Origin: Auricularia sp. M13
Taxonomy: Eukaryota > Basidiomycota > Agaricomycetes > Auriculariales > Auriculariaceae
Reading direction: 5' to 3'
Assembly (NCBI GenBank): GCA_037042915.1
Contig: CM073198.1
Span: forward strand, 1,426,001-1,490,000
DNA length: 64,000 nucleotides
Of the stretch, positions 1 through 64,000 are shown one piece after another (the stretch's first letter is position 1; each line of letters opens with the position of its first letter). The notes under the pieces were generated by a model. It saw only the letters and a program-made list of their open reading frames with translations, ran no database searches and was not told where the DNA came from. The translations under genes and the position numbers were made by a program.

Positions 1-59
1 TTTTCCACCGGAATTCCACCTGGAATCCTCCTGGAACCAGGGGGCAGTGTCAGGTTCTC
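1..59 (-). mobile_element. Terminal piece of an 8-bp-TSD MITE, cut by the window edge
   Basis: These bases are the reverse complement of the left end of the complete 467 bp element at 11870-12336 and end in the same terminal bases (reverse complement GAGAACCTGACAC). Directly after position 59 comes Copia coding sequence, so this copy sits inside the Copia element. The rest of it lies outside the window. Confidence 0.8.
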
Positions 60-1104
60 TGCATCATAGCCGTCCACGTTGACGATATGCTGTTAGTTGG
101 TGACACGGTAGCCGTCGAAGGCGCTGTAAAGTCATTGGCGACTCAGTTCACAATAACTGATCTTGGTGAGGCACGATGGTTCCTGGGAATGCGGATTTCT
201 CGCGATCGTACCGCGCGAACTATTCATATCTCACAACGCGCGTACGCAGAACAGGTGCTCCGTGACTTCCACATGGAGAACTGCCACTCCGTCTCCACGC
301 CTGCCGTCCCAGCACAGTACCTCACGACCGGCGGCGAACTCACTCCGGCCGAACGCGAGTACATGTCGCGCGTCCCATTCAAAGAGCTCGTCGGCAGTCT
401 CACCTGGCTGGCAATCGTCTCTCGCCCTGACATCTCGTACGCGCTACAGCACGTTTCCCAGTTCTCTGTGTCCCCTCGTCCGGCCCATTGGCACGCCGCG
501 AAGCGCATCCTCCAGTACCTCAAGGGCACGCTCGATTGGGGCATTCTCTACGCACCGCACTCTACCCCTGGTCTTTCTCTCCCTGCTGGCTATGTGTCTC
601 CTCAGATTGCTCAGTTCCATGACGGTCATGACTCCTGTGCTTTCACCGATGCGGACTGGGCGAACTGCCCCGACACACGCCGCAGTACCTCGGGCTATGC
701 GTTCATGCTCCACAACTGCCTCATCTCTTGGAGCTTGCGTAAACAGAAGACGATCGCGCTGTCTTCAACTGAGGCGGAGATACAGGCTGCGAAGGAAGGT
801 GCCAAAGAGGCGATCTGGCTCCGCGACCTACTGCACGAACTAGTCGGCGCCTCAGGTTCACTTCCTCTACACATGGACAACCAGAGTTCGATTGCGCTCA
901 CTGGCGACACTAAACACCACGACCGTACGAAGCACATTCAGGTGCAGGCACTCTGGCTACGCGAACGCGTTGCAGACAAGATTTTCTCGGTCCAATACAC
1001 GCCCACGGACGACATGCTTGCGGACATTTTTACCAAGCCTCTCTCCCCGATGAAGCATCGCTCGTTCTCACGACTTCTCGGGATGCGTCCGGCTTGAGGG
1101 GGGG
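60..1104 (+). mobile_element. Ty1/Copia retrotransposon, 3' part of pol
   Basis: This is the C-terminal part of a Copia polyprotein: the end of the reverse transcriptase (an HVDDM catalytic motif is visible at the start, then the LGEARWFLGM and LVGSLTWLAI segments) followed by RNase H (SSTEAEIQAAKEGAKEAIWL, then HHDRTKHI and the terminal IFTKPL block). That order is typical of Ty1/Copia. The open frame runs 87-1097 and a purine-rich tract precedes the LTR. The 5' part is beyond the window and a small DNA transposon interrupts it at position 59, so it is a fossil fragment. Confidence 0.9.
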
Positions 1105-1375
1105 TGTTAGCGCAAGCCCAGTGCCACTGCGTGGCACTCTCCCGATACTATATAGTCTCGCTGCCGCTGTTCCGACTACCCCCAGTCTATTGCTTTGCTC
1201 ACTACGACTGGGGGTATGTTCCGCACCTTTCCCATGTTCTGTATACTGTATCTCACATGTCCATTAGTGCTCACGCGTGGTATCCACGCCTAATAGGTTC
1301 GCAATCCCAGTCTATTGCTTTGCTCACTACGACTGGGGTGCTCACGCGTGGTATCCACGCCTAATAGGTGTATAT
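1105..1375 (+). repeat. 3' LTR of the Copia element (right end approximate)
   Basis: It starts with TGTTAGCGC immediately after a G-rich polypurine tract (about 1093-1104), as expected for a 3' LTR. The right end cannot be fixed because the 5' LTR is outside the window. A TATATAG sequence at about 1150 is a possible promoter element. It contains an internal duplication, listed separately. Confidence 0.6.
1181..1368 (+). repeat. Internal duplication of two hairpin-forming units in the Copia LTR
   Basis: A 33 bp unit that begins CCCAGTC and ends GACTGGG (its own stem) occurs at 1181-1213 and 1306-1338. A 30 bp unit containing GCGTGGTATCCACGC (a short-loop hairpin) occurs at 1268-1297 and 1339-1368. 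The copies are identical or nearly so, which suggests a recent tandem duplication inside the LTR. Confidence 0.8.
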
Positions 1376-1800
1376 TGAAGAATGGATGGTCAAGTGTCAG
1401 ATTGTGAGTCTGTGTGGGGGGAGGGGGAAGACTGGCAGCAAGGTTGGCCGGTGTGGTGAGTGAGAGTAAGGCCTAGCGTGGGTGACCGTACCGCGGGTGA
1501 CACACCCAACCGGGTTGCACCCGGGTATCACCCGGGTATTTGTAAACGGGTAGCGGGTAACCTGGGTATGTCACCCAGGTGGGGTTGGTCAGAGGTCAGA
1601 CATAACACATTCCACCTGAGAGTACCCAAGTGTTCCCACGACAATATATCCCTGTGATGGCCAACAGCACCTGAAACTCTGGGAAAATTCCATGGAATGC
1701 TATGGAATAATAATTCACCATTGAGCAGGTATCCATGTCATCATATTGCAGATTTTTCATCTCAGGGATCACGTCGGGATCATACTGGGATGATAACGGA
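1376..1800. other. Non-coding stretch with CCCGGGTA-type repeats
   Basis: No convincing gene. From about 1476 to 1585 the sequence is built of variants of (A)CCCGGGTA and GGGTGAC, including two adjacent CACCCGGGTAT units, and is largely self-complementary. It resembles a remnant of an inverted-repeat element related in style to the one at 2286-2675. Bases 1600-1800 are A/T-richer and show nothing recognisable. Confidence 0.5.
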
Positions 1801-1802
1801 AA

Positions 1803-1812
1803 TTTATAAAAG
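1803..1812 (+). promoter_or_regulatory. Possible TATA box
   Basis: TTTATAAAAG lies about 55 bp before a CT-rich leader and the ATG at 1865. Spacing and context resemble a fungal core promoter, but there is no independent support for transcription. Confidence 0.3.
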
Positions 1813-1864
1813 GCCAAGTTGTTCGTAATTCCACTTCGTCTCCTTCTGCCCAAGACACCCCAGC

Positions 1865-2793
1865 ATGGTGTGGCTCAAGGCTGTGGGCTTGCTCTTTTGC
1901 CTGGTGTCACTGTACTTTGCTGTCAAGGCACACGTGCACGTCTTTTCCTGACTCTGACCTCGTACTGCTGTCCGTCTCTCTTGCTGGCCCAGTGGCATGC
2001 CGCATCTTTCGTGCTGTCCGTTTGGGCTGGGCATACGTCGTCTGCCACTGGGGTGTCCGTGCCTACGAGTACCGTCGTGTTGTGGTGCAGAACGTCTGGC
2101 ATCGCGTACGATCGCGATGCAAATCACATTGTACGTCACAATGTGGTATCGTGCTGCTACGGCTATATATGTAGATGTCATTCCCTTCGCTCAAAAGGCT
2201 GCACTACTGTCCCTTTCTTCGCAATATTCCGCTGCTGCTGCCGTAATTACTGCTTTGGCTGCAGCTGCAGCCCGTTTACTGCCAACTAGGGATTTGCAAG
2301 GGTTGGGTGACCCTTTGTGGGTTGCTGACCCAACCCTTGTGGGTAAGGGTAAGGGTCAGAGATTTGTGACCCATGACCCTTCGACCCATGGGACTGTGAA
2401 CCCTTTTGTCGATCAGCACACTACAATGCCCCTTGTAGGAACTAGTTTTCATATATTTGGAGGCAAGGGGAATGCTTACAGGAGTGTACAATTCAGGACA
2501 TGTGTCATAGGCACATGGAAGTACAAGATGACAGTCATTGGTAGTCTATTTTATATGGTTACCCACCGTGGGTCACACCCATGGGTAGTAGTATCATGGG
2601 TCAGACCCACAAGGGTAAGGGTAAGGGTAAGGGTCAGCCCGAATTTACCCATGGGTGACCCTTGCAAAACCCTAGCAGTGCCAACATTGCGCCTGCCGGC
2701 TGTCGTTGCCCTCATGGGCCTTCTCATCCTCGGCTGGGTCCCATCTGGGACCCTCTGGGCATGCAGGCCTTCGTCAAAGGCTTCTGATTTGCC
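1865..2793 (+). pseudogene. Possible host gene scrap for a small membrane or secreted protein, interrupted by a MITE
   Basis: I do not recognise a family. The ATG at 1865 opens a 27-residue frame that looks like a signal peptide or membrane anchor (MVWLKAVGLLFCLVSLYFAV). Downstream, an alanine-rich frame (about 2150-2285) runs into the inverted-repeat element at 2286-2675. After it comes a hydrophobic segment (PAVVALMGLLILGW, about 2690-2750) ending near 2793, just before the Gypsy LTR. Splicing between the first piece and the rest is guesswork (a GTGCAC...CCCAG pair lies at about 1928-1990). It could equally be non-coding sequence with chance hydrophobic frames. Confidence 0.22.
2286..2675. 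mobile_element. hAT-like MITE with GGGTAA-rich subterminal repeats
   Basis: The ends are inverted: TAGGGATTTGCAAGGGT on the left and the complement of TAGGGTTTTGCAAGGGT on the right. TAGGG fits the YARNG start of hAT termini. Inside each end are runs of GGGTAA and palindromic ACCCATGGGT blocks. There is no coding capacity. TGCCAAC occurs beside both ends but offset by a few bases, so the target duplication is uncertain. A partial second copy lies at about 61160-61408 in the other orientation. Confidence 0.7.
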
Positions 2794-2817
2794 AACGAAG
2801 GTCATTTACATTCGCGG

Positions 2818-3945
2818 TGTTAAGCCTGCTGTGCCTTGGGGGTTTGGTTGCAAGGATAGTCGAACGTCCGGGCGCAGGGAACACTCGAACGAACAACTAG
2901 AGCCTTCGGTGCGTTATTGAGCACACCGGCTACGTCGAGTAGCACGACCGAGGGACCACGAGCAACAGAGAACTCAGATGAGTAGATCGGGCGAGGGAAG
3001 AACCCAGAGGCGAAGTCGAAGGAGAGAGATAGAGTGTGCGAGGGGCACGACTATGTCGATTTCGTAACTGGGGAGCTAGATACAAAGTCAAGGGTCTTTT
3101 ATACCTGGGGAGGTGATCCGATGTAATCGGAGTGTATCCTAGAGACGAAGGAGAGGGGGCCTCAGATCAATAGAGATCTTTGTCATCGGCCGATAGGATG
3201 AGTAAGAGCGAGTGGGTAAGGTATCGGGGGATCGGACGAATGACGAGAGGCAAATGACTAAGACGAGTGGAGCGAACCGGATATGAACACTATCAATACA
3301 GTAGAGACAAGGCGAGTTAGGTGGATGTATGCGAGTAAGGAGAGAAGCTAGAGATGAGAGGGAGAGGTCTAGAGGTAGAGGACGATGAGGAGAACATATG
3401 GTGGGTGACAGCCGTTTACATCAAGCGGAATAAGCCGAACTTGCAACTGCTTCAGCACCTCGCACACCTACTCTAAACCTCCAATATTGCAGTTTTATGC
3501 TCCTTTCATGTAGCCAAACTAATCCATCGGAGCATCTTTTCGGAAAAACTAAATTGCCTGTTTGGAGGGGTCGATTTGGCCGCGCACCATTCGGAGATAG
3601 CCGTGATCGGTCCCAGATTTGGGTCCGAAAGTTCAAATTTGCCTCAGATTTGGCCGAGCACCAAAAAATACCTCCGAAATTTACGGGACTTAAATTTTCA
3701 TATATAATAGTAAGTAAATAAGTAACAAAGTGAAGTTCCCAAGACTGTCAGACAAAAACTGCGACTTGTCGCAGTTGGCTGTCACCCACCATATCCCAAG
3801 CATATGAACACGAGGGGAGATAAGCCGGGTATTCGGGAGCTTGGCCGAGTTGACTGAGTTGGCCGAGTGACGTAGAGTGACGTAGAGTGACGCCGAGTGA
3901 TGCCGAGAGCACATGGGATCCACGGACGGGGGCACGGGCGTACCA
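2818..3945 (-). repeat. 3' LTR of Gypsy copy 1 (with a MITE inside)
   Basis: On the plus strand it begins TGTTAAGCCTGC and ends GGGCGTACCA, the same borders as the LTRs at 34230-34944 and 42091-42763. It is longer than those only because of the MITE at 3399-3791. The adjacent sequence reads, on the minus strand, as a polypurine tract (AAAGGGGGGATAC) directly before the LTR, which fixes the element's orientation. Confidence 0.9.
3399..3791. mobile_element. Tc1/mariner-type MITE (393 bp, TA target duplication)
   Basis: Terminal inverted repeats TGGTGGGTGACAGCC / GGCTGTCACCCACCA bound a 393 bp insert flanked by TA at 3397-3398 and 3792-3793. The uninterrupted LTR at 34230-34944 shows the empty site with a single TA. 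It has no coding capacity, so a transposase must have been supplied from elsewhere. The TA duplication suggests the Tc1/mariner/pogo superfamily, but these ends do not match either pogo element in the window. Confidence 0.85.
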
Positions 3946-4141
3946 GTATCCCCCCTTTACGTCCTGAGCCCACGAAGGACTGCAGCAACACAAAGTGAAT
4001 ACGAGGAATGAGATAGCACGCACTCGAGTCCGAATGGGGCCAAAACTCGGGTCGGGTTGGAACAGGTCGGACGCAGATTAAAAGTGGTTGGGTCGGGAGT
4101 TGAATCGTCGAACCACTCTTGTCTTCTGCCCGTCGCCCACC

Positions 4142-5360
4142 ATGCCCCGATACGAGTCGCCGCCGCGTACAACCGCAAGACCGTCAGCGCCATCATGAGG
4201 TCGCTCGAGGACGACCCGACGATTGAGGCGCTGATCGCGACGCACGAGGACGCGAAGCGGACGCTCAGCGGCCTACAGTAAGAGGCCGTCGACGAGGAGG
4301 ACGTCGACGAGGAGGACCTCGACGCGATCGAGGCGCTCAGCGCGCGCAGGCGCAAGGCGAAGGCCGAGATGCGCCTGGCGGTGCAGCGACGCTTCGGGAT
4401 GCTGGCCGAGTGCGTGGCCAAGGTCGCGGCGGACGCAGGCGCCAGGGCGGCGAAGAGCCAGGCGTCGCCGGCGAAAACGCCGATCACGAGCACGAAGGCG
4501 CTGGCAAAGGACGCGAGGGAGACCGAGTCGCCGCCGAAGAAGAGGAAGGCGTTGGAGGTATGGGTCGAGCTGCCTCGACTGCGCGACCTGGCTAAGGTGC
4601 GCTTTTGTTTTAGGTCGAGGTCGCGAAAACTGCTCAGGCGCCGCGCAAGGTCGCGCCGAAACCCGCGCCGGTCGCGGTCACTCGCTCGCCGTCGCTCGGG
4701 GCGGGCGAGACGCTCGAGGACGACGACGAGGTCGAGGAGCTTGCGAGCCTGGTGGCGCCGGCCGCGAAGCCCAAGCCGCGCGCCGGTGGCAAATTCACGG
4801 ACAAGTGGCCGGTGGTGCCGTACGGGACGCGGTTCCCGAGCAAGGTGAGTTTTTTGGTCGTTCGTGATTTGCTCGCCGGGGCTGACGTCGAGCAGTGCGA
4901 GGCTTGCGCCAAGCGTGGCGGTCAGTGCGTCCGGCAGCACCGGTCGAACACGTGCACCGCGTGTCATCAGACCCGGGGCAAGTGCACGCACTCGGGCAAG
5001 CCCTTCGTGCCGCGCGGCGAGAAGAGGGCGGCGTGGCCGAGTGCATCGCCCAAACGCCCCAAGAAGGTGCGCATCGTCGAGGGGACGGCGCTGGGGACGA
5101 GGGCGGCCGAGGACCGCGCGAAGACGGCCGAGCACCGCCGGGTCGTGGAGAACCACGCCCAGTGGACGAACAGCTCGGTGCACAACATCGAGCGGATGTT
5201 GTACCGCATGCTGCAGTGGCAAGCGCAGCAGTTCGGTCAGTCAATCGATGAGTCAATTGATGATCCGTTCACGAGCGAGGAGGAAGAGGAGGCCGAGGAG
5301 GAGGCCGAGGAGGAGGATGAAGAAGCGGTCGAGGAAGCGACCGAGGACGCGGACGAGTAG
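4142..5360 (+). pseudogene. Antisense accessory gene of Gypsy copy 1 (fossil of the Zn2Cys6 gene at 35142-36371)
   Basis: It has the same position, orientation and sequence type as the better-preserved gene at 35142-36371: plus strand, between the end of pol and the 3' LTR, opposite to gag-pol. The alanine/lysine-rich N-terminal part, the cysteine cluster (about 4896-4985) and the Glu-rich acidic end (about 5270-5357) are all recognisable. This copy is broken. Its presence in both Gypsy copies shows that the antisense gene is a regular component of this family and not a chance insertion. Confidence 0.75.
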
Positions 5361-5487
5361 GCGATCGGGTAGGGTAGTAGCGGGTGCGACCAAAGTCGCC
5401 CCAAAAATGTAATAAACAACTGTTTCTTGGAACCGAGTGAAAAGCGAGTGAGCGAAGAGATAGCGAGTGAAAAACGAGTGCTTAAAT

Positions 5488-5907
5488 GTTTTCGAATTTC
5501 TTGAGGATTTGCTGGAACTCTTGATAGCTACCGGGAGCGCTGGGATTTGCAGCATAGAAGTCTTGAACTGCTTCTTGTGCGTGTTCGAGATTTTCTGAGC
5601 CCATCTCGGTGGTCTCGGGGTTGTCGGGGGTGCCAATGTGACCGATCCAGCGAATGCGAAAACGAAGGCACGAGTGACGATGGCGATTGTCGATGCATAC
5701 GCTGAGTACTTCGAGCTCGTACTCCTGCTCGCCGTCGACAACGACGGGCGGAGGAGGTTCTTGACGTTGACCGGGGAATGCTTCTTGAGGGTGAGGTTCG
5801 AGTTGCGAGACGTGAAAGACCGGGTGTACGCCAGCGAGGTAGTCGGGTAGGCTGAGAGTGAACGATTGCGAGCTAGGTTGATCGACAATCGGGAACGGGC
5901 CTAGGTA
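5488..5907 (-). pseudogene. Gypsy copy 1 pol, C-terminal chromodomain region
   Basis: This corresponds to 36492-36910 of copy 2: the end of integrase with a chromodomain-like fold (EYELEVLS at the start, RFRIRWIGH in the middle, and an acidic ENLEHAQEAV-type helix in the related copy). It is separated from the rest of pol by the pogo insertion at 5908-9553. Fossil. Confidence 0.85.
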
Positions 5908-6270
5908 CAGTCATGACCCGGTCCTTGGCCCGCTCAAACACATTTCAAAATCCACAGCTCTCCTGTAGCTTTCCCTTGTAGATATTTCGTCATAGATTGC
6001 TATATATATGTCTTAAGATACTCTAAAATATTTCTCAAGGGAGATGAAGAAATTGCACGGGCTCAGCGAATATTCTGCTGAAATGGTGCCAAACTGGTCG
6101 TTCCCGGTCCTTGACCCGGTCCGATATTTGCCTCCGGTCTTTCGTCGCGGCTCGTCGTGCGTCGCCGCACACGCCATCCAAGGCTCTAATCAACATTCTG
6201 CTTCATAATTCGTCTGCTACTGGGTGTGGGATCACTATGCAACCGATATACATCAAAATTGCGGCTTATT

Positions 6271-8458
6271 CTAATCCAAATCCATGTCCTCGTCACCGCT
6301 GCTCTCTTCATCTGAAGTGACAATTTTCTCGGGCTGTGGCTTCTTGCCAATCTTTGGGCGAGGTGGCCATTCCTTTTTGGCCTTCCCCTCGCACTCCAGC
6401 TTCCAGGCCTGTGTTGCAACCTCATGTGCGGCCTTCATTACCTTCCACTTTGCTTCAGCCTCCTCCTTTGCCTTCTTGTTCGCCGCCTTTCGAGCCTTCC
6501 GCCTTTCCTTGCCATCCAACTCGACCTTCCTGCGCTGCTCTTCCTCCTCGATCTCCTTTTCGAGCCCGTCATGGGTCACTGCTCGACCAAGTCCCTTGGG
6601 AAAGTGGGAGCGTGTCTTGTCCTTGTCCCGTTGCTCCTTGCCGTGCAACGAGACATTCAGCTTCTTGATAACAAGATTCTGAATCACCATGGTAGCGTTG
6701 CTGCTCTCCATGATGCCCTGCTGCACCATGCAGAGCTTCTGAGCTGCAGCGAAGGCGTCCCGGATCTCGTCGTACGTCGCCTCGGGGTTCTGAAGCAGAG
6801 TCCAGTCGGGAAGCACAGGACGGGGCACGTGCTCAACGATTGGGGAATGGTTGAGCGCAGCTACTTGAGCAGAGGTGATGCGTGCATCAGAGACCAGAAC
6901 TGATGCCGTCGCAGAGTTGGTAAGTGATGCTTCGAGGGTGCGCCAACGGGATCCGGGTGTAAAATCCCCGGGATCTGGCAGTCGAAAGCGACGCGGTGTG
7001 ACTGGGGGAGCATCGTCGCGCAGAACGGGATCAATCATAAGCGGTGTAGATGAGGTAGATGGGGTGTCATCGGTGGGTGGAGTGGTAGGGCGCGCAAGAT
7101 GGCTCTGCGAGGCCATGACACGGCGAACAGGACTTGGCTGCTCCAACGAGAACGTATGATGAAGTGAAGCAGATTCACTGGGGCGCATTTTGCTCGCCGA
7201 TATGGCATCGTGGTTAAAAGGATAAATGCCGATGACGCTGAAGGCAGCCTTGATGGTCTCCGGCGTGAATGCACGCTGTACAGCTGTGCCAAATACCTAG
7301 ACAATGTAAGTGGCCGAATATAAATCAACAGGAGCATTGCACCTGCGTAAAGTCGCATTTCCTGAGCCCGTTGCCCCCGTGCATCTCCTCAAACGACAAG
7401 ACCTCCTGGGCGTAGATCTGCTTGAGCTGTGCGAATGCGACAACGTCAAGCCCTTGGAGAAGGTGTGTGGTGTGTGGTGGGTAGCAGAGCATGCAGATGT
7501 TGTGCTGCCTGGCAAACTGAAGGAAAGGAAGGCTCAGATGTGACCCATGGTCGTCGAGGAAGAGAACTTGTGTCTTGCCATTGGCCTTGTCCCGCGTCTG
7601 CGGTTCGAAGATGTTGGTCAGCCACCACAGGGCAAGTTCGTTGTCAGTCCACCCAGTTGGAGAGACAGCAAATGCAGCGTTGAGGACATTGTTGCGCCGC
7701 CATTCGCCCTGGATGCGCTGCCCTGCAAAGATGTAGAGCGGCGGAAGGTAGGTACCATCGGCACAAATTGTTGGCAGGACCGTGATATTCTCCCGGTCCT
7801 CAATGCCCTGCTGGTACGCCATCTTGGCACTCGAGCGGCCCAGAATGCGAGTGCGGGTGTGGAATCCCTTGGAGACACCAATCTCGTCGCTGGTGTACAA
7901 TCGTTCGGGGGGGACTGGATCCCCATCGGCAGGCTCGTAGACAAACTTCCAGACAACCTGGTCATAGAAGTGCGAAATGTTCTCGTGATTGGCTGCATTA
8001 GCGCGGACTTTGGCCAGTGAGCGAGACCAGTGACCCTTGATATCGGGTTGGCGAGCAATGAAGCGGTCAATGAAGTTGTGACCAAGAGAAGCACCAGGAT
8101 CACGGGCAGTCAGAAGAGCAGTGGCCACACCATGCAGACCAGAGATGTCAAATCCAAATCCCCGGTCGGCAGAGACGAGTACAAACTGTAGAAGCTGTTC
8201 CTCCTCGGCCTGGGTCAGCTTCCGCTTGGAAGCATTAAAATCGGACATAGAGCGACCACCGTTGTACCAGCGAGCCACAGTGCGATGGGAAACACCCTGC
8301 TCCTTAGAAAAGGCCCGAGCGCCATGCCCACGGCGTGTGGGGCCGGTATAAGCGTCCCGGTCAGCAGTGTAACCGGCAACAGCAGCGGCGGTCCGCAGAT
8401 CGGAATCGACGCGTGCAACGCGCTTCTTCTCCTCTTTAGACTTTGCCCGGGCCACCAT
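6271..8458 (-). CDS. Pogo/Fot1-like DDE_1 transposase, 713 aa, two exons
   Basis: It catalyses cut-and-paste transposition of the surrounding element and acts in the nucleus on the terminal repeats. Exon 1 is 8458-7343 and exon 2 is 7296-6271, joined in phase over a 46 bp intron (GTGCAATG...TCTAG). An N-terminal helix-turn-helix region (SKEQGVSHRTVARW, about residues 56-69) is followed by a CENP-B-like DNA-binding part and the DDE_1 catalytic core. The aspartates are at about residues 191 (TSDEIG), 302 (LDDHGSH) and 338 (LQGLD), the last two 35 residues apart as in DD35D pogo/Fot1 enzymes. The C-terminal IKAAFSVIGIYPFN block is typical of the family. The tail is lysine/glutamate-rich and ends acidic. 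ATG 8458 was chosen because the frame upstream of it lacks family-like sequence. No breaks are visible. Confidence 0.92.
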
Positions 8459-8724
8459 TGGATGAGCGGGTGAAGTACAGGGCAAGAGAAGTGTGTGGCA
8501 GATGCAGGAAGCAGAAGAGCGGCGGAGATGACACGGGCACACGAATTCTGGCTCCGATCCGGTCCTTCCGGACTGTGCCCGCTCATCGTCACTTTGAAGG
8601 CAAAATCAATTTCTGAAATATACAAAAAAATTAAGGAAGCATTCTATCTCATGAATCGATTGAATTATGCAAAAAAACTAGCGCTCAGTGATGTCATAAG
8701 GCTGCCATGGGCGAGGTAACAGTG

Positions 8725-9238
8725 CTACATATTGTTCTGGTCCTCTGCTAAATCTTTCCCATCCTTCTTCGGGCTAGAGTTACCCTGAATAGCACTGGGG
8801 TACTGTACCCTTCCATATTCCAGCCGATCTTGAGCAATAGTCCGAGCTGGACCATACGGGGTGACGAGCGGCTCCTCGGCATGTGCATCCACAACAAGAA
8901 GCACTGCCGACTGACGGGAGCTCTGGACAGCATGAGGCTCAAAGACAAGCTCCTTCCACTGTTCATAATTAACAATGGATGGCTCCTGCCCTGTGTATTG
9001 TGTTGAAGCTAGGCTAGCAGCTGTCGGGGAAGTACTCACCTTGCACAGCTGGTTGGCAGCCTTTTCCATCGTGTTTAGGGTCGATTTGAGTGGCCATCAA
9101 GTCCAGGTATCGATATTCGGGGTGTGCAAATTCAAGCCCTCGAGTTCTGTGAGAGGACTGACTTTTCGGACGAAGAGAAGTTGGTCCAGAACTCCGACGA
9201 GCAGGATCATGCATTTCCTCGTCACCTCGGACACCCAT
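8725..9238 (-). CDS. Second gene of the pogo element, 154 aa, function unknown
   Basis: I do not recognise this protein. It lies upstream of the transposase on the same strand inside the transposon. A two-exon model, 9238-9040 and 8990-8725, keeps frame across a 49 bp GTGAGT...ACACAG intron and gives exactly 155 codons including the stop. The product would be hydrophilic (MGVRGDEEMHDPARRSSG at the start, an HPEYRYLDLMATQ segment mid-way, a lysine/aspartate-rich end KKDGKDLAEDQNNM) with no membrane segment. An additional upstream exon or use of the later methionine is possible. It could be a passenger or regulatory protein, or a piece of host gene captured by the transposon. Confidence 0.5.
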
Positions 9239-9555
9239 ACCCCCAGGTAAATTTGAGAAGCTTGGATAGCAGTATATATCGAGTATGAAAGAGTTATAAT
9301 ACCTCAATACCTCAGGGATAGACGGTCAGAGGTGATGCAGCTTAGGAGGATGCCGAAAAATGCAGGTTTAGCCACCTCTGAGGCCTGCTGCACAACACCG
9401 GCAAGTCCACACATCCTGATACTCCTCTGAAGTCATTTGGAAACACAATGGTATTTTATGCAGTTGGTTTTGAAATTTTATATGAGAAATTGCGGCCAGA
9501 AACTCGGACATGTGTCAAGGACTGGGTCTGTGCCAAGGACCGGGTCATGACCGTA

Positions 9556-11861
9556 TCGATCGGCGAGTTTGCGAGTGGGCTGCGTCGTCATGATGTGCTC
9601 CGAGAGGACGTAGGCCATGTCGCTGACCTTGAAGTCAGGCGGGGGAGTGCGTCGAGCATTCGCAGATGCAGTGTAACGTTTCTGAGCGGCAGCGATCTGC
9701 TCCTTCAGAACGTCCTGCAGTTCGTGGATGTCGACAGCAAAGTCGCGGGCGCGAGCAGAGGCAACGTCGCGCTCGGGGTAGACGGAGATGTTCGGGTGAA
9801 AACCCTTGTTGGCGAAGAAGGGCGAGACACCAGTTGAGTCGTTCGGGGTGTTGTTGTACGTGAACTCAGCGAGAGGGAGTAGCTCGGACCAGTTGTCCTG
9901 CTCGTAGTTGCAGTAGAGACGGAGGTACTGCTCGAGCGTCTGGTTCGTGCGTTCAACTTGACCGTTCGCCTCCGGGTGGTGACCCGAGGTGAAGTGCATG
10001 GTCATGTTGAGGAGCGAGCCGAGTGCGCGAAAGAAGCGGGAGATGAATTCAGAGCCGCGGTCGGTAGAGACGTGCGAGGGAGCGCCATGTTTGGCGAAGA
10101 CGTGGATGAGGAAGAGATCTTGTTGCCCTTTCTTCGCATGATGTCTCATGTCATGCGATGTGGGGGTTTGCCTAGCCTTGGCCGATTGATGCTTTGAGAT
10201 CATGAATCCAAGCATCTCTCAGCCAGCCAGGCAGTGCGAGACCGGGTTGGAACGAGAACCTGTTGGCTTTGCCCTTGGGTAGTTGCTTCGGCGGTGGAGG
10301 TGTGGACGGCGGAGACGCCGGCGGCGTTGCCCCGCGCTTCGTCCTGCGCTTCGGCGGCATGGCAGATCAGCAGAAGGTCGTGTGCGTGTAGTGACGATGC
10401 AGATGTAATCGAAGTCGTGATGCACTCGCGCCCAAACGAGATAGGGGTCGTGTCGTGCTGCAACGCGTGTCGACGCCGTCAAGAGCAAGCCAGTGATTCG
10501 ACCTTTCGTATCCCGGTCTATTGTGGTCGTTGGTACGCAACCCGAGAAACCGAACCGCGAAGACGACCAAAGAACGCGAAGAATTCCTCTGTATGCCAGA
10601 GGACGGCTTGGCGGAGCGGAACAAAGAAGCAATGGTTCCGATGTGTTCGCTCTGCCGGCACAAGAAGCGCTTCTTGTGTCTCTTCGACCAAGAAGCTGCA
10701 CGCGCGAGTTCTTCGGAGGTGATCTTGCCCTTGGTCGGGACGAAGATACCCTGCTTCGAAAGGCGATCAATAATGACGAGGATCACAGTGTAACCGTTGG
10801 ACTCAGGGAGTTGTTCGATGAAGTCCATCGAGATCGAGTCCCAGTTGCGAAGCGGAATCGGGAGCGGTTGGAGTCGACCGTATGGCTTGTGTCGTCAAGG
10901 TTTACTGCGCCCACAGGTGATGCAGGCCTGGACGTAGGTACGAATCGAGTCGCGCAGGTCGGGCCAGTAGTACTCGCGGGCGACCATCTTGAGTGTCTTG
11001 TTCTGACCCGGATGGCCAGCGAGCAGGTGATCGTGCTTTTCGCGAAGGATACGAAGGTGACAATCGAGAGCGTTTGGTACGTAGATCCTGCCCTTGAACA
11101 GCAAGAATTCATCGTCCGAGGCCGACCAGTTGATCGCGTCATCGGTGCCGAGTTTCGAGCGAATGTCGAGAGCGAGTTCGTCCGAGTCGTACGAGGCGCG
11201 AATGTCATCACGAATGGACTGGGTATCCATGATTGTGGCTGCGCAAAGGAAAGTCTCTTCAGCATACGTTGCGCGAAGGGAAGCAGCGAACTGTTCCGAA
11301 GTAAAAACGGGTCGGAAGTTTTGCGGGTTTGCGCTGGCATAGCCACCATCCCCCCTTTTGAGATAGACGTTGTGGCGGCGAGTGAGAGCATCGGGTTTGC
11401 CGCCGAGTCGACCGGGTCGAAAGCGAATGAGGAGGTTGAAGGTAGAAAGGTACTCGGACCAGCGAGCTTGCCGACGAGTGAGCATCTTCGTGGTAGAGAA
11501 ATACTCGAGGTTCTTGTGATCTGTGACAACGTCTATTGGGGTCTCGGCCCCTTCGGGGTAGTGTCGCCAGAGTTTGAACACCTTGAATATTGCGAGTAGC
11601 TCCTTGTCGTGCGTGTCGTAGTTGAGCTTGGTGGGAGTGAGCGTGCGCGAATGGAAAGCGACGGGGTGAACAGAGCCGTCCGGGAGGATGTGCGAGAAGA
11701 TCGCCGCGATCGCGTAGTCGGAAGCGTCAGTCTCGACAACGCGAGGGAGAGCGGGATCGAAGTGGTGAAGGACGGGAGCGCAGGTGAACGCCTTCTTGAG
11801 CTCGTTGAACGCAGCGAGGCATTGCGGAGTGAAGTTCCACGTTGCGGTCTTTCGAGTGAGA
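9556..11861 (-). pseudogene. Gypsy copy 1 pol: integrase and RNase H region
   Basis: Read on the minus strand this matches the integrase core (including STDRGSEF and HPEANGQVERTNQTLEQYL), the HHCC zinc-binding part (HPGQNKTL ... CITCGRSKP) and RNase H of copy 2. It is interrupted by the DIRS derivative at 10118-10699 and bounded on the left by the pogo element. Fossil with several breaks. Confidence 0.88.
10118..10699 (-). mobile_element. Short non-autonomous derivative of the DIRS-like element
   Basis: Both ends match those of the 5.6 kb DIRS-like element at 44810-50419: the plus-strand left end starts TCTTGTTGCCCTTTCTTCGC and the right end stops CTTCGACCAAGAAGCTGC. It retains the first codons of the gag-like frame (MPPKRRTKRG, minus strand from 10360) and the perfect palindrome at 10659-10678, but no recombinase or reverse transcriptase. 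It sits in Gypsy pol with no target duplication beyond a possible shared A, as expected for tyrosine-recombinase integration. Confidence 0.8.
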
Positions 11862-11869
11862 CAAGTGAG

Positions 11870-12336
11870 GAGAACCTGACACTGCCCCCTGGTTCCAGGA
11901 GGATTCCAGGTGGAATTCCGGTGGAAAACCTGCTCCAGACAAAATATTTTCTAAGGGGTGAAAAATTATGTTAGACATCACAAATAAGATTCAGAGATGC
12001 ACAGCCGCCTCAGGAAACATGAAAACGTTCTAGTAACCTAACCTAACCTAACCCCTAACCTAACCCCTAACCTAACCTAACTCCTAACCTAACCTAACCT
12101 AACCTAACACTTAATCACAGTTTTTGACGAATTTCCACTCTGTTTCCAGTGGAATTCCACCGGAATTCGGCCATTCTGGCCCATCCGATCCAACGGTCCA
12201 GTGGAATTCCACCCAAATTCCACCTGAGGGGTATACCATCAAAATATGATGGATTTGTCATTCTGACACTTTTTTTGCATAGTTGCATTTTTCCACCTGG
12301 AATCCACCTGGAATTGGGGGGCACAGTCACTTACAG
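11870..12336. mobile_element. MITE with 8 bp target duplication and telomere-like core (467 bp)
   Basis: The insert is flanked by CAAGTGAG at 11862-11869 and 12337-12344. Removing it restores the sequence seen uninterrupted in Gypsy copy 2 near 38640, so the borders are firm. The ends are imperfect inverted repeats (GAGAACCTGACACTGCCCCC against CTGTAAGTGACTGTGCCCCC), continuing into TTCCAGGTGGAATTCC-type sequence. An 8 bp duplication points to hAT or a similar superfamily, although the terminal bases are not a classical hAT start. There is no coding capacity. A second copy enters the window at 1-59. Confidence 0.9.
12034..12108. repeat. Telomere-like (CCTAA)n tract inside the MITE
   Basis: About 75 bp made of CCTAA pentamers mixed with CCCCTAA and TCCTAA variants, the complement of TTAGG/TTAGGGG. 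It is internal to the transposon and far from any visible chromosome end. Confidence 0.85.
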
Positions 12337-12344
12337 CAAGTGAG

Positions 12345-15040
12345 CAGGACGACGATCGGTGTGGCAGACTGGGTTCGGATGTATATCGGCAGTTCCCCTA
12401 TCTTGACTCCGTTCACCTGCGACTGCCCCATCGGAGTAGTCGTAGATGAATCGTCGATAGAAGTTCGTGAAGCCGAGGAACGACTGGATGTCGCGAACGT
12501 TGCGAGGAACGGGCCACTCGAGGAGGGTGGCAATCTTCTTCGGGTCCATGCTGATGCCCTCGGGGCTGATGATGTACCCGAGGTACTCGATGGTGTCAGC
12601 ATGGAACTCGCACTTCTCGGGCTTACAGAAGAGGTTGTTCTCCCGTAGCCGTCGAAGGACCTCTCGAACGTGTTCCTCATGCTTCGAGGGATCGTCCGAG
12701 TAGATGAGGATGTTGTCGAGGTAGACGGTGACCGTGACGTCGAGGAGGTCGGAGAAGATATCGTTCATGAAGCGCTGGAAAGCGGCTGGAGCGTTCGTGA
12801 GACCGAAAGGCATGACGAGATACTTGTAGGTGCCGTAGCGCGTGCGAAAGGCAGTCTTCCACTCGTCGCCGGCCGCGATGCGAACGTTGCTGTATCCGAC
12901 ACGAAGATCGAGCTTGGTGAACTTCTTGGCGGTGCGAAGGCGGTCGAGCGTGGACGAGATGAGCGGGAGCGGGTACTTGTCCTTCCGAGTGATCTTGTTG
13001 AGCCCACGATAATCGACGCATAGGCGAAGAGAACCGTCGGCCTTCTTGACGAAGAGAACCGGGGCGCCACCCGGGGACGACGAAGAGCGAATGTGTCCTT
13101 TGCTGAGGTTATCCTGAATGTACTCCCGAAGCGCGAGTTGCTCGGGCTCGGAGAGCGAGTAGATCGGACCGGATGGGAGAGGCTTGCCTTCTTCCATGTC
13201 GATCTTGAGATCGTACGGTCGATGTTCAGGGAGTCGATTCGAGGCCTCCTTTGAGAAGACGTCGAGGAACTCGTGATAACACTCGGGGATGCCTTCGCCG
13301 GTTTCCGAGGCCAGGTTGGCAGACGCAGAGCGAGCGGGCACCGATGGATCTCGAATGTAGATGGCCGAGACCATCGAGCCGCGAAGTCGACGAGAGGTGT
13401 CGAAGGCTGCGGCGCCGATGATCTTGATGTCGACGTGAGCAACAGCCGCACGAAGGGCGGTTTTGTCCATCGGCGGTTCGGGAGGCAGAGTACGTGGCGC
13501 GAGAGGGGGTGACGACGGAGTCGGAGGATCCGAGTCGAGCGAGAACCCAGGGACGAAGCCCGAGGGATCCGAGGGTGAGACACGAGTGGGGAAGGAGATG
13601 CTGTGATGGAACCAATCAATCCTAGGATTGTAGCAGGCCAACCAGCGGTATCCCAACACTGCAGAGCAAGTCGGATCTAGAGTGGTGAGGAGGAAGTTGA
13701 TGATCATCGAAGTTCCGCAAGGGAAGCGGACGGGAAGCGACACGTATTTGGAGATGACACCGCGGTAGGAGCCGTCGAAGAGCCGAAGGCGGAGCGGTTG
13801 ATCGAGAGACTTTTGAGGGAGTCGAAGACTCTCGGCGAACTGAGTATCGAGGAACTGATCTTTGGAGCCGGAGTTGACGAGTGTGCAAAAGGATGGGACA
13901 GCATCGGAGGAGAGGACGACGATGAGAGCGTCTTGATCGGTGAGTGCGGCAGCGTTCAACCGAGTGTAAGGCATCTTGGGCTTGATGCAGTTGGCCCTAG
14001 ATGCCCGTGGGGAACTGCCCGTTAGTTTTTCGCTTCCGCCAGAGCAGAAGCGGCGGCGCCCGAGTCGAGGCAGTCGCGGGTTGAGCCTTAGCGGTGCGAC
14101 CCTTTGACTCGCGATTGTGAGCGGCCTTGCGGCACTCGGACACCGTGTGACTGGCGTGGCCACAGTAGAGGCAGAGGTTGTTATCGAGGCGATGGCGTCG
14201 TTCGGCATCATTGAGCTTGCTGTTCGAGTTGAGGTTCTTCGCAACGTCGTCCTTCGACTTGGTCGTGGTCTTCGAAGACGAGCGGGCCGAGGTTGAGGAC
14301 TGACCCTTCGAGTTCGAGTGGTTGTTCGAGTTGCCGTTGTTGCCGTTGTTGCCATTGTTGGAGCACGCGTTGGACTTGGTGTTTGATCGGGAGCCTGATT
14401 GAGGCGTCGCAGTCGAAGTGGTCTTCTGCGCTTTGCGTGGTTCGTTCGCGTGCTCGAGAGCTTGCTCGTCCTTATCGATCCAATAGTTGGTGTCGATGCT
14501 GAGGGCGAGCGCAGCGAGTGGCGTCAGAGAAGCCGGGCGTTGAGCTACCTGAGCAGCGAAGACAGATTTGATGCGGCGAGGGAGTCCGCGATAGAATTGC
14601 GAGGTGAGTGCAGCGTCGTCCCAGCCAAGCAGTTTGGCGTATTCGTTGAACTGGAGCTTGTAGCGGGCGACCTTGCCGTTGTCGGCCATTTGCAGTCGTC
14701 GAATCTTGACTTCGGCGCGTTCGCGTTCGTTCGTGACGCCGAAGGTGATCGTGAGTTCGTTCTTGAATTCGTTCCAATCTTCAAGGAACTCGTAGCCGGG
14801 AGGCGGATTTGGGACGAGAGGAACGTAGCCGCCCCACCATTCCTTCGCCCGACCCGAGAGATAGGTCGCGGTGAAGAGAATCTTCTCGCGGGACGTCTGG
14901 TACTTCCGAGGGTTGGCGAGGAAGTAGGTTTCACAGTCGATGAGGAATCCGCGAAGTTTGTTGGCGTTTTCGCCGTCGAATTTGTCGGGTTTGGCGGCGT
15001 TGATGCGAGAGCCGCTGTCGCGGTCGACGAAGTAGACACG
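12345..15040 (-). pseudogene. Gypsy copy 1: reverse transcriptase, protease and gag
   Basis: Minus-strand frames carry the retropepsin-type motif ([15 protein letters not shown]), the reverse transcriptase (catalytic YLD block, [20 protein letters not shown]) and, from about 14000 to 15040, gag with a CCHC knuckle (CLYCGHASHTVSECRKA) and an Asn/Gly-rich spacer. Sequence order and identity follow copy 2. The gag end is joined at 15040 to an unrelated repeat, so the 5' part is not present. Fossil. Confidence 0.9.
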
Positions 15041-15242
15041 AGGGGGGGGAGAGAGAAATTCTTGAATTTTAGACAGCGTAAGCAGGCTACAAATACAGAG
15101 CCAAGACGCTGTGGTCTGTACAAAGTACATTCCAATGGGTCAACATGGGGCAGGCAAGGGGGGTCGTAACAGGGGTGTAGAGGGATCTAGTGCAAACTGG
15201 TGTGGATTCTGGGTGTAACAAAGTTGTGAGCGCAGTTTCATA
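15041..15242 (-). repeat. Dispersed repeat of about 200 bp, partner of 61409-61612
   Basis: On the minus strand it contains TGTTACGACCCCCC, a central block around CATTGGAATGTACTTTGTAC and an end in GAATTTCTCTCTCCC. The same block lies at 61409-61612 on the plus strand. It abuts gag on one side and the LINE 3' tail on the other. It could be a solo-LTR fragment (TGTTA start) or the 5' leader of another retroelement. No coding capacity. Confidence 0.6.
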
Positions 15243-15568
15243 GGGGTATAGGGGCATAGGGGCATAGAATAAATAAAAATATACAAACATGCCATGACTT
15301 CATGCGCCTCATCAGCACATGAAGTGACCAGCTCGCCAGTAAGCAAGCAGATGTTAGCAAGTAAGCAGCTGCATGTGGCCCTTTAGGGCCACTGTGGGTG
15401 TATCTCTTGAGACACTCAAGAAAAGTATCTTAGAGACTGATAGAGGGTAGAGGGCAGAGTCTGGATGGGTGGGGCTGTAGCCTACAGACAAAGGCGCACC
15501 GCAACATGGTCAAAGCCATGTGGAGCCACGGCGCAGCTCATGGTCCTCCCAACCCATTGTATGAATGG

Positions 15569-17870
15569 TTAAGGGTCCTGCGGCGGTGGCTCACCAGTTT
15601 TGGTGAACGCACCCGACGAGTGGATGAATTTGGCCAAGGCAGAGATGCCCTTGCGCGTACTGAGTAGCGCATGCGTCCCAAGCAAGTCAGGCTTGAAGGA
15701 GGCAAAGTGGTGATAGTGCTCGTCATGGCGCTCGCAATCTCTAAGGATGTGATCGCGTGTCTGCAAGTGGTGTCCACAAGGGCAAGTCACATCTTCAGTG
15801 GGAACGTGGCGCTGATAGTACTCGCCCATGAACGCATGTCCAAGGCGGCACTGCATGACCAGTCCATAAAGACGGCGAGGCAGCTCACCAAAGTGAGGTG
15901 GAGGGCGCCTCTTGGGTGGCCCATAGGCTGCCCTGGCATACAAACCCCGAGGAGGTGACTCTGCCCACTCCTCTATCCAAGTCTCCATGACACGCTCCTT
16001 GGCGCGTCTTTTGAGGTGGGACACAGTGGCCCATGAGGGACCTTGCATGCGAGCTGCCTCCTTGGCTAACTCATCTGCACGCTCATTGCCCCTTATGCCA
16101 ATGTGGCTGGGGACCCAAGAGATGGTCACCTCATGAGAAGCATCAGCAGCAAGGAAGTCACGAGCATGCTCGCAGAAAGAAATGGAAAACTGCTGGGCAG
16201 AAGCAGGACGCTCCTTGACAATGGCCTCAACAGCTGAAGAGTTGTCAGCAAAGAAGTGAAGGTGGGAGGCCGAGCCCATGGGCAAGTCCATGTAATGGGC
16301 AACATGGTCCATGGCAGCAGAGAGGGCATGCATCTCAGCATCATAGACCTCAGCCTGGGACCCCATAGGGATGCGACCGCAAGACTGCTCCTGACCCTCC
16401 AGGTAGGTCACAAAAGCTGCACCAGTCCTGCGACCAGTTGGAGTGTCTAAAAGGGAACCATCAGTGTAGATCAGCAGGTTTGCAGAGCTGAGTTCCAGCA
16501 TCTGCACAAGTCTGACATGGGACTCTGCAGCATCAGCTTTGCTCACACCCTTTGGCACAGGCCTCAGGTGGATGCGACCTGGAAAAGCTGCAAGCAGAGA
16601 AATGGCCCATGGGGCAATGTGGAAGGGCTCAATGCGCTCATTGCCAGGTGAGGTGAGCTTGGCAAGGTAGCGAAGAGAGGAGCGAGTTTGACCACGCTTG
16701 TGCACCACTGGTGGCTTCTCCATTGGAGACTGGTGCCAGGCAGGGTGCAGGCGCTGCAAGACAGGACTGTAAGGCCCCAACTTGTGCAGGCGAGCAGCAG
16801 CAAGGTCATCGGCCTTGTCTAATACCAAGTGTATAGGAGGAATAGCTGCCTCCAACTCAAGAGCATAAATGGGCGAAGTCTTGAAGACAGCACAGATCAT
16901 GCGCAGACACAAGTTCTGCACACGCATGAGCTTCTCAGCTTGCCATGCCCTTTGCATCCACCATACTGGTGAAGCATAGAGGAGAATGGGGAGAATGCAG
17001 GAGATGTACAGCCTGCGCATGTGTCCCAGGTGGAGACCACGCACAGTGTTGGCCAACATGCGCAATCCCATGGCTGCCTTGCGCGCCTTGGCACAGGCCT
17101 TGTCCACATGGGCGCGATAGGTCAACTTGGGGTCAAAGAAGATACCCAGCCAGCGTACAACTGGGAGAGGGCGCAGGCGAGCAACCTGGCCCTGAGCATC
17201 AGTGTAGGCCATGGCCAAGTCATCATTGGCAGCAATGTCAGCAAAGGAGCCATCCTTGCGACGCCAGGTGTGGTGCATAAGCTCACACTTGTCTAGGTCA
17301 GGCTGAAGACCTGCCAGGTTGAACCACTCCCGAATAATGCAGAAGCAGAAGCGCAGCTCAGCAGTGTTCAGCTCCAGGCTGTCAGAGTGCACAGTGCATC
17401 TCCCATCATCCACATAGAGGAAGAGGGTGGGTGCCACAAATGTGGGATTGAGCTGGCGCATCTCTGCCTCGCGGGCAGCTCGCCTCTGCTGCATGAACTC
17501 AATGAGCCCAGTGGAGTAAAATGCAGAGAGGATGCCAGAAACTGGAGAGCCCTGAGGCACTCCATTCTCAACTGGCTTACAGCTGCTGACTCTACCATCC
17601 AGGCAGATGGATGCCTCTCTGTCCTGCAAGAAGGATGCAACCCACTGCACAATGGGCAGAGGCACACGCTTCTCTCGCAAGACCAGCAAGAGACACTGGT
17701 GGTTGACAAAGTCAAAGTAACCCTTGATGTCAAAGGTCAGGGAACTAGTCACCAAACCCTTGTCACGAGCAGTCTGCACATCATGAGTGTAGCACAGAGC
17801 AGCATCCACAGTGGAGGACGCAGGCATGGCCCCAAACTGGTTGGGGTGCACAAGACCCATGGCACATGCC
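15569..17870 (-). pseudogene. LINE ORF2, reverse transcriptase and RNase H part
   Basis: It encodes the target-primed reverse transcriptase of the LINE. Visible blocks are motif A (TFDIKGYFDFVNH), motif B (NGVPQGSPVSGI), the catalytic FLYVDDG, then RNase H with IYTDGSLLD, AEVYDAEMHAL, FFADNSSAVEAI and SWVPSHIGIRGNERADELA. A Cys/His cluster follows near the C-terminus (CPCGHHLQTRDHILRDC). About 767 codons remain open, ending at the stop at 15569. RNase H plus the C-terminal Cys/His cluster fits the fungal Tad1 clade. The upstream half is displaced by the LTR insertion at 17876, so the copy is not functional. Confidence 0.9.
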
Positions 17871-17875
17871 ATGTA

Positions 17876-18899
17876 TGTCACGGTGTGCTGCATACACCAC
17901 CGACCAGGAGGCGTAGCCGACCAGGAAGGGTACTCAGGAGGGGAAGGTCGAACACATAATAGACCAGATCCAACCTAGGGTACATCTGAGGGCAATCGCC
18001 GGTACATATAGTCCGATCGGAGGCAAATCGGATCCGAACGCTCCGGACAACAAAGGAAGCCAACCAACACCAAAGAGAGGTCCGGAAGCGATGGGAAAGG
18101 CATCGGGGAAGTCACCGAGGGTAATCGGGAGCCAGTGGAAGCAATGGGGGGTAAAGGGAGTCAAGGGAGGGTCAAGAAAGAGTGAAGCGTCGCGCCGAAG
18201 GCGCAGAACGACTCCGGACGAAGGGGATAAAGGATGTCCGTGCCTATGGAGGGTATCGGGCGGGTATCCGAGACAGACCGAGGTGTCCTTGCATGTATGC
18301 ACGCACCGACACCAGGGGCGAAAGGCGCCGACGCAATGGCAAGCGCAGCAGCGAGCGCAACGCGTCAGCGAGCGAGGTACGAGCGCACCACCCAACAACC
18401 AACACTCCCACTCCATCCGGACAGCCTCCGGACCATGGACCATGCCGCACGCGGACCGAGGAGAGTGTGGCGGCCGAGGTCCGAGGTGCCGGAGCGGTCG
18501 AGCATCCAGGGGACAGAGGGTGAAGGATGTATGTCGGCACGATCGTTGCAGCTTCACCTGTACTCCCAGCGCACACCGGCCCTGCAGGGCAATACCCGAG
18601 GTGTGGTGTGCGGCATCTCCGAAGGTGTAGGCCGTAATGTGACGCCGAGGAGACGGACCGACGAACGGCTACACGCTGGTTGGAAACCAACACAGCGGTG
18701 ATCGACAACAATGGCAATAGCGCGTCGCATCCAAGGACCGAGGTTGACAGGGGTCCGGTGACGCCGAGAGAAGGTAGCCGAGGTGCCAGCGGTCCGGAGA
18801 GGCATGCGGAACGGGTATATCGGTCCGACGGAGCGGGTGAAGCGGCGAAAGAGATCCAACGGAAGCGGCGTATGGGCAAGATCGCCGCGCACCGTAACA
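17876..18899 (-). repeat. 3' LTR of the LARD-like element
   Basis: 1,024 bp, direct repeat of 21217-22240. It is rich in short CCGAGGT/GTCCGAGG motifs. No open frame in it resembles a known protein. Confidence 0.93.
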
Positions 18900-21216
18900 T
18901 AACCCCCCTTCCAGCCGCGAGCCCGCAGAAAGCGACCGAGCATGGTGGAGGCCATTGGGGGTGGCCGAGGTCGTTAAATTCATGACGAATCGAAATAGAA
19001 GTGTACCCTCGCATCGGGCGAGACCCAAAGCACGGAGGTCGTCTCCCCCGCTCGGACCGAAGTGGTCCACGGCGAAAGCGAGGCCCATTGGGGGTGAGGA
19101 CTAACGGGCTATTACGGCACGGCGATTAATCCTCACCGATCCAAGGTGCAACACCAGCGTCGGAAACATTGCAGGTCCAAGGGAAGGAGTCGGTCCGAGC
19201 TCCAAGCGAGAAGGACACCTACTCGGGATGTCCCCACACCACATCTCAATATGCGGCGGCCACCGGGAGTCCTACCGTCCGGGAGGGAACACGGGAAAGG
19301 TCGTTACTGCCGAGCGAAACGCGGGAGCGGTCGAGGTCGTAATGGAAAAGAGAGCAGGACGCGCTGCGCCCAGGAACGGACTCCTACCATCTCCGGCTGG
19401 GGTACAAGGGTGGGGGAAGGTCCGAGTACACCGAGATAGCGCCCGAGGCACAGGACCGAAGGTATAGGAGGTGTCGGAGTGTTGGTCCGCGACCAACAAC
19501 GCTGAGCACTGCGCATCCCAGTGGATCGCAACCTCAACCCCGGTGAAGGGCACGACGAGAGTTTGAAGCGAAATCATGGCGGTCGTAAGCGTAAGCCAGT
19601 GCGGTCGGCATCGGGGTGGCAGCCCGGGAGGAGGGGTGGAGTGTAGGGGAGGATGTCCGATGCGACGGCGAGTCCGAGGGTAAACAGCGGCTATCCCGAA
19701 TTGAGCTCGTGCAGTGCGCAAGCAGAGCCAGACTTCATCAGTGACATCGCCGGTGGGTCCGAAGTGCGGGTCCGTCCCGGGAGGGGGTTCCAGATGCGCC
19801 AGAGAAGTCCACAGGTCCAACAGGATACGATGTCAGGGCGGCCGACGTACGCGACCGATGCACTGAACATCGGATGCACATATCTTGCCGAGGACCTCTT
19901 CGTTTGGCAAGGTCCAACCGCGGATAGAAGGCCAGAAATTGGGAGAGGACACGGGCACCTCGCGCGGGATTCGGAAAGACGCCCGACGGCGAAATAAACG
20001 GCGGAGCGGACAGGGGGTTGACAGTCGGCAGCATCGCCGAGGGCGCGTTGTATCGAACGGGCGGCGGGTCATGCGGCCGCGGAGACCTTGCCAAAAACAC
20101 CTGTGCGATAGAAGAAAAGCCTGTGAGACCATTGGGTCCGTGTCCGGTTCGTGTACTCCATCCTGTAACGCCGAAGAGGGGGTGCGCGCGTGAGCACCGA
20201 TATTCCGAGCAAACCAATGCGATCCAGCGGGGCTCCGGCCTCGGTCCATGTCAGGGAGCACCTCCAAGGTCCAGCGGCGGGGTAGGTCAGCGTTGGCTCA
20301 CGCGTCCGACACCGGAAGATCCAGGTCGGCGGAGGGTGCGAAACACCAGATGTCCAGCAGCTCGGCGGAGCGCACGGCGACCTGTACTGTTGCCAGCGTT
20401 GCATAACTGACAGCGGCCGACATCGGTAGGTGTGGAATGGTCCGAGGTGAACTTGGAGCACAAGGACCGAGGGTAGATGGGTGCCGAGGGTCGCGCTGCG
20501 AAGGACCGAGGTGTGCAAGTGCGTGGGACGCCCAAACGCTCGATTGGCAGCCAGGACAGCGTGCGCGGGGTATCGGTCAAGCACGCATGGGTGTGGGACG
20601 TTGATACGCGTTGACCGAGCCTTGGGGCAGGCGGAACGCAGCAGGGGCCGGCGAGGGGGAGCGGAAATGGTCCGGCCGAGGCGGTGCATGGCAACGGCAG
20701 CATCGGCGAGCGTAGCGCCTCGTAACTTCGCATGGGACTCCGGAGGGGTGGTGCAAGGGTGTCGGCAAAGTTTGGAAGCCATCGGCCTATAGGGTGTTCG
20801 TCGGCGAAGCGATTCGTGCGGACTGCGAGCGGGATTTGCCGGACGTCGTTGCGAGGGGCGACCAAAGGGAAAACTACAACTCCAGAAGGGTCCGGAACTT
20901 GAGGGTAAGGTTTGGGAAGCGTGCCTAAGGACGGTATGGGGCTGAAGGAAGGCCGAGAGGCGGCCAGGGGGTCCGGGAGGGTTCGGGTCCAAGGGGGCGG
21001 CCACCAGAAGCTTGAGACTGAGGCCAGGGGATTCTGTGGGCGAGATCGGTCCTATATCCAAGGTCCAGGTGGTATAAGCGAAGGGGATATCGTGGAGACC
21101 GCAGGGGCGGGCATTCGCAGCTCCGCTGGGGGTAGGAGGAAGTAGAGAGCGGATAGAAGAGGATAGAGGGGGGGAGGAACTGAGTACCCGGAGTGGACGG
21201 GGTAGGTTGGATCTTA
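18900..21216 (-). other. Interior of the LARD-like element, no recognisable genes
   Basis: GC-rich sequence. A 390-codon open frame on the minus strand (about 21241-20069) is proline/serine/arginine-rich, overlaps the LTR border and shows no gag, protease, reverse transcriptase or integrase motif. It is probably an accidental frame in GC-rich DNA, although a very divergent gag cannot be excluded. CCGAGG-type motifs recur throughout. The sequence next to the 5' LTR (minus strand TAAGATCCAACCTACC) is the place to look for a primer-binding site. Confidence 0.7.
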
Positions 21217-22240
21217 TGTCACGGTGTGCTGCATACACCACCGACCAGGAGGCGTAGCCGACCAGGAAGGGTACTCAGGAGGGGAAGGTCGAACACATAA
21301 TAGACCAGATCCAACCTAGGGTACATCTGAGGGCAATCGCCGGTACATATAGTCCGATCGGAGGCAAATCGGATCCGAACGCTCCGGACAACAAAGGAAG
21401 CCAACCAACACCAAAGAGAGGTCCGGAAGCGATGGGAAAGGCATCGGGGAAGTCACCGAGGGTAATCGGGAGCCAGTGGAAGCAATGGGGGGTAAAGGGA
21501 GTCAAGGGAGGGTCAAGAAAGAGTGAAGCGTCGCGCCGAAGGCGCAGAACGACTCCGGACGAAGGGGATAAAGGATGTCCGTGCCTATGGAGGGTATCGG
21601 GCGGGTATCCGAGACAGACCGAGGTGTCCTTGCATGTATGCACGCACCGACACCAGGGGCGAAAGGCGCCGACGCAATGGCAAGCGCAGCAGCGAGCGCA
21701 ACGCGTCAGCGAGCGAGGTACGAGCGCACCACCCAACAACCAACACTCCCACTCCATCCGGACAGCCTCCGGACCATGGACCATGCCGCACGCGGACCGA
21801 GGAGAGTGTGGCGGCCGAGGTCCGAGGTGCCGGAGCGGTCGAGCATCCAGGGGACAGAGGGTGAAGGATGTATGTCGGCACGATCGTTGCAGCTTCACCT
21901 GTACTCCCAGCGCACACCGGCCCTGCAGGGCAATACCCGAGGTGTGGTGTGCGGCATCTCCGAAGGTGTAGGCCGTAATGTGACGCCGAGGAGACGGACC
22001 GACGAACGGCTACACGCTGGTTGGAAACCAACACAGCGGTGATCGACAACAATGGCAATAGCGCGTCGCATCCAAGGACCGAGGTTGACAGGGGTCCGGT
22101 GACGCCGAGAGAAGGTAGCCGAGGTGCCAGCGGTCCGGAGAGGCATGCGGAACGGGTATATCGGTCCGACGGAGCGGGTGAAGCGGCGAAAGAGATCCAA
22201 CGGAAGCGGCGTATGGGCAAGATCGCCGCGCACCGTAACA
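21217..22240 (-). repeat. 5' LTR of the LARD-like element
   Basis: Direct repeat of 17876-18899 with no difference noticed over the full length. The LTR-LTR identity is the main evidence for recent insertion. Confidence 0.93.
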
Positions 22241-22245
22241 ATGTA

Positions 22246-23345
22246 GGTCAAGCGCTTTGCCTGAATGCGCTCCAAGACTTTTCCCAAGCAGACAAGCAAG
22301 GTAATCAGCCTGTAAGACCTTGGATTAGACCAATCAGTCTTGCCAGCTTTCTTGAGCACATATGCAATGGCTCGTCTCCAGCGGCGAGGGTGATAGCCCC
22401 AAAGAGCACAGCGCGCGCAATGAGAAGATAGATCTCCTCCTGTGCCACATCCCAAGCCCAGCGCAACCCAGTGTAGGGAACTCCCTCATCACCAGGCGCT
22501 TTCTGGGGGTTAGGTCCAAAGATGCCTTCTCTCACCTCCTCCAGAGTGACCTCCCTGTAGGGAATGTCTTCTGGGTGTGGTGTGGTCAGGTCTGGCTCGT
22601 CCAGGCCCTCTATGTGAGGAGGGCGCTGGTACAAGGTCTCGCGCAGTGCATCACACTTCTCAGCATGAGTGCGCGCAAAGGTACCATTTGGGCGACGAAT
22701 TTCAGGAGAACGGTACCCCCGACGTCCCTGGGACCACTTGCGCATGTCCCAGATGTCATCCACAGTGGCATCCTCCACTACCTTGTTCCAGTAGTCACGC
22801 TTGGTGCGCTTTACCTGGCGACGATGGTAGTTGCGCTCCCTGGCTGCAGTTGCAGTCAGGACTGCATTGGAGCGGCCCATACGCCTTGCAAAGTCCTGTG
22901 CAGCTCTCTCTGCCTCTCGCATCTTCTGCAAGCTCTGGGTGAGTGCAGGAGTCCACCAGGGCTGTGAGTGCTTAGAGGGTCTCCTCTTGGGCACCTTGGC
23001 CTGAGTGGCACCATTGAGAGTGTCATGGAGTGCTGCTGCAGTGCGCTCTAGGAGCCTAGTGTTGCGAGTGTGCTTGGGAGCACTTTGCAGCTCTGCAAAC
23101 ACTGCTGCATGGCCATCCAGGCGAGAGCGAAACTCTGCCTTGAACTCGGCCTCGTCTGCATGCTTGAAGTTGTAGCTGGCTCCAGAACCAAGGTCCACAT
23201 CCTCAGCACCCAGGTCAAAGACCCAAGAGACAGTGTGATGGTCAGAGAAGTCATGGACGTCGTCTGACACCGCAAAGTCTTGCAGCAGACCAAGTGCAGC
23301 CATTTGGTCATTCTGCCACACCAAGTCCAGAACAGAGGACTGAGA
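22246..23345 (-). pseudogene. LINE ORF2, end of endonuclease and linker to reverse transcriptase
   Basis: The frame 23324-22305 starts within the APE-type endonuclease (the SDHHTVSW motif is present) and continues through a long linker (FKHADEAEFKAEFRSRLDG, RNYHRRQVKRTKRDYW, NPQKAPGDEGVPY) into the start of reverse transcriptase (KTDWSNPRSYRLITL in a second frame, about 22330-22250). A frame change near 22370 separates the two. It is the same protein as 60025-60811 on the plus strand, with few differences. Confidence 0.88.
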
Positions 23346-23790
23346 GTTATGGAAAGACGGACTGGACAGCTTCGGATCCGAGATAGACAGCTTCGGTGAT
23401 CAAGCTTCCGAGTCCTGGATCCCGAGTGATCCCAAGTGCCATCCGGCGCACGGTGCCTGCATGACGTCCTGTCGTCATCGTCGCCGTCGTCGTCGCCGTC
23501 GACAACGATGGCAGAGCGCCACCCGGGCAGTCGTTGAAGGTATAGCAATATATATATATCGTTCGGATCGGAACGATGAGCTCTTTTAACATGGTGCGAC
23601 TATGGAGTCGAAAAGCTTTGTCGTTATTAACCCAACTACCTTGACTTTCGTCCACCGCGTGCGCCCTGCCGCCCTGCATCCGCGCTCTCGACACGTGCAC
23701 CCTCGGTCATGCCGTGCTCGCCCCGGATATCCGCCCTCTCTATGACTCTATGAGCCCGTTTTTGTCCCTTCAACGGTCTACTCTACCCCG
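23346..23790. other. No gene seen; CGTCGT-rich stretch
   Basis: Between the LINE 5' truncation point and the first spliced exons. A CGTCGTCATCGTCGCCGTCG-type microsatellite lies at about 23470-23510. TATATATATATCG at about 23550 could be promoter sequence for the genes to the right. No open frame resembles a known protein. Confidence 0.4.
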
Positions 23791-23796
23791 CGGTCG

Positions 23797-24457
23797 TCGG
23801 CCGTGACGGTCAGGAATCCGCCACTCTCCAGGCATATTGCCAGCAGCCAGCACTCAGTACCGCGCGCGACGTTCTCGACATTGTGCTCCATTATGTGCTT
23901 GCTTCCCCGAGTAACGACCACAAGATTGCAACTACAGGCTACGAGCCCGAGCTGGAGTGCGCTCAGCCGGTGGTGTCCGGCACCGCGCCTGCCCTCGCAC
24001 TCGCCCATCTCGTCCTTTCGGCTCTAAATTTGCACCATTGTATGCGGCTCGCTCTTAGCTATCCGTGAGTACAATTACTGCCAAATTCTGACTCGGTTCG
24101 CTTCGTGCATAGTTGCTGACCGACTCTACAGACTTTGCTCAGACCTCGACCACCAAGCGCAAGATGTCGCTAGGGGTCTCGCGGCTGACTCTGCTTGTCA
24201 ACCGCTATTGATTAGTATGTCTTTCACCTCGGTCCGATCTTGCGTTGTTCACTTACGGATTATTTTGCTCGGACTGATTAGGACAAAGCTTGCGCTGGCT
24301 CTCCGAAGCTGCGTCAGCGTTAAAATTTTGCTCAGGCATAAGCATCGGCTACATATTGTACACCTCGTTAGTGTTCAACCGCGCGCGCAAAAATCTAACG
24401 ACGTCTGCAGCTTCTTTTTCTCGTTCAACAAACTTTGCAATCTCGCCCACCACGTAA
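23797..24457 (+). CDS. Unidentified spliced coding region, at least three exons
   Basis: I do not recognise the family. One frame stays open across two good introns: an exon ending at 24064, an intron 24065-24131 (GTGAGT...CTACAG), an exon 24132-24214, an intron 24215-24281 (GTATGT...GATTAG) and an exon 24282-24457. Encoded segments include YCQQPALSTARDVLDIVLHY, LCSDLDHQAQDVARGLAAD and LRWLSEAASALKFCSGISI. Frame preservation through two introns is the main evidence that it is, or recently was, coding. The start is not settled, since no in-frame ATG lies close upstream and a further 5' exon is likely. A diverged relative of its first exon lies at 29962-30245. It may belong to one gene with the exons at 25400-29194. 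Confidence 0.45.
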
Positions 24458-25400
24458 CGTGGCGCGAGGCCACAACTACTGGATGTGTATGACATCTATA
24501 TTGAGGTTCTGCCATCATAGAAACACGGGACAAAGACGCTGATTGGGTACGTCTGCTTTCGATCCCGTTCGGACAAAAGAACTCACGATCGGTACAGGGA
24601 CGCCTCCGCGCTGCTCAAAACCGGTAAGAGAGCGATGCCTTTCTGTTAAAGACACTACACGGGTCGTTGTACAGCGCGCCAAGGACGCGTTGTGCGGGTG
24701 GCAGCTCGGGTCGCACCCCAACAGCAAAAGCCTCTCGTTTCGCGCAAACAGCGCAAAACCGCGAATCCAACTGAACTGTGAGTACTTCCATAGATTGATC
24801 TATTACCTCCTGCCATTTTAGCACGCCCCGAGTCAGCGCCGAGGTCGGGGACTCGATGTGTGGCACCGGGGACGGCAACGAGCGTGCCTCTCGTTTGGCT
24901 CATTATCCCGTTATTTCAAGCTTATATTCACGCTCAGGGACCTTATTTCAACTACCTGCAAGTTCTCCCATGCGTGTGTATACGATTTGCGGAAGATCGA
25001 GGACGGGCCTGCGCGAGACGGCTGAGCGGGCGCAGACATCCCGTTGCCACCATCGTCCGTGTACCACCCGCCGCTCGGCCACCGCGCGATGAACCTGCTC
25101 GGCGCCGCATAAACTTGCAGCGGAGCTCGCGGATAGCGATGCGTGTCAGTGCAGAATGCGGGGGACATACAAGCCGCGGTGGGCAAGCACAATGTGAGTT
25201 CATTTTTGTTTCCCTTTCTCGCTGCCGGCGCTAACAGAAAAAGCTCACAGCTCTTTGCGCAGGCTTCTGCTCGTCGCCTCTCGCGTCGTCTACAAGAAAC
25301 AACAACCGTATGAGTCAGCACACCGTGCGTTTATGCGTGGAGACCGGCGCTTAGTGAGTCATCGTCCGTTTTGTGTCTCCCGCGATTCCGCATGCTGCGA
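24458..25400 (+). other. Possible further exons plus one copy of a GAAGATCGAGGACGG repeat
   Basis: A candidate intron lies at about 24779-24820 (GTGAGTACTT...TTTTAG), between a basic stretch (QQQKPLVSRKQRKTANPTE) and an exon encoding LVWLIIPLFQAYIHAQGPYF. The segment at about 24985-25045 matches two places near 30.5 and 30.8 kb. The gene model here is too uncertain to draw. Confidence 0.3.
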
Positions 25401-26086
25401 GCGATAAATCGAGCATCGCGCGCCCTCATGGTGCGTCGATGTGGGCGGACAACTGGGAATTGTATTTCCACGTTGATTCGCCTGCTGCGCTCGAGGCAGT
25501 GGGCGCTCATCGCAATCTTCTTCTGCTGACGCCGACCCTCTCGCAGATGCATTATGCGCTTAAGATCGCGCAGCGTTACTCCCGTCTGGCTCGAAATCAT
25601 GCCAGCTACCCCCGTACCACGCGCACTGCGCTCGGCACTGGCGCTTGGTGAGTGGCGCGGCATTTTGGTTTTCACGGCTAACAACCCGGCCGCGCGAGCG
25701 CTGCGTCACTCGGCGTGAGCTCCCGATCTAACCAGGAGATTCTTACGCGTCCTTGAGCTAAGAACGGTAATTATTTCGATGGTGCGTTCCTCGTCGCCAC
25801 GCGCAGCAGCGACAACGTCTGCTGATCATCGTGCTCAGGTTGCGCTGCACGCCGCATCAAGCGGGCTCACGGCAGTGCTCTACAAGGCTCAGACTGCTCG
25901 CCCGAAAAGCGACATGTCCGGGCCTTTCACCGTTCGCGAGATCTCGCGATATATGCTCGCCGCGGCCGCCGACGGCGAGGGGGGGAATCTGAAGGCAGCG
26001 GCTCGAAATTTCGGCCTTGACATCGCCAATGGTGACCCACTAATGGCGCCAAAGCACAAGTCCCGATGTTGCGCGGTTCGACGCGG
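25400..26086 (+). CDS. Unidentified exons, in frame across two introns
   Basis: An exon ending at 25647 encodes SMWADNWELYFHVDSPAALE and a helical LTPTLSQMHYALKIAQRYSR segment. A GTGAGT...ACCAG intron (25648-25735) leads to a short exon (25736-25766), a second intron (25767-25838, ending CTCAG) and an exon 25839-26086 that encodes MSGPFTVREISRYMLAAAAD and LKAAARNFGLDIANGDPL. The exons join in phase. No domain is recognised. It probably continues into 26.5-29.2 kb. Confidence 0.42.
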
Positions 26087-26499
26087 GTGAGTCGATTTTT
26101 GTCGATTTTGACCGCAACCGCTCCGTAGTGCTGACTGTTGTTCGCAGCGCCAAACCACGCCACACGGGCGCTTATGCGTCTCAAGGACCCCGAAAATGTG
26201 CCCCAGCACGTCTCGCACGACCGCGACCGCTCACACAAATTTTGTGTTCAACGCATTCCCCATCGCCCACTCCGTTTCCGCCACCCGCTCCTCAAACTGC
26301 CCCATTTCGCTGTCCGTGTTGTCTAGTACAACAATGGGCACATACCCATTAGTTAGAGCAATAAAGATGTTTTTCCCGTCACTTCGTCCAAGCTGTTTGC
26401 CGTCGTCAGCAAGCCTATTGACCCCTCGACGTCAAGGTCTCTGCACACGTCTTACTTCAACACAGACCTCAAAACCGATCTTTAATGCAAGTCCTTCTA

Positions 26500-29194
26500 G
26501 TTCGGCTGGGGGTGCACTGGGGATGGGATCAGATCGGAGTACACGCTATTTGAAGTCCGACTGCACGCGTATCCTCCGCTCCCCTACCAACTCATCGAGC
26601 ATCTCCGGCTGCTGCTGCCCATCAGCAACACTACTCTGCAGGTTGCTCAGCACAATGCCTGCCGCTACTGTGCGCATGTTTTCGATCAATTATTTACTGT
26701 GCTGATCATGTTCTTCACCCCCTCGTGCCTGTCGTGTCTACCCATGGATTATTCCGTGCTGCTCCAACGCAATTTTCGCGCCTTATCGTCCCAGTTATCT
26801 GCAGCTCATTTTACCTGGGCGGTTATTGTCATGCTCTGGTGCTTTCCCCTTGGTGCCGCTGCAATGCCCGAGATTCGGGAGCTTGTTGCGTCGTACCTGC
26901 ATCTGGTCTATTTGCTCCGGAATCTCATGTTCTTCACCGTCTATGATCCCACCAACCTCTTCTCTCAGGAGAGTTCCACCAAAGGCTGGCCGCTCGAAGC
27001 AATTTGGGCAGATCCGGTCATCAAAGAGTCGAACAAGGCGAACGCCAGCGCGCGGGAGAAGGCCAGGCTGCCAATCACCATCGATGCTAATGACAAGCGA
27101 GAGCGCGGTGGTTCGAAGAAGCGAAAATCCAAGAGCAAGACCTCACGAAGCAAGAGGTCCAAGGACGTCAAGGCGCCCGTGCGAGGGCCATTGTGGCCGC
27201 CTGGTTTCGCGAACCTCGATACTCTGCGTCTTGTCAATGTCTACTACACTGCCTGCTCTCTCATATTGGACTTCGGTGTTTGCTTTCTCGACGTACGCTC
27301 TGCCGCCTTTGAGCTGGGATCGTTCACTGAAGGTGTTTTAGATGCATTACCTCACGCACACTTCGTTGCAGCTCTTCAGCATCGAGGAGTGGCGCAAGTC
27401 CGTGCAGGACGTGAAAGCTGAAGTACCTTTCTATCTTTAGTATCTTGTGAGTGGACTGACTCTTCTTAAGGTAACTCATCGATCCTACAAGATCGTCATC
27501 GCGCTGCAATTTCCCCAATATGTTCTCGCCTTTCTAACTAAGGACCTTGTCGCCTTTGTGAGTCCAATTGCACTTTACCTCATTTTGTTCTGATGCAGGA
27601 TGTCAGCCTAGATGGGTTCTTGAACGTCCCACGCCCCCACCAGAGGTTTGCCCGGGTCACGATCCCTCCGCGCCCGAAAGCAACCTTGACTTTCTTCTTT
27701 TCTTTGCCAACTGGTTGGATGGCACGTGGGAAAAATTATCGGGCGATGGTCGCTTTGCGATTGCTTTGGTCCGCGAGCTGGTCGAAACTTTCCACGGCAT
27801 CGGGTTGTACAGTGCGTCCGAGATCTTTATCATGGCCGGTATAGTATTTTCTGCGAGCGTCCCGCCCATTTTCTGATGCCGAATTGAGGTCTCTGGCCAG
27901 GGCTTCGGGTCTACGAACTGTTCATGTGCCCGTCTCGCGTAGGGCGACTTCTGGAGGCGATATTCGCTTTTGTGCACATTGCAAAGAAGGAGTTCCTGCG
28001 TCAGGTCATCATTCCGGCGCTTCATGCAGGGACGGTCATCGCTCCGACACGCGAGCAGCGTAAGAACTTTGCCAGCCATTACCTGCTCGCGTGGGCGAAG
28101 GAATGCATGACCACCCACTCCCGCTTCGGTGATCGAGTTCGAGAATTCGAGGTATGTGCTCAACTTCCCATTCACACACGCAGCTGAGCAATCCTAGACC
28201 GCACTTCGTGACTCGAATATATCGCGCTATGATCCATTTGAGCCAACCTACATTGCCGTCGCTTTCTTGAAGCCAGTTCATTTGGCTCACCTAATCTTTG
28301 GCCTGGACGACGAGCAGCTTTGCGCTGCCGGCATCAAGCCTTCATCCACGCGCGATGATCCCGTTACTGCCCTTTTCCGGCGACGAGGCGTGTATGACTG
28401 TCTCTCTCAGGTGGCATACTAACGCTCTATCCTAAGGACTTGCAAATGCGCCTACGAACCTCCCGAGTTACCAGCCGCTCATAATCCCTCACTCGGAGTT
28501 CCATGCTCGCCAAAACCGAGCGTTTCTCAAGACGCACTTGTACCGCTGCGGCAATGGACCGGTCTGGTCGATCAATAGTCCTCCTTCAGACCTCAGGCAA
28601 GTCACACCTTGTTGCCTGTTCACTACGCTTATCACACACTCTCATTGGCAGTGAAGAGGATGAAAGGACACGCTCTTCAAGTCTCTTCAAGCACATAGTG
28701 GACAAAACCAACGACGTTGCCATAGGTCCCCTCGAGTACAAAGGCATGGCACAAGTTTTCAGCAACGGCCGTCAAACCTAGTGTGTCCCTCCAGTCTGGA
28801 ATACAGCTTCCTTCAATTTTTTCTCACGCAATACAGTGTTGCCGTTAGCAATGCGGACATCAAAGCACTTCGCGGGAAGGGACGGCCACATTTCATCACG
28901 AAACTACGCTCGCAGATTCGCCACAGCATGCGCCTACCCTGCGATCAACCTGGCCAACGCAAGCGTGCACCAACGGAGGCTGAGCACAGCCGCATTGAGT
29001 CTGCCTTGACAGAGCGCCTCGCAGAACTTGATGCTTTAGCTGCCGCTGCATCGTCTGGTAGTGAGGATGACTCTGACTCTGATACTGACCCCGAGCCGCG
29101 GCCTATTAAACGGCGCCGATGTGCCGATGCCCAGATTGTAGAACAGACCAATTTGCACACGAGGGTCTTGAGGGATACCGCAAATACTTTGTAA
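26500..29194 (+). CDS. Unidentified multi-exon gene, probably the 3' part of the same locus
   Basis: Long coding-like stretches on the plus strand are separated by intron-like gaps. 26520-27420 encodes EYTLFEVRLHAYPPLPYQLI, a helical region SYLHLVYLLRNLMFFTVYD and a basic stretch (KKRKSKSKTSRSKRSK) that could be a nuclear localisation signal. 27630-27840 encodes LDFLLFFANWLDGTWEKLSG and LVRELVETFHGIGLYS. 27924-28151 encodes RLLEAIFAFVHIAKKEFLRQ. An intron at 28152-28197 (GTATGT...CCTAG) leads to 28198-28410 (FEPTYIAVAFLKPVHLAHL). 28781-29194 ends with an acidic, then basic tail (SGSEDDSDSDTDPEPRPIKRRR). I recognise no family. Stops near 26480 and unclear joins mean it may be partly decayed. 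Confidence 0.42.
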
Positions 29195-29960
29195 ACATAT
29201 CCAATGTCTATCTCAATATAACACCAGACCATTGCTTTGAATTGCACTCTCTACCCTTCTACATTGATAATACTGACTCCGTTTATTGTTCTGCGCTTCT
29301 TCAGCCTTGCTGCAATTCTCACACGATGCCCAATCAAGTCTAATTGGTGTCGGCGAGCTGAATCAGTCCGGGAGATTCCGGTGTCACCTCCATCTGAGCG
29401 GCGGGCTCTGGCCTGGGGCACAGCCTACTAATCTTCCATATTCTTAATATATGGCCGTATACATGTTAGGAACATACTCCCGAAGGAAGGAGGGTCACAT
29501 AACTCACTGTCCCATTCTGCCTATATGTGGTTCATGTTCGCTGACCGGCGCAGTTTCAGGCACACCTCTCAAGCCAAAGGTTCCCTCAGAGTGCATCCCA
29601 GGTCATATTCAACCAAGGAAATAACAAAAAATGTTGCATTATATTCATACTATTCCACTGATTGAGACTCTGAGTCCCGCTTTGGGCACATGAACATTCG
29701 GCACTCACGGGCGGGGCACAGCCTACTAGTGTCCCATATTCTGCATATATCATGGTAAGTGCATCAAATGCATATTCCAGAAATCTGGCGAGTTACATGA
29801 GCCGTACAATTATTTCAGCTTTATGTATCCTGAAGTGCGCAATTCCGGCTGGCCCCGGTTCTTGCAATTGAACCGTGGACACTGGCATCCTAAGGACGGG
29901 ATTCCACACTTGCGTCTTGCGCAAGGACCGCAGCACACCGCCACTTGGTTTATCAACAAT
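29195..29960. other. Non-coding, with degenerate tandem units
   Basis: Two or three diverged units begin GGGCACAGCCTACTA and continue with TCCCATATTCTG-type sequence (about 29415, 29510 and 29713). No gene is seen. Confidence 0.45.
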
Positions 29961-29961
29961 G

Positions 29962-30245
29962 GCGGCCACGTCGAGCTCCTTCCGCTCCAGCGATCCGCTA
30001 CTCTCCAGATATATTGCCGCTGCCACCACCACTCGTCAGCTTGCGCTTGCTACCCACCCCAACATGCGCACCACCATGCTCGCTGTCGACCGCAACGAGC
30101 AGCTCAAATCACATTGCAACGAGCTCGAGCCTGGCCCAGCGAGTCGGGTTCGACGACCGTCAGCACATTCACTCTCGCACCCGCCCTTCTCGTCCGCCTT
30201 CCTCTATTCTTGCACCATTGTTTTTGGCCCGTTCCCAGCTACACG
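29962..30245 (+). pseudogene. Diverged relative of the exon at 23797-24064
   Basis: It has nucleotide similarity to the first exon of the 23.8 kb locus (for example ATCCGC(C/T)ACTCTCCAG followed by ATATTGCC, and CTTGCACCATTG near the end) and the same GTGAGT donor position. Starting at ATG 29962 the frame reads MAATSSSFRSSDPLLSRYIA, but the frame relation to the first copy is not conserved, which suggests a non-functional duplicate. The similarity continues a little past the donor. Confidence 0.4.
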
Positions 30246-31840
30246 TGAGTGCCATTGTTTCTCAAATATGACATGTTTTGCGGCGCGCACAGTTATTGAC
30301 CGTCTTTGCTCACAACTTGTACAATGGACGCGGACCATCTGACGCTACCTACAGCTCGTTTTCCTCGTTTGGCATACTTTGCTCACTATCCCAATGACCA
30401 GGTCCAAACGCACAAAGCCACGCCGCGGGGAGGTGTATGGCACCTATGCCAGATCTGCGGAGGGTCGAGGATGTGCCTGCGCGAGATGGCCGACCTCGCG
30501 CAGACGTCCCTGAGCCAATCTGCAGCTCGCCGCATCCACATTTGATGCGAAGAGTGGTCACGATGCACCACCCTGCGCGCGCGGAATCTGTACCGTGTCG
30601 GTGTGTGGGGCACCGACTTGGTTTGTGCAGCAGGGACACCAACAAGCACCGCTCTGGGTGCGCTCGTCATTTCGTCATTTCGTGCTGATACTCACGCTCG
30701 CGGATGCCAGGCCAAACCCCCACAAACGCGCTGAGGCATTAGGTTGCGAGTTGGAGAAGATCGAGGACGGCTCTGCGTGAGACGGCTGACCTCGCACAGA
30801 CGTCTCGATGCAAGCCGCAGCGCGTGTCCTGTGAATACGCGCATAGCGTCTCACTCAGGGACTCCAGGCCCAACACCCGCCAGCGCGGAACGCGGGCAGC
30901 GCGCAGAGCACGAGGTACGTCCCCGGCTGGTTCGCACGACGGCCGACCTTGGCTGACGCGCGCTCGCAGGCATTCAGCGCGCGTCCTGCTGCACGCGTTG
31001 CACACAGCAAGTGTTGTGCGACCGAATCATGACGCGAGCCGCGCGCGCGGCGCCGCGGTTCGGTCAGAATGCCCTTTGGGCGACTGAACACGCTCGGATG
31101 CGCCCCTGTCGCAAGGGCCTCGGGTGCGCAATATTGCGGCCACGGGACGTGTGCATGGGCATGTCGAGCAGCGTGCGGGTGTTGGGGAATGCGGGGGACC
31201 GTGTGGGGGAAGTGTACGTACTAATTCCTTCATACATTGTCAATATACGTCGATCGTTGCACCTCCTCCTAGTCGCGCGTGTGTCTGTGACGCCATGTGT
31301 GTCTGTAGAATGCAGTGTTTGGTCGGCCGTAATCAAAGTGTGCAATATGAAAGAAATGGAAAACGTACATTTGAGCAGACTGTATCGATCGAAGTCGCGC
31401 ATATGGTCTTGCACAATGTCTGATGCGGGCCGGACATCAAACGCGGCCTGGACAATCTGTGTAGCATTAAGATCGAGCGTCGGTGCATGGAATATATGCA
31501 GAAATGCAGTACTTACCGCATAGGCTGTCGGGGACGGTGAGAAGATAGGTTACTCATCGGATGAGCCAGCGTTTTGGATGTATCCTAATTGCATTCCAAG
31601 AGATGATGATCTATCAGTGGGATTAACGGGAGAGATTCAATTTAAAAGCTCACCGTCGATGTCGAGGGGACAGCGTTGACGGCGGACGCCGAGAATGGTC
31701 GGTGGAGAGGTGCGCGGAGCCTGCGTTGCAGTTGTTCTGCGCATGCCGACGAGCAATGGTTCGGTGAGCGCAGCGAGAAGGCAGCAGCATGTGCATGATG
31801 GTACAACACGCAGCTGTGGGGAAGGCGCCGAGGTCGCCAG
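30246..31840. other. No confident gene; local repeats
   Basis: It contains two more copies of the repeat around GATCGAGGA(C/T)G (about 30455-30515 and 30755-30815) together with repeated flanking phrases (CACTCAGGGACTCC-like, CCAACACCCGCCA-like). Frames are short. 31100-31640 shows nothing recognisable. Confidence 0.4.
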
Positions 31841-31847
31841 GAGTACC

Positions 31848-31872
31848 TGGGTGGCATGTTTAGCCACCCAGT
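31848..31872 (-). other. Hairpin just downstream of the integrase-core gene
   Basis: A perfect 9 bp stem (CTGGGTGGC / GCCACCCAG) with a 7-base loop lies about 50 bp past the stop codon at 31920 on the gene's strand, so probably in the 3' UTR. Function unknown. Confidence 0.4.
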
Positions 31873-31919
31873 GCTCCTTGCCTTGCGATGATGATTCCTC
31901 GCCGTATCTATTGCAGTAT

Positions 31920-33742
31920 CTACTCCACATCACTAAATTCTACCTCGCCACCCCCATCGGACTCCTCACCATCATCACTTTCGCCGAAGACGAGGTACTG
32001 CATATCATCATTGTCTGAGAACTCAACACTCTGTGGCTCGTCGTCTGAAAACTCGACCTCCTGTGTGTCTGCTTCGACTGGCAGTAATATTAGTTGTTGA
32101 TTGTTACTTTGTTGAACTCGAGCTCACCTTGGTCGGGCCAGGGAACATAGTTCCCAGGGAGCTCAGGGAGCATTTCGGGTATATCTTCGCCGGGGATGAG
32201 TAAACCCTGTGCTGCAGCCCGCTTGTCTTGATTGAGCTGTCCACGAACGTCTTCGAGCAGAGCAGAGTAGATCGGCCAAAGAGTATCCACCGTAAGAGCA
32301 GGTTGACCAAGACACTGGTAAGCAGCCACAATGCGAGCGTGAATCCATGGCGGGACAAGCTGGAAGACCGGATGATCCGGGGGGGCATACTTCGCCTGTA
32401 TGGCGTCCAGAAGGGCAGGTTCGACCTTGACCTAGACAGCAATGAGGACAATATATTAAAACAAATGAAGGCGTACCTTGTAATCAATAGCATTGTATTC
32501 CTGTGGACGCTCGAAGATCATGTCCGGAATTCCATGCGGCAGAAACTTTTTCTTGTTGCTGCGAGGAAGCTTCTGGTTGGATTTGATGCGGTAGTTGTCC
32601 AGCTGCAGCTGCATCCAAGGAATAACGAGCCAGCGAAATACGAGACTATACAACTGTGAGTGAGCTGCGCCTATGTGGAAGATGGACATACACATGTAGA
32701 CCGTCGTCTGGTATGTAGATGCCCATCGTAACACCGTACTCGAGGAGACCCTCAAAGCCGGGTGAAAACGAGCGACGAAAGACTGACCACTTGATCTCCG
32801 GCTTTACGTTGAGGCCTTGACGCATCCATCGATGCTGGATTGTGTCGACGAGCGAGGAGTCGAGATGCTGGCGTATAACTGTGTGGGGGTTCGCGATGCC
32901 GTAGTTCTCGGGGCCTGGGTCACTCTGAGTGACGAGGCAAACACCTGCCCAACGATTAGATTCACTGTATAGTTGAGTTGATAGATTAAGATACTCGCCC
33001 CCATGTTCACGTGCGACTTCAAGGTAGTAACTGGCCAGCAGCAGAGGCTGGCGATTGCTCCACCAGACCTTCAGCCAGAGTAGCTTGCCACTATATATCT
33101 CGACGCCGAGGTGGAGAAGCAGACCGAAACGCTTCCATTTGTCATGCTGATCGAATGACCAGACGTCGTTAACGCCAGTCGCCCAAAAACGTCGCCTTTT
33201 GAGGCCGTTGCGCTTTCGGGCAGCAACTGCCATGGGGTCCAAGGCCCTGTCGTGAGCGAGAACAAGATGTCTAAAATGAGCATGTCAGGCGTGAATTGGC
33301 AATAGGAGCAAAGGATAGTGCGCACTGCGAGGCACGAATGCCATGATCATGCCACAACGAGGAAACCATATCTCCAGCTCCAATGGCAGGCAGCCGACTG
33401 CGTACTTCGGCAATGTAGGGTGCGATGCTCTCGATGGTGTGGCCTTGCTGGCGAGTGCTGATGAGTCCGTACTTGGCTCTGAGTCGCTTGAGCGTCTTGA
33501 GACTGAGATTATTGATTAGAAGAATTCAAGCAGTTAATAAATACCCAACCTCATTCCATAGACGTTCAGATCAATGGATTCATGTACATACTCGAGGATC
33601 TTCGCATCGGAGCACCGCAAATTGAAATATTTCTCGATTATTGGCATGACGTCCTCCTCCGGAGCTGAGCAGGTCAATATGAGTGCGATCTGGACGGTAG
33701 GCACTCACGGCATGGCTTGTGCTGGTTTGCTCTCTTTCCCAT
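31920..33742 (-). CDS. Integrase-core (rve-like) protein, 495 aa, eight exons, intact
   Basis: This belongs to a family I recall from basidiomycete genomes as 'integrase core domain' proteins. Its biological role is unsettled, and a transposon origin is likely. Eight exons (33742-33709, 33664-33550, 33502-33326, 33270-32999, 32944-32694, 32653-32477, 32431-32128, 32077-31920) join in frame to exactly 496 codons with stop. Intron 4 uses a GC donor. The N-terminus carries LKTLKRLRAKYGL and a helix-turn-helix-like TRQQGHTIESI block. The catalytic-type acidic residues are D149 (FDQHD), D208 (TQSDPG) and E249 (VKPEI). FRWLVIPWMQ and PHGIPDMIF follow, and the C-terminus is acidic (EFSDDEPQS ... EVEFSDVE). 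No gag, reverse transcriptase or terminal repeats flank it, so it is either a host gene or a lone transposase-derived gene. Confidence 0.85.
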
Positions 33743-34229
33743 GCACGATGTTTGAGGGGAGGAGGAGTCTGTCTGCAAAATCAGTTGCTTTATCAGACGC
33801 GTAATCCCCGATAGCCGGGCCAAGCTATGACGAATCTCATTTGTCATCATGGCAATCGTCTGAGACGGAGCTTGTATGGTGGACTATCGGGCCGGATGCC
33901 CTGGTGCAAGTTTAAACATTGGGATTCAAACCCGACAGGGTAGACAGAGTAGCAGAACGCGGTTAAAGACAAAACTGTGACGTTTGAAGCTCACGGCAAT
34001 CCTTCCTTGCGCAGCAACTTTGGGATCATGCTTACAATTGCGTGATTTGCACCGGTGACTTAAGCTTCAGTCCGGCGAAGCGCCGCTACTGACGCTCTCC
34101 CTCCCCCGCTCAGGATTGGCAAATGTCAGGGCAGCCCTCGGTGCGTTGCGCAGGAACAGGTCACAGTTCTTGGCTCATCCCCACCATAGCAGTCCGTCCA
34201 GTTCACGGAAGTGGCAGGCACTGCGCAGG
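33743..34229. other. No gene seen; upstream region of the integrase-core gene
   Basis: About 490 bp between the gene's start codon and the Gypsy LTR. No recognisable promoter element or open frame. Both borders look like single-copy sequence within this window. Confidence 0.4.
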
Positions 34230-34944
34230 TGTTAAGCCTGCTGTGCCTTGGGGGTTTGGTTGCAAGGATAGTCGAATGTCCGGGCGCAGAGAACACTCGA
34301 ACGAACAACTAGAGCCTTCGGTGCGTTATTGAGCACACCGGCTACGTCGAGTAGCACGACCGAAGGGACCGCGAGCAGCAGAGGACTCAGATGAGTAAGT
34401 CGGGCGAGGGGAGAACCCAGAGGCGAAGTCGAGAGAGAGAGATAGAGCGTGCGAGGGGCACGACTATGTCGATTTCGTAACTGGGGAGCTAGATACAAAG
34501 TCGAGGGTCTTTTATACCTGGGGAGGTGATCCGATGTACTCGGAGTGTATCCTAGAGACAAAGGAGAGGGGGCCTCAGATCAATAGAGATCGTCGTCATC
34601 GGCCGATAGGATGAGTAAGAGCGAGTGGGTAAGGTATCGGGGGATCGGACGAATGACGAGAGGCGAATGACTAAGACGAGTGGAGCGAACCGGATATGAA
34701 CACTATCGATACAGTAGGGACAAGGCGAGTTAGGTGGATGTATGCGAGTAAGGAGAGAAGCTAGAGAAGTGAGGGAGAGGTCTAGAGGTAGAGGACGATG
34801 AGGAGAACATATCCCGAGCATATGAACACGAGGGGAGATAAGCCGGGTATTCGGGAGCTTGACCGAGTTGACCGAGTGACGTAGAATGACGCCGAGTGAT
34901 GCCGAGAGCACATGAGGTCCGCGGACCGGGGCACGGGCGTAACA
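34230..34944 (-). repeat. 3' LTR of Gypsy copy 2
   Basis: 715 bp, starting TGTTAAGCC and ending GGGCGTAACA on the plus strand. It matches 42091-42763 and the LTR of copy 1. Confidence 0.92.
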
Positions 34945-35141
34945 GTATCCCCCCTTTACGTCCTGAGCCCACGAAGGACTGCAGCAACGCAAGGTGAATA
35001 CGAAAAATGAGATAGCACGCACTCGAGTCCGAATGGGGCCAAAAGATCGGGTCGGGTCGGAACGGGTCGGACGCAGATTAAAAGTGGTTGGGTCGGGAGT
35101 TGAATCGTCGAACCACTCTTGTCTTCTGCCCGCCGCCCACC

Positions 35142-36371
35142 ATGCCACGATACGAATCGCTCGAGGACGTCGCCGCCGCGTACGACCGCAAGACCGTCGG
35201 CGCCGTCATGAGGTCGCTCGAGGACGACCCGACGATGGAGGCGCTGATCGCGGCGCACGAGGACGCGAAGCGGACGCTCGGCGGCCTGCAGCAAGAGGCC
35301 GTCGACGAGGAGGACCTCGACGCGATCGAGGCGTTCAGCGCGCGCAGGCGCCAGGCGAAGGCCGAGCTGCACCTGGCGGCGCAGCGACGCTTCGGGATGC
35401 TGGCCGAGCGCGTGGCCAAGATCGCGGCGGACGCGGGCGCCAAGGCGACGAAGAGCCAGGCGTCGCCGGCGAAAGCGCCGACCACGAGCACGAAGGCGCC
35501 GGCGAAGGACGCAAGGGAGACCGAGTCGCCGCCGAAGAGGAGGAAGGCCATGGAGGTATGGGTCGAGTTACCTCGACTGCGCGATCTGGCTAAGGTGCGC
35601 TTTTGTTTTTTAGGTCGATGTCGCGAAGACGGCTCAGGCGCCGCGCAAGGTTGCGCCGAAACCCGCGCCGGTCGCGGTCGCTCGCTCGCCGTCGCTCGGG
35701 GCGGGCGAGACGCTCGAGGACGACGACGAGGTCGAGGAGATCGCGAGCCCGGTGGCGCCGGCCGCGAAGCCCAAGCCCAAGCCCAAGCCGCGCGCAGGCG
35801 GCAAGTTCACGGACAGGTGGCCGGAGGTGCCGTACGGGACGCGGTTCCCGAGCCAGGTAAGTTTTCGGTCGTTCGTGTTTTGCTCGCCGGGGCTGACATC
35901 GAGCAGTGCGAGGCTTGCGCCAAGCGCGGCGGCCAGTGCGTTCGGCAGCACCGGTCGAACACATGCACCGCGTGTCATCAGACCCGGGGCAAGTGTACGC
36001 ACTCGGGCAAGCCGTTCGTGCCGCGCGGCGAGAAGAGGGCGGCGTCGCCGAGTGCGTCGCCCGAGCGCCCCAAGAAGGTGCGCATCGTCGAGGGGACGAC
36101 GCTGGGGATGAGGGCGGCCGAGGACCGCGCGAAGACGGCCGAGCACCGCAGGGTCGTGGAGAACCACGCCCTGTGGACGAACAACTCCGTGCACAACATC
36201 GAGCGGATGTTGTACCGGATGCTGCAGTGGCAAGCGCAGCAGTTCGGCCAGTCGATCGACGAGTCGATCGACGATCCGTTCACGAGCGAGGAGGAAGAGG
36301 AGGTCGAGGAGGAGGCCGAGGAGGAGGATGAAGAAGCGGTCGAGGAAGCGACCGAGGACGCGGACGAGTAG
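35142..36371 (+). CDS. Antisense accessory gene in the Gypsy element, Zn2Cys6-like protein
   Basis: It lies inside the LTR element but on the opposite strand to gag-pol, tail-to-tail with pol (about 120 bp between the two ends). From ATG 35142 it encodes a charged N-terminal part (YESLEDVAAAYDRKTVGAVM), an Ala/Lys/Pro-rich middle, a cysteine array at 35907-35996 with spacing C-x2-C-x6-C-x8-C-x2-C-x6-C, and a Glu-rich acidic C-terminus ending at 36371. The spacing fits the fungal Zn2Cys6 DNA-binding cluster. Two short GT-AG segments (about 35555-35614 and 35857-35906) look like introns. The acidic tail suggests an activator-like or chromatin-binding protein, but that is inference. The related gene in copy 1 is broken. 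Confidence 0.65.
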   Translation: MPRYESLEDVAAAYDRKTVGAVMRSLEDDPTMEALIAAHEDAKRTLGGLQQEAVDEEDLDAIEAFSARRRQAKAELHLAAQRRFGMLAERVAKIAADAGAKATKSQASPAKAPTTSTKAPAKDARETESPPKRRKAMEVWVELPRLRDLAKVRFCFLGRCREDGSGAAQGCAETRAGRGRSLAVARGGRDARGRRRGRGDREPGGAGREAQAQAQAARRRQVHGQVAGGAVRDAVPEPGKFSVVRVLLAGADIEQCEACAKRGGQCVRQHRSNTCTACHQTRGKCTHSGKPFVPRGEKRAASPSASPERPKKVRIVEGTTLGMRAAEDRAKTAEHRRVVENHALWTNNSVHNIERMLYRMLQWQAQQFGQSIDESIDDPFTSEEEEEVEEEAEEEDEEAVEEATEDADE

Positions 36372-36491
36372 GCAATCGGGTAGGGTAGTAGCGGGTGCGA
36401 CCAAAGTCGCCCAAAATGTAATAAATGACTGTTTCTTGGAATCGGGTGAAAAGCGAGTGAGCGAAGAAATAGCGAGTGAAAAAGCGAGTGC

Positions 36492-39400
36492 TTAGATGTT
36501 TTCGAATTTCTTGAGGATTTGCTGGAACTCTTGATAACTGCCGGGAGCGCTGGGATTTGCAGCATAGAAGTCTTGAACTGCTTCTTGCGCGTGTTCGAGA
36601 TTTTCGGAGCCCATCTCGGTGGTCTCGGGGTCGTCGGGAGTGCCGATGTGACCGATCCAGCGAATGCGAAAACGAAGGCGCGAGTGACGATGGCGATTGT
36701 CGATGCGTACGCTGAGTACTTCGAGCTCGTACTCCTGCTCGCCGTCGACAACGACGGGCGGAGGAGGTTCTTGACGTTGACCGGGGAATGCTTCTTGAGG
36801 GTGAGGTTCGAGTTGCGAGACGTGAAAGACCGGGTGTACGCCAGCGAGGTAGTCGGGTAGGCTGAGAGTGAACGATTGCGAGCTAGGTTGATCGACGATC
36901 GGGAACGGGCCTAAGTAGCGATCGGCGAGTTTGCGGGTGGGCTGCGTCGTCTTGATGTGTTCCGAGAGGACGTAGGCCATGTCGCCGACCTTGAAGTCAG
37001 GCGGGGAAGTGCGTCGAGCATTCGCAGATGCAGTGTAACGTTTCTGAGCGGCAGCGATCTGCTCCTTCAGGACGTCCTGCAGTTCGTGGATGTCGACAGC
37101 GAAGTCGCGGGCGCGAGCAGAGGCAACGTCGCGCTCGGGGTAGACGGAGATGTTCGGGTGAAAACCCTTGTTGGCGAAGAAAGGCGAGACACCAGTCGAG
37201 TCGTTCGGGGTGTTGTTGTACGTGAATTCGGCGAGAGGGAGTAGCTCGGACCAGTTGTCCTGCTCGTAGTTGCAGTAGAGACGGAGGTACTGCTCGAGCG
37301 TCTGGTTCGTGCGTTCGACTTGACCGTTCGCCTCCGGGTGGTGACCCGAGGTGAAGTCCATGGTCATGTTGAGGAGCGAGCCGAGTGCGCGAAAGAAGCG
37401 GGAGACGAATTCGGAGCCGCGGTCGGTAGAGACGTGCGAGGGAGCGCCATGTTTGGCGAAGACGTGGATGAGGAAGAGACGTGCGAGTTCTTCGGAGGTG
37501 ATCTTGCCCTTGGTCGGGACGAAGATACCCTGCTTCGAGAGGCGATCAATAATGACGAGGATCACAGTGTAACCGTTGGACTCAGGGAGTTGTTCGATGA
37601 AGTCCATCGAGATCGAGTCCCAGTTGCGAAGCGGAATCGGGAGCGGTTGAAGTCGACCGTACGGCTTGTGTCGTCGAGGTTTGCTGCGCCCACAGGTGAC
37701 GCAGGCCTGGACGTAGGTACGAATCGAGTCACGCAGGTCGGGCCAGTAGTACTCGCGGGCGACCATCTTGAGTGTCTTGTTCTGACCCGGATGGCCAGCG
37801 AGCGGGTGATCGTGCTTTTCGCGAAGGATACGAAGGCGACAATCGAGAGCGTTTGGTACGTAGATCCTGCCCTTGAACAGCAAGAATCCATCGTCCGAGG
37901 CCGACCAGTTGATCGCGTCATCGGTGCCGAGTTTCGAGCGAATGTCGAGAGCGAGTTCGTCCGAGTCGTACGAGGCGCGAATGTCATCCCGAATGGACTG
38001 AGTGTCCATGATCGTGGCTGCGCGAAGGAAAGTCTCTTCAGCATACGTCGCGCGAAGGGAAGCGGCGAACTGTTCCGAAGTAAAAACGGGTCGGAAGTTC
38101 TGCGGGTTTGCGCTGGCGTAGCCACCATCCCCCCTTTTGAGATAGACGTCGTGGCGGCGAGTGAGAGCATCGGGTTTGCCGCCGAGTCGACCGGGTCGAA
38201 AGCGAATGAGGAGGTTGAAGGCAGAAAGGTACTCGGACCAGCGAGCTTGCCGACGAGTGAGCATCTTCGTGGTAGAGAAATACTCGAGGTTCTTGTGGTC
38301 CGTGACGACGTCTATTGGGGTCTCGGCCCCTTCGGGGTAGTGTCGCCAGAGTTTGAACGCCTTGAATATCGCGAGTAGCTCCTTGTCGTGCGTGTCGTAG
38401 TTGAGCTTGGTGGGAGTGAGCGTGCGCGAATGGAAAGCGACGGGGTGAACAGAGCCGTCCGGGAGGATGTGCGAGAAGATCGCCGCGATCGCGTAGTCGG
38501 AAGCGTCAGTCTCGACGACGCGAGGGAGAGCGGGATCGAAGTGGTGAAGGACGGGAGCGCAAGTGAACGCCTTCTTGAGCTCGTTGAACGCAGCGAGGCA
38601 TTGCGGAGTGAAGTTCCACGTTGCGGTCTTTCGAGTGAGACGAGTGAGCGGGACGACGATATCGGAGTAATCGTAGATGAATCGTCGATAGAAGTTTGCG
38701 AAGCCGAGGAACGACTGGATGTCGCGAACGTTGCGAGGAACGGGCCACTCGAGGAGGGTGGCAATCTTCTTCGGGTCCATGCTGATGCCCTCGGGGCTGA
38801 TGATGTACCCGAGGTACTCGATGGTGTCAGCATGGAACTCGCACTTCTCGGGCTTACAGAAGAGGTCATTCTCCCGCAGCCGTCAAAGGACCTCTCGAAC
38901 GTGTTCCTCATGCTTCGAGGGATCGTCCGAGTAGATAAGGATGTCGTCGAGGTAGACGGTGACCGTGACGTCGAGGAGATCGGAGAAGATGTCGTTCATG
39001 AAGCGCTGGAAAGCGGCTGGAGCGTTCGTGAGACCGAAAGGCATGACGAGATACTCGTAGGTGCCGTAGCGCGTTCGAAAGGCAGTCTTCCACTCGTCGC
39101 CGGCCGCGATGCGAACGTTGCTGTATCCGACACGAAGATCGAGCTTGGTGAACTTCTTGGCGGTGCGAAGGCGGTCGAGCGTGGACGAGATGAGCGGGAG
39201 CGGGTACTTGTCCTTCCGAGTGATCTTGTTGAGCCCACGATAATCGACGCATAGGCGAAGAGAACCGTCGGCCTTCTTGACGAAGAGAACCGGGGCGCCA
39301 CCCGGGGACGACGAAGAGCGAATGTGTCCTTTGCTGAGGTTATCCTGAATGTACTCCCGAAGCGCGAGTTGCTCGGGCTCGGAGAGCGAGTAGATCGGAC

Positions 39401-40205
39401 CGGATGGGAGAGGCTTGCCTTCTTCCATGTCGATCTTGAGATCGTACGGTCGATGTTCAGGGAGTCGATTCGAGGCCTCCTTTGAGAAGACGTCGAGGAA
39501 CTCGTGATAACACTCGGGGATGCCTTCGCCGGTTTCCGAGGCCGGGTTGGCAGACGCAGAGCGAGCGGGCACCGATGGATCTCGAATGTAGATGGCCGAG
39601 ACCATCGAGCCGCGAAGTCGACGAGAGGTGTCGAAGGCTGCGGCGCCGATGATCTTGATGTCGACGCGAGCAGCGGCCGCGCGAAGGGCGGTTTCGTCCA
39701 TCGGCGGTTCGGGAGGCAGAGTACGTGGCGCGGGAGGAGGTGACGACGGAGTCGGAGGATCCGAGTCGAGCGAGAACCCAGGGACGAAACCCGAGGGATC
39801 CGAGGGCGAGACACGAGTGGGGAAAGAGATGCGGTGATGGAACCAGTCAATCCTAGGATTGTAGCGGGCCAACCAGCGGTATCCCAGCACTGCAGAGCAA
39901 GTCGGATCTAGAGTGGTGAGGAGGAAGTTGATGATCATCGAAGTTCCGCAAGGGAAGCGGACGGGAAGCGACACGTATTTGGAGATAACACCGCGATAGG
40001 AGCCGTCGAAGAGCCGAAGGCGTAGCGGTTGATCGAGAGACTTTTGAGGGAGTCGAAGACTCTCGGCGAACTGAGTATCGAGGAACTGATCTTTGGAGCC
40101 AGAGTCGACGAGTGTGCAAAAGGATGGGACAGCATCGGAGGAGAGGACGACGATGAGAGCGTCTTGATCGGTGAGTGCGGCAGCGTTCAACCGAGTGTAA
40201 GGCAT
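36492..40205 (-). pseudogene. Gypsy copy 2 pol: protease, RT, RNase H, integrase, chromodomain
   Basis: Two long minus-strand frames (40205-38883 and 38780-36492) cover the polyprotein. Visible parts in order are the retropepsin DSG ([12 protein letters not shown]), reverse transcriptase ([22 protein letters not shown]), RNase H (VETDASDYAIAAI), the integrase zinc-binding part (HPGQNKTL ... CVTCGRSKP), the DDE core (SMDFIEQLP, STDRGSEF, HPEANGQVERTNQTL) and a C-terminal chromodomain (YELEVLSVRIDNR, RFRIRWIGH). The chromodomain places it among chromoviruses, which target heterochromatin-like marks. About one break separates the two frames. Confidence 0.9.
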
Positions 40206-40252
40206 CTTGGGCTTGACGCAGTTGGCCCTAGATGCCCGTGGGGAACTGCCCG

Positions 40253-40576
40253 TTAGTTTTTCGCTTCCGCCGGGGCAGAAGCGGCGGCGCCCGAGGGAGC
40301 GGGAGCCGGCGTCGAGGAAGTCGCGGGTTGAGCCTTAGCGGCGCGACCCTTCGACTCGCGATTGTGAGCGGCCTTGCGGCACTCGGACGCGGTGTGGCCG
40401 GCATGGCCACAGTAGAGGCAGAGGTTGTTATCGAGGCGACGGCGTCGTTCGGCGTCGTTGAGCTTGCCGTTCGAGTTGAGGTTCTTCGCGACGTCGTCCT
40501 TCGACTTGGTCGTGGTCTTCGAAGACGAGCGGGCCGAGGTCGAGGACTGACCCCTCGAGTTCGAGTGGTTGTTCGA

Positions 40577-40607
<31 letters not shown>

Positions 40608-42058
40608 GAGCGCGCGTTGGACTTGGTGTTCGATCGGGAGCCCGATTGAGGCGTCGCGGTCGAGGTGGTCTTCTGCGCTTTGCGGGGTTCGTTTGCGTGT
40701 TCGAGGGCTTGCTCGTCCTTATCGATCCAGTAGTTGGCGTCGATGCTAAGAGCGAGCGCAGCGAGTGGCGTCAGAGAAGCCGGGCGTTGAGCTACCTGAG
40801 CAGCGAAGACAGATTTGATGCGGCGAGGGAGTCTGCAATAGAATTGCGAGGCGAGTGCAGCGTCGTCCCAGCCGAGCAGTTTGGCGTATTCGTCGAACTG
40901 GAGCTTGTAGCGGGCGACCTTGCCGTTGTCGGCCATTTGCAGTCGTCGAATCTTGACTTCGGCGTGTTCGCGTTTGTTCGTGACGCCGAAGGTGATCGTG
41001 AGTTCGTTCTTGAATTCGTTCCAGTCTTCGAGGAACTCGTAACCGGGAGGCGGATTCGGGACGAGAGGAACGTAGCCGCCCCACCATTCCTTCGCCCGAC
41101 CCGAGAGATAGGTCGCGGTGAAGAGAATCTTCTCGCGGGACGTCTGGTACTTCCGAGGGTTGGCGAGGAAGTAGGTTTCGCAGTCGATGAGGAATCCGCG
41201 AAGTTTGTTGGCGTTTTCGCCGTCGAATTTGTCGGGTTTGGCGGCGTCGATGCGAGAGCCGCTGTCGCGGTCGACGAAGTAGACACGAGGGACGTTGTCG
41301 TGTTGATCGTGGAATTGTCGTTCGCGATCGACGTCCGAGTCGTAGCCGTCCGACGGAGGGTCAAAGGGAGGTCCCGGGGGACCAGGAGGACCGTTACCGC
41401 CACCACCGCCCCCACCGCCGCCACCTCCGAGAGGAGGGTTCGGAGGATGCAAGCCGTGCGAGTGGTGCGAGTGGTGCGAGTGGTGCGACGAGGGCGAGGG
41501 AGCACCTCGATGACCACCACCGCCACCGCCGCCTCCGCCGCCTCCGCCTCCTCCGCCACCCCCGCCGCCACGGCGGGGCGTGTTAGGGGTGCCGGATGGG
41601 AAGGAGCCGTGGAACGACGAGGAGTGCTGCGAAAAACGAGGAGTCGAGCGAGAGCCGGTGTACGGAACGAGCGCGAGAGGGTGTCGAGAGCCGAGCGAGT
41701 GAGTCGAGGGATGCGAAGGCGATCGCGTCGTGTGACTTGAGGGAGGGTAGGAACCGCTCGGGTCCGCGCGTAGTGTGGACTGGGCCGGCGAGAAACGCGA
41801 GGTGTGAAGCGAGCCGGAGAGAGTGTGTTGCGAGAGGATTTCGTCATCATCGTTCGGCGGTTGCGAGTGCCGAGATGATCCGAAGCGGCTAGTGCCCGAC
41901 ATCGGGACTGATGGCAAAGGCGTAGCCGGCTGAGGAGGTTGTTGGTTGCGAAGACGAGCCTGACGACGAGCTTCGCGAAGGATAGCGTCGGGGGAGTCGA
42001 GTAGAGGATGAGGTTCTTCTTGGTTTCTTCTGAGATTCTGTCGAGTCCCAAAGGCCAT
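40253..42058 (-). CDS. Gypsy copy 2 gag, 601 aa
   Basis: It encodes the capsid-forming gag of the element. The frame opens with [18 protein letters not shown] shortly after the 5' LTR. It has a Ser/Pro/His-rich N-terminus with a His/Ser repeat and long polyglycine runs (about 41380-41575 in DNA), then the gag core ([34 protein letters not shown]), an Asn/Gly repeat and a CCHC zinc knuckle ([14 protein letters not shown]) near the C-terminus. The frame is open throughout. Confidence 0.88.
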
Positions 42059-42090
42059 ACAACTCCAGCGGAGCTCGAGTTACAAAATAC

Positions 42091-42763
42091 TGTTAAGCCT
42101 GCTGTGCCTTGGGGGTTTGGTTGCAAGGAAAGTCGAACGTCCGGGCGCAGGGAACACTCGAATGAACAACTAGAGCCTTCGGTGCGTTATTGAGCACACC
42201 GGCTACGTCGAGTAGCACGACCGAGGGACCACGAGCAACAGAGAACTCAGATGAGTAGATCGGGCGAGGGAAGAACCCAGAGGCGAAGTCGAGAGAGAGA
42301 TAGAGTGTGCAAGGGGCACGACTATGTCGATTTCGTAACTGGGGAGCTAGATACAAAGTCAAGGGTCTTTTATACCTGGGGAGGTGATCCGATGTAATCG
42401 GAGTGTATCCTAGAGACGAAGGAGAGGGGGCCTCAGATCAATAGAGATCTTCGTCATCGGCCGATAGGATGAGTAAGAGCGAGTGGGTAAGGTATCGGGG
42501 GATCGGACGAATGACGAGAGGCAAATGACTAAGACGAGTGGAGCGGGATGTATGCGAGTAAGGAGAGAAGCTAGAGATGAGAGGGAGAGGTCTAGAGGTA
42601 GAGGATGATGAGGAGAACATATCCCAAGCGTATGAACACGAGAGGAGATAAGCCGGCTATTTGGGAGCTTGGCCAAGTTGACCGAGTTGGCCGAGTGACG
42701 TCGAGTGGTGCTGAGTGATGCTGAGAGCACGTGGGGTCCGCGGATCGTGGCACGGGCGTAACA
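42091..42763 (-). repeat. 5' LTR of Gypsy copy 2
   Basis: 673 bp, same borders as 34230-34944. The sequence between it and the gag ATG (minus strand GTATTTTGTAACTCG...) is the place for a primer-binding site, but I cannot match it to a tRNA. Confidence 0.9.
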
Positions 42764-42898
42764 CAGTCTTTGCATCGTCAAATGGGCAAGATGCTGCAGG
42801 GGTCTCGACAGCATTGTGGCGAATGTTTGGCTCCTGGTCTGCAGCAACCCGTTGCTCCAGGTCGTCAAGGTCAAGACCATTGGGAAGGACCTGAGTTA
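42764..42898 (-). other. Scrap of possibly coding host DNA between two elements
   Basis: 135 bp between the Gypsy LTR and the DIRS-like element. On the minus strand it reads in one frame as LPNGLDLDDLEQRVAADQEP and onward, which looks like ordinary protein, but it is too short to identify. Confidence 0.3.
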
Positions 42899-44877
42899 TG
42901 AAACTTCTCGGTCGAAGAGACCAGAGAAGTGCGTCTTGTGCCGGCGGAGCACGATGGTCAGAAGCATTGCTTCTTGACACGCTCCGCCCACCACCAACCT
43001 CCTTAGCAAGGAGTGTTCTTCGCGACTGGGTGTCTCTTGCGTGCCTGTTTCTCTTTTTGGGTTGCCTGCATTGCGCATCAAGTTCGCCGCAGGACATGCA
43101 CAGCGTCGAATGTGATCATCAACTCGAGGAAGACGTCGGTGACACTGCCCCTTTCCCCGCCAACTTGGACGACGGAGAGCTGTATTTCCCGTCCGTGCGC
43201 ATCCCGCCGCCAGACAACATTGAGCTACTATACACGGACTTGCACTCAGGCGAGATGGCGCGAGAGGTTGACAGGAGATCCGACGGAGACAACGACGAAG
43301 GAGAACATGACGGATCGCAGCAGCAGCCTTCATCGCCCCCGCTTGCATCACCCACCCGTTCGCGTTTTAAACCCGCGGCTCCTCCTGCTCACTCTCCTAC
43401 GCCTGCTCCTCCGCCTGCTCCTGCTTCTACTACCGCCCCCAGCAACCGTCGTACGCGCTCGCGCACGCGCGCGGGCGACTTGCCCCCTATTCCTCCTGTC
43501 GCCTCGCCCCCTAAGCCCGTGAAGAAGCGCGCGCCCGTCAAGAAGAAGACGCCGGCGGCCAAGCGGAATGCGCGCCAGGTGACCAAGCAGACGAACGCGG
43601 TGCCGCGCACGGCTGCCAAGCGCACGGCCTTCGTGGAGGAGGTCAACGACGAGGACGAGGATGACGACGCTGGTCACCGGCTCTCATTGCCGACGGAAGC
43701 CGCCTCGAGTCGCCACGCTGTGCGCCAGAGTGACAGGCATGAGGAGCCGGCAGATGTTGCCCCGCGCCACAGCACTCGCTTCTCCTCTGCGTGCGATGAC
43801 CTGCGCTCCGACGCGCGCGAGGACACCCATGACGACCACGTCAACCGACAGGAAGACCGCCGTGACGTGCTCGTGCGCCGGCTTGCTCAACCAGGCACGA
43901 CGACGACATGGAATGGGTCGATGAGGAGGTTGTTGTGCCGGCGCTGACGCCGATGCGCGCACCAGGTGTGCTATATTTCTCTATCCGGTCGTGTGCGCCG
44001 TGCGCCAGATCGTGCTTCGAGCGGACGCCATGCGCCGCGACGTGGTTATTGCTGTGCAAGACCTGTGTCCATGGCGATGCTTTGCACGTCATGTGTTCGT
44101 TTGTCGGGTTGGGTTCGCTGTGCGGCTCGACCAGGCAACACACGATCTGGATCTGCAGAGTGCCGTGCGCGACAGATCGACAAGATCTGCGTGGGCTTTG
44201 ATGCCGCGAACGAGCGCGCACGCCCTAGGGCTGTTTCGGTTGGCATAACTCGCATGCTGACCCATCGTGTTTTTTTCCTTAGGCAAGCGGGCACACATTA
44301 GGTCCCCTCGCGTCGAAGGTGTTACGGCCGCGGGATCTCCCATTGCCAAGAGGCCGCGCATGGTTCGCCCTGACCTCAGCCGTTTCGAGCGCGGACACGT
44401 CAACCGCGGCTCCAAGAACTACATTCCGGAGGTCGCGCGCCGCATTCTAGCGGGCGGGCTGACGGAGCACCTGCCGCTGCACCTCTTCAGTGACGAGGTA
44501 TCGAGGCGGAGAGGGACGCGCGCCTGGTCGTCATCAGCGGTAGCGTGGCTCCGCAGACCACCATCTCCGTCTCCTTCATTGAACGTGAGATGGAATACAC
44601 GGACTGGGTCACCTGGAGTGAGCGCCTGGTCATGGCGCTTCGCAACATGCGCTACCTGGACTGGATGGTGGATATGTTCACTGCACACTTCCAGTTTATT
44701 CGGCTCGTTCCTTGTGTCAAGGACAAGTGGTCGCGCTGGCGCGACTACGATATCCGCATGCGCTCTCAGCTCTCGGACGACGAGCCCATCGACATCTCCA
44801 CGTTCCCGATCTTGTTGCCCTTTTTTCTTCGCATGTCTCATGTCATGCTGTGTGGGGGTTTGCCCTGCCTTGACTGA

Positions 44878-44939
44878 TTGAGGCTCTTGAGATCAGATCT
44901 GAGCTCCTTTGAGGCTCTTGAGATCAGATCTGAGCTCCT
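44878..44939. repeat. 31 bp tandem duplication near the DIRS 3' terminus
   Basis: Two adjacent copies of a unit containing CTTGAGATCAGATCTGAGCT. Each copy holds short palindromes (AGATCT, GAGCTC). It lies between the recombinase gene and the 3' terminus, where DIRS elements carry their internal complementary region. Confidence 0.8.
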
Positions 44940-45058
44940 TCAGCAGGAAAGGCAGTGCGAAGCCGGGTTGGAACCCAACCGAAGAGACCAAGCCGGCACG
45001 AGAACCCACACAAGCAGAAAGAAGAACACAAAACAAATGTGTATAACGGACCATGGGA

Positions 45059-46075
45059 CTAATCTCCCGACCAGAATATGTCACATAGGTCCGTATGAGC
45101 CGCCGCAACTATCGAATCGACGGCGCGCCAGTAGCGCAGGAAAGAGTCGGATTTCCATCGACCGGTCACCTTGACCACGTCAGGATCGACACCGAGCCTC
45201 AGGAGTGCGGTGGTGCTGCCGATGCGAAAGCAATGTCCCGAGACGGTCTGCATGCCCGCCGCCGACCAGATCTCATTGAGTCGCGAGAGGAAAGCTCGCT
45301 TCGTGAGCGGGCGCAAGTCGTCATCGTCGTCGCGATATGCGAAGAGCGGATCGTCTTGTCCCAGACGATTGTCGCGAGCATGGTGTTTGATGGCGCAGGA
45401 GGGATCGTTGTGCCTCTTGGTGAGGTACGCCCACTCCCCTTTACGCGCGCATTTCGTCCTCAGGAGCCAAAGCACCGTGACCTTCTGTCCCACGTCGCCG
45501 CCAGCGTCGCCGCGGAACTTCACGTGCCTCAGCGCGGGCAGGCGACCGAAATCATAGCGTCTGGTGTCCGAGAGGATCTCGCCCAGACGCAGCTGGCCCC
45601 AGAAAGCAACGAGAAGAGCCGCTGCTACGCACTGGTCAAACCCGCGGCGTTCGTCGAGTTTCTTGAGGGCTTCGTCGACCATTGCCAGCGTGACCGGCGG
45701 ACGCGCGTCTCGAACCGCCGACGGCGGCGCCTGCTGTGCCACCGCGTCAAGAATTCGCGTAAGACGCGGAGAACCAAGCCACGCGAGGCCTCGAGCCTCA
45801 TTCTAGTAGCGTAGCCCCGAGATCAGAGCCCGCGCGGTGCCGCCAGAATAGACGCCGGTCAACGATGCCGCGAAAGCGCACAGCAAGGGTTCCGGGGTCG
45901 GGCGCGCGCTACCGTCTACGCGTTCGGCGGCGGCCCATTCCAGGAACTTCTGGCGGGCTCGCGCGTAGTTGGCGCGAGTGCGCGGCGTCAGCGCGGAGTC
46001 ATGCACCTCAAGCGTGCGTTGCCAGGTGTGCCGACTGAGCATGCGCGGTGTGGGGTGTGCGATGTACGAGAGCAA
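45059..46075 (-). pseudogene. DIRS tyrosine recombinase (inner element)
   Basis: The recombinase replaces the integrase of LTR elements and inserts a circular DNA intermediate. Frame 45742-45059 holds the catalytic blocks LRLGEIL (Arg), GHCFRIG (His-x-x-Arg) and FLRYWRA (the Tyr nucleophile). The N-terminal SAM-like part (TRANYARARQKFLEWAAAER) is in a neighbouring frame at 46075-45803. Fossil. Confidence 0.85.
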
Positions 46076-46189
46076 GCAGAGTTACGGCTTTGTCCGTACG
46101 ACGCGCGCGCGCTCGAGTGCGGCCGGCCCCCATCCGGGATCAGCAGATCCCCACGATGTGCCTTGTCGTCGATCAAGATCGACAGATTT

Positions 46190-48000
46190 TCAGCAAATCA
46201 AGTCTATTCCCGTATCATGCGTGCGCGACTCGACCTCCGCTACTAACTCCCGCAATACGAACGGTATACGGAAAGCAAACCTGGACCTCATGAGGCCCGG
46301 CGCGGGCAGCCCGCGCGAAGGCGCGTCGGCGATGTTGTCGGCGCTCGCCACCCAGTCCGTCGACACCCAGATGCCGTGTTGCATCATGGTGGACACGATC
46401 CGCTGCAGCACGCGGTTTGACTCTGGGTTGCGCGAGCGGCCAGCTTCAAACGCGCCCACCACGCCTTGGTTGTCACTGCGCACGACCAGGTGTACGTCTC
46501 AGACGCCCAACTCTATCGCGGCGCGCAAGCCGAACTCCAGGACGACCATCTCCGCCCAGCCGATGTCGCGCGACGGTGCGCACCACCCGTCCAACAGTCG
46601 CCAATGATCCCACACGCCGTTGAACACGACGCCAATGCCGAACGAGGTCGACGCGTCGACGTACAGCAAGTGCGCAGACGGTGGCGGCGGTTCGAGGATG
46701 ACAGTGCCGCAGAACGGCGCCGATAGCCTGTCTCGCCACCATTCAACGTCGGCGATAACGCCAGCGTTCGGCACGTGCCTCAAGAACGCGTTCAAGAAGC
46801 TGCCTGCGAAGCGCGACAGTGCCGGGAGGCGGGAGCGCCCTTCCGGAACCGCCATGGAGCAGTGCACGAGCTTCCCGAGTAGGCTCTGCGCCTCCTTGCG
46901 CGAGAACTTGGCGCCCCGAACCCATGCCGCTGAAGCCGCGAGGTATTTCGTCTTCTTGGCCTCAGTCACCTGTACGGTCTTGTACTCGAGATCCCAAAGG
47001 AATCCGATGTAGGTAAACTGTTGAGCGAAAGGCTGAGTCTTCTTCGTGCTCCAGGGCCACCCGAGCTCGTCCGCCAATGCATATATATCGTCCTCCACCA
47101 GATCGAACGTGCCAGACTCAAGACGGTGCCTCCAGAAAGTGAAGTCGTCGGCCCAGCTCAGTGAGTCGTCGCGAGGGAAGCGGTACTTGAAGATGTCACG
47201 AAACGCATCGGCGAGTTTGCCCCAGAGGCTGCTCGACGATGCCGCACCGAATTGGCAGCAGTAGTCCAGCGCCACCTTGCCCCGCCAGTAGAGCGCGTAG
47301 TAAGCCTGCTGCCAAGGCAAAACGGGCACCCTGCGGTGGGCAGCCTTGACGTCAAAGACGGCGACTTCAGTGCCTTCCGGCGCCCGCGCGGCCATGATGT
47401 AGCACATGGAGAACATGCCCCACGCGCAAGTGAAGTCGTCCATGTTGATGCTCGAGTTGAACGAAGGGTCCTCAGGGTCGCCGCGTGGATGCGAGAAATC
47501 CTGACAGACCCGTCCCTTGGAATAGTCACCGTTCTTCGGTGCCACAGTGAGCGGCGCGTTGCGGAACGTTCCAATCAGCGCGTGCAGAGAGTCAGGCTCA
47601 AAGAAATCAGACAGCCGACCCTCGGCGCGTTCTTCAACCAACATCGACTCTATTACGGCGGGAAAGCGGTCTGCCGGTGCGTGGTTATCGTAAAGTCTAT
47701 AGGGCAGGGACGTGCGAGCGAAGAACGAGTCAACGGTCTCTCGAGTGAGACCGACGTCAAAGCCTGAGAGCAGGCCAGCAGGAATGAAGGAATGCGTGGG
47801 CATCATGCCCGCGTCTGACAGGGCGCAATGCCAAGCCTCCGCCTTCAGCGGCGTCACGATACGGAAGGGAAACGGTGGAGGAGGCGTAGCAGCAGCCGAA
47901 GGAAATGCAACAGAAGCATCGGAAGAAGCGGCACGCGGCGACGGCGAGCGCTCAGCATCGGGGAACATAGCAGCATCGAGAAGGGGAGCATCCGGAAAGG
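46190..48000 (-). pseudogene. DIRS reverse transcriptase and RNase H (inner element)
   Basis: Visible blocks are FRNAPLTVAPKNGDYSKGRV, FDVKAAHRRVPVLPWQQAYY, the polymerase WADDF motif (in place of YxDD, common in DIRS elements), LGWPWSTKKTQPF, FSRKEAQSLLGKLVHCS, then RNase H with LLYVDAST and a WAEMVVLEFGLRAA helix. This order and the WADD variant separate it from the LTR and LINE enzymes in the window. Confidence 0.85.
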
Positions 48001-48029
48001 CCGCGACTGGGTCAGACAGCGCGACGACC

Positions 48030-50073
48030 TCAGCGGGAGACGGTGGTGCAATGGCAGCACCCGTGGGACTTGGATCCGCATAGCGAGCAGACGTGGCCAG
48101 TGTCGGCGAAGCGACATTCGGAGCGCCTGCATCTGGTGACGCTGTTCCAAGTGAAGCAGACCGCGGTGCCACCAGAGCGGGCGGTGTAGTAACCCTTGTC
48201 GGTGTTCCAGACGAGCCAGACGGGTTTGCACGCCGCCGGTTCCTTCGTCGACTTGTCATACTTGTGAGCAGCACTCCCGCATACGAAGCAGCGATCGTAC
48301 TTGAGTGGTCCTCGCTCGACACGCGTCGTGGAGCTTGAGGCCGCGGGGGTGGAGGTGCCAGCGCGCGAGGATGATGCCAGTGGACGCGGCCTGTCGTCAG
48401 ACGTGCTCTTGAGCTGTGTGCGCACGACACACGCCGAGAACGTCTCCTTGTCCAACGGCTTGATGTTCGGCGGCTTCTTGCCCTTGAACATGCCGCGCAT
48501 GCAGAGGTCGTAGTCGCGCCAGATGTGCCATTTGCGTTCCGCGCCCTCAGCCAGGCTGATGTACGAGAAGTGGGCGGCGAACATGTCGGGCACCCAAGCC
48601 GGGAACCCGTAGTAACGCAGCGCGGCGACGAGCCTCTTGCCCCAGAGCGTCCATTGTAGCATCGTCATCGTTCGTTCGCCGACCGAGACCGTGATGGACG
48701 CCGCGGGCGGTGCTCCGTGCAGCGTGACGATGCGCGAGTTGCGCTCGACCTCCAGCACCTTGTCGGACAGCAAGTGCAGCGGTAGGTCGTCGCGCATGCC
48801 GCCGAGAATGATGCGGCGCGCTGCCTCGGAGATCTCGACGACATCGTTGTTGTCGGGCGCGCGGTGCTCGTCGAGATGACTGACGTCGATCTCGGGCTTG
48901 CCGTTGTCGTCCGCGAAACGCGCCTTCTTGGCCGGCGCATGAGCACCTTCTGGCGAATGCGCGCGCTTGCCCTTGCCTGTAAACGGGTTGGGTCAGCAAT
49001 CAAGCCGTGCATGATCGCCCGAGCGCAAGATCGGCTGTGCGCCAGATCATCTGGATCGTCCAGCGCGGCATCAAAGCACGCGCACCCCGCAAGAGGGCGA
49101 TCCACCGTGTGGATGCGACGCAGACGGGCGCGACCCAGGCGCGACCCGCGACAAGCACCTGCCAGGCAGGGCCAACGAACGCGCCAGGCGCGTCCTCCCC
49201 CGTGCGCCGTGCGCACAAGGTAGCGCGTCGCGACTGCCAGGCAATGCGACGCGCGCCACGTTCGGTCACCAGGCGACGCCGAACAGGCGTGTACCACCCC
49301 CGTGCCATGCACGCCAGACCCATGCGCGCAGAGCAGCCTGCGCCGGATGGAGGGGAAGTGCGGGAAACCAGACTCACCGACTGAGCGCGCTATGGCCTCG
49401 GCCAGCTCATCAGGGTCGACGTCCATGACGGCGACGCCGTCGACGTTGTCGTTGCCCCTTTCGTCCTCCGCGTCCTCGAGTGCGCCTTCAGGCGGGAACC
49501 GGTTCGAGCGACGTGTCGCGGGCTTGTTGCCCTTGGCGAGCTTGCGGCCTTGTGCGCCGTCGTCGTGGTCAGAAGACAAAGGCTCAACCGGCTGCGGAGC
49601 CGGCTTCTTGCCCTTCTTGCTCTGCTTCGGAGGCGGTGCCGGCGGCTCGGCGTCGTCGTCGTCCTCATCACTGTCGCCCTCCTCCTCCTCTTCACCATCA
49701 TCATCGTCGTTGTCGGCCACCGGTTGCACGGGTTGCTTGGCTTTCGCCTTGCCTTTGGGCTTCGCGACCGGTGTCTTCTTGGGCTTCGCGACCGGCGCGG
49801 CCTTCTTGACGGGCGCATTCGCCTTCTTCACCGGCGCAGGCTTCTTCGGCGGCGCGACCGGTGGCACCGGCTCCGGCGCGTCGGCAACCTTCTTGGAGCG
49901 CGTGTTACGCGGCTGGGGAGGAGCAGGCGGCGGTGGAGGAGGAGGCGCGACCTTCTTAGCCTTCGGATTCGGCAGCTTCTTGGGCGGTACAGGCGTCGGC
50001 GGCGGAGACGGCGACGCGAGCGGGGAGCCTCCTGCCTTCTTCGCCACGCGTTTCGACTTCCTGGTCGGCGGCA
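48030..50073 (-). pseudogene. DIRS gag-like protein with zinc-knuckle region (inner element)
   Basis: The N-terminal frame opens MPPTRKSKRVAKKAGG and is Pro/Lys-rich, then acidic. A second part (48797-48030) holds a globular block (LWGKRLVAALRYYGFPAWVP, WHIWRDYDLCMRGMF) and Cys/His clusters (YDRCFVCGSAAHKYD, HVCSLCGSKSHGCCHC). The equivalent in the outer element is at 43097-44809 and 50420-50838. Confidence 0.75.
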
Positions 50074-50419
50074 TCTCGTGTAACGCGACCGGCCACAGGT
50101 AGTAACGTGTGAAATAGTAGCAAGAGAGAGCGCCCACTGCGCGTGTGACGACCGAGCGAGATAGGGGTGGCGGTGACAAGAACCGTAGCCACTGATGCCG
50201 CGGACGAGCGCCTATCCCGTTCTTGCGCGTGCAAGCAATCTGATGTCATCGGTACGCAACCCAGAAGAGAAATCCGCGAAGACGACCCCAAATACGCGAA
50301 GAAGACCCTCTGTGTGCAGAGGGTGGGTTGGCGGAGCGGAACAAGGGAGCGATAGTTCCGAGTTGTCCGCTCCGCCGGCACAAGAAGCGCTTCTTGTGTC
50401 TCTTCGACCAAGAAGCTGC

Positions 50420-52660
50420 AGACGTGGCATGACGTGCTCCAGGCGGAGATGGACCGTCCTCCGCCGCAACCTGCTCCTTCTGCTCGCGCATCCACTTCCG
50501 CATCCCACGTTGCCAGCTCGTCGCACGCAGCGCCCGTCAAGTCGAAGTCATCGACGGCTGGTCCAGCAAAGTACGCTCGTTGCATCGTGTGCGGCAGCGG
50601 CGCTCACGTGTACAACAAGGACAAGCGCGACTCGCAGTGCAAGCCAAAATGGTTGGTCTGGTCTGACGAGCGAGGCATCTACCTCATGCCGTCTGGCCTC
50701 ACCATTTGTTTCACTTGGAACCGCGTTTCGAAGTGCACCAACCCGCGCTGCCGATTCAAAGGCAAGGGTCACGTCTGCTCGCTCTGTGGCACACACGGCC
50801 ACGGCGCCCACTCCTGCTCTATCGTTCCCGCGCGCTAGACGCGCTCTTGCTCCTGCTGCCTCGCTCTCGCGCTCAGATAGCGCTGCTTCATCCTCGTGCT
50901 CACATGATGCCCTCGTCCTTGCTCATTCTGCTGCTTCTCTTCCTGACTGTGCGATGATTCCACTGCCTCCCGCTCCTGTTGCTGTTCCTGTCCCGTACCC
51001 GTTCCGTATCGTCACGCCGCTCAAGCATGAGGCCTGGCGCCTTCAGCTAGAGCGTGCTGGTCTGCTCGCCTCGTTTCCTTCCATCCCAGACGGCTTGTTA
51101 ATCCCAGACGGCTTGTTAAACGGTTTCGATGTTGGTCTTCGTTGTGATGTTGTCGACGCTTATTTTGCACGTACTTCACTTCCTTACAAGCTTTATGAGA
51201 ACCATGGTCCCGCCCTTTGTTATCCTGCTCTGATCGAGAAGATGATCGAGGAAGAACAGGCCGAGGGCCGCATCTCACAGTTCTTCGAGCCCGACATACT
51301 GGCAGAACTCATAGGTCCTTTCCGCAATGCTCCGTTGACCGTGGCTCCGAAGAATGGCGACTATGCGGAAGGTCGTGTCTGTCAGGATTTCTCGCACCCG
51401 CGCGATGACCCACTAGACCCTTCGTTCAACTCGGGCATCGACCAGGATGAGTTTCCCTGCGATTGGGGGACTTTCTCTCAGTGCTACTTGATGGCAGCGA
51501 GAGCACCTGCTGGGACACAGGTCGCCGTTTTCGACGTGAAGGCGGCACACTGACGCATTCCGGTAAAGCCTTGGCAACAGGCGTTCTACACCATTGCATG
51601 GAAGGGGCTGGTCGCGCTCGGCTTCACGTTCCAATTCGGCGCTGCTTCATCCTCTGGTCTCTGGGGCAGACTCGCGGACGCGTTCCGGGGTCTCTTTAAA
51701 TTTCGCTTTACTCGCTCAGATGCTCTTAACTGGGCAGACGATTTTACGTTCTGGAGGTACCTCTTGGACTCGGGTGGTTACGAGTTGACGGAGCACGACA
51801 TCTATGATTTCGCCGAGGAACTTGGTTGGCCCTGGAACCCCAAGAAAACTCGCCCGTTCTCCACGCGCTTCACTTATATTGGCTTGGATTGGGATCTTGT
51901 AGCTATGACAGTCGAGGTCACCGCAAAGAAGAAGGCGAAGTACATCGCCGCTGCTAAGATCTGGGTCAAGGGCGCCACGTTCACGCGCAACGACACGCAG
52001 AGTTTACTTGGGAAGCTCGTCTACTGCTCGACCGTTGTCCCGGAAGGCCGATCGAGGTTGCCACCGCTGTCTCGTTTCGCTGGCTCGTTCCCCAATGTGT
52101 TCGTACGTCACACGCCAAATAACGCGGTTCTCGAAGACATTGCCTGGTGGAGAGTATGTCTGGCAAGGACGTTCTGCGGAAAGCCCATCAAGGACATTGC
52201 GGCGCCGTTGCCTGTCTCGCTCTTCGTGTACGCCTCGACTGATTTTGGCGTCGGCATCGTTCTAGACGGGTACTGGGACTATTGGAGGCTCATTCTGGGC
52301 TGGAAGACTGGCGGCCACAATATTGGCTGGGCCGAGATGGTCGCCGTTGAGTTTGGACTGAAGGCGCTGATCGAGCGCGGCGTTCGCGAGGCCCATATCG
52401 TCGTTCGAGGCGATAATCAAGGCGTCGTTGGCGCTCTGGACAACGGCCGGTCACGCAACCTGCAGTCGAACCGCGTGCTCCAACGCATAGTAGCGGGGAT
52501 GATGGAGCACGACATATGGTTGACGCTAGATTGGGTGGAGTCGGCCGCGAACATCGCGGACAGACCGTTGCGTGGGGTCGCGTGCCCGGGACTGCCTCGA
52601 GGTTGCTTCTCTTTCAAGATTCCATTTGCTATTAGAGAATGGATTGAGCATGTTGCATAG
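50420..52660 (+). pseudogene. Outer DIRS element: zinc-knuckle end of gag, then RT and RNase H
   Basis: 50570-50838 encodes the Cys/His clusters (CIVCGSGAHVYN, GHVCSLCGTHGHGAHSC). From about 50960 the reverse transcriptase follows (FRIVTPLKHEAW, FRNAPLTVAPKNGDYAEGRV, WADDF near 51740), then RNase H (FVYASTDFGVGIV, WAEMVAVEFGLKAL). Fossil, few breaks. Confidence 0.82.
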
Positions 52661-52848
52661 ATTCGTGCTTATAGATGTTCTTTGAACTTGCTACAATTGA
52701 ATTGGCAGATCGACGGATTTGCGCGGTGAATCCAGAATCGGCGGATTGGCGGATCTGCCAGCCTGCGCAAATCACATGCACGGCACGTCGCGCGCGGCGG
52801 AGTGACACGTGTTGCTTGCTGCTTGACCGCAACCGTCAGCTGCTAGAC

Positions 52849-53838
52849 ATGCTCTCCAACGCGACTTGGCGCCGAACGATGTCGGTGCACGATGCGGCTA
52901 TCACAGACTCTACACGCGCTGGCTACAATCATGCTAGACTCTTCCGTTTCCTCGAATGGTGTGCTACGGAACGCGTTCCGGACAAGTCTCGCCACCTGCC
53001 GGTAGCTGAACCGCTGCTGTGCGCTTTTGCTGCGTCATATGCTGGCGCTTATGCGGGAGGAACTACTCGGTCCGCTCTGGCTGGCTTGCGTTTTTGGCAC
53101 GAATCGAAGGGTGCCGACTGGAAAGGCTCGCCGTGGCTCACGCGCATACTGGACGCGGTCACACAGATGGCTCCTGCAGAGTTGAGGTTGGAGCCGAGGC
53201 TGCCGGTCACAATGGCAATGGTTGATGAGGCTTTGAACACTCTCGACGAGCACCGGCCGTTTGACCAATGTGTGGCAGCTGCCCTTCTTGTCGTCTTCTG
53301 GGGCCAGCTTCACTTGGGCGAGGTCCTATCTCTGACGAGGCGATACGACTCATCGCGCTTGCCGCTGCGCAAACATCTCAAGTTGGGACACGACACCGGC
53401 GGTCATGCCTCCACCGAGGAGACAACGTTGTGGCTACTGATGACGAAAACTGCGCGACGTGGAGAGTCGGTGTGCCTTGCTAGGCATCACAACGACCCTT
53501 CTTTTGCTTTGCAGGAGCATATTGCGGATAATCGCGTTGGACTTGACGACCCGCTGTTCGCCTATCGCAATTCCCACGATGATCTCGTCGCGCTCACGAA
53601 GAATACTTTCCTCTCGCAGCTGAATGAGATTTGGGAGGCCGCGGGCATGAAGAAGGTGTCTGGCCACTGCTTTCGCATCGGCGGCACAACTGCTCTCCTT
53701 CGTCTTGGGGTCGATGTGGAGATTGTCAAGAAGGGTGGTAGATGGAAGTCAGACTCTTTCCTGCGCTATTGGAGGTCTGTCGATAACATAATCGCCTCGC
53801 ATACCGACCTCTGTGATGTTCACTGGTCTGGTAATTGA
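52849..53838 (+). CDS. Outer DIRS element: tyrosine recombinase
   Basis: One open frame holds both the N-terminal SAM-like domain (TRAGYNHARLFRFLEWCATE) and the catalytic domain (GHCFRIGGTTALLRLG, FLRYWRSVDNI), making it the best-preserved recombinase of the three DIRS copies. The start at ATG 52849 aligns with the inner element's N-terminal block. Whether it is active cannot be told from sequence. Confidence 0.78.
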   Translation: MLSNATWRRTMSVHDAAITDSTRAGYNHARLFRFLEWCATERVPDKSRHLPVAEPLLCAFAASYAGAYAGGTTRSALAGLRFWHESKGADWKGSPWLTRILDAVTQMAPAELRLEPRLPVTMAMVDEALNTLDEHRPFDQCVAAALLVVFWGQLHLGEVLSLTRRYDSSRLPLRKHLKLGHDTGGHASTEETTLWLLMTKTARRGESVCLARHHNDPSFALQEHIADNRVGLDDPLFAYRNSHDDLVALTKNTFLSQLNEIWEAAGMKKVSGHCFRIGGTTALLRLGVDVEIVKKGGRWKSDSFLRYWRSVDNIIASHTDLCDVHWSGN

Positions 53839-53899
53839 TTGTCTTGGCTAAGTTGAATGTGAATTGTTGTAATAGATTGAATGTGAAACTGCTGCAGTA

Positions 53900-56870
53900 C
53901 AGTCTCCACGCACGCAAAGCAAAAGGGTATAGCAACACAAGATAAGATCCCTCTGCTGTTGGGATTTAACCGATAAGCTTGAATTTTTTTTGTGAGCATG
54001 GTGCATGTAGTCTATAACTGTAAACCGCACAACTTGATGATCGGGTGAGCGTGCAATATTCGGTGGCTGAAACAGGTGCCGCCGATTGCCCAAAAAGGCA
54101 ATTACAGTTAGTCAGAGCCACACTGTGAGCCCGAGGGGTCACTTAGAGATGTGTGATTTGTGGATTGGCATTTATTACCTCTTGTTAAACCCATATTCGG
54201 ATTTTGTTCGGGTTTTTGCACCAGCTATTGAGCCCGGGACCTCGTGGTTCCGGTGCGGCAGCCGGGCACAACCTCCGACTGTTCAGGCCTCCTTGACCTG
54301 CTCCCATCGTCGTCCCATCGTCCCAGCCATGCCGCCTGGTGGCCGTCGTATCAGTGCCAAGCTCCAGCGCCAGAGGAACCGCATCGAGGAGGAGAAGCGG
54401 ATTGCCGCTGCCGCTGCTTCCTACATTGAGAAACAGAAACTTGGCAGTAATCTCAGCATCTCAGCGTTTGCTACGAAGGCTGGAGTCAAATATGACCATC
54501 TCTACAACTACTTGAGTGGCCGCCCACCACGCACTCAGGTGGATGCAGCAAAGTCTCTGCTTGGTCCCGCCGAATCAAAGCAACTTGTCGATTGGCTCAT
54601 TGCTCAGGCCGATCGTGGCTTTCCTCTGACGGACTCCCAAATTGAAGAACTTGCGAATTATCTGATTCGCAAGCTCGGCAAAATGGGGCCCGGCTGGAAG
54701 GGTGTTGGCAAAGACTGGGTGTCCCGATTCCGCATGCGGCATGAGGACCGCTTGGCACGCTACTGGACGCGGTCCCTGGAAACAGCGCGTGCAAACGGTC
54801 TATCCCAGGAGCATGTACAGCGCTGGTTTGCGCTGCTTGCAAAGACACTGCTCGATGGCGAGGTTCCACCCAGCCGCATTTTTGCTATGGACGAGTCTGG
54901 CTTCATGATTTCCGTTCTCATGCGCCAGATGGTGACGGGGGGCAAGACTGCTGCTGGCCATAAGAAGAAGGTGCAGCACATACAGAGCAGTCACAACCGT
55001 GAGCTTGTTTCTGTGATTGCCACCATCTGTGCAGATGGAACTGCGCCTACACCTGCCGTCATCTTCCAGGGCAAGAACCTGATGTCGTCTTGGGTGCAAA
55101 ATAATCCGCTGAAAGCACAGTGAGTCAATCCTTCATTTGGCAGACATATTTCGATGCTAACATGGTTGCAGCATCGGCATGTCTGAGAAAGGCTACAATA
55201 ACGGTGTGATTGGTCTTGCTTGGATCAAGCAGTTTGACCTTGAAACTCGTCACAAGGCGCCCAACGGAGAAGTTCGGGTTCTCATTGTTGACGGTCATGG
55301 CTCTCACTACACAGCCGAAGCACTGCAGTATGCTCAGGAGCATAACATCGAGATCCTTGCCTACCCCCCACACACGACGCATGCTCTGCAAGGCCTCGAT
55401 GTTGTCATGTTCGCCCCGCTGAAGCTCGCATATTCTGCTGCTGTTGAGAAGTTCGAAGAGGAGTCTGGCCGACATGCAGCAAAGGCAGACTTCCTCTCAC
55501 TGTTCGAAACACCCTGGCGTCAGACTTTCACACCGGCTCTCATCCAGCAGGCATTCCGGAAGACTGGTGTCTGGCCAGTTGATGCAACTGTCATTCAGGC
55601 AGAGCAGATGCAACCCGCTGTTGCAAACTCGATACGCCCAGGGTTCGGTCCAACCACACCTAGCCCCGTCCGAGCTATAATGACGGCGCTGGCACCCGAG
55701 TCCATCCCCGCTGCAGCTGCAGTGCCTGCCACTGTTTCGGACACTTCGCAGACTCTTGTTACTCCTCAGAGGCATGCATCTGCGCCTCATACCATCTCCG
55801 AACAGCAGGGTCAGCTTGCTAGGAGTCTATTGCGACAGACGTCGGCAGCATTCCTTCTTGACGATGATGTCACTCCCGACGACAAGCTTCCTTCGCCAAC
55901 GTTCCACGAGCCAGCAACCTCGTCTCCAGACTGGAAAATGGGCGAAGCTTCGCACGGAGATTCTCGTGAGCTCGCTGCTGTGAAGGCCGCACTCCGGAAA
56001 GCACAGCGCCGCGACGCCTCACAGAACCGCATACTGCATTCGTCTCAGGCCTTGATGGCACTGCAGGGGCTTCACCTCGGGAAGCTCACCAAGCGCCTGA
56101 CTGCAAAGACAAAGAAACGGAACGATGTTCGGACCGTTCTCTTTAAGTCTGGCAATGGTGTGCTCCTGACTAGCGACGAGAGTGTGGCACTTGTTCAGCA
56201 TGCTCAGGAGCGGCGCACTAAGGCTATTGATGACCGAGTGGGGCGCAGAGCTGCTAGACAAGTTGCTAAAGATGCTGCAAGGCTGGAGAAGGAGCGCAGG
56301 GCCAAGGTGCGGGAGCAATACCACAAGGAGATGCGCCAGTGGGAGGCAGTTTGCACGCAGATCCGTTCTGCCAATCCCGGCAAGCGTCGCAACCTTGGCC
56401 TTCCTCCCAAGCCGCGCAATCCACTCTACAAGCGCAAGGAGAGACACCCAGAGCAGATTGATGAGGAGGAACTCCAGGAGGAGGACACTCAGATGTGGGA
56501 TGAGACTGATGCTGAGGATTCATCTGATGAATCTGACTCAGACGCGATGGACGTGGACTTGGCTCAGACTGATGATGATGACAATGATTGGGAGGCCATG
56601 TAGTTGTAGTTTCAAGTGTCGCATCTCAGAAAATCCATGTGTGTGCGAGTGACGATGCAATCTTGTGTTGCGTACCGGAAGCCGGAACTTCCGGTCATTG
56701 CCGATGTCCACGCACAGCAGCGCCAACATCGCGAAAAATTCCGGCAATTTATTCAGAGGCAAAGAGTACTCCAATAAAGCTTTCAACAATGTTTGATTTA
56801 GAAAATTTTGTAGGGATAATGCCTGGTAGCCTTATCTCCAAACTATTTTGCTTTGCTTGCGTGGAGACTG
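53900..56870 (+). mobile_element. Complete pogo/Fot1-like DNA transposon (2,971 bp)
   Basis: The inverted ends CAGTCTCCACGCACGCAAAG / complement of CAGTCTCCACGCAAGCAAAG are flanked by TA at 53898-53899 and 56871-56872. It carries one two-exon transposase gene. It inserted into a short direct repeat (TTGAACGTGAATTGCTGCAG-like) in the 3' region of the outer DIRS element. A second copy of this very insertion, with the same flank, lies inverted at 62522 onward. It looks whole. Confidence 0.93.
54329..56603 (+). CDS. Pogo/Fot1-like DDE_1 transposase, 740 aa, two exons
   Basis: Transposase of the surrounding element. Exon 1 is 54329-55119 and exon 2 is 55172-56603, joined in phase over a 52 bp intron (GTGAGTCAAT...GTTGCAG, with a GCTAAC branch-like site). 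The N-terminus has a helix-turn-helix (LSISAFATKAGVKYDHLYNY, about residues 44-63), then a CENP-B-like block ending in ARYWTRSLETARA. The DDE aspartates are D188 (AMDESG), D304 (VDGHGSH) and D340 (LQGLD), the last pair 35 residues apart. IQQAFRKTGVWPVD follows, and the tail is basic then acidic. It is related to but clearly distinct from the transposase at 8458-6271. ATG 54329 follows a CT-rich leader and is the first that gives family-like sequence. Confidence 0.93.
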
Positions 56871-57055
56871 TAGGTTGAACGTGAATTGCTGCAGTAGGTT
56901 GAACGTGAATTGCTGTTGTCACATGTTAAAGATAAATTGTGGTTTCAACCATAATTTACTTATTCAGAGCCTCAGGCTCATCCTTTCTTTCTCTTGTGTG
57001 GGTTCTCTCTTTCTTCCAAGTTTGGGTTTCTCGCTTGGTTGGGTTCCCAACTCGA

Positions 57056-57448
57056 GTCCATAAAGACGGCGAGGCAGCTCACCAAAGTGAGGTGGAGGGC
57101 GCCTTTTGGGTGGCCCATAGGCTGCCCTGGCATACAAACCCCGAGGAGGTGACTCTGCCCACTCCTCTATCCAAGTCTCCATGACACGCTCCTTGGCACG
57201 TCTTTTGAGGTGGGACACAGTAGCCCATGAGGGACCTTGCATGTGAGCTGCCTCCTTGGCTAACTCATCTGCACACTCATTGCCCCTTATGCCAATATGG
57301 CTGGGGACCCAAGAGATGGTCACCTCATGAGAAGCATCAGCAGCAAGGAAGTCACGAGCATGCTTGCAGAAAGAAATGGAAAACTGCTGGGCAGAAGCAG
57401 GACGCTCCTTGACAATGGCCTCAACAGCTGAAGAGTTGTCAGCAAAGA
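57056..57448 (-). pseudogene. LINE RNase H fragment
   Basis: Nearly identical to 15862-16254, encoding the RNase H end (SWVPSHIGIRGNECADELA) on the minus strand. It is joined on the left to the DIRS 3' region and on the right, at about 57448, to LINE sequence running the other way. Confidence 0.88.
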
Positions 57449-57913
57449 ACAGCGGCGTCGCATGGCGCTGCGCAAGCCCCAGACATGATGCACCCAAGGC
57501 TGCAACTGCGCCCAAGCTGCGCCGCACCAAGAGCAGAGTTGCACTTGGTCCCAAGGCCAATGTGTCTGGCAGCAATGCCGTCCCTGTGGGGACCAACTCT
57601 TGCTCAGAGGCAGATGCCGCGGCCAAGGCAGCAGCAACTGCAAGCAGCACTCATGACAAGCCCAGCACACCTGCGCCTGACACTGAGTCTGCATGAGAGA
57701 CACCCCTCGCCCCATTCGTGTCTCCATGACCAATGTGCGATGTCTCAATGACTCGCAGTCTGCACTCTTCACTCCTGGCTCCCATTATGGGACCCCTCTT
57801 GCATCTGATATTTATCTGGTCACTGAACCGTGGTGGCGAGTTGGTGATAAACCAGACGAGCCACACTACTCTGTCAAAGAACCAGCAGGCATGTATCCCA
57901 TCCTGCCAGTGCA
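57449..57913 (+). pseudogene. LINE fragment: end of ORF1 and start of ORF2 (duplicate of 59226-59690)
   Basis: It repeats the ORF1 C-terminus (KAATAPKL ... DTESA) and ORF2 N-terminus (MRDTPRPIRVSMTNVRCLND) found again at 59226-59690. ORF1 stop and ORF2 start overlap as ATGA at 57693. At 57914 it is joined to the beginning of a LINE copy, giving a partial tandem arrangement. Confidence 0.82.
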
Positions 57914-58043
57914 GAGCTTCTTGGACTCTTACCACCACCTGGTCAGAGTCAGTCTACTTCTGGCACACTCTGTCCTCTACCTCTCGCCCTACTGGCCCTC
58001 CTCCTATCCCCCTGGCCCTCCAAAGAGTGGCTCCAGTCTGCTC

Positions 58044-59470
58044 ATGGCTCCCCAGTGGGGCTTGCCCTTGGGTGCTCCAGCCCAACCTGCCTTGGCCACT
58101 CCAGCCCCCACCACTGCCCCTGGCTCCACCTCTGGCCCTGGCCCTCCCTCTGGGACCACTCCCCCCTCCCTTGCCCCCCTTAAGCGGCCTGTAGGTGCTC
58201 TGGCTAGTCCTGGGCAACTTGCAGGTTCTGCTGGGTCTGCACCACCTCCTGGGCGCATTTCTGGGCCTAAAAAGTGCAGAAAAAGCCGTCCTATTCCCTC
58301 CACCACCTCCCAGCACCTCCCACCCGAAAGGGCTAGCTCCCAGGGTGCCTGGTTGAGCCCTGGTGAGGTACTGCCTCAGGAGGCCGCATGTTCATCGGTT
58401 TCAAACTCCGCTCCAGATACTTCCGGACCCTCTCCTCCTGCCCCTGCTGCCTGGCAGGCTACCTTCAGCTTCAATCTGCCTGATACTCCGGCTGTGGGTG
58501 CCCCTAGGGATGCTCTGCCCTCTCAGCCAGTTGCTCCTGACCAGGACCAGGATATGGAGCCACAGAATGACTCTGATGCTCTGGACCCTGATACACTTGC
58601 TGCTGAACTGGATGCCAAGCCTGTGACCTCCAGGAAGGCTAGGGACATTATTTCCTTCCTGACCTACTGCCTGGACATGGTCAAGGTGATCTATGATCGC
58701 AAGGACTGCTTTCCTAGTGCTGCTGGAGCTGCAGTTGAGGACTTTTGCCGCTCTGTGGTGCAATCCTCCACCTCCCAGCTGCTTCTTGCACAGCAGGAGG
58801 AGCTAAAGAAGCTCTCTGCTATGGTAGCCTCCCTTCAGGGCACCCTTGGGTGTGGCTCTGCTTCTGCAACCTCATCTGCCCCAGCTGCCCAGCCTGCTGC
58901 TGCTGCTCCTGCTCGTCCTGCCAAGGACTCCTATGCTGCTCGCGCTGCCAAGTCAGATCCACCACCACCCGCTGTGCCCCGCGTGCCAGCCCCAGCTACT
59001 CCTCTTACTCGCCACGACGCCGCCGCCTAATCCTCATGGTCAAGCCCAGTGCTGCTGTTCGGCTCGCTGTCACCCACACCACTGCCAACCACACTTGCGA
59101 GCAGATGGAGTGCGAGTTCTACAGCTCTGCACATGCACCTGGAACTCACTGCGAGCACACTCAGCTCAAGTGCCCTCATTGTGGTGGGGCACATGTTGTG
59201 CGCGACTCCCAGTGCAAGATCTGGCAGCGGCGTCGCATGGCGCTGCGCAAGCCCAGACATGATGCACCCAAGGCTGCAACTGCGCCCAAGCTGCGCCACA
59301 CCAAGAGCAGAGCTGCACTTGGCCCCAAGGCCAATGTGTCTGGCAGCAATGCCGTCCCTCTGGGGACTAACTCTCGCTCAGAGGCAGACGCCGCAGCCAA
59401 GGCTGCAGCAACTGCAAGCAGCACTGGTGACAAGCCCAACACACCTGCGCCTGATACTGAGTCTGCATGA
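58044..59470 (+). pseudogene. LINE ORF1 with Cys/His cluster
   Basis: ORF1 proteins bind the element RNA. From ATG 58044 the product is Pro/Ala/Gly-rich, then has a helical segment (KARDIISFLTYCLDMVKVIY, QQEELKKLSAMVASLQGTL). A frame change near 59030 separates this from the C-terminal part, which has a Cys/His cluster (CEQMECEFYSSAHAPGTHC, CPHCGGAHVVRDSQC) of the gag-like knuckle type seen in Tad1/I LINEs. It ends at 59470, overlapping the ORF2 start by four bases (ATGA), an arrangement compatible with stop-restart translation. Confidence 0.75.
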
Positions 59471-60811
59471 GAGACACCACTCGCCCCATTTGTGTCTCCA
59501 TGACCAATGTGCGACGTCTCAATGACTCGCAGTCTGCACTCTTCACTCCTGGCTCCCATTATGGGACCCCTCTTGCATCTGATATTTATCTAGTCACTGA
59601 ACCGTGGTGGCGCGTTGGTGATGAACCAGACGAGCCACACTACTCTGTCAAAGAACCAGCAGGCATGTATCCCATCCTGCCTGTTCAAGTAGTGCCTGCT
59701 CTTGAGAGGCCACGCGTCTTTGCCTATGCGTCTGCGACGCGGCATGACTTTGAAGTATTTAACCGCTATGACCTTGCCCAAGATCTTGACTTTCTCATGC
59801 TTGAGATTCGTCAAGGGAGGCGTCCAGCGTTCTTACTTGTCCTCATGTACAATGAGGACGCTCCTGAGGGGGCTGAGCGACTTGGCCGCACTTTTGCGCG
59901 CTTCAAGCTCATTGACCTTCCAGACATGCCAATCGCCATTGCCATGGATGCAAATGAACACCACCATGTGTGGGATTTGTTTGCAGCCAACCCCTCTCGA
60001 GGGGGTGAGCAGATGCTGGAGTGAATGGAGGAGCATGGGTTCTCTGTGCTCAACAGTCCTGATGTGGCCACTTGGCGCAAGGACAACCACTCTCAGTCCT
60101 CTGTTCTGGACTTGGTGTGGCAGAATGACCAAATGGCTGCACTTGGTCTGCTGCAAGACTTTGCGGTGTCAGACGATGTCCATGACTTCTCTGACCATCA
60201 CACTGTCTCCTGGGTCTTTGACCTGGGTGCTGAGGATGTGGACCTTGGTTCTGGAGCCAGCTACAACTTCAAGCATGCAGACGAGGCCGAGTTCAAGGCA
60301 GAGTTTCGCTCTCGCCTGGATGGCCATGCAGCAGTGTTTGCAGAGCTGCAAAGTGCTCCCAAGCACACTCGCAACACTGAACTCCTAGAGCGCACTGCAG
60401 CAGCACTCCATGACGCTCTCAATGGTGCCACTCAGGCCAAGGTGCCCAAGAGGAGACCCTCTAAGCACTCTCAGCCCTGGTGGACTCCTGCACTCACCCA
60501 GAGCTTGCAGAAGATGCGAGATGCAGAGAGAGCTGCACAGGACTTTGCAAGGCGCATGCGCCGCTCCAATGCAGTCCTGACTGCAACTGCAGCCAGGGAG
60601 CGCAACTACCATCGTCGCCAGGTAAAGCGCACCAAGCGTGACTACTGGAACAAGGTAGTGGAGGATGCCACTGTGGATGACATCTGGGACATGCGCAAGT
60701 GGTCCCAGGGACGTCGGGGGTACCGTTCTCCTGACATTCGTCGCCCAGATGGTACCTTTGCACGCACTCATGCTGAGAAGTGTGATGCACTGCGCGAGAC
60801 CTTGTACCTAT
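59467..60811 (+). pseudogene. LINE ORF2, APE-type endonuclease and linker
   Basis: The endonuclease nicks target DNA to prime reverse transcription. Visible motifs are SMTNVRRLND, the catalytic YLVTEPW (Glu), a LLVLMYN strand, IAMDANEHH (Asp-x-Asn), SSVLDLVW and SDHHTVSW. An in-frame TGA at 60022-60024 splits the domain, so this copy is not functional. The linker (RNYHRRQVKRTKRDYWNKVV) is intact up to the break at 60811. Confidence 0.88.
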
Positions 60812-61160
60812 ATCTCATTGTTTGCAAGGTATCATGACCTGAGACTCTCCCTAGAGCAGATTGTGTAGTATTCAAATTTTGTGCATTCTGTGTTTCACAG
60901 TTGTCGTGGCTCTGAGCCATGAAGCAGTCTGCAAATGAGATTCCTTCAGTGTATTCATGTAGTGTACCTTTTCATCTACCAAGGTACAACGGGTCTCAGT
61001 GCTACCTGGCTTGAATGAAATTTGGCAGGCTGTGCAATCCGCATATAGTCATATCAGTCTTGCTGCTGCACCTCATGACAGAGTAATGCAATCAACATGA
61101 ATCCACCACCAAGTTAAAGCTTGGCTACTTGTCATCAACACATGCCATTGGTAGGAGGAA
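60812..61160. other. No gene or known repeat seen
   Basis: A/T-richer sequence after the abrupt LINE end. No open frame or motif is recognised. Confidence 0.4.
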
Positions 61161-61408
61161 GGTACTACCCAATGTTGTAGAAATGTAAATTTACAGGAGT
61201 AAAAAATTGGGGCGTTCGAATATCCATGTCCTCCACTGTATATGAAATCCAGTTCTTCTATGTGGATTATAGTGTGCTGATGGATCAAAAGGTTCACAGG
61301 CCCGTGGGTTCAAGGGTCATGGGTCACAAATCTCTGACCCTTACCCTTACCCACAAGGGTTGGGTCAGTGACCCATGAAGGGTTACCCAACCCTTGCAAA
61401 TCCCTAAT
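61160..61408. mobile_element. Partial copy of the GGGTAA-rich hAT-like MITE
   Basis: The reverse complement of this segment follows the left half of 2286-2675: the GGGATTTGCAAGGGTTGGGT end, the GGGTAAGGGTAAGGGTCAGA block and then weaker similarity inside. The other end is not seen, and the left border is approximate. Confidence 0.65.
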
Positions 61409-61612
61409 CGAACTGCGCTCACAACTTTGTTACACCCAGAATCCATGCCAGTTTGCACTAAATCCCTCTACACCCCTGTTACGACCCCCCCCCCCCCTTA
61501 CCTGCCCCATGTTGACCCATTGGAATGTACTTTGTACAGACCACAGCGTCTTGGCTCTGTATTTGTAGCCTGCTTACGCTGTCTGAAATTCAAGAATTTC
61601 ACTCTCTCTCTC
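61409..61612 (+). repeat. Dispersed repeat, partner of 15041-15242
   Basis: Matches 15041-15242 in inverted orientation over about 200 bp, including CATTGGAATGTACTTTGTAC and the CTCTCTCTCTC end. A C homopolymer at about 61485-61497 is longer here. Confidence 0.6.
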
Positions 61613-62055
61613 TCGGTTGACTGTGCTCGAAGAGGAAATCTGGACTGGTGAGAGAATGCGCCTTATGCACGCCAGTGACCAAACCGGCAGTGAGGCTCTG
61701 ACCGCGGCCCTTTCGGTGTAAGGTTCACCGAAATCAATTCAGCTAATCCTTGCTATCGAGAAGTCTTGAGACGCGGTAGCGCGTCACTCGAGTCGTGAGT
61801 GGCGGATTCAGTCTGTGTTCAAGAAAGTCTGGGGAGCTCCTACTCCGAGCTACCCCTTATATATGTACAAAAAGCGAGGCTATGCAAGAATGACTTGCCC
61901 ATGACTCGGGCCTGACTCGTGGCTACGACGGACAGCAGCAGTGCCTCAAAAGCATCAGTACAGCCCGAAAAAATCGAATCCTTACATTTGGGCCGTTGAG
62001 TCCCTACTCACTAAACTCTTACCGTGGACTTTTCACATGTGCTGGTCAAATGCAC
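61613..62055. other. Non-coding; possible promoter-bearing LTR remnant
   Basis: Minus-strand TATATAAGG (about 61850-61862) and a TGTA...TACA-bounded 246 bp segment (61717-61962) are reminiscent of a solo LTR, but there is no target duplication and no partner LTR in the window. No coding sequence. Confidence 0.25.
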
Positions 62056-62059
62056 AGTG

Positions 62060-62145
62060 GAGGGCTGGGCCTTGAACCAGTGACCTTTGGAGTCGTGCTC
62101 AGAGATTGGTCAAGTGAAGTCTGCCGCTAGACCACCCAGTCCCCG
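62060..62145 (-). other. tRNA-like sequence (SINE head or tRNA relic)
   Basis: The minus strand reads GGGGACTGGGTGGTCTAGCG, then GCAGAC, and about 45 bases later GGTTCAAGGCCC, then CAGCCCTCC. The first block resembles RNA polymerase III box A with a D-arm (GTCTAGCGGCAGAC can form a stem), and GGTTCAAGGCC resembles box B. The anticodon and T arms do not fold cleanly, so it is not a convincing functional tRNA. Confidence 0.3.
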
Positions 62146-62337
62146 ATGCTGGTGTCTTCTTGTGTCCCTTTCTTCGCACTATTTTCATGACAGTGTGTGT
62201 GTGGGTGTTGCCCAACTCATCTGGCCAGTGAGACGCTCAAGATTGCGCCTTGGATCGCTCGCAAAACACGATTCTGGACCAGTTTTGGCTATCTTGGCGA
62301 ACGTAGGTGCACTTGAGCCGATGGGCAGTGTGAGATC

Positions 62338-64000
62338 CGAGTTGGGAACCCAACCAAGCGAGAAACCCAAACTTGGAAGAAAGAGAGAACCCACACAAGA
62401 GAAAGAAAGGATGAGCCTGAGGCTCTGAATAAGTAAATTATGGTTGAAACCACAATTTATCTTTAACATGTGACAACAGCAATTCACGTTCAACCTACTG
62501 CAGCAATTCACGTTCAACCTACAGTCTCCACGCAAGCAAAGCAAAATAGTTTGGAGATAAGGCTACCAGGCATTATCCCTACAAAATTTTCTAAATCAAA
62601 CATTGTTGAAAGCTTTATTGGAGTACTCTTTGCCTCTGAATAAATTGCCGGAATTTTTCGCGATGTTGGCGCTGCTGTGCGTGGACATCGGCAATGACCG
62701 GAAGTTCCGGCTTCCGGTACGCAACACAAGATTGCATCGTCACTCGCACACACATGGATTTTCTGAGATGCGACACTTGAAACTACAACTACATGGCCTC
62801 CCAATCATTGTCATCATCATCAGTCTGAGCCAAGTCCACGTCCATCGCGTCTGAGTCAGATTCATCAGATGAATCCTCAGCATCAGTCTCATCCCACATC
62901 TGAGTGTCCTCCTCCTGGAGTTCCTCCTCATCAATCTGCTCTGGGTGTCTCTCCTTGCGCTTGTAGAGTGGATTGCGCGGCTTGGGAGGAAGGCCAAGGT
63001 TGCGACGCTTGCCGGGATTGGCAGAACGGATCTGCGTGCAAACTGCCTCCCACTGGCGCATCTCCTTGTGGTATTGCTCCCGCACCTTGGCCCTGCGCTC
63101 CTTCTCCAGCCTTGCAGCATCTTTAGCAACTTGTCTAGCAGCTCTGCGCCCCACTCGGTCATCAATAGCCTTAGTGCGCCGCTCCTGAGCATGCTGAACA
63201 AGTGCCACACTCTCGTCGCTAGTCAGGAGCACACCATTGCCAGACTTAAAGAGAACGGTCCGAACATCGTTCCGTTTCTTTGTCTTTGCAGTCAGGCGCT
63301 TGGTGAGCTTCCCGAGGTGAAGCCCCTGCAGTGCCATCAAGGCCTGAGACGAATGCAGTATGCGGTTCTGTGAGGCGTCGCGGCGCTGTGCTTTCCGGAG
63401 TGCGGCCTTCACAGCAGCGAGCTCACGAGAATCTCCGTGCGAAGCTTCGCCCATTTTCCAGTCTGGAGACGAGGTTGCTGGCTCGTGGAACGTTGGCGAA
63501 GGAAGCTTGTCGTCGGGAGTGACATCATCGTCAAGAAGGAATGCTGCCGACGTCTGTCGCAATAGACTCCTAGCAAGCTGACCCTGCTGTTCGGAGATGG
63601 TATGAGGCGCAGATGCATGCCTCTGAGGAGTAACAAGAGTCTGCGAAGTGTCCGAAACAGTGGCAGGCACTGCAGCTGCAGCGGGGATGGACTCGGGTGC
63701 CAGCGCCGTCATTATAGCTCGGACGGGGCTAGGTGTGGTTGGACCGAACCCTGGGCGTATCGAGTTTGCAACAGCGGGTTGCATCTGCTCTGCCTGAATG
63801 ACAGTTGCATCAACTGGCCAGACACCAGTCTTCCGGAATGCCTGCTGGATGAGAGCCGGTGTGAAAGTCTGACGCCAGGGTGTTTCGAACAGTGAGAGGA
63901 AGTCTGCCTTTGCTGCATGTCGGCCAGACTCCTCTTCGAACTTCTCAACAGCAGCAGAATATGCGAGCTTCAGCGGGCGAACATGACAACATCGAGGCCT
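62338..64000 (-). repeat. Large inverted duplication of about 55391-57054
   Basis: More than 1.66 kb reads as the exact reverse complement of 55391-57054, spanning the pogo 3' part, its TA site and DIRS flank. The shared flank shows a duplication of an already-inserted pogo and not two separate insertions. The spacer between the arms is about 5.3 kb of LINE and repeat sequence. Confidence 0.92.
62789..64000 (-). CDS. Pogo/Fot1-like transposase, exon 2 (partial, second copy)
   Basis: Identical in translation to the C-terminal part of the transposase at 54329-56603, ending at the stop at 62789. It includes the segment after the last catalytic aspartate (IQQAFRKTGVWPVD) and the acidic tail. The rest, including the catalytic core and exon 1, lies beyond the window. 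The transposon end (CAGTCTCCACGC) is at 62522 with TA at 62520-62521. Confidence 0.92.
   Translation of the reverse strand, partial: RPRCCHVRPLKLAYSAAVEKFEEESGRHAAKADFLSLFETPWRQTFTPALIQQAFRKTGVWPVDATVIQAEQMQPAVANSIRPGFGPTTPSPVRAIMTALAPESIPAAAAVPATVSDTSQTLVTPQRHASAPHTISEQQGQLARSLLRQTSAAFLLDDDVTPDDKLPSPTFHEPATSSPDWKMGEASHGDSRELAAVKAALRKAQRRDASQNRILHSSQALMALQGLHLGKLTKRLTAKTKKRNDVRTVLFKSGNGVLLTSDESVALVQHAQERRTKAIDDRVGRRAARQVAKDAARLEKERRAKVREQYHKEMRQWEAVCTQIRSANPGKRRNLGLPPKPRNPLYKRKERHPEQIDEEELQEEDTQMWDETDAEDSSDESDSDAMDVDLAQTDDDDNDWEAM

Follow-up and report, generated by a model that had tools for sequence, protein, structure and literature searches.

An antisense gene with two predicted introns and a six-cysteine cluster in a Ty3/Gypsy retrotransposon of Auricularia sp. 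M13

What does a gene with introns do on the antisense strand of an LTR retrotransposon, between pol and the 3' LTR? Among the antisense protein genes of retroelements, those of retroviruses such as HTLV-1 are the best known. The question is raised by a locus in the window, the 64,000-base stretch of Auricularia sp. M13 analyzed here (C6:1426001-1490000), which was compared with the whole genome (52.1 Mb in 14 contigs). Here we present the structure of the element and its antisense gene, the evidence for coding constraint, a second element family with a related gene, and a proposal for the function.

The element and its antisense gene

The element lies on the minus strand of the window and possesses an LTR pair, a polypurine tract, gag and pol. 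Its Pfam domains follow each other in the order Retrotrans_gag, RVP_2, RVT_1, RT_RNaseH, Integrase_H2C2 and rve, and it is a Ty3/Gypsy LTR retrotransposon. The flanks as read are without a perfect target-site duplication at this copy. A sequence-only reading of the locus had called the element a Gypsy chromovirus; LTRs, polypurine tract and domain order bear out Gypsy, whereas chromovirus is not confirmed for this pol. The last 95 or 75 amino acids of pol gave no Pfam match at E values up to 10, chromodomain included, and BLASTP against the chromodomain protein of the second family described below gave nothing (E 0.91). M-phase phosphoprotein 8 (MPP8) is known for its chromodomain and was the single match of the pol C-terminus in a PDB search, a weak one (E 1.1).

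The features of the locus are as follows, in positions of the window.

34230..34944, minus strand: 3' LTR (TGTTA...TAACA), found as direct repeats with 42091 onward, ends read
34945..34959, minus strand: polypurine tract adjoining the 3' LTR, in element sense GTAAAGGGGGGATAC, read directly
34951..35141, plus strand: leader/promoter stretch of the antisense gene, from the alignment
35048..35070, plus strand: five CGG triplets at 5-base spacing (CGGGT CGGGT CGGAA CGGGT CGG), kept in 34 of 40 aligned copies
35077..35083, plus strand: ATTAAAA between array and ATG, read directly; putative TATA-like element
35142..35555, plus strand: exon 1, ending in PPKRRK plus four residues (predicted splicing, copy alignment)
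35556..35613, plus strand: intron 1, GT..AG, 58 bases predicted
35614..35856, plus strand: exon 2, a low-complexity linker
35857..35906, plus strand: intron 2, GT..AG, 50 bases predicted, stopping directly before the first cysteine codon
35907..36371, plus strand: exon 3, with six-cysteine cluster, basic stretch PKKVR, long helix, Glu-rich acidic tail and stop
35907..35996, plus strand: six-cysteine cluster C-x2-C-x6-C-x8-C-x2-C-x6-C
36492..40334, minus strand: pol (protease, RT, RNase H, integrase), with an in-frame stop between 38882 and 38883 in this copy
40253..42079, minus strand: gag (Pfam Retrotrans_gag; CCHC knuckle read by eye)
42091..42763, minus strand: 5' LTR, from direct-repeat comparison, ends read
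about 4156..5360, plus strand: antisense gene of the second Gypsy copy (C6:1430156-1431360; L024), exon 1 frame-broken, exon 3 readable

The antisense gene (35142-36371, plus strand) is flanked by the pol stop (36492, minus strand) on one side and by the polypurine tract with the 3' LTR on the other, where the sequence-only reading had placed it. It starts with an ATG at 35142 and consists of three exons, all joined in phase 0, which encode 373 amino acids; both predicted introns agree with the positions proposed earlier. PPKRRK at the end of exon 1 is a putative signal of the nuclear localization type. Exon 3 begins with the cluster, whose cysteines are residues 220, 223, 230, 239, 242 and 249, and the spliced translation bears out the cysteine spacing and the acidic C-terminus that had been reported. 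The helix behind the cluster is modeled by AlphaFold2 with pLDDT values of about 89-97 in its core and may form a coiled coil. By its look, the product is probably a nuclear DNA-binding protein.

The gene is also present in the second Gypsy copy of the window, as had been claimed, there with a broken exon 1 frame and a readable exon 3. This second copy looks interrupted by an insertion, because a DDE_1 transposase frame (7325-8605) lies within its span and there is a jump in its spacing to the first copy from 5769 to 9553.

Other repeats occur in the window. Two inverted repeats of 1640 bases (55415-57054 and 62338-63977) are 100% complementary and 5.3 kb apart; they are preceded by a weak Phage_integrase match below the cut-off (52675-53838) and by a match to the DNA-binding domain of Tc5 transposase (54071-55123). 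A stretch of 300 bases is found with 100% identity at 17874-18173 and 21215-21514, 3341 bases apart. It adjoins a frame with RT and RNase H (15569-17974) and is possibly a recent duplication of a retroelement part.

Copies and coding constraint

The DNA search of the whole genome delivered at least 42 matches to the gene at a minimum of 40 places, and grouping of DNA search and tblastn together gave at least 51 places. Among the 40 pol 3' ends scored (of 60 candidates), the gene is adjacent at 37, lies within 10 kb at two (6.4 and 4.3 kb off) and is missing at one, where the nearest gene is 37 kb away. The gene is part of the element and has been inherited with it in dozens of copies.

For the copy alignment the window and 39 near-complete copies were used (n=40), leaving out interrupted or fragmentary places. 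GT..AG is intact at both introns in all 40. Measured against the window, the exons have median divergences of 2.4, 3.3 and 3.7%, introns 1 and 2 of 12.9 and 8.0%, which puts the introns at about 2-5 times the divergence of the exons. Wherever the third exon is readable (32 of 32 copies) the six cysteines are complete, the remaining 8 of 40 having been dropped for a broken third-exon frame.

In the proposed frame the pooled pN/pS is 0.30 (pairs of 38 copies, L056 and L058 dropped) versus 1.37 and 1.52 in the other two frames of that strand. On the opposite strand the registers give 1.34, 0.50 and 1.71, which leaves the proposed frame as the lowest of the six. Within the gene, exon 3 as a whole and positions 35907-36008 both have a value of 0.19, and exon 2 is the least constrained (0.53). 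The acidic tail is without constraint, with a ratio of 3.1 from very few changes. The 3' part of pol has a value of 0.18 in its own frame (34 copies; L009, L024, L030 and L049 were dropped in addition to L056 and L058).

As most copies decay after insertion, shared variants were compared with private ones. Variants present in at least three copies comprise 35 non-synonymous and 59 synonymous changes versus 135 (one of them a stop) and 87 among private variants (P = 1.3e-4; P = 0.004 with CpG sites removed). The counts comprise single-base variants that are either private or shared by at least three copies, at codons readable in at least 20 copies. In pol the same filter is stronger than in the gene, with 8:40 shared versus 340:145 private variants (non-synonymous:synonymous). 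Shared variants are poorer in amino-acid changes, as is expected of a protein-coding gene of an active lineage and not of an antisense RNA or a chance frame. The antisense gene is protein-coding and under purifying selection. The sequence-only reading had staked its proposal in part on a frame kept in other copies and on constraint visible in synonymous versus non-synonymous change, and both are found.

The spliced frame is open in 18 of the 40 aligned copies, window counted, and not open in 22. Four indels are common to at least three copies, two of them 12 bases long and two frame-shifting 2-base deletions (in 7 and 8 copies); in view of these shared deletions, many copies must have spread or persisted without a working gene of their own, unless assembly errors are involved. 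In some copies combined indels preserve the frame on balance, which could be explained both by selection and by assembly error. The 22 non-open copies and the shared frame-shifting deletions count against the gene being indispensable.

The gene is about three times more divergent between copies than the pol end (36492-37800), with medians of 4.4% and 1.4%. Gene and pol distances show a moderate correlation (Spearman 0.39; 528 pairs, 33 copies), and exchange between element lineages may be the reason for the mismatch in divergence. Two types of the cluster occur: of 43 genome matches 31 read CHQTRGKC and 12 CNQSRGKC, with no mixed forms.

The cysteine cluster, the CGG array and a second family

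Fungal Zn2Cys6 proteins have the spacing pattern C-x2-C-x6-C-x5..12-C-x2-C-x6..8-C, and similar six-cysteine motifs occur in many predicted proteins of mushroom genomes. The six cysteines of the antisense gene fit this pattern, and to this extent the earlier designation "Zn2Cys6-type" stands; membership in the Pfam family Zn_clus (PF00172) does not. The whole protein gave no Zn_clus match at E values up to 10. The cluster alone reached 15.1 bits, below the cut-off of 21, in an alignment that places cluster residues 20-36, i.e. the second triad and not the first, on profile positions 3-18 in the first half of the profile. For the cluster of the second family 11.4 bits were obtained, with residues 20-34 on profile positions 1-15. 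Because of the score below the cut-off and the alignment of the second triad, the protein is not filed here as a Zn2Cys6 factor. Across the genome 115 matches to PF00172 were counted, 67 of them over the cut-off, some being two pieces of one gene; this number and the short predicted introns are in keeping with a fungal genome.

A basic pattern is usual within the first cysteine triad of Zn2Cys6 proteins. Among four sequences compared, two types from each family, the first triad fits this pattern in none and the second in two, namely the H-types. A cluster with swapped halves is possible. Over the cluster AlphaFold2 gave pLDDT values of about 50-68, which do not resolve the fold, and Foldseek on this weak model gave a best E value of 5.6. 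The PDB profile search returned two chance-level matches only (E 0.28 and 1.9), and the viral contigs scanned with the exon-3 alignment delivered no relatives.

The leader of the antisense gene carries the CGG array CGGGTCGGGTCGGAACGGGTCGG at 35048-35070, 72-94 bases upstream of the ATG. Fungal zinc-cluster proteins usually recognize CGG triplets as half-sites. Compared over 26 other copies, the leader (34951-35141) diverges by a median of 0.5% and a mean of 1.1%, the LTR part 34420-34945 by 1.4% and 4.1%, respectively. Since a median divergence of 0 is also reached in 5 of 12 LTR windows of 60 bases and in several pol windows, the leader, though well conserved, does not stand alone in this.

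Genome-wide, the five-triplet pattern was matched 42 times; of these matches 41 lie within 150 bases in front of the gene or a gene fragment and one is a plain CGGGG repeat; reversed, the pattern matches six times. In 300 shuffles of the leader five triplets in a row never arose, whichever spacing between 3 and 12 was allowed. No CGG run above two triplets was found in the LTR or in the gene, and the LTR is without the array. A weaker test is the three-triplet pattern over the whole window, with 3 overlapping matches, a number that 7 of 100 shuffles also reach. The 41 arrays share one ancestor and are not independent, so their count demonstrates confinement and conservation and not repeated origin. 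In this genome the five-CGG array is essentially confined to this place. Judged by the triplets, it could be the landing site of the element's own cluster protein.

With exon 3 as query, weak matches were obtained at eleven further places (E 0.03-1.9; 40-41% identity over the cluster). The four of these that were read are repeats almost identical to each other, which carry CEQCERSGRPCFRQVSGSATACARCHRTRVGC, or a variant with Q in place of the second R, in open frames of up to 479 amino acids. In this second family the cluster gene is convergent with a stand-alone chromodomain ORF (Pfam Chromo, E 1.4e-9). With the family's own proteins as queries, the grouped matches place the cluster gene at 28 sites in the genome and the chromodomain at 25.

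C6:1503092-1507300 (L067, L063) is an LTR element of this family, with LTRs of about 480 bases that are 98.75% identical, a polypurine tract and a flanking repeat GCGAC, the latter two read in the sequence. Its interior of about 3.25 kb is too short for a full gag and pol. Six of its long frames on both strands, overlaps with the cluster gene included, gave no Pfam match to gag or pol. Among the 41 full LTR matches listed, from a search in which the best 40 of 195 candidates were scored, 13 pairs span 3.71-3.75 kb and 4 others 4.2-5.1 kb; the smaller size looks like the norm of the family.

The cluster genes of both families match each other in BLASTP with an E value of 4e-7 (single comparison). 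In shuffle tests the likeness of the cluster was reached in 0 of 2000 cases, that of the N-terminal part in 69 and that of the part after the cluster in 294 of 2000; thus only the cluster is clearly alike between the families. In a search back from the second family, the matches beyond its own copies all belong to the window family (E 0.05-0.9). In both families a phase-0 intron ends at the cluster, one codon before the first cysteine in the second family and directly before it in the window family; GT..AG is present in 8 of 8 copies of the second-family intron.

The second-family cluster gene has a pN/pS of 0.40 versus 1.01 and 1.44 in two shifted frames (8 copies), with the spliced frame open in 2 of the 8; the four near-identical copies alone give an uninformative ratio of 0.88 for exon 2. 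For the chromodomain gene the contrast is weak (0.50 versus 1.19 and 0.82; 4 copies). At none of the second-family loci examined do CGG triplets at 5-base spacing form a run of three or more, and the repeats of LTR and leader at one locus hold no triplet array. The second family suggests that the cluster gene is valuable to an element apart from gag and pol.

Within the second family CNRSRVGC occurs in one of five aligned sequences (L068) and CHRTRVGC in the others; the 22 matches of a pattern search all belong to the H/T type, the one CNRSRVGC having escaped it. The paired H/T versus N/S difference in the cluster thus occurs in both families.

Seven further weak matches of the exon-3 query lie outside both families, two of them at E 0.004 and 0.014. 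As these two surpass the second family, the latter is not the best remaining match from the side of the window. The three of the seven that were read (L060-L062), including both of these, have no six-cysteine cluster in any frame; the other four matches lie at C2:3868167, C1:4603088, C6:2969254 and C2:4092919.

Possible roles and known systems

We propose, with a probability of roughly 0.55, that the locus is a spliced antisense accessory gene for a nuclear six-cysteine DNA-binding regulator that acts on the CGG array of its own element. An antisense transcript would start in the leader beside the 3' LTR and yield the protein, which would enter the nucleus and dimerize via the long helix. The cysteine cluster would then bind the CGG array, and the acidic tail would switch the gene's own promoter and the chromatin at the 3' end of the element. 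Activation or anti-silencing of the family's own copies, with VANC as the parallel, is the preferred direction, negative feedback, with HBZ as the parallel, being nearly as likely. The antisense orientation allows the introns to survive retrotransposition, since splicing of the sense genomic RNA does not remove them. The earlier suggestion that the gene could regulate the element thereby receives circumstantial support from the array in the leader.

A wider form of the proposal is offered more tentatively. The antisense regulator, with its triads swapped, would recognize the CGG array at the 3' end, and this module would have been passed to, or kept by, the second family, which has a chromodomain gene and neither gag nor pol, as a parasite carrying genes for control and not for replication.

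Among the alternatives, a negative regulator or copy-number control fares best, yet it is considered unlikely. Here the protein would bind near the 3' LTR and damp sense expression or transposition. With respect to the 3' LTR and the last sense gene, the gene is placed and oriented like HBZ (excerpt of PMC10186651), and HBZ turns off an activating factor (excerpt of PMC3736048). The frequency of broken genes (22 of 40) is as expected if the gene is costly for the single copy. However, an acidic tail is more typical of activators, and selection throughout the lineage needs a benefit to the element, which self-limitation provides only indirectly.

Targeting of chromatin or integration is less probable still. 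Cluster protein and chromodomain protein would together place or retain cDNA or proteins and would have no part in transcription, which would suit the second family, where a stand-alone chromodomain gene (E 1.4e-9) faces a convergent cluster gene and no gag or pol was found at the place searched. Against this, the pol of the window family is without a confirmed chromodomain (none in Pfam; MPP8 at E 1.1 in the PDB), and selection on the chromodomain gene of the second family is weakly shown in its 4 copies (0.50 versus 1.19 and 0.82).

A recently captured host gene traveling as a passenger would account for the introns and the fungal-looking domain. It is nevertheless highly improbable, as no close relative outside the two element families was found among the scored genome candidates, the gene accompanies 39 of the 40 scored pol ends and is under selection, and a diverged relative resides in the second element family (BLASTP E 4e-7).

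That the antisense strand acts as RNA, tuning or triggering silencing in antisense or double-stranded form with the frame incidental, has the smallest likelihood of all: an antisense transcript of the 3' end would indeed be complementary to the sense RNA, but a noncoding antisense RNA was rejected on the codon-level constraint in this frame, the kept splice sites and the faster-diverging introns.

A selected, spliced antisense gene of the DNA-binding type in an endogenous fungal Gypsy element, with a candidate target array in its leader, would represent an independent case in a tractable kingdom. It would make it possible to test whether LTR elements control or evade host silencing by sequence-specific proteins of their own. 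It also has to be asked why the second family, apparently devoid of gag and pol, would keep such a gene under selection. The sequence-only reading had named no fungal chromovirus with an antisense gene of the transcription-factor type as known; the excerpts of open-licence literature covered by a thin search contained no description of such a gene in fungal LTR elements.

Compared with fungal Zn2Cys6 factors (PF00172), the element protein shares a compatible six-cysteine spacing, a helix behind the cluster, basic stretches and an acidic tail, and its presumed target contains CGG triplets. It differs in its score below the Pfam cut-off, in the position of its second triad on the first half of the profile, and in a first triad without the basic pattern usual there.

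Some Gypsy elements of the plant Tat lineage carry antisense extra ORFs at the 3' side, and the likeness consists in this extra gene and its position; the lineage and the host kingdom are others. We know of no six-cysteine cluster or CGG array in the antisense ORFs of plant Tat elements. The excerpt of PMC6696364 used here holds no description of these ORFs.

VANDALs are plant DNA transposons, and HBZ damps the sense transcription of HTLV-1. The VANC proteins of VANDAL elements in Arabidopsis bind to tandem repeats that lie in noncoding DNA of the elements encoding them (excerpts of PMC5735166 and PMC10398659). They resemble the present case, if the array is the target, in that an element-encoded protein is combined with a noncoding target of tandem short motifs. 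The comparison is one of logic. The VANC targets were measured (same excerpts), whereas the target here is a candidate.

HBZ is an antisense-encoded protein driven from the 3' LTR (excerpt of PMC10186651) and, like the gene described here, a 3'-side antisense gene read from the 3' end whose product is a probable nuclear regulator. HBZ belongs to the bZIP proteins and comes from an infectious deltaretrovirus, whereas here a fungal Gypsy element encodes a six-cysteine protein, in a gene with two introns and a CGG array in its leader. The two are likened by arrangement alone, and that arrangement, an antisense coding gene between the last sense gene and the 3' LTR, is present in this element.
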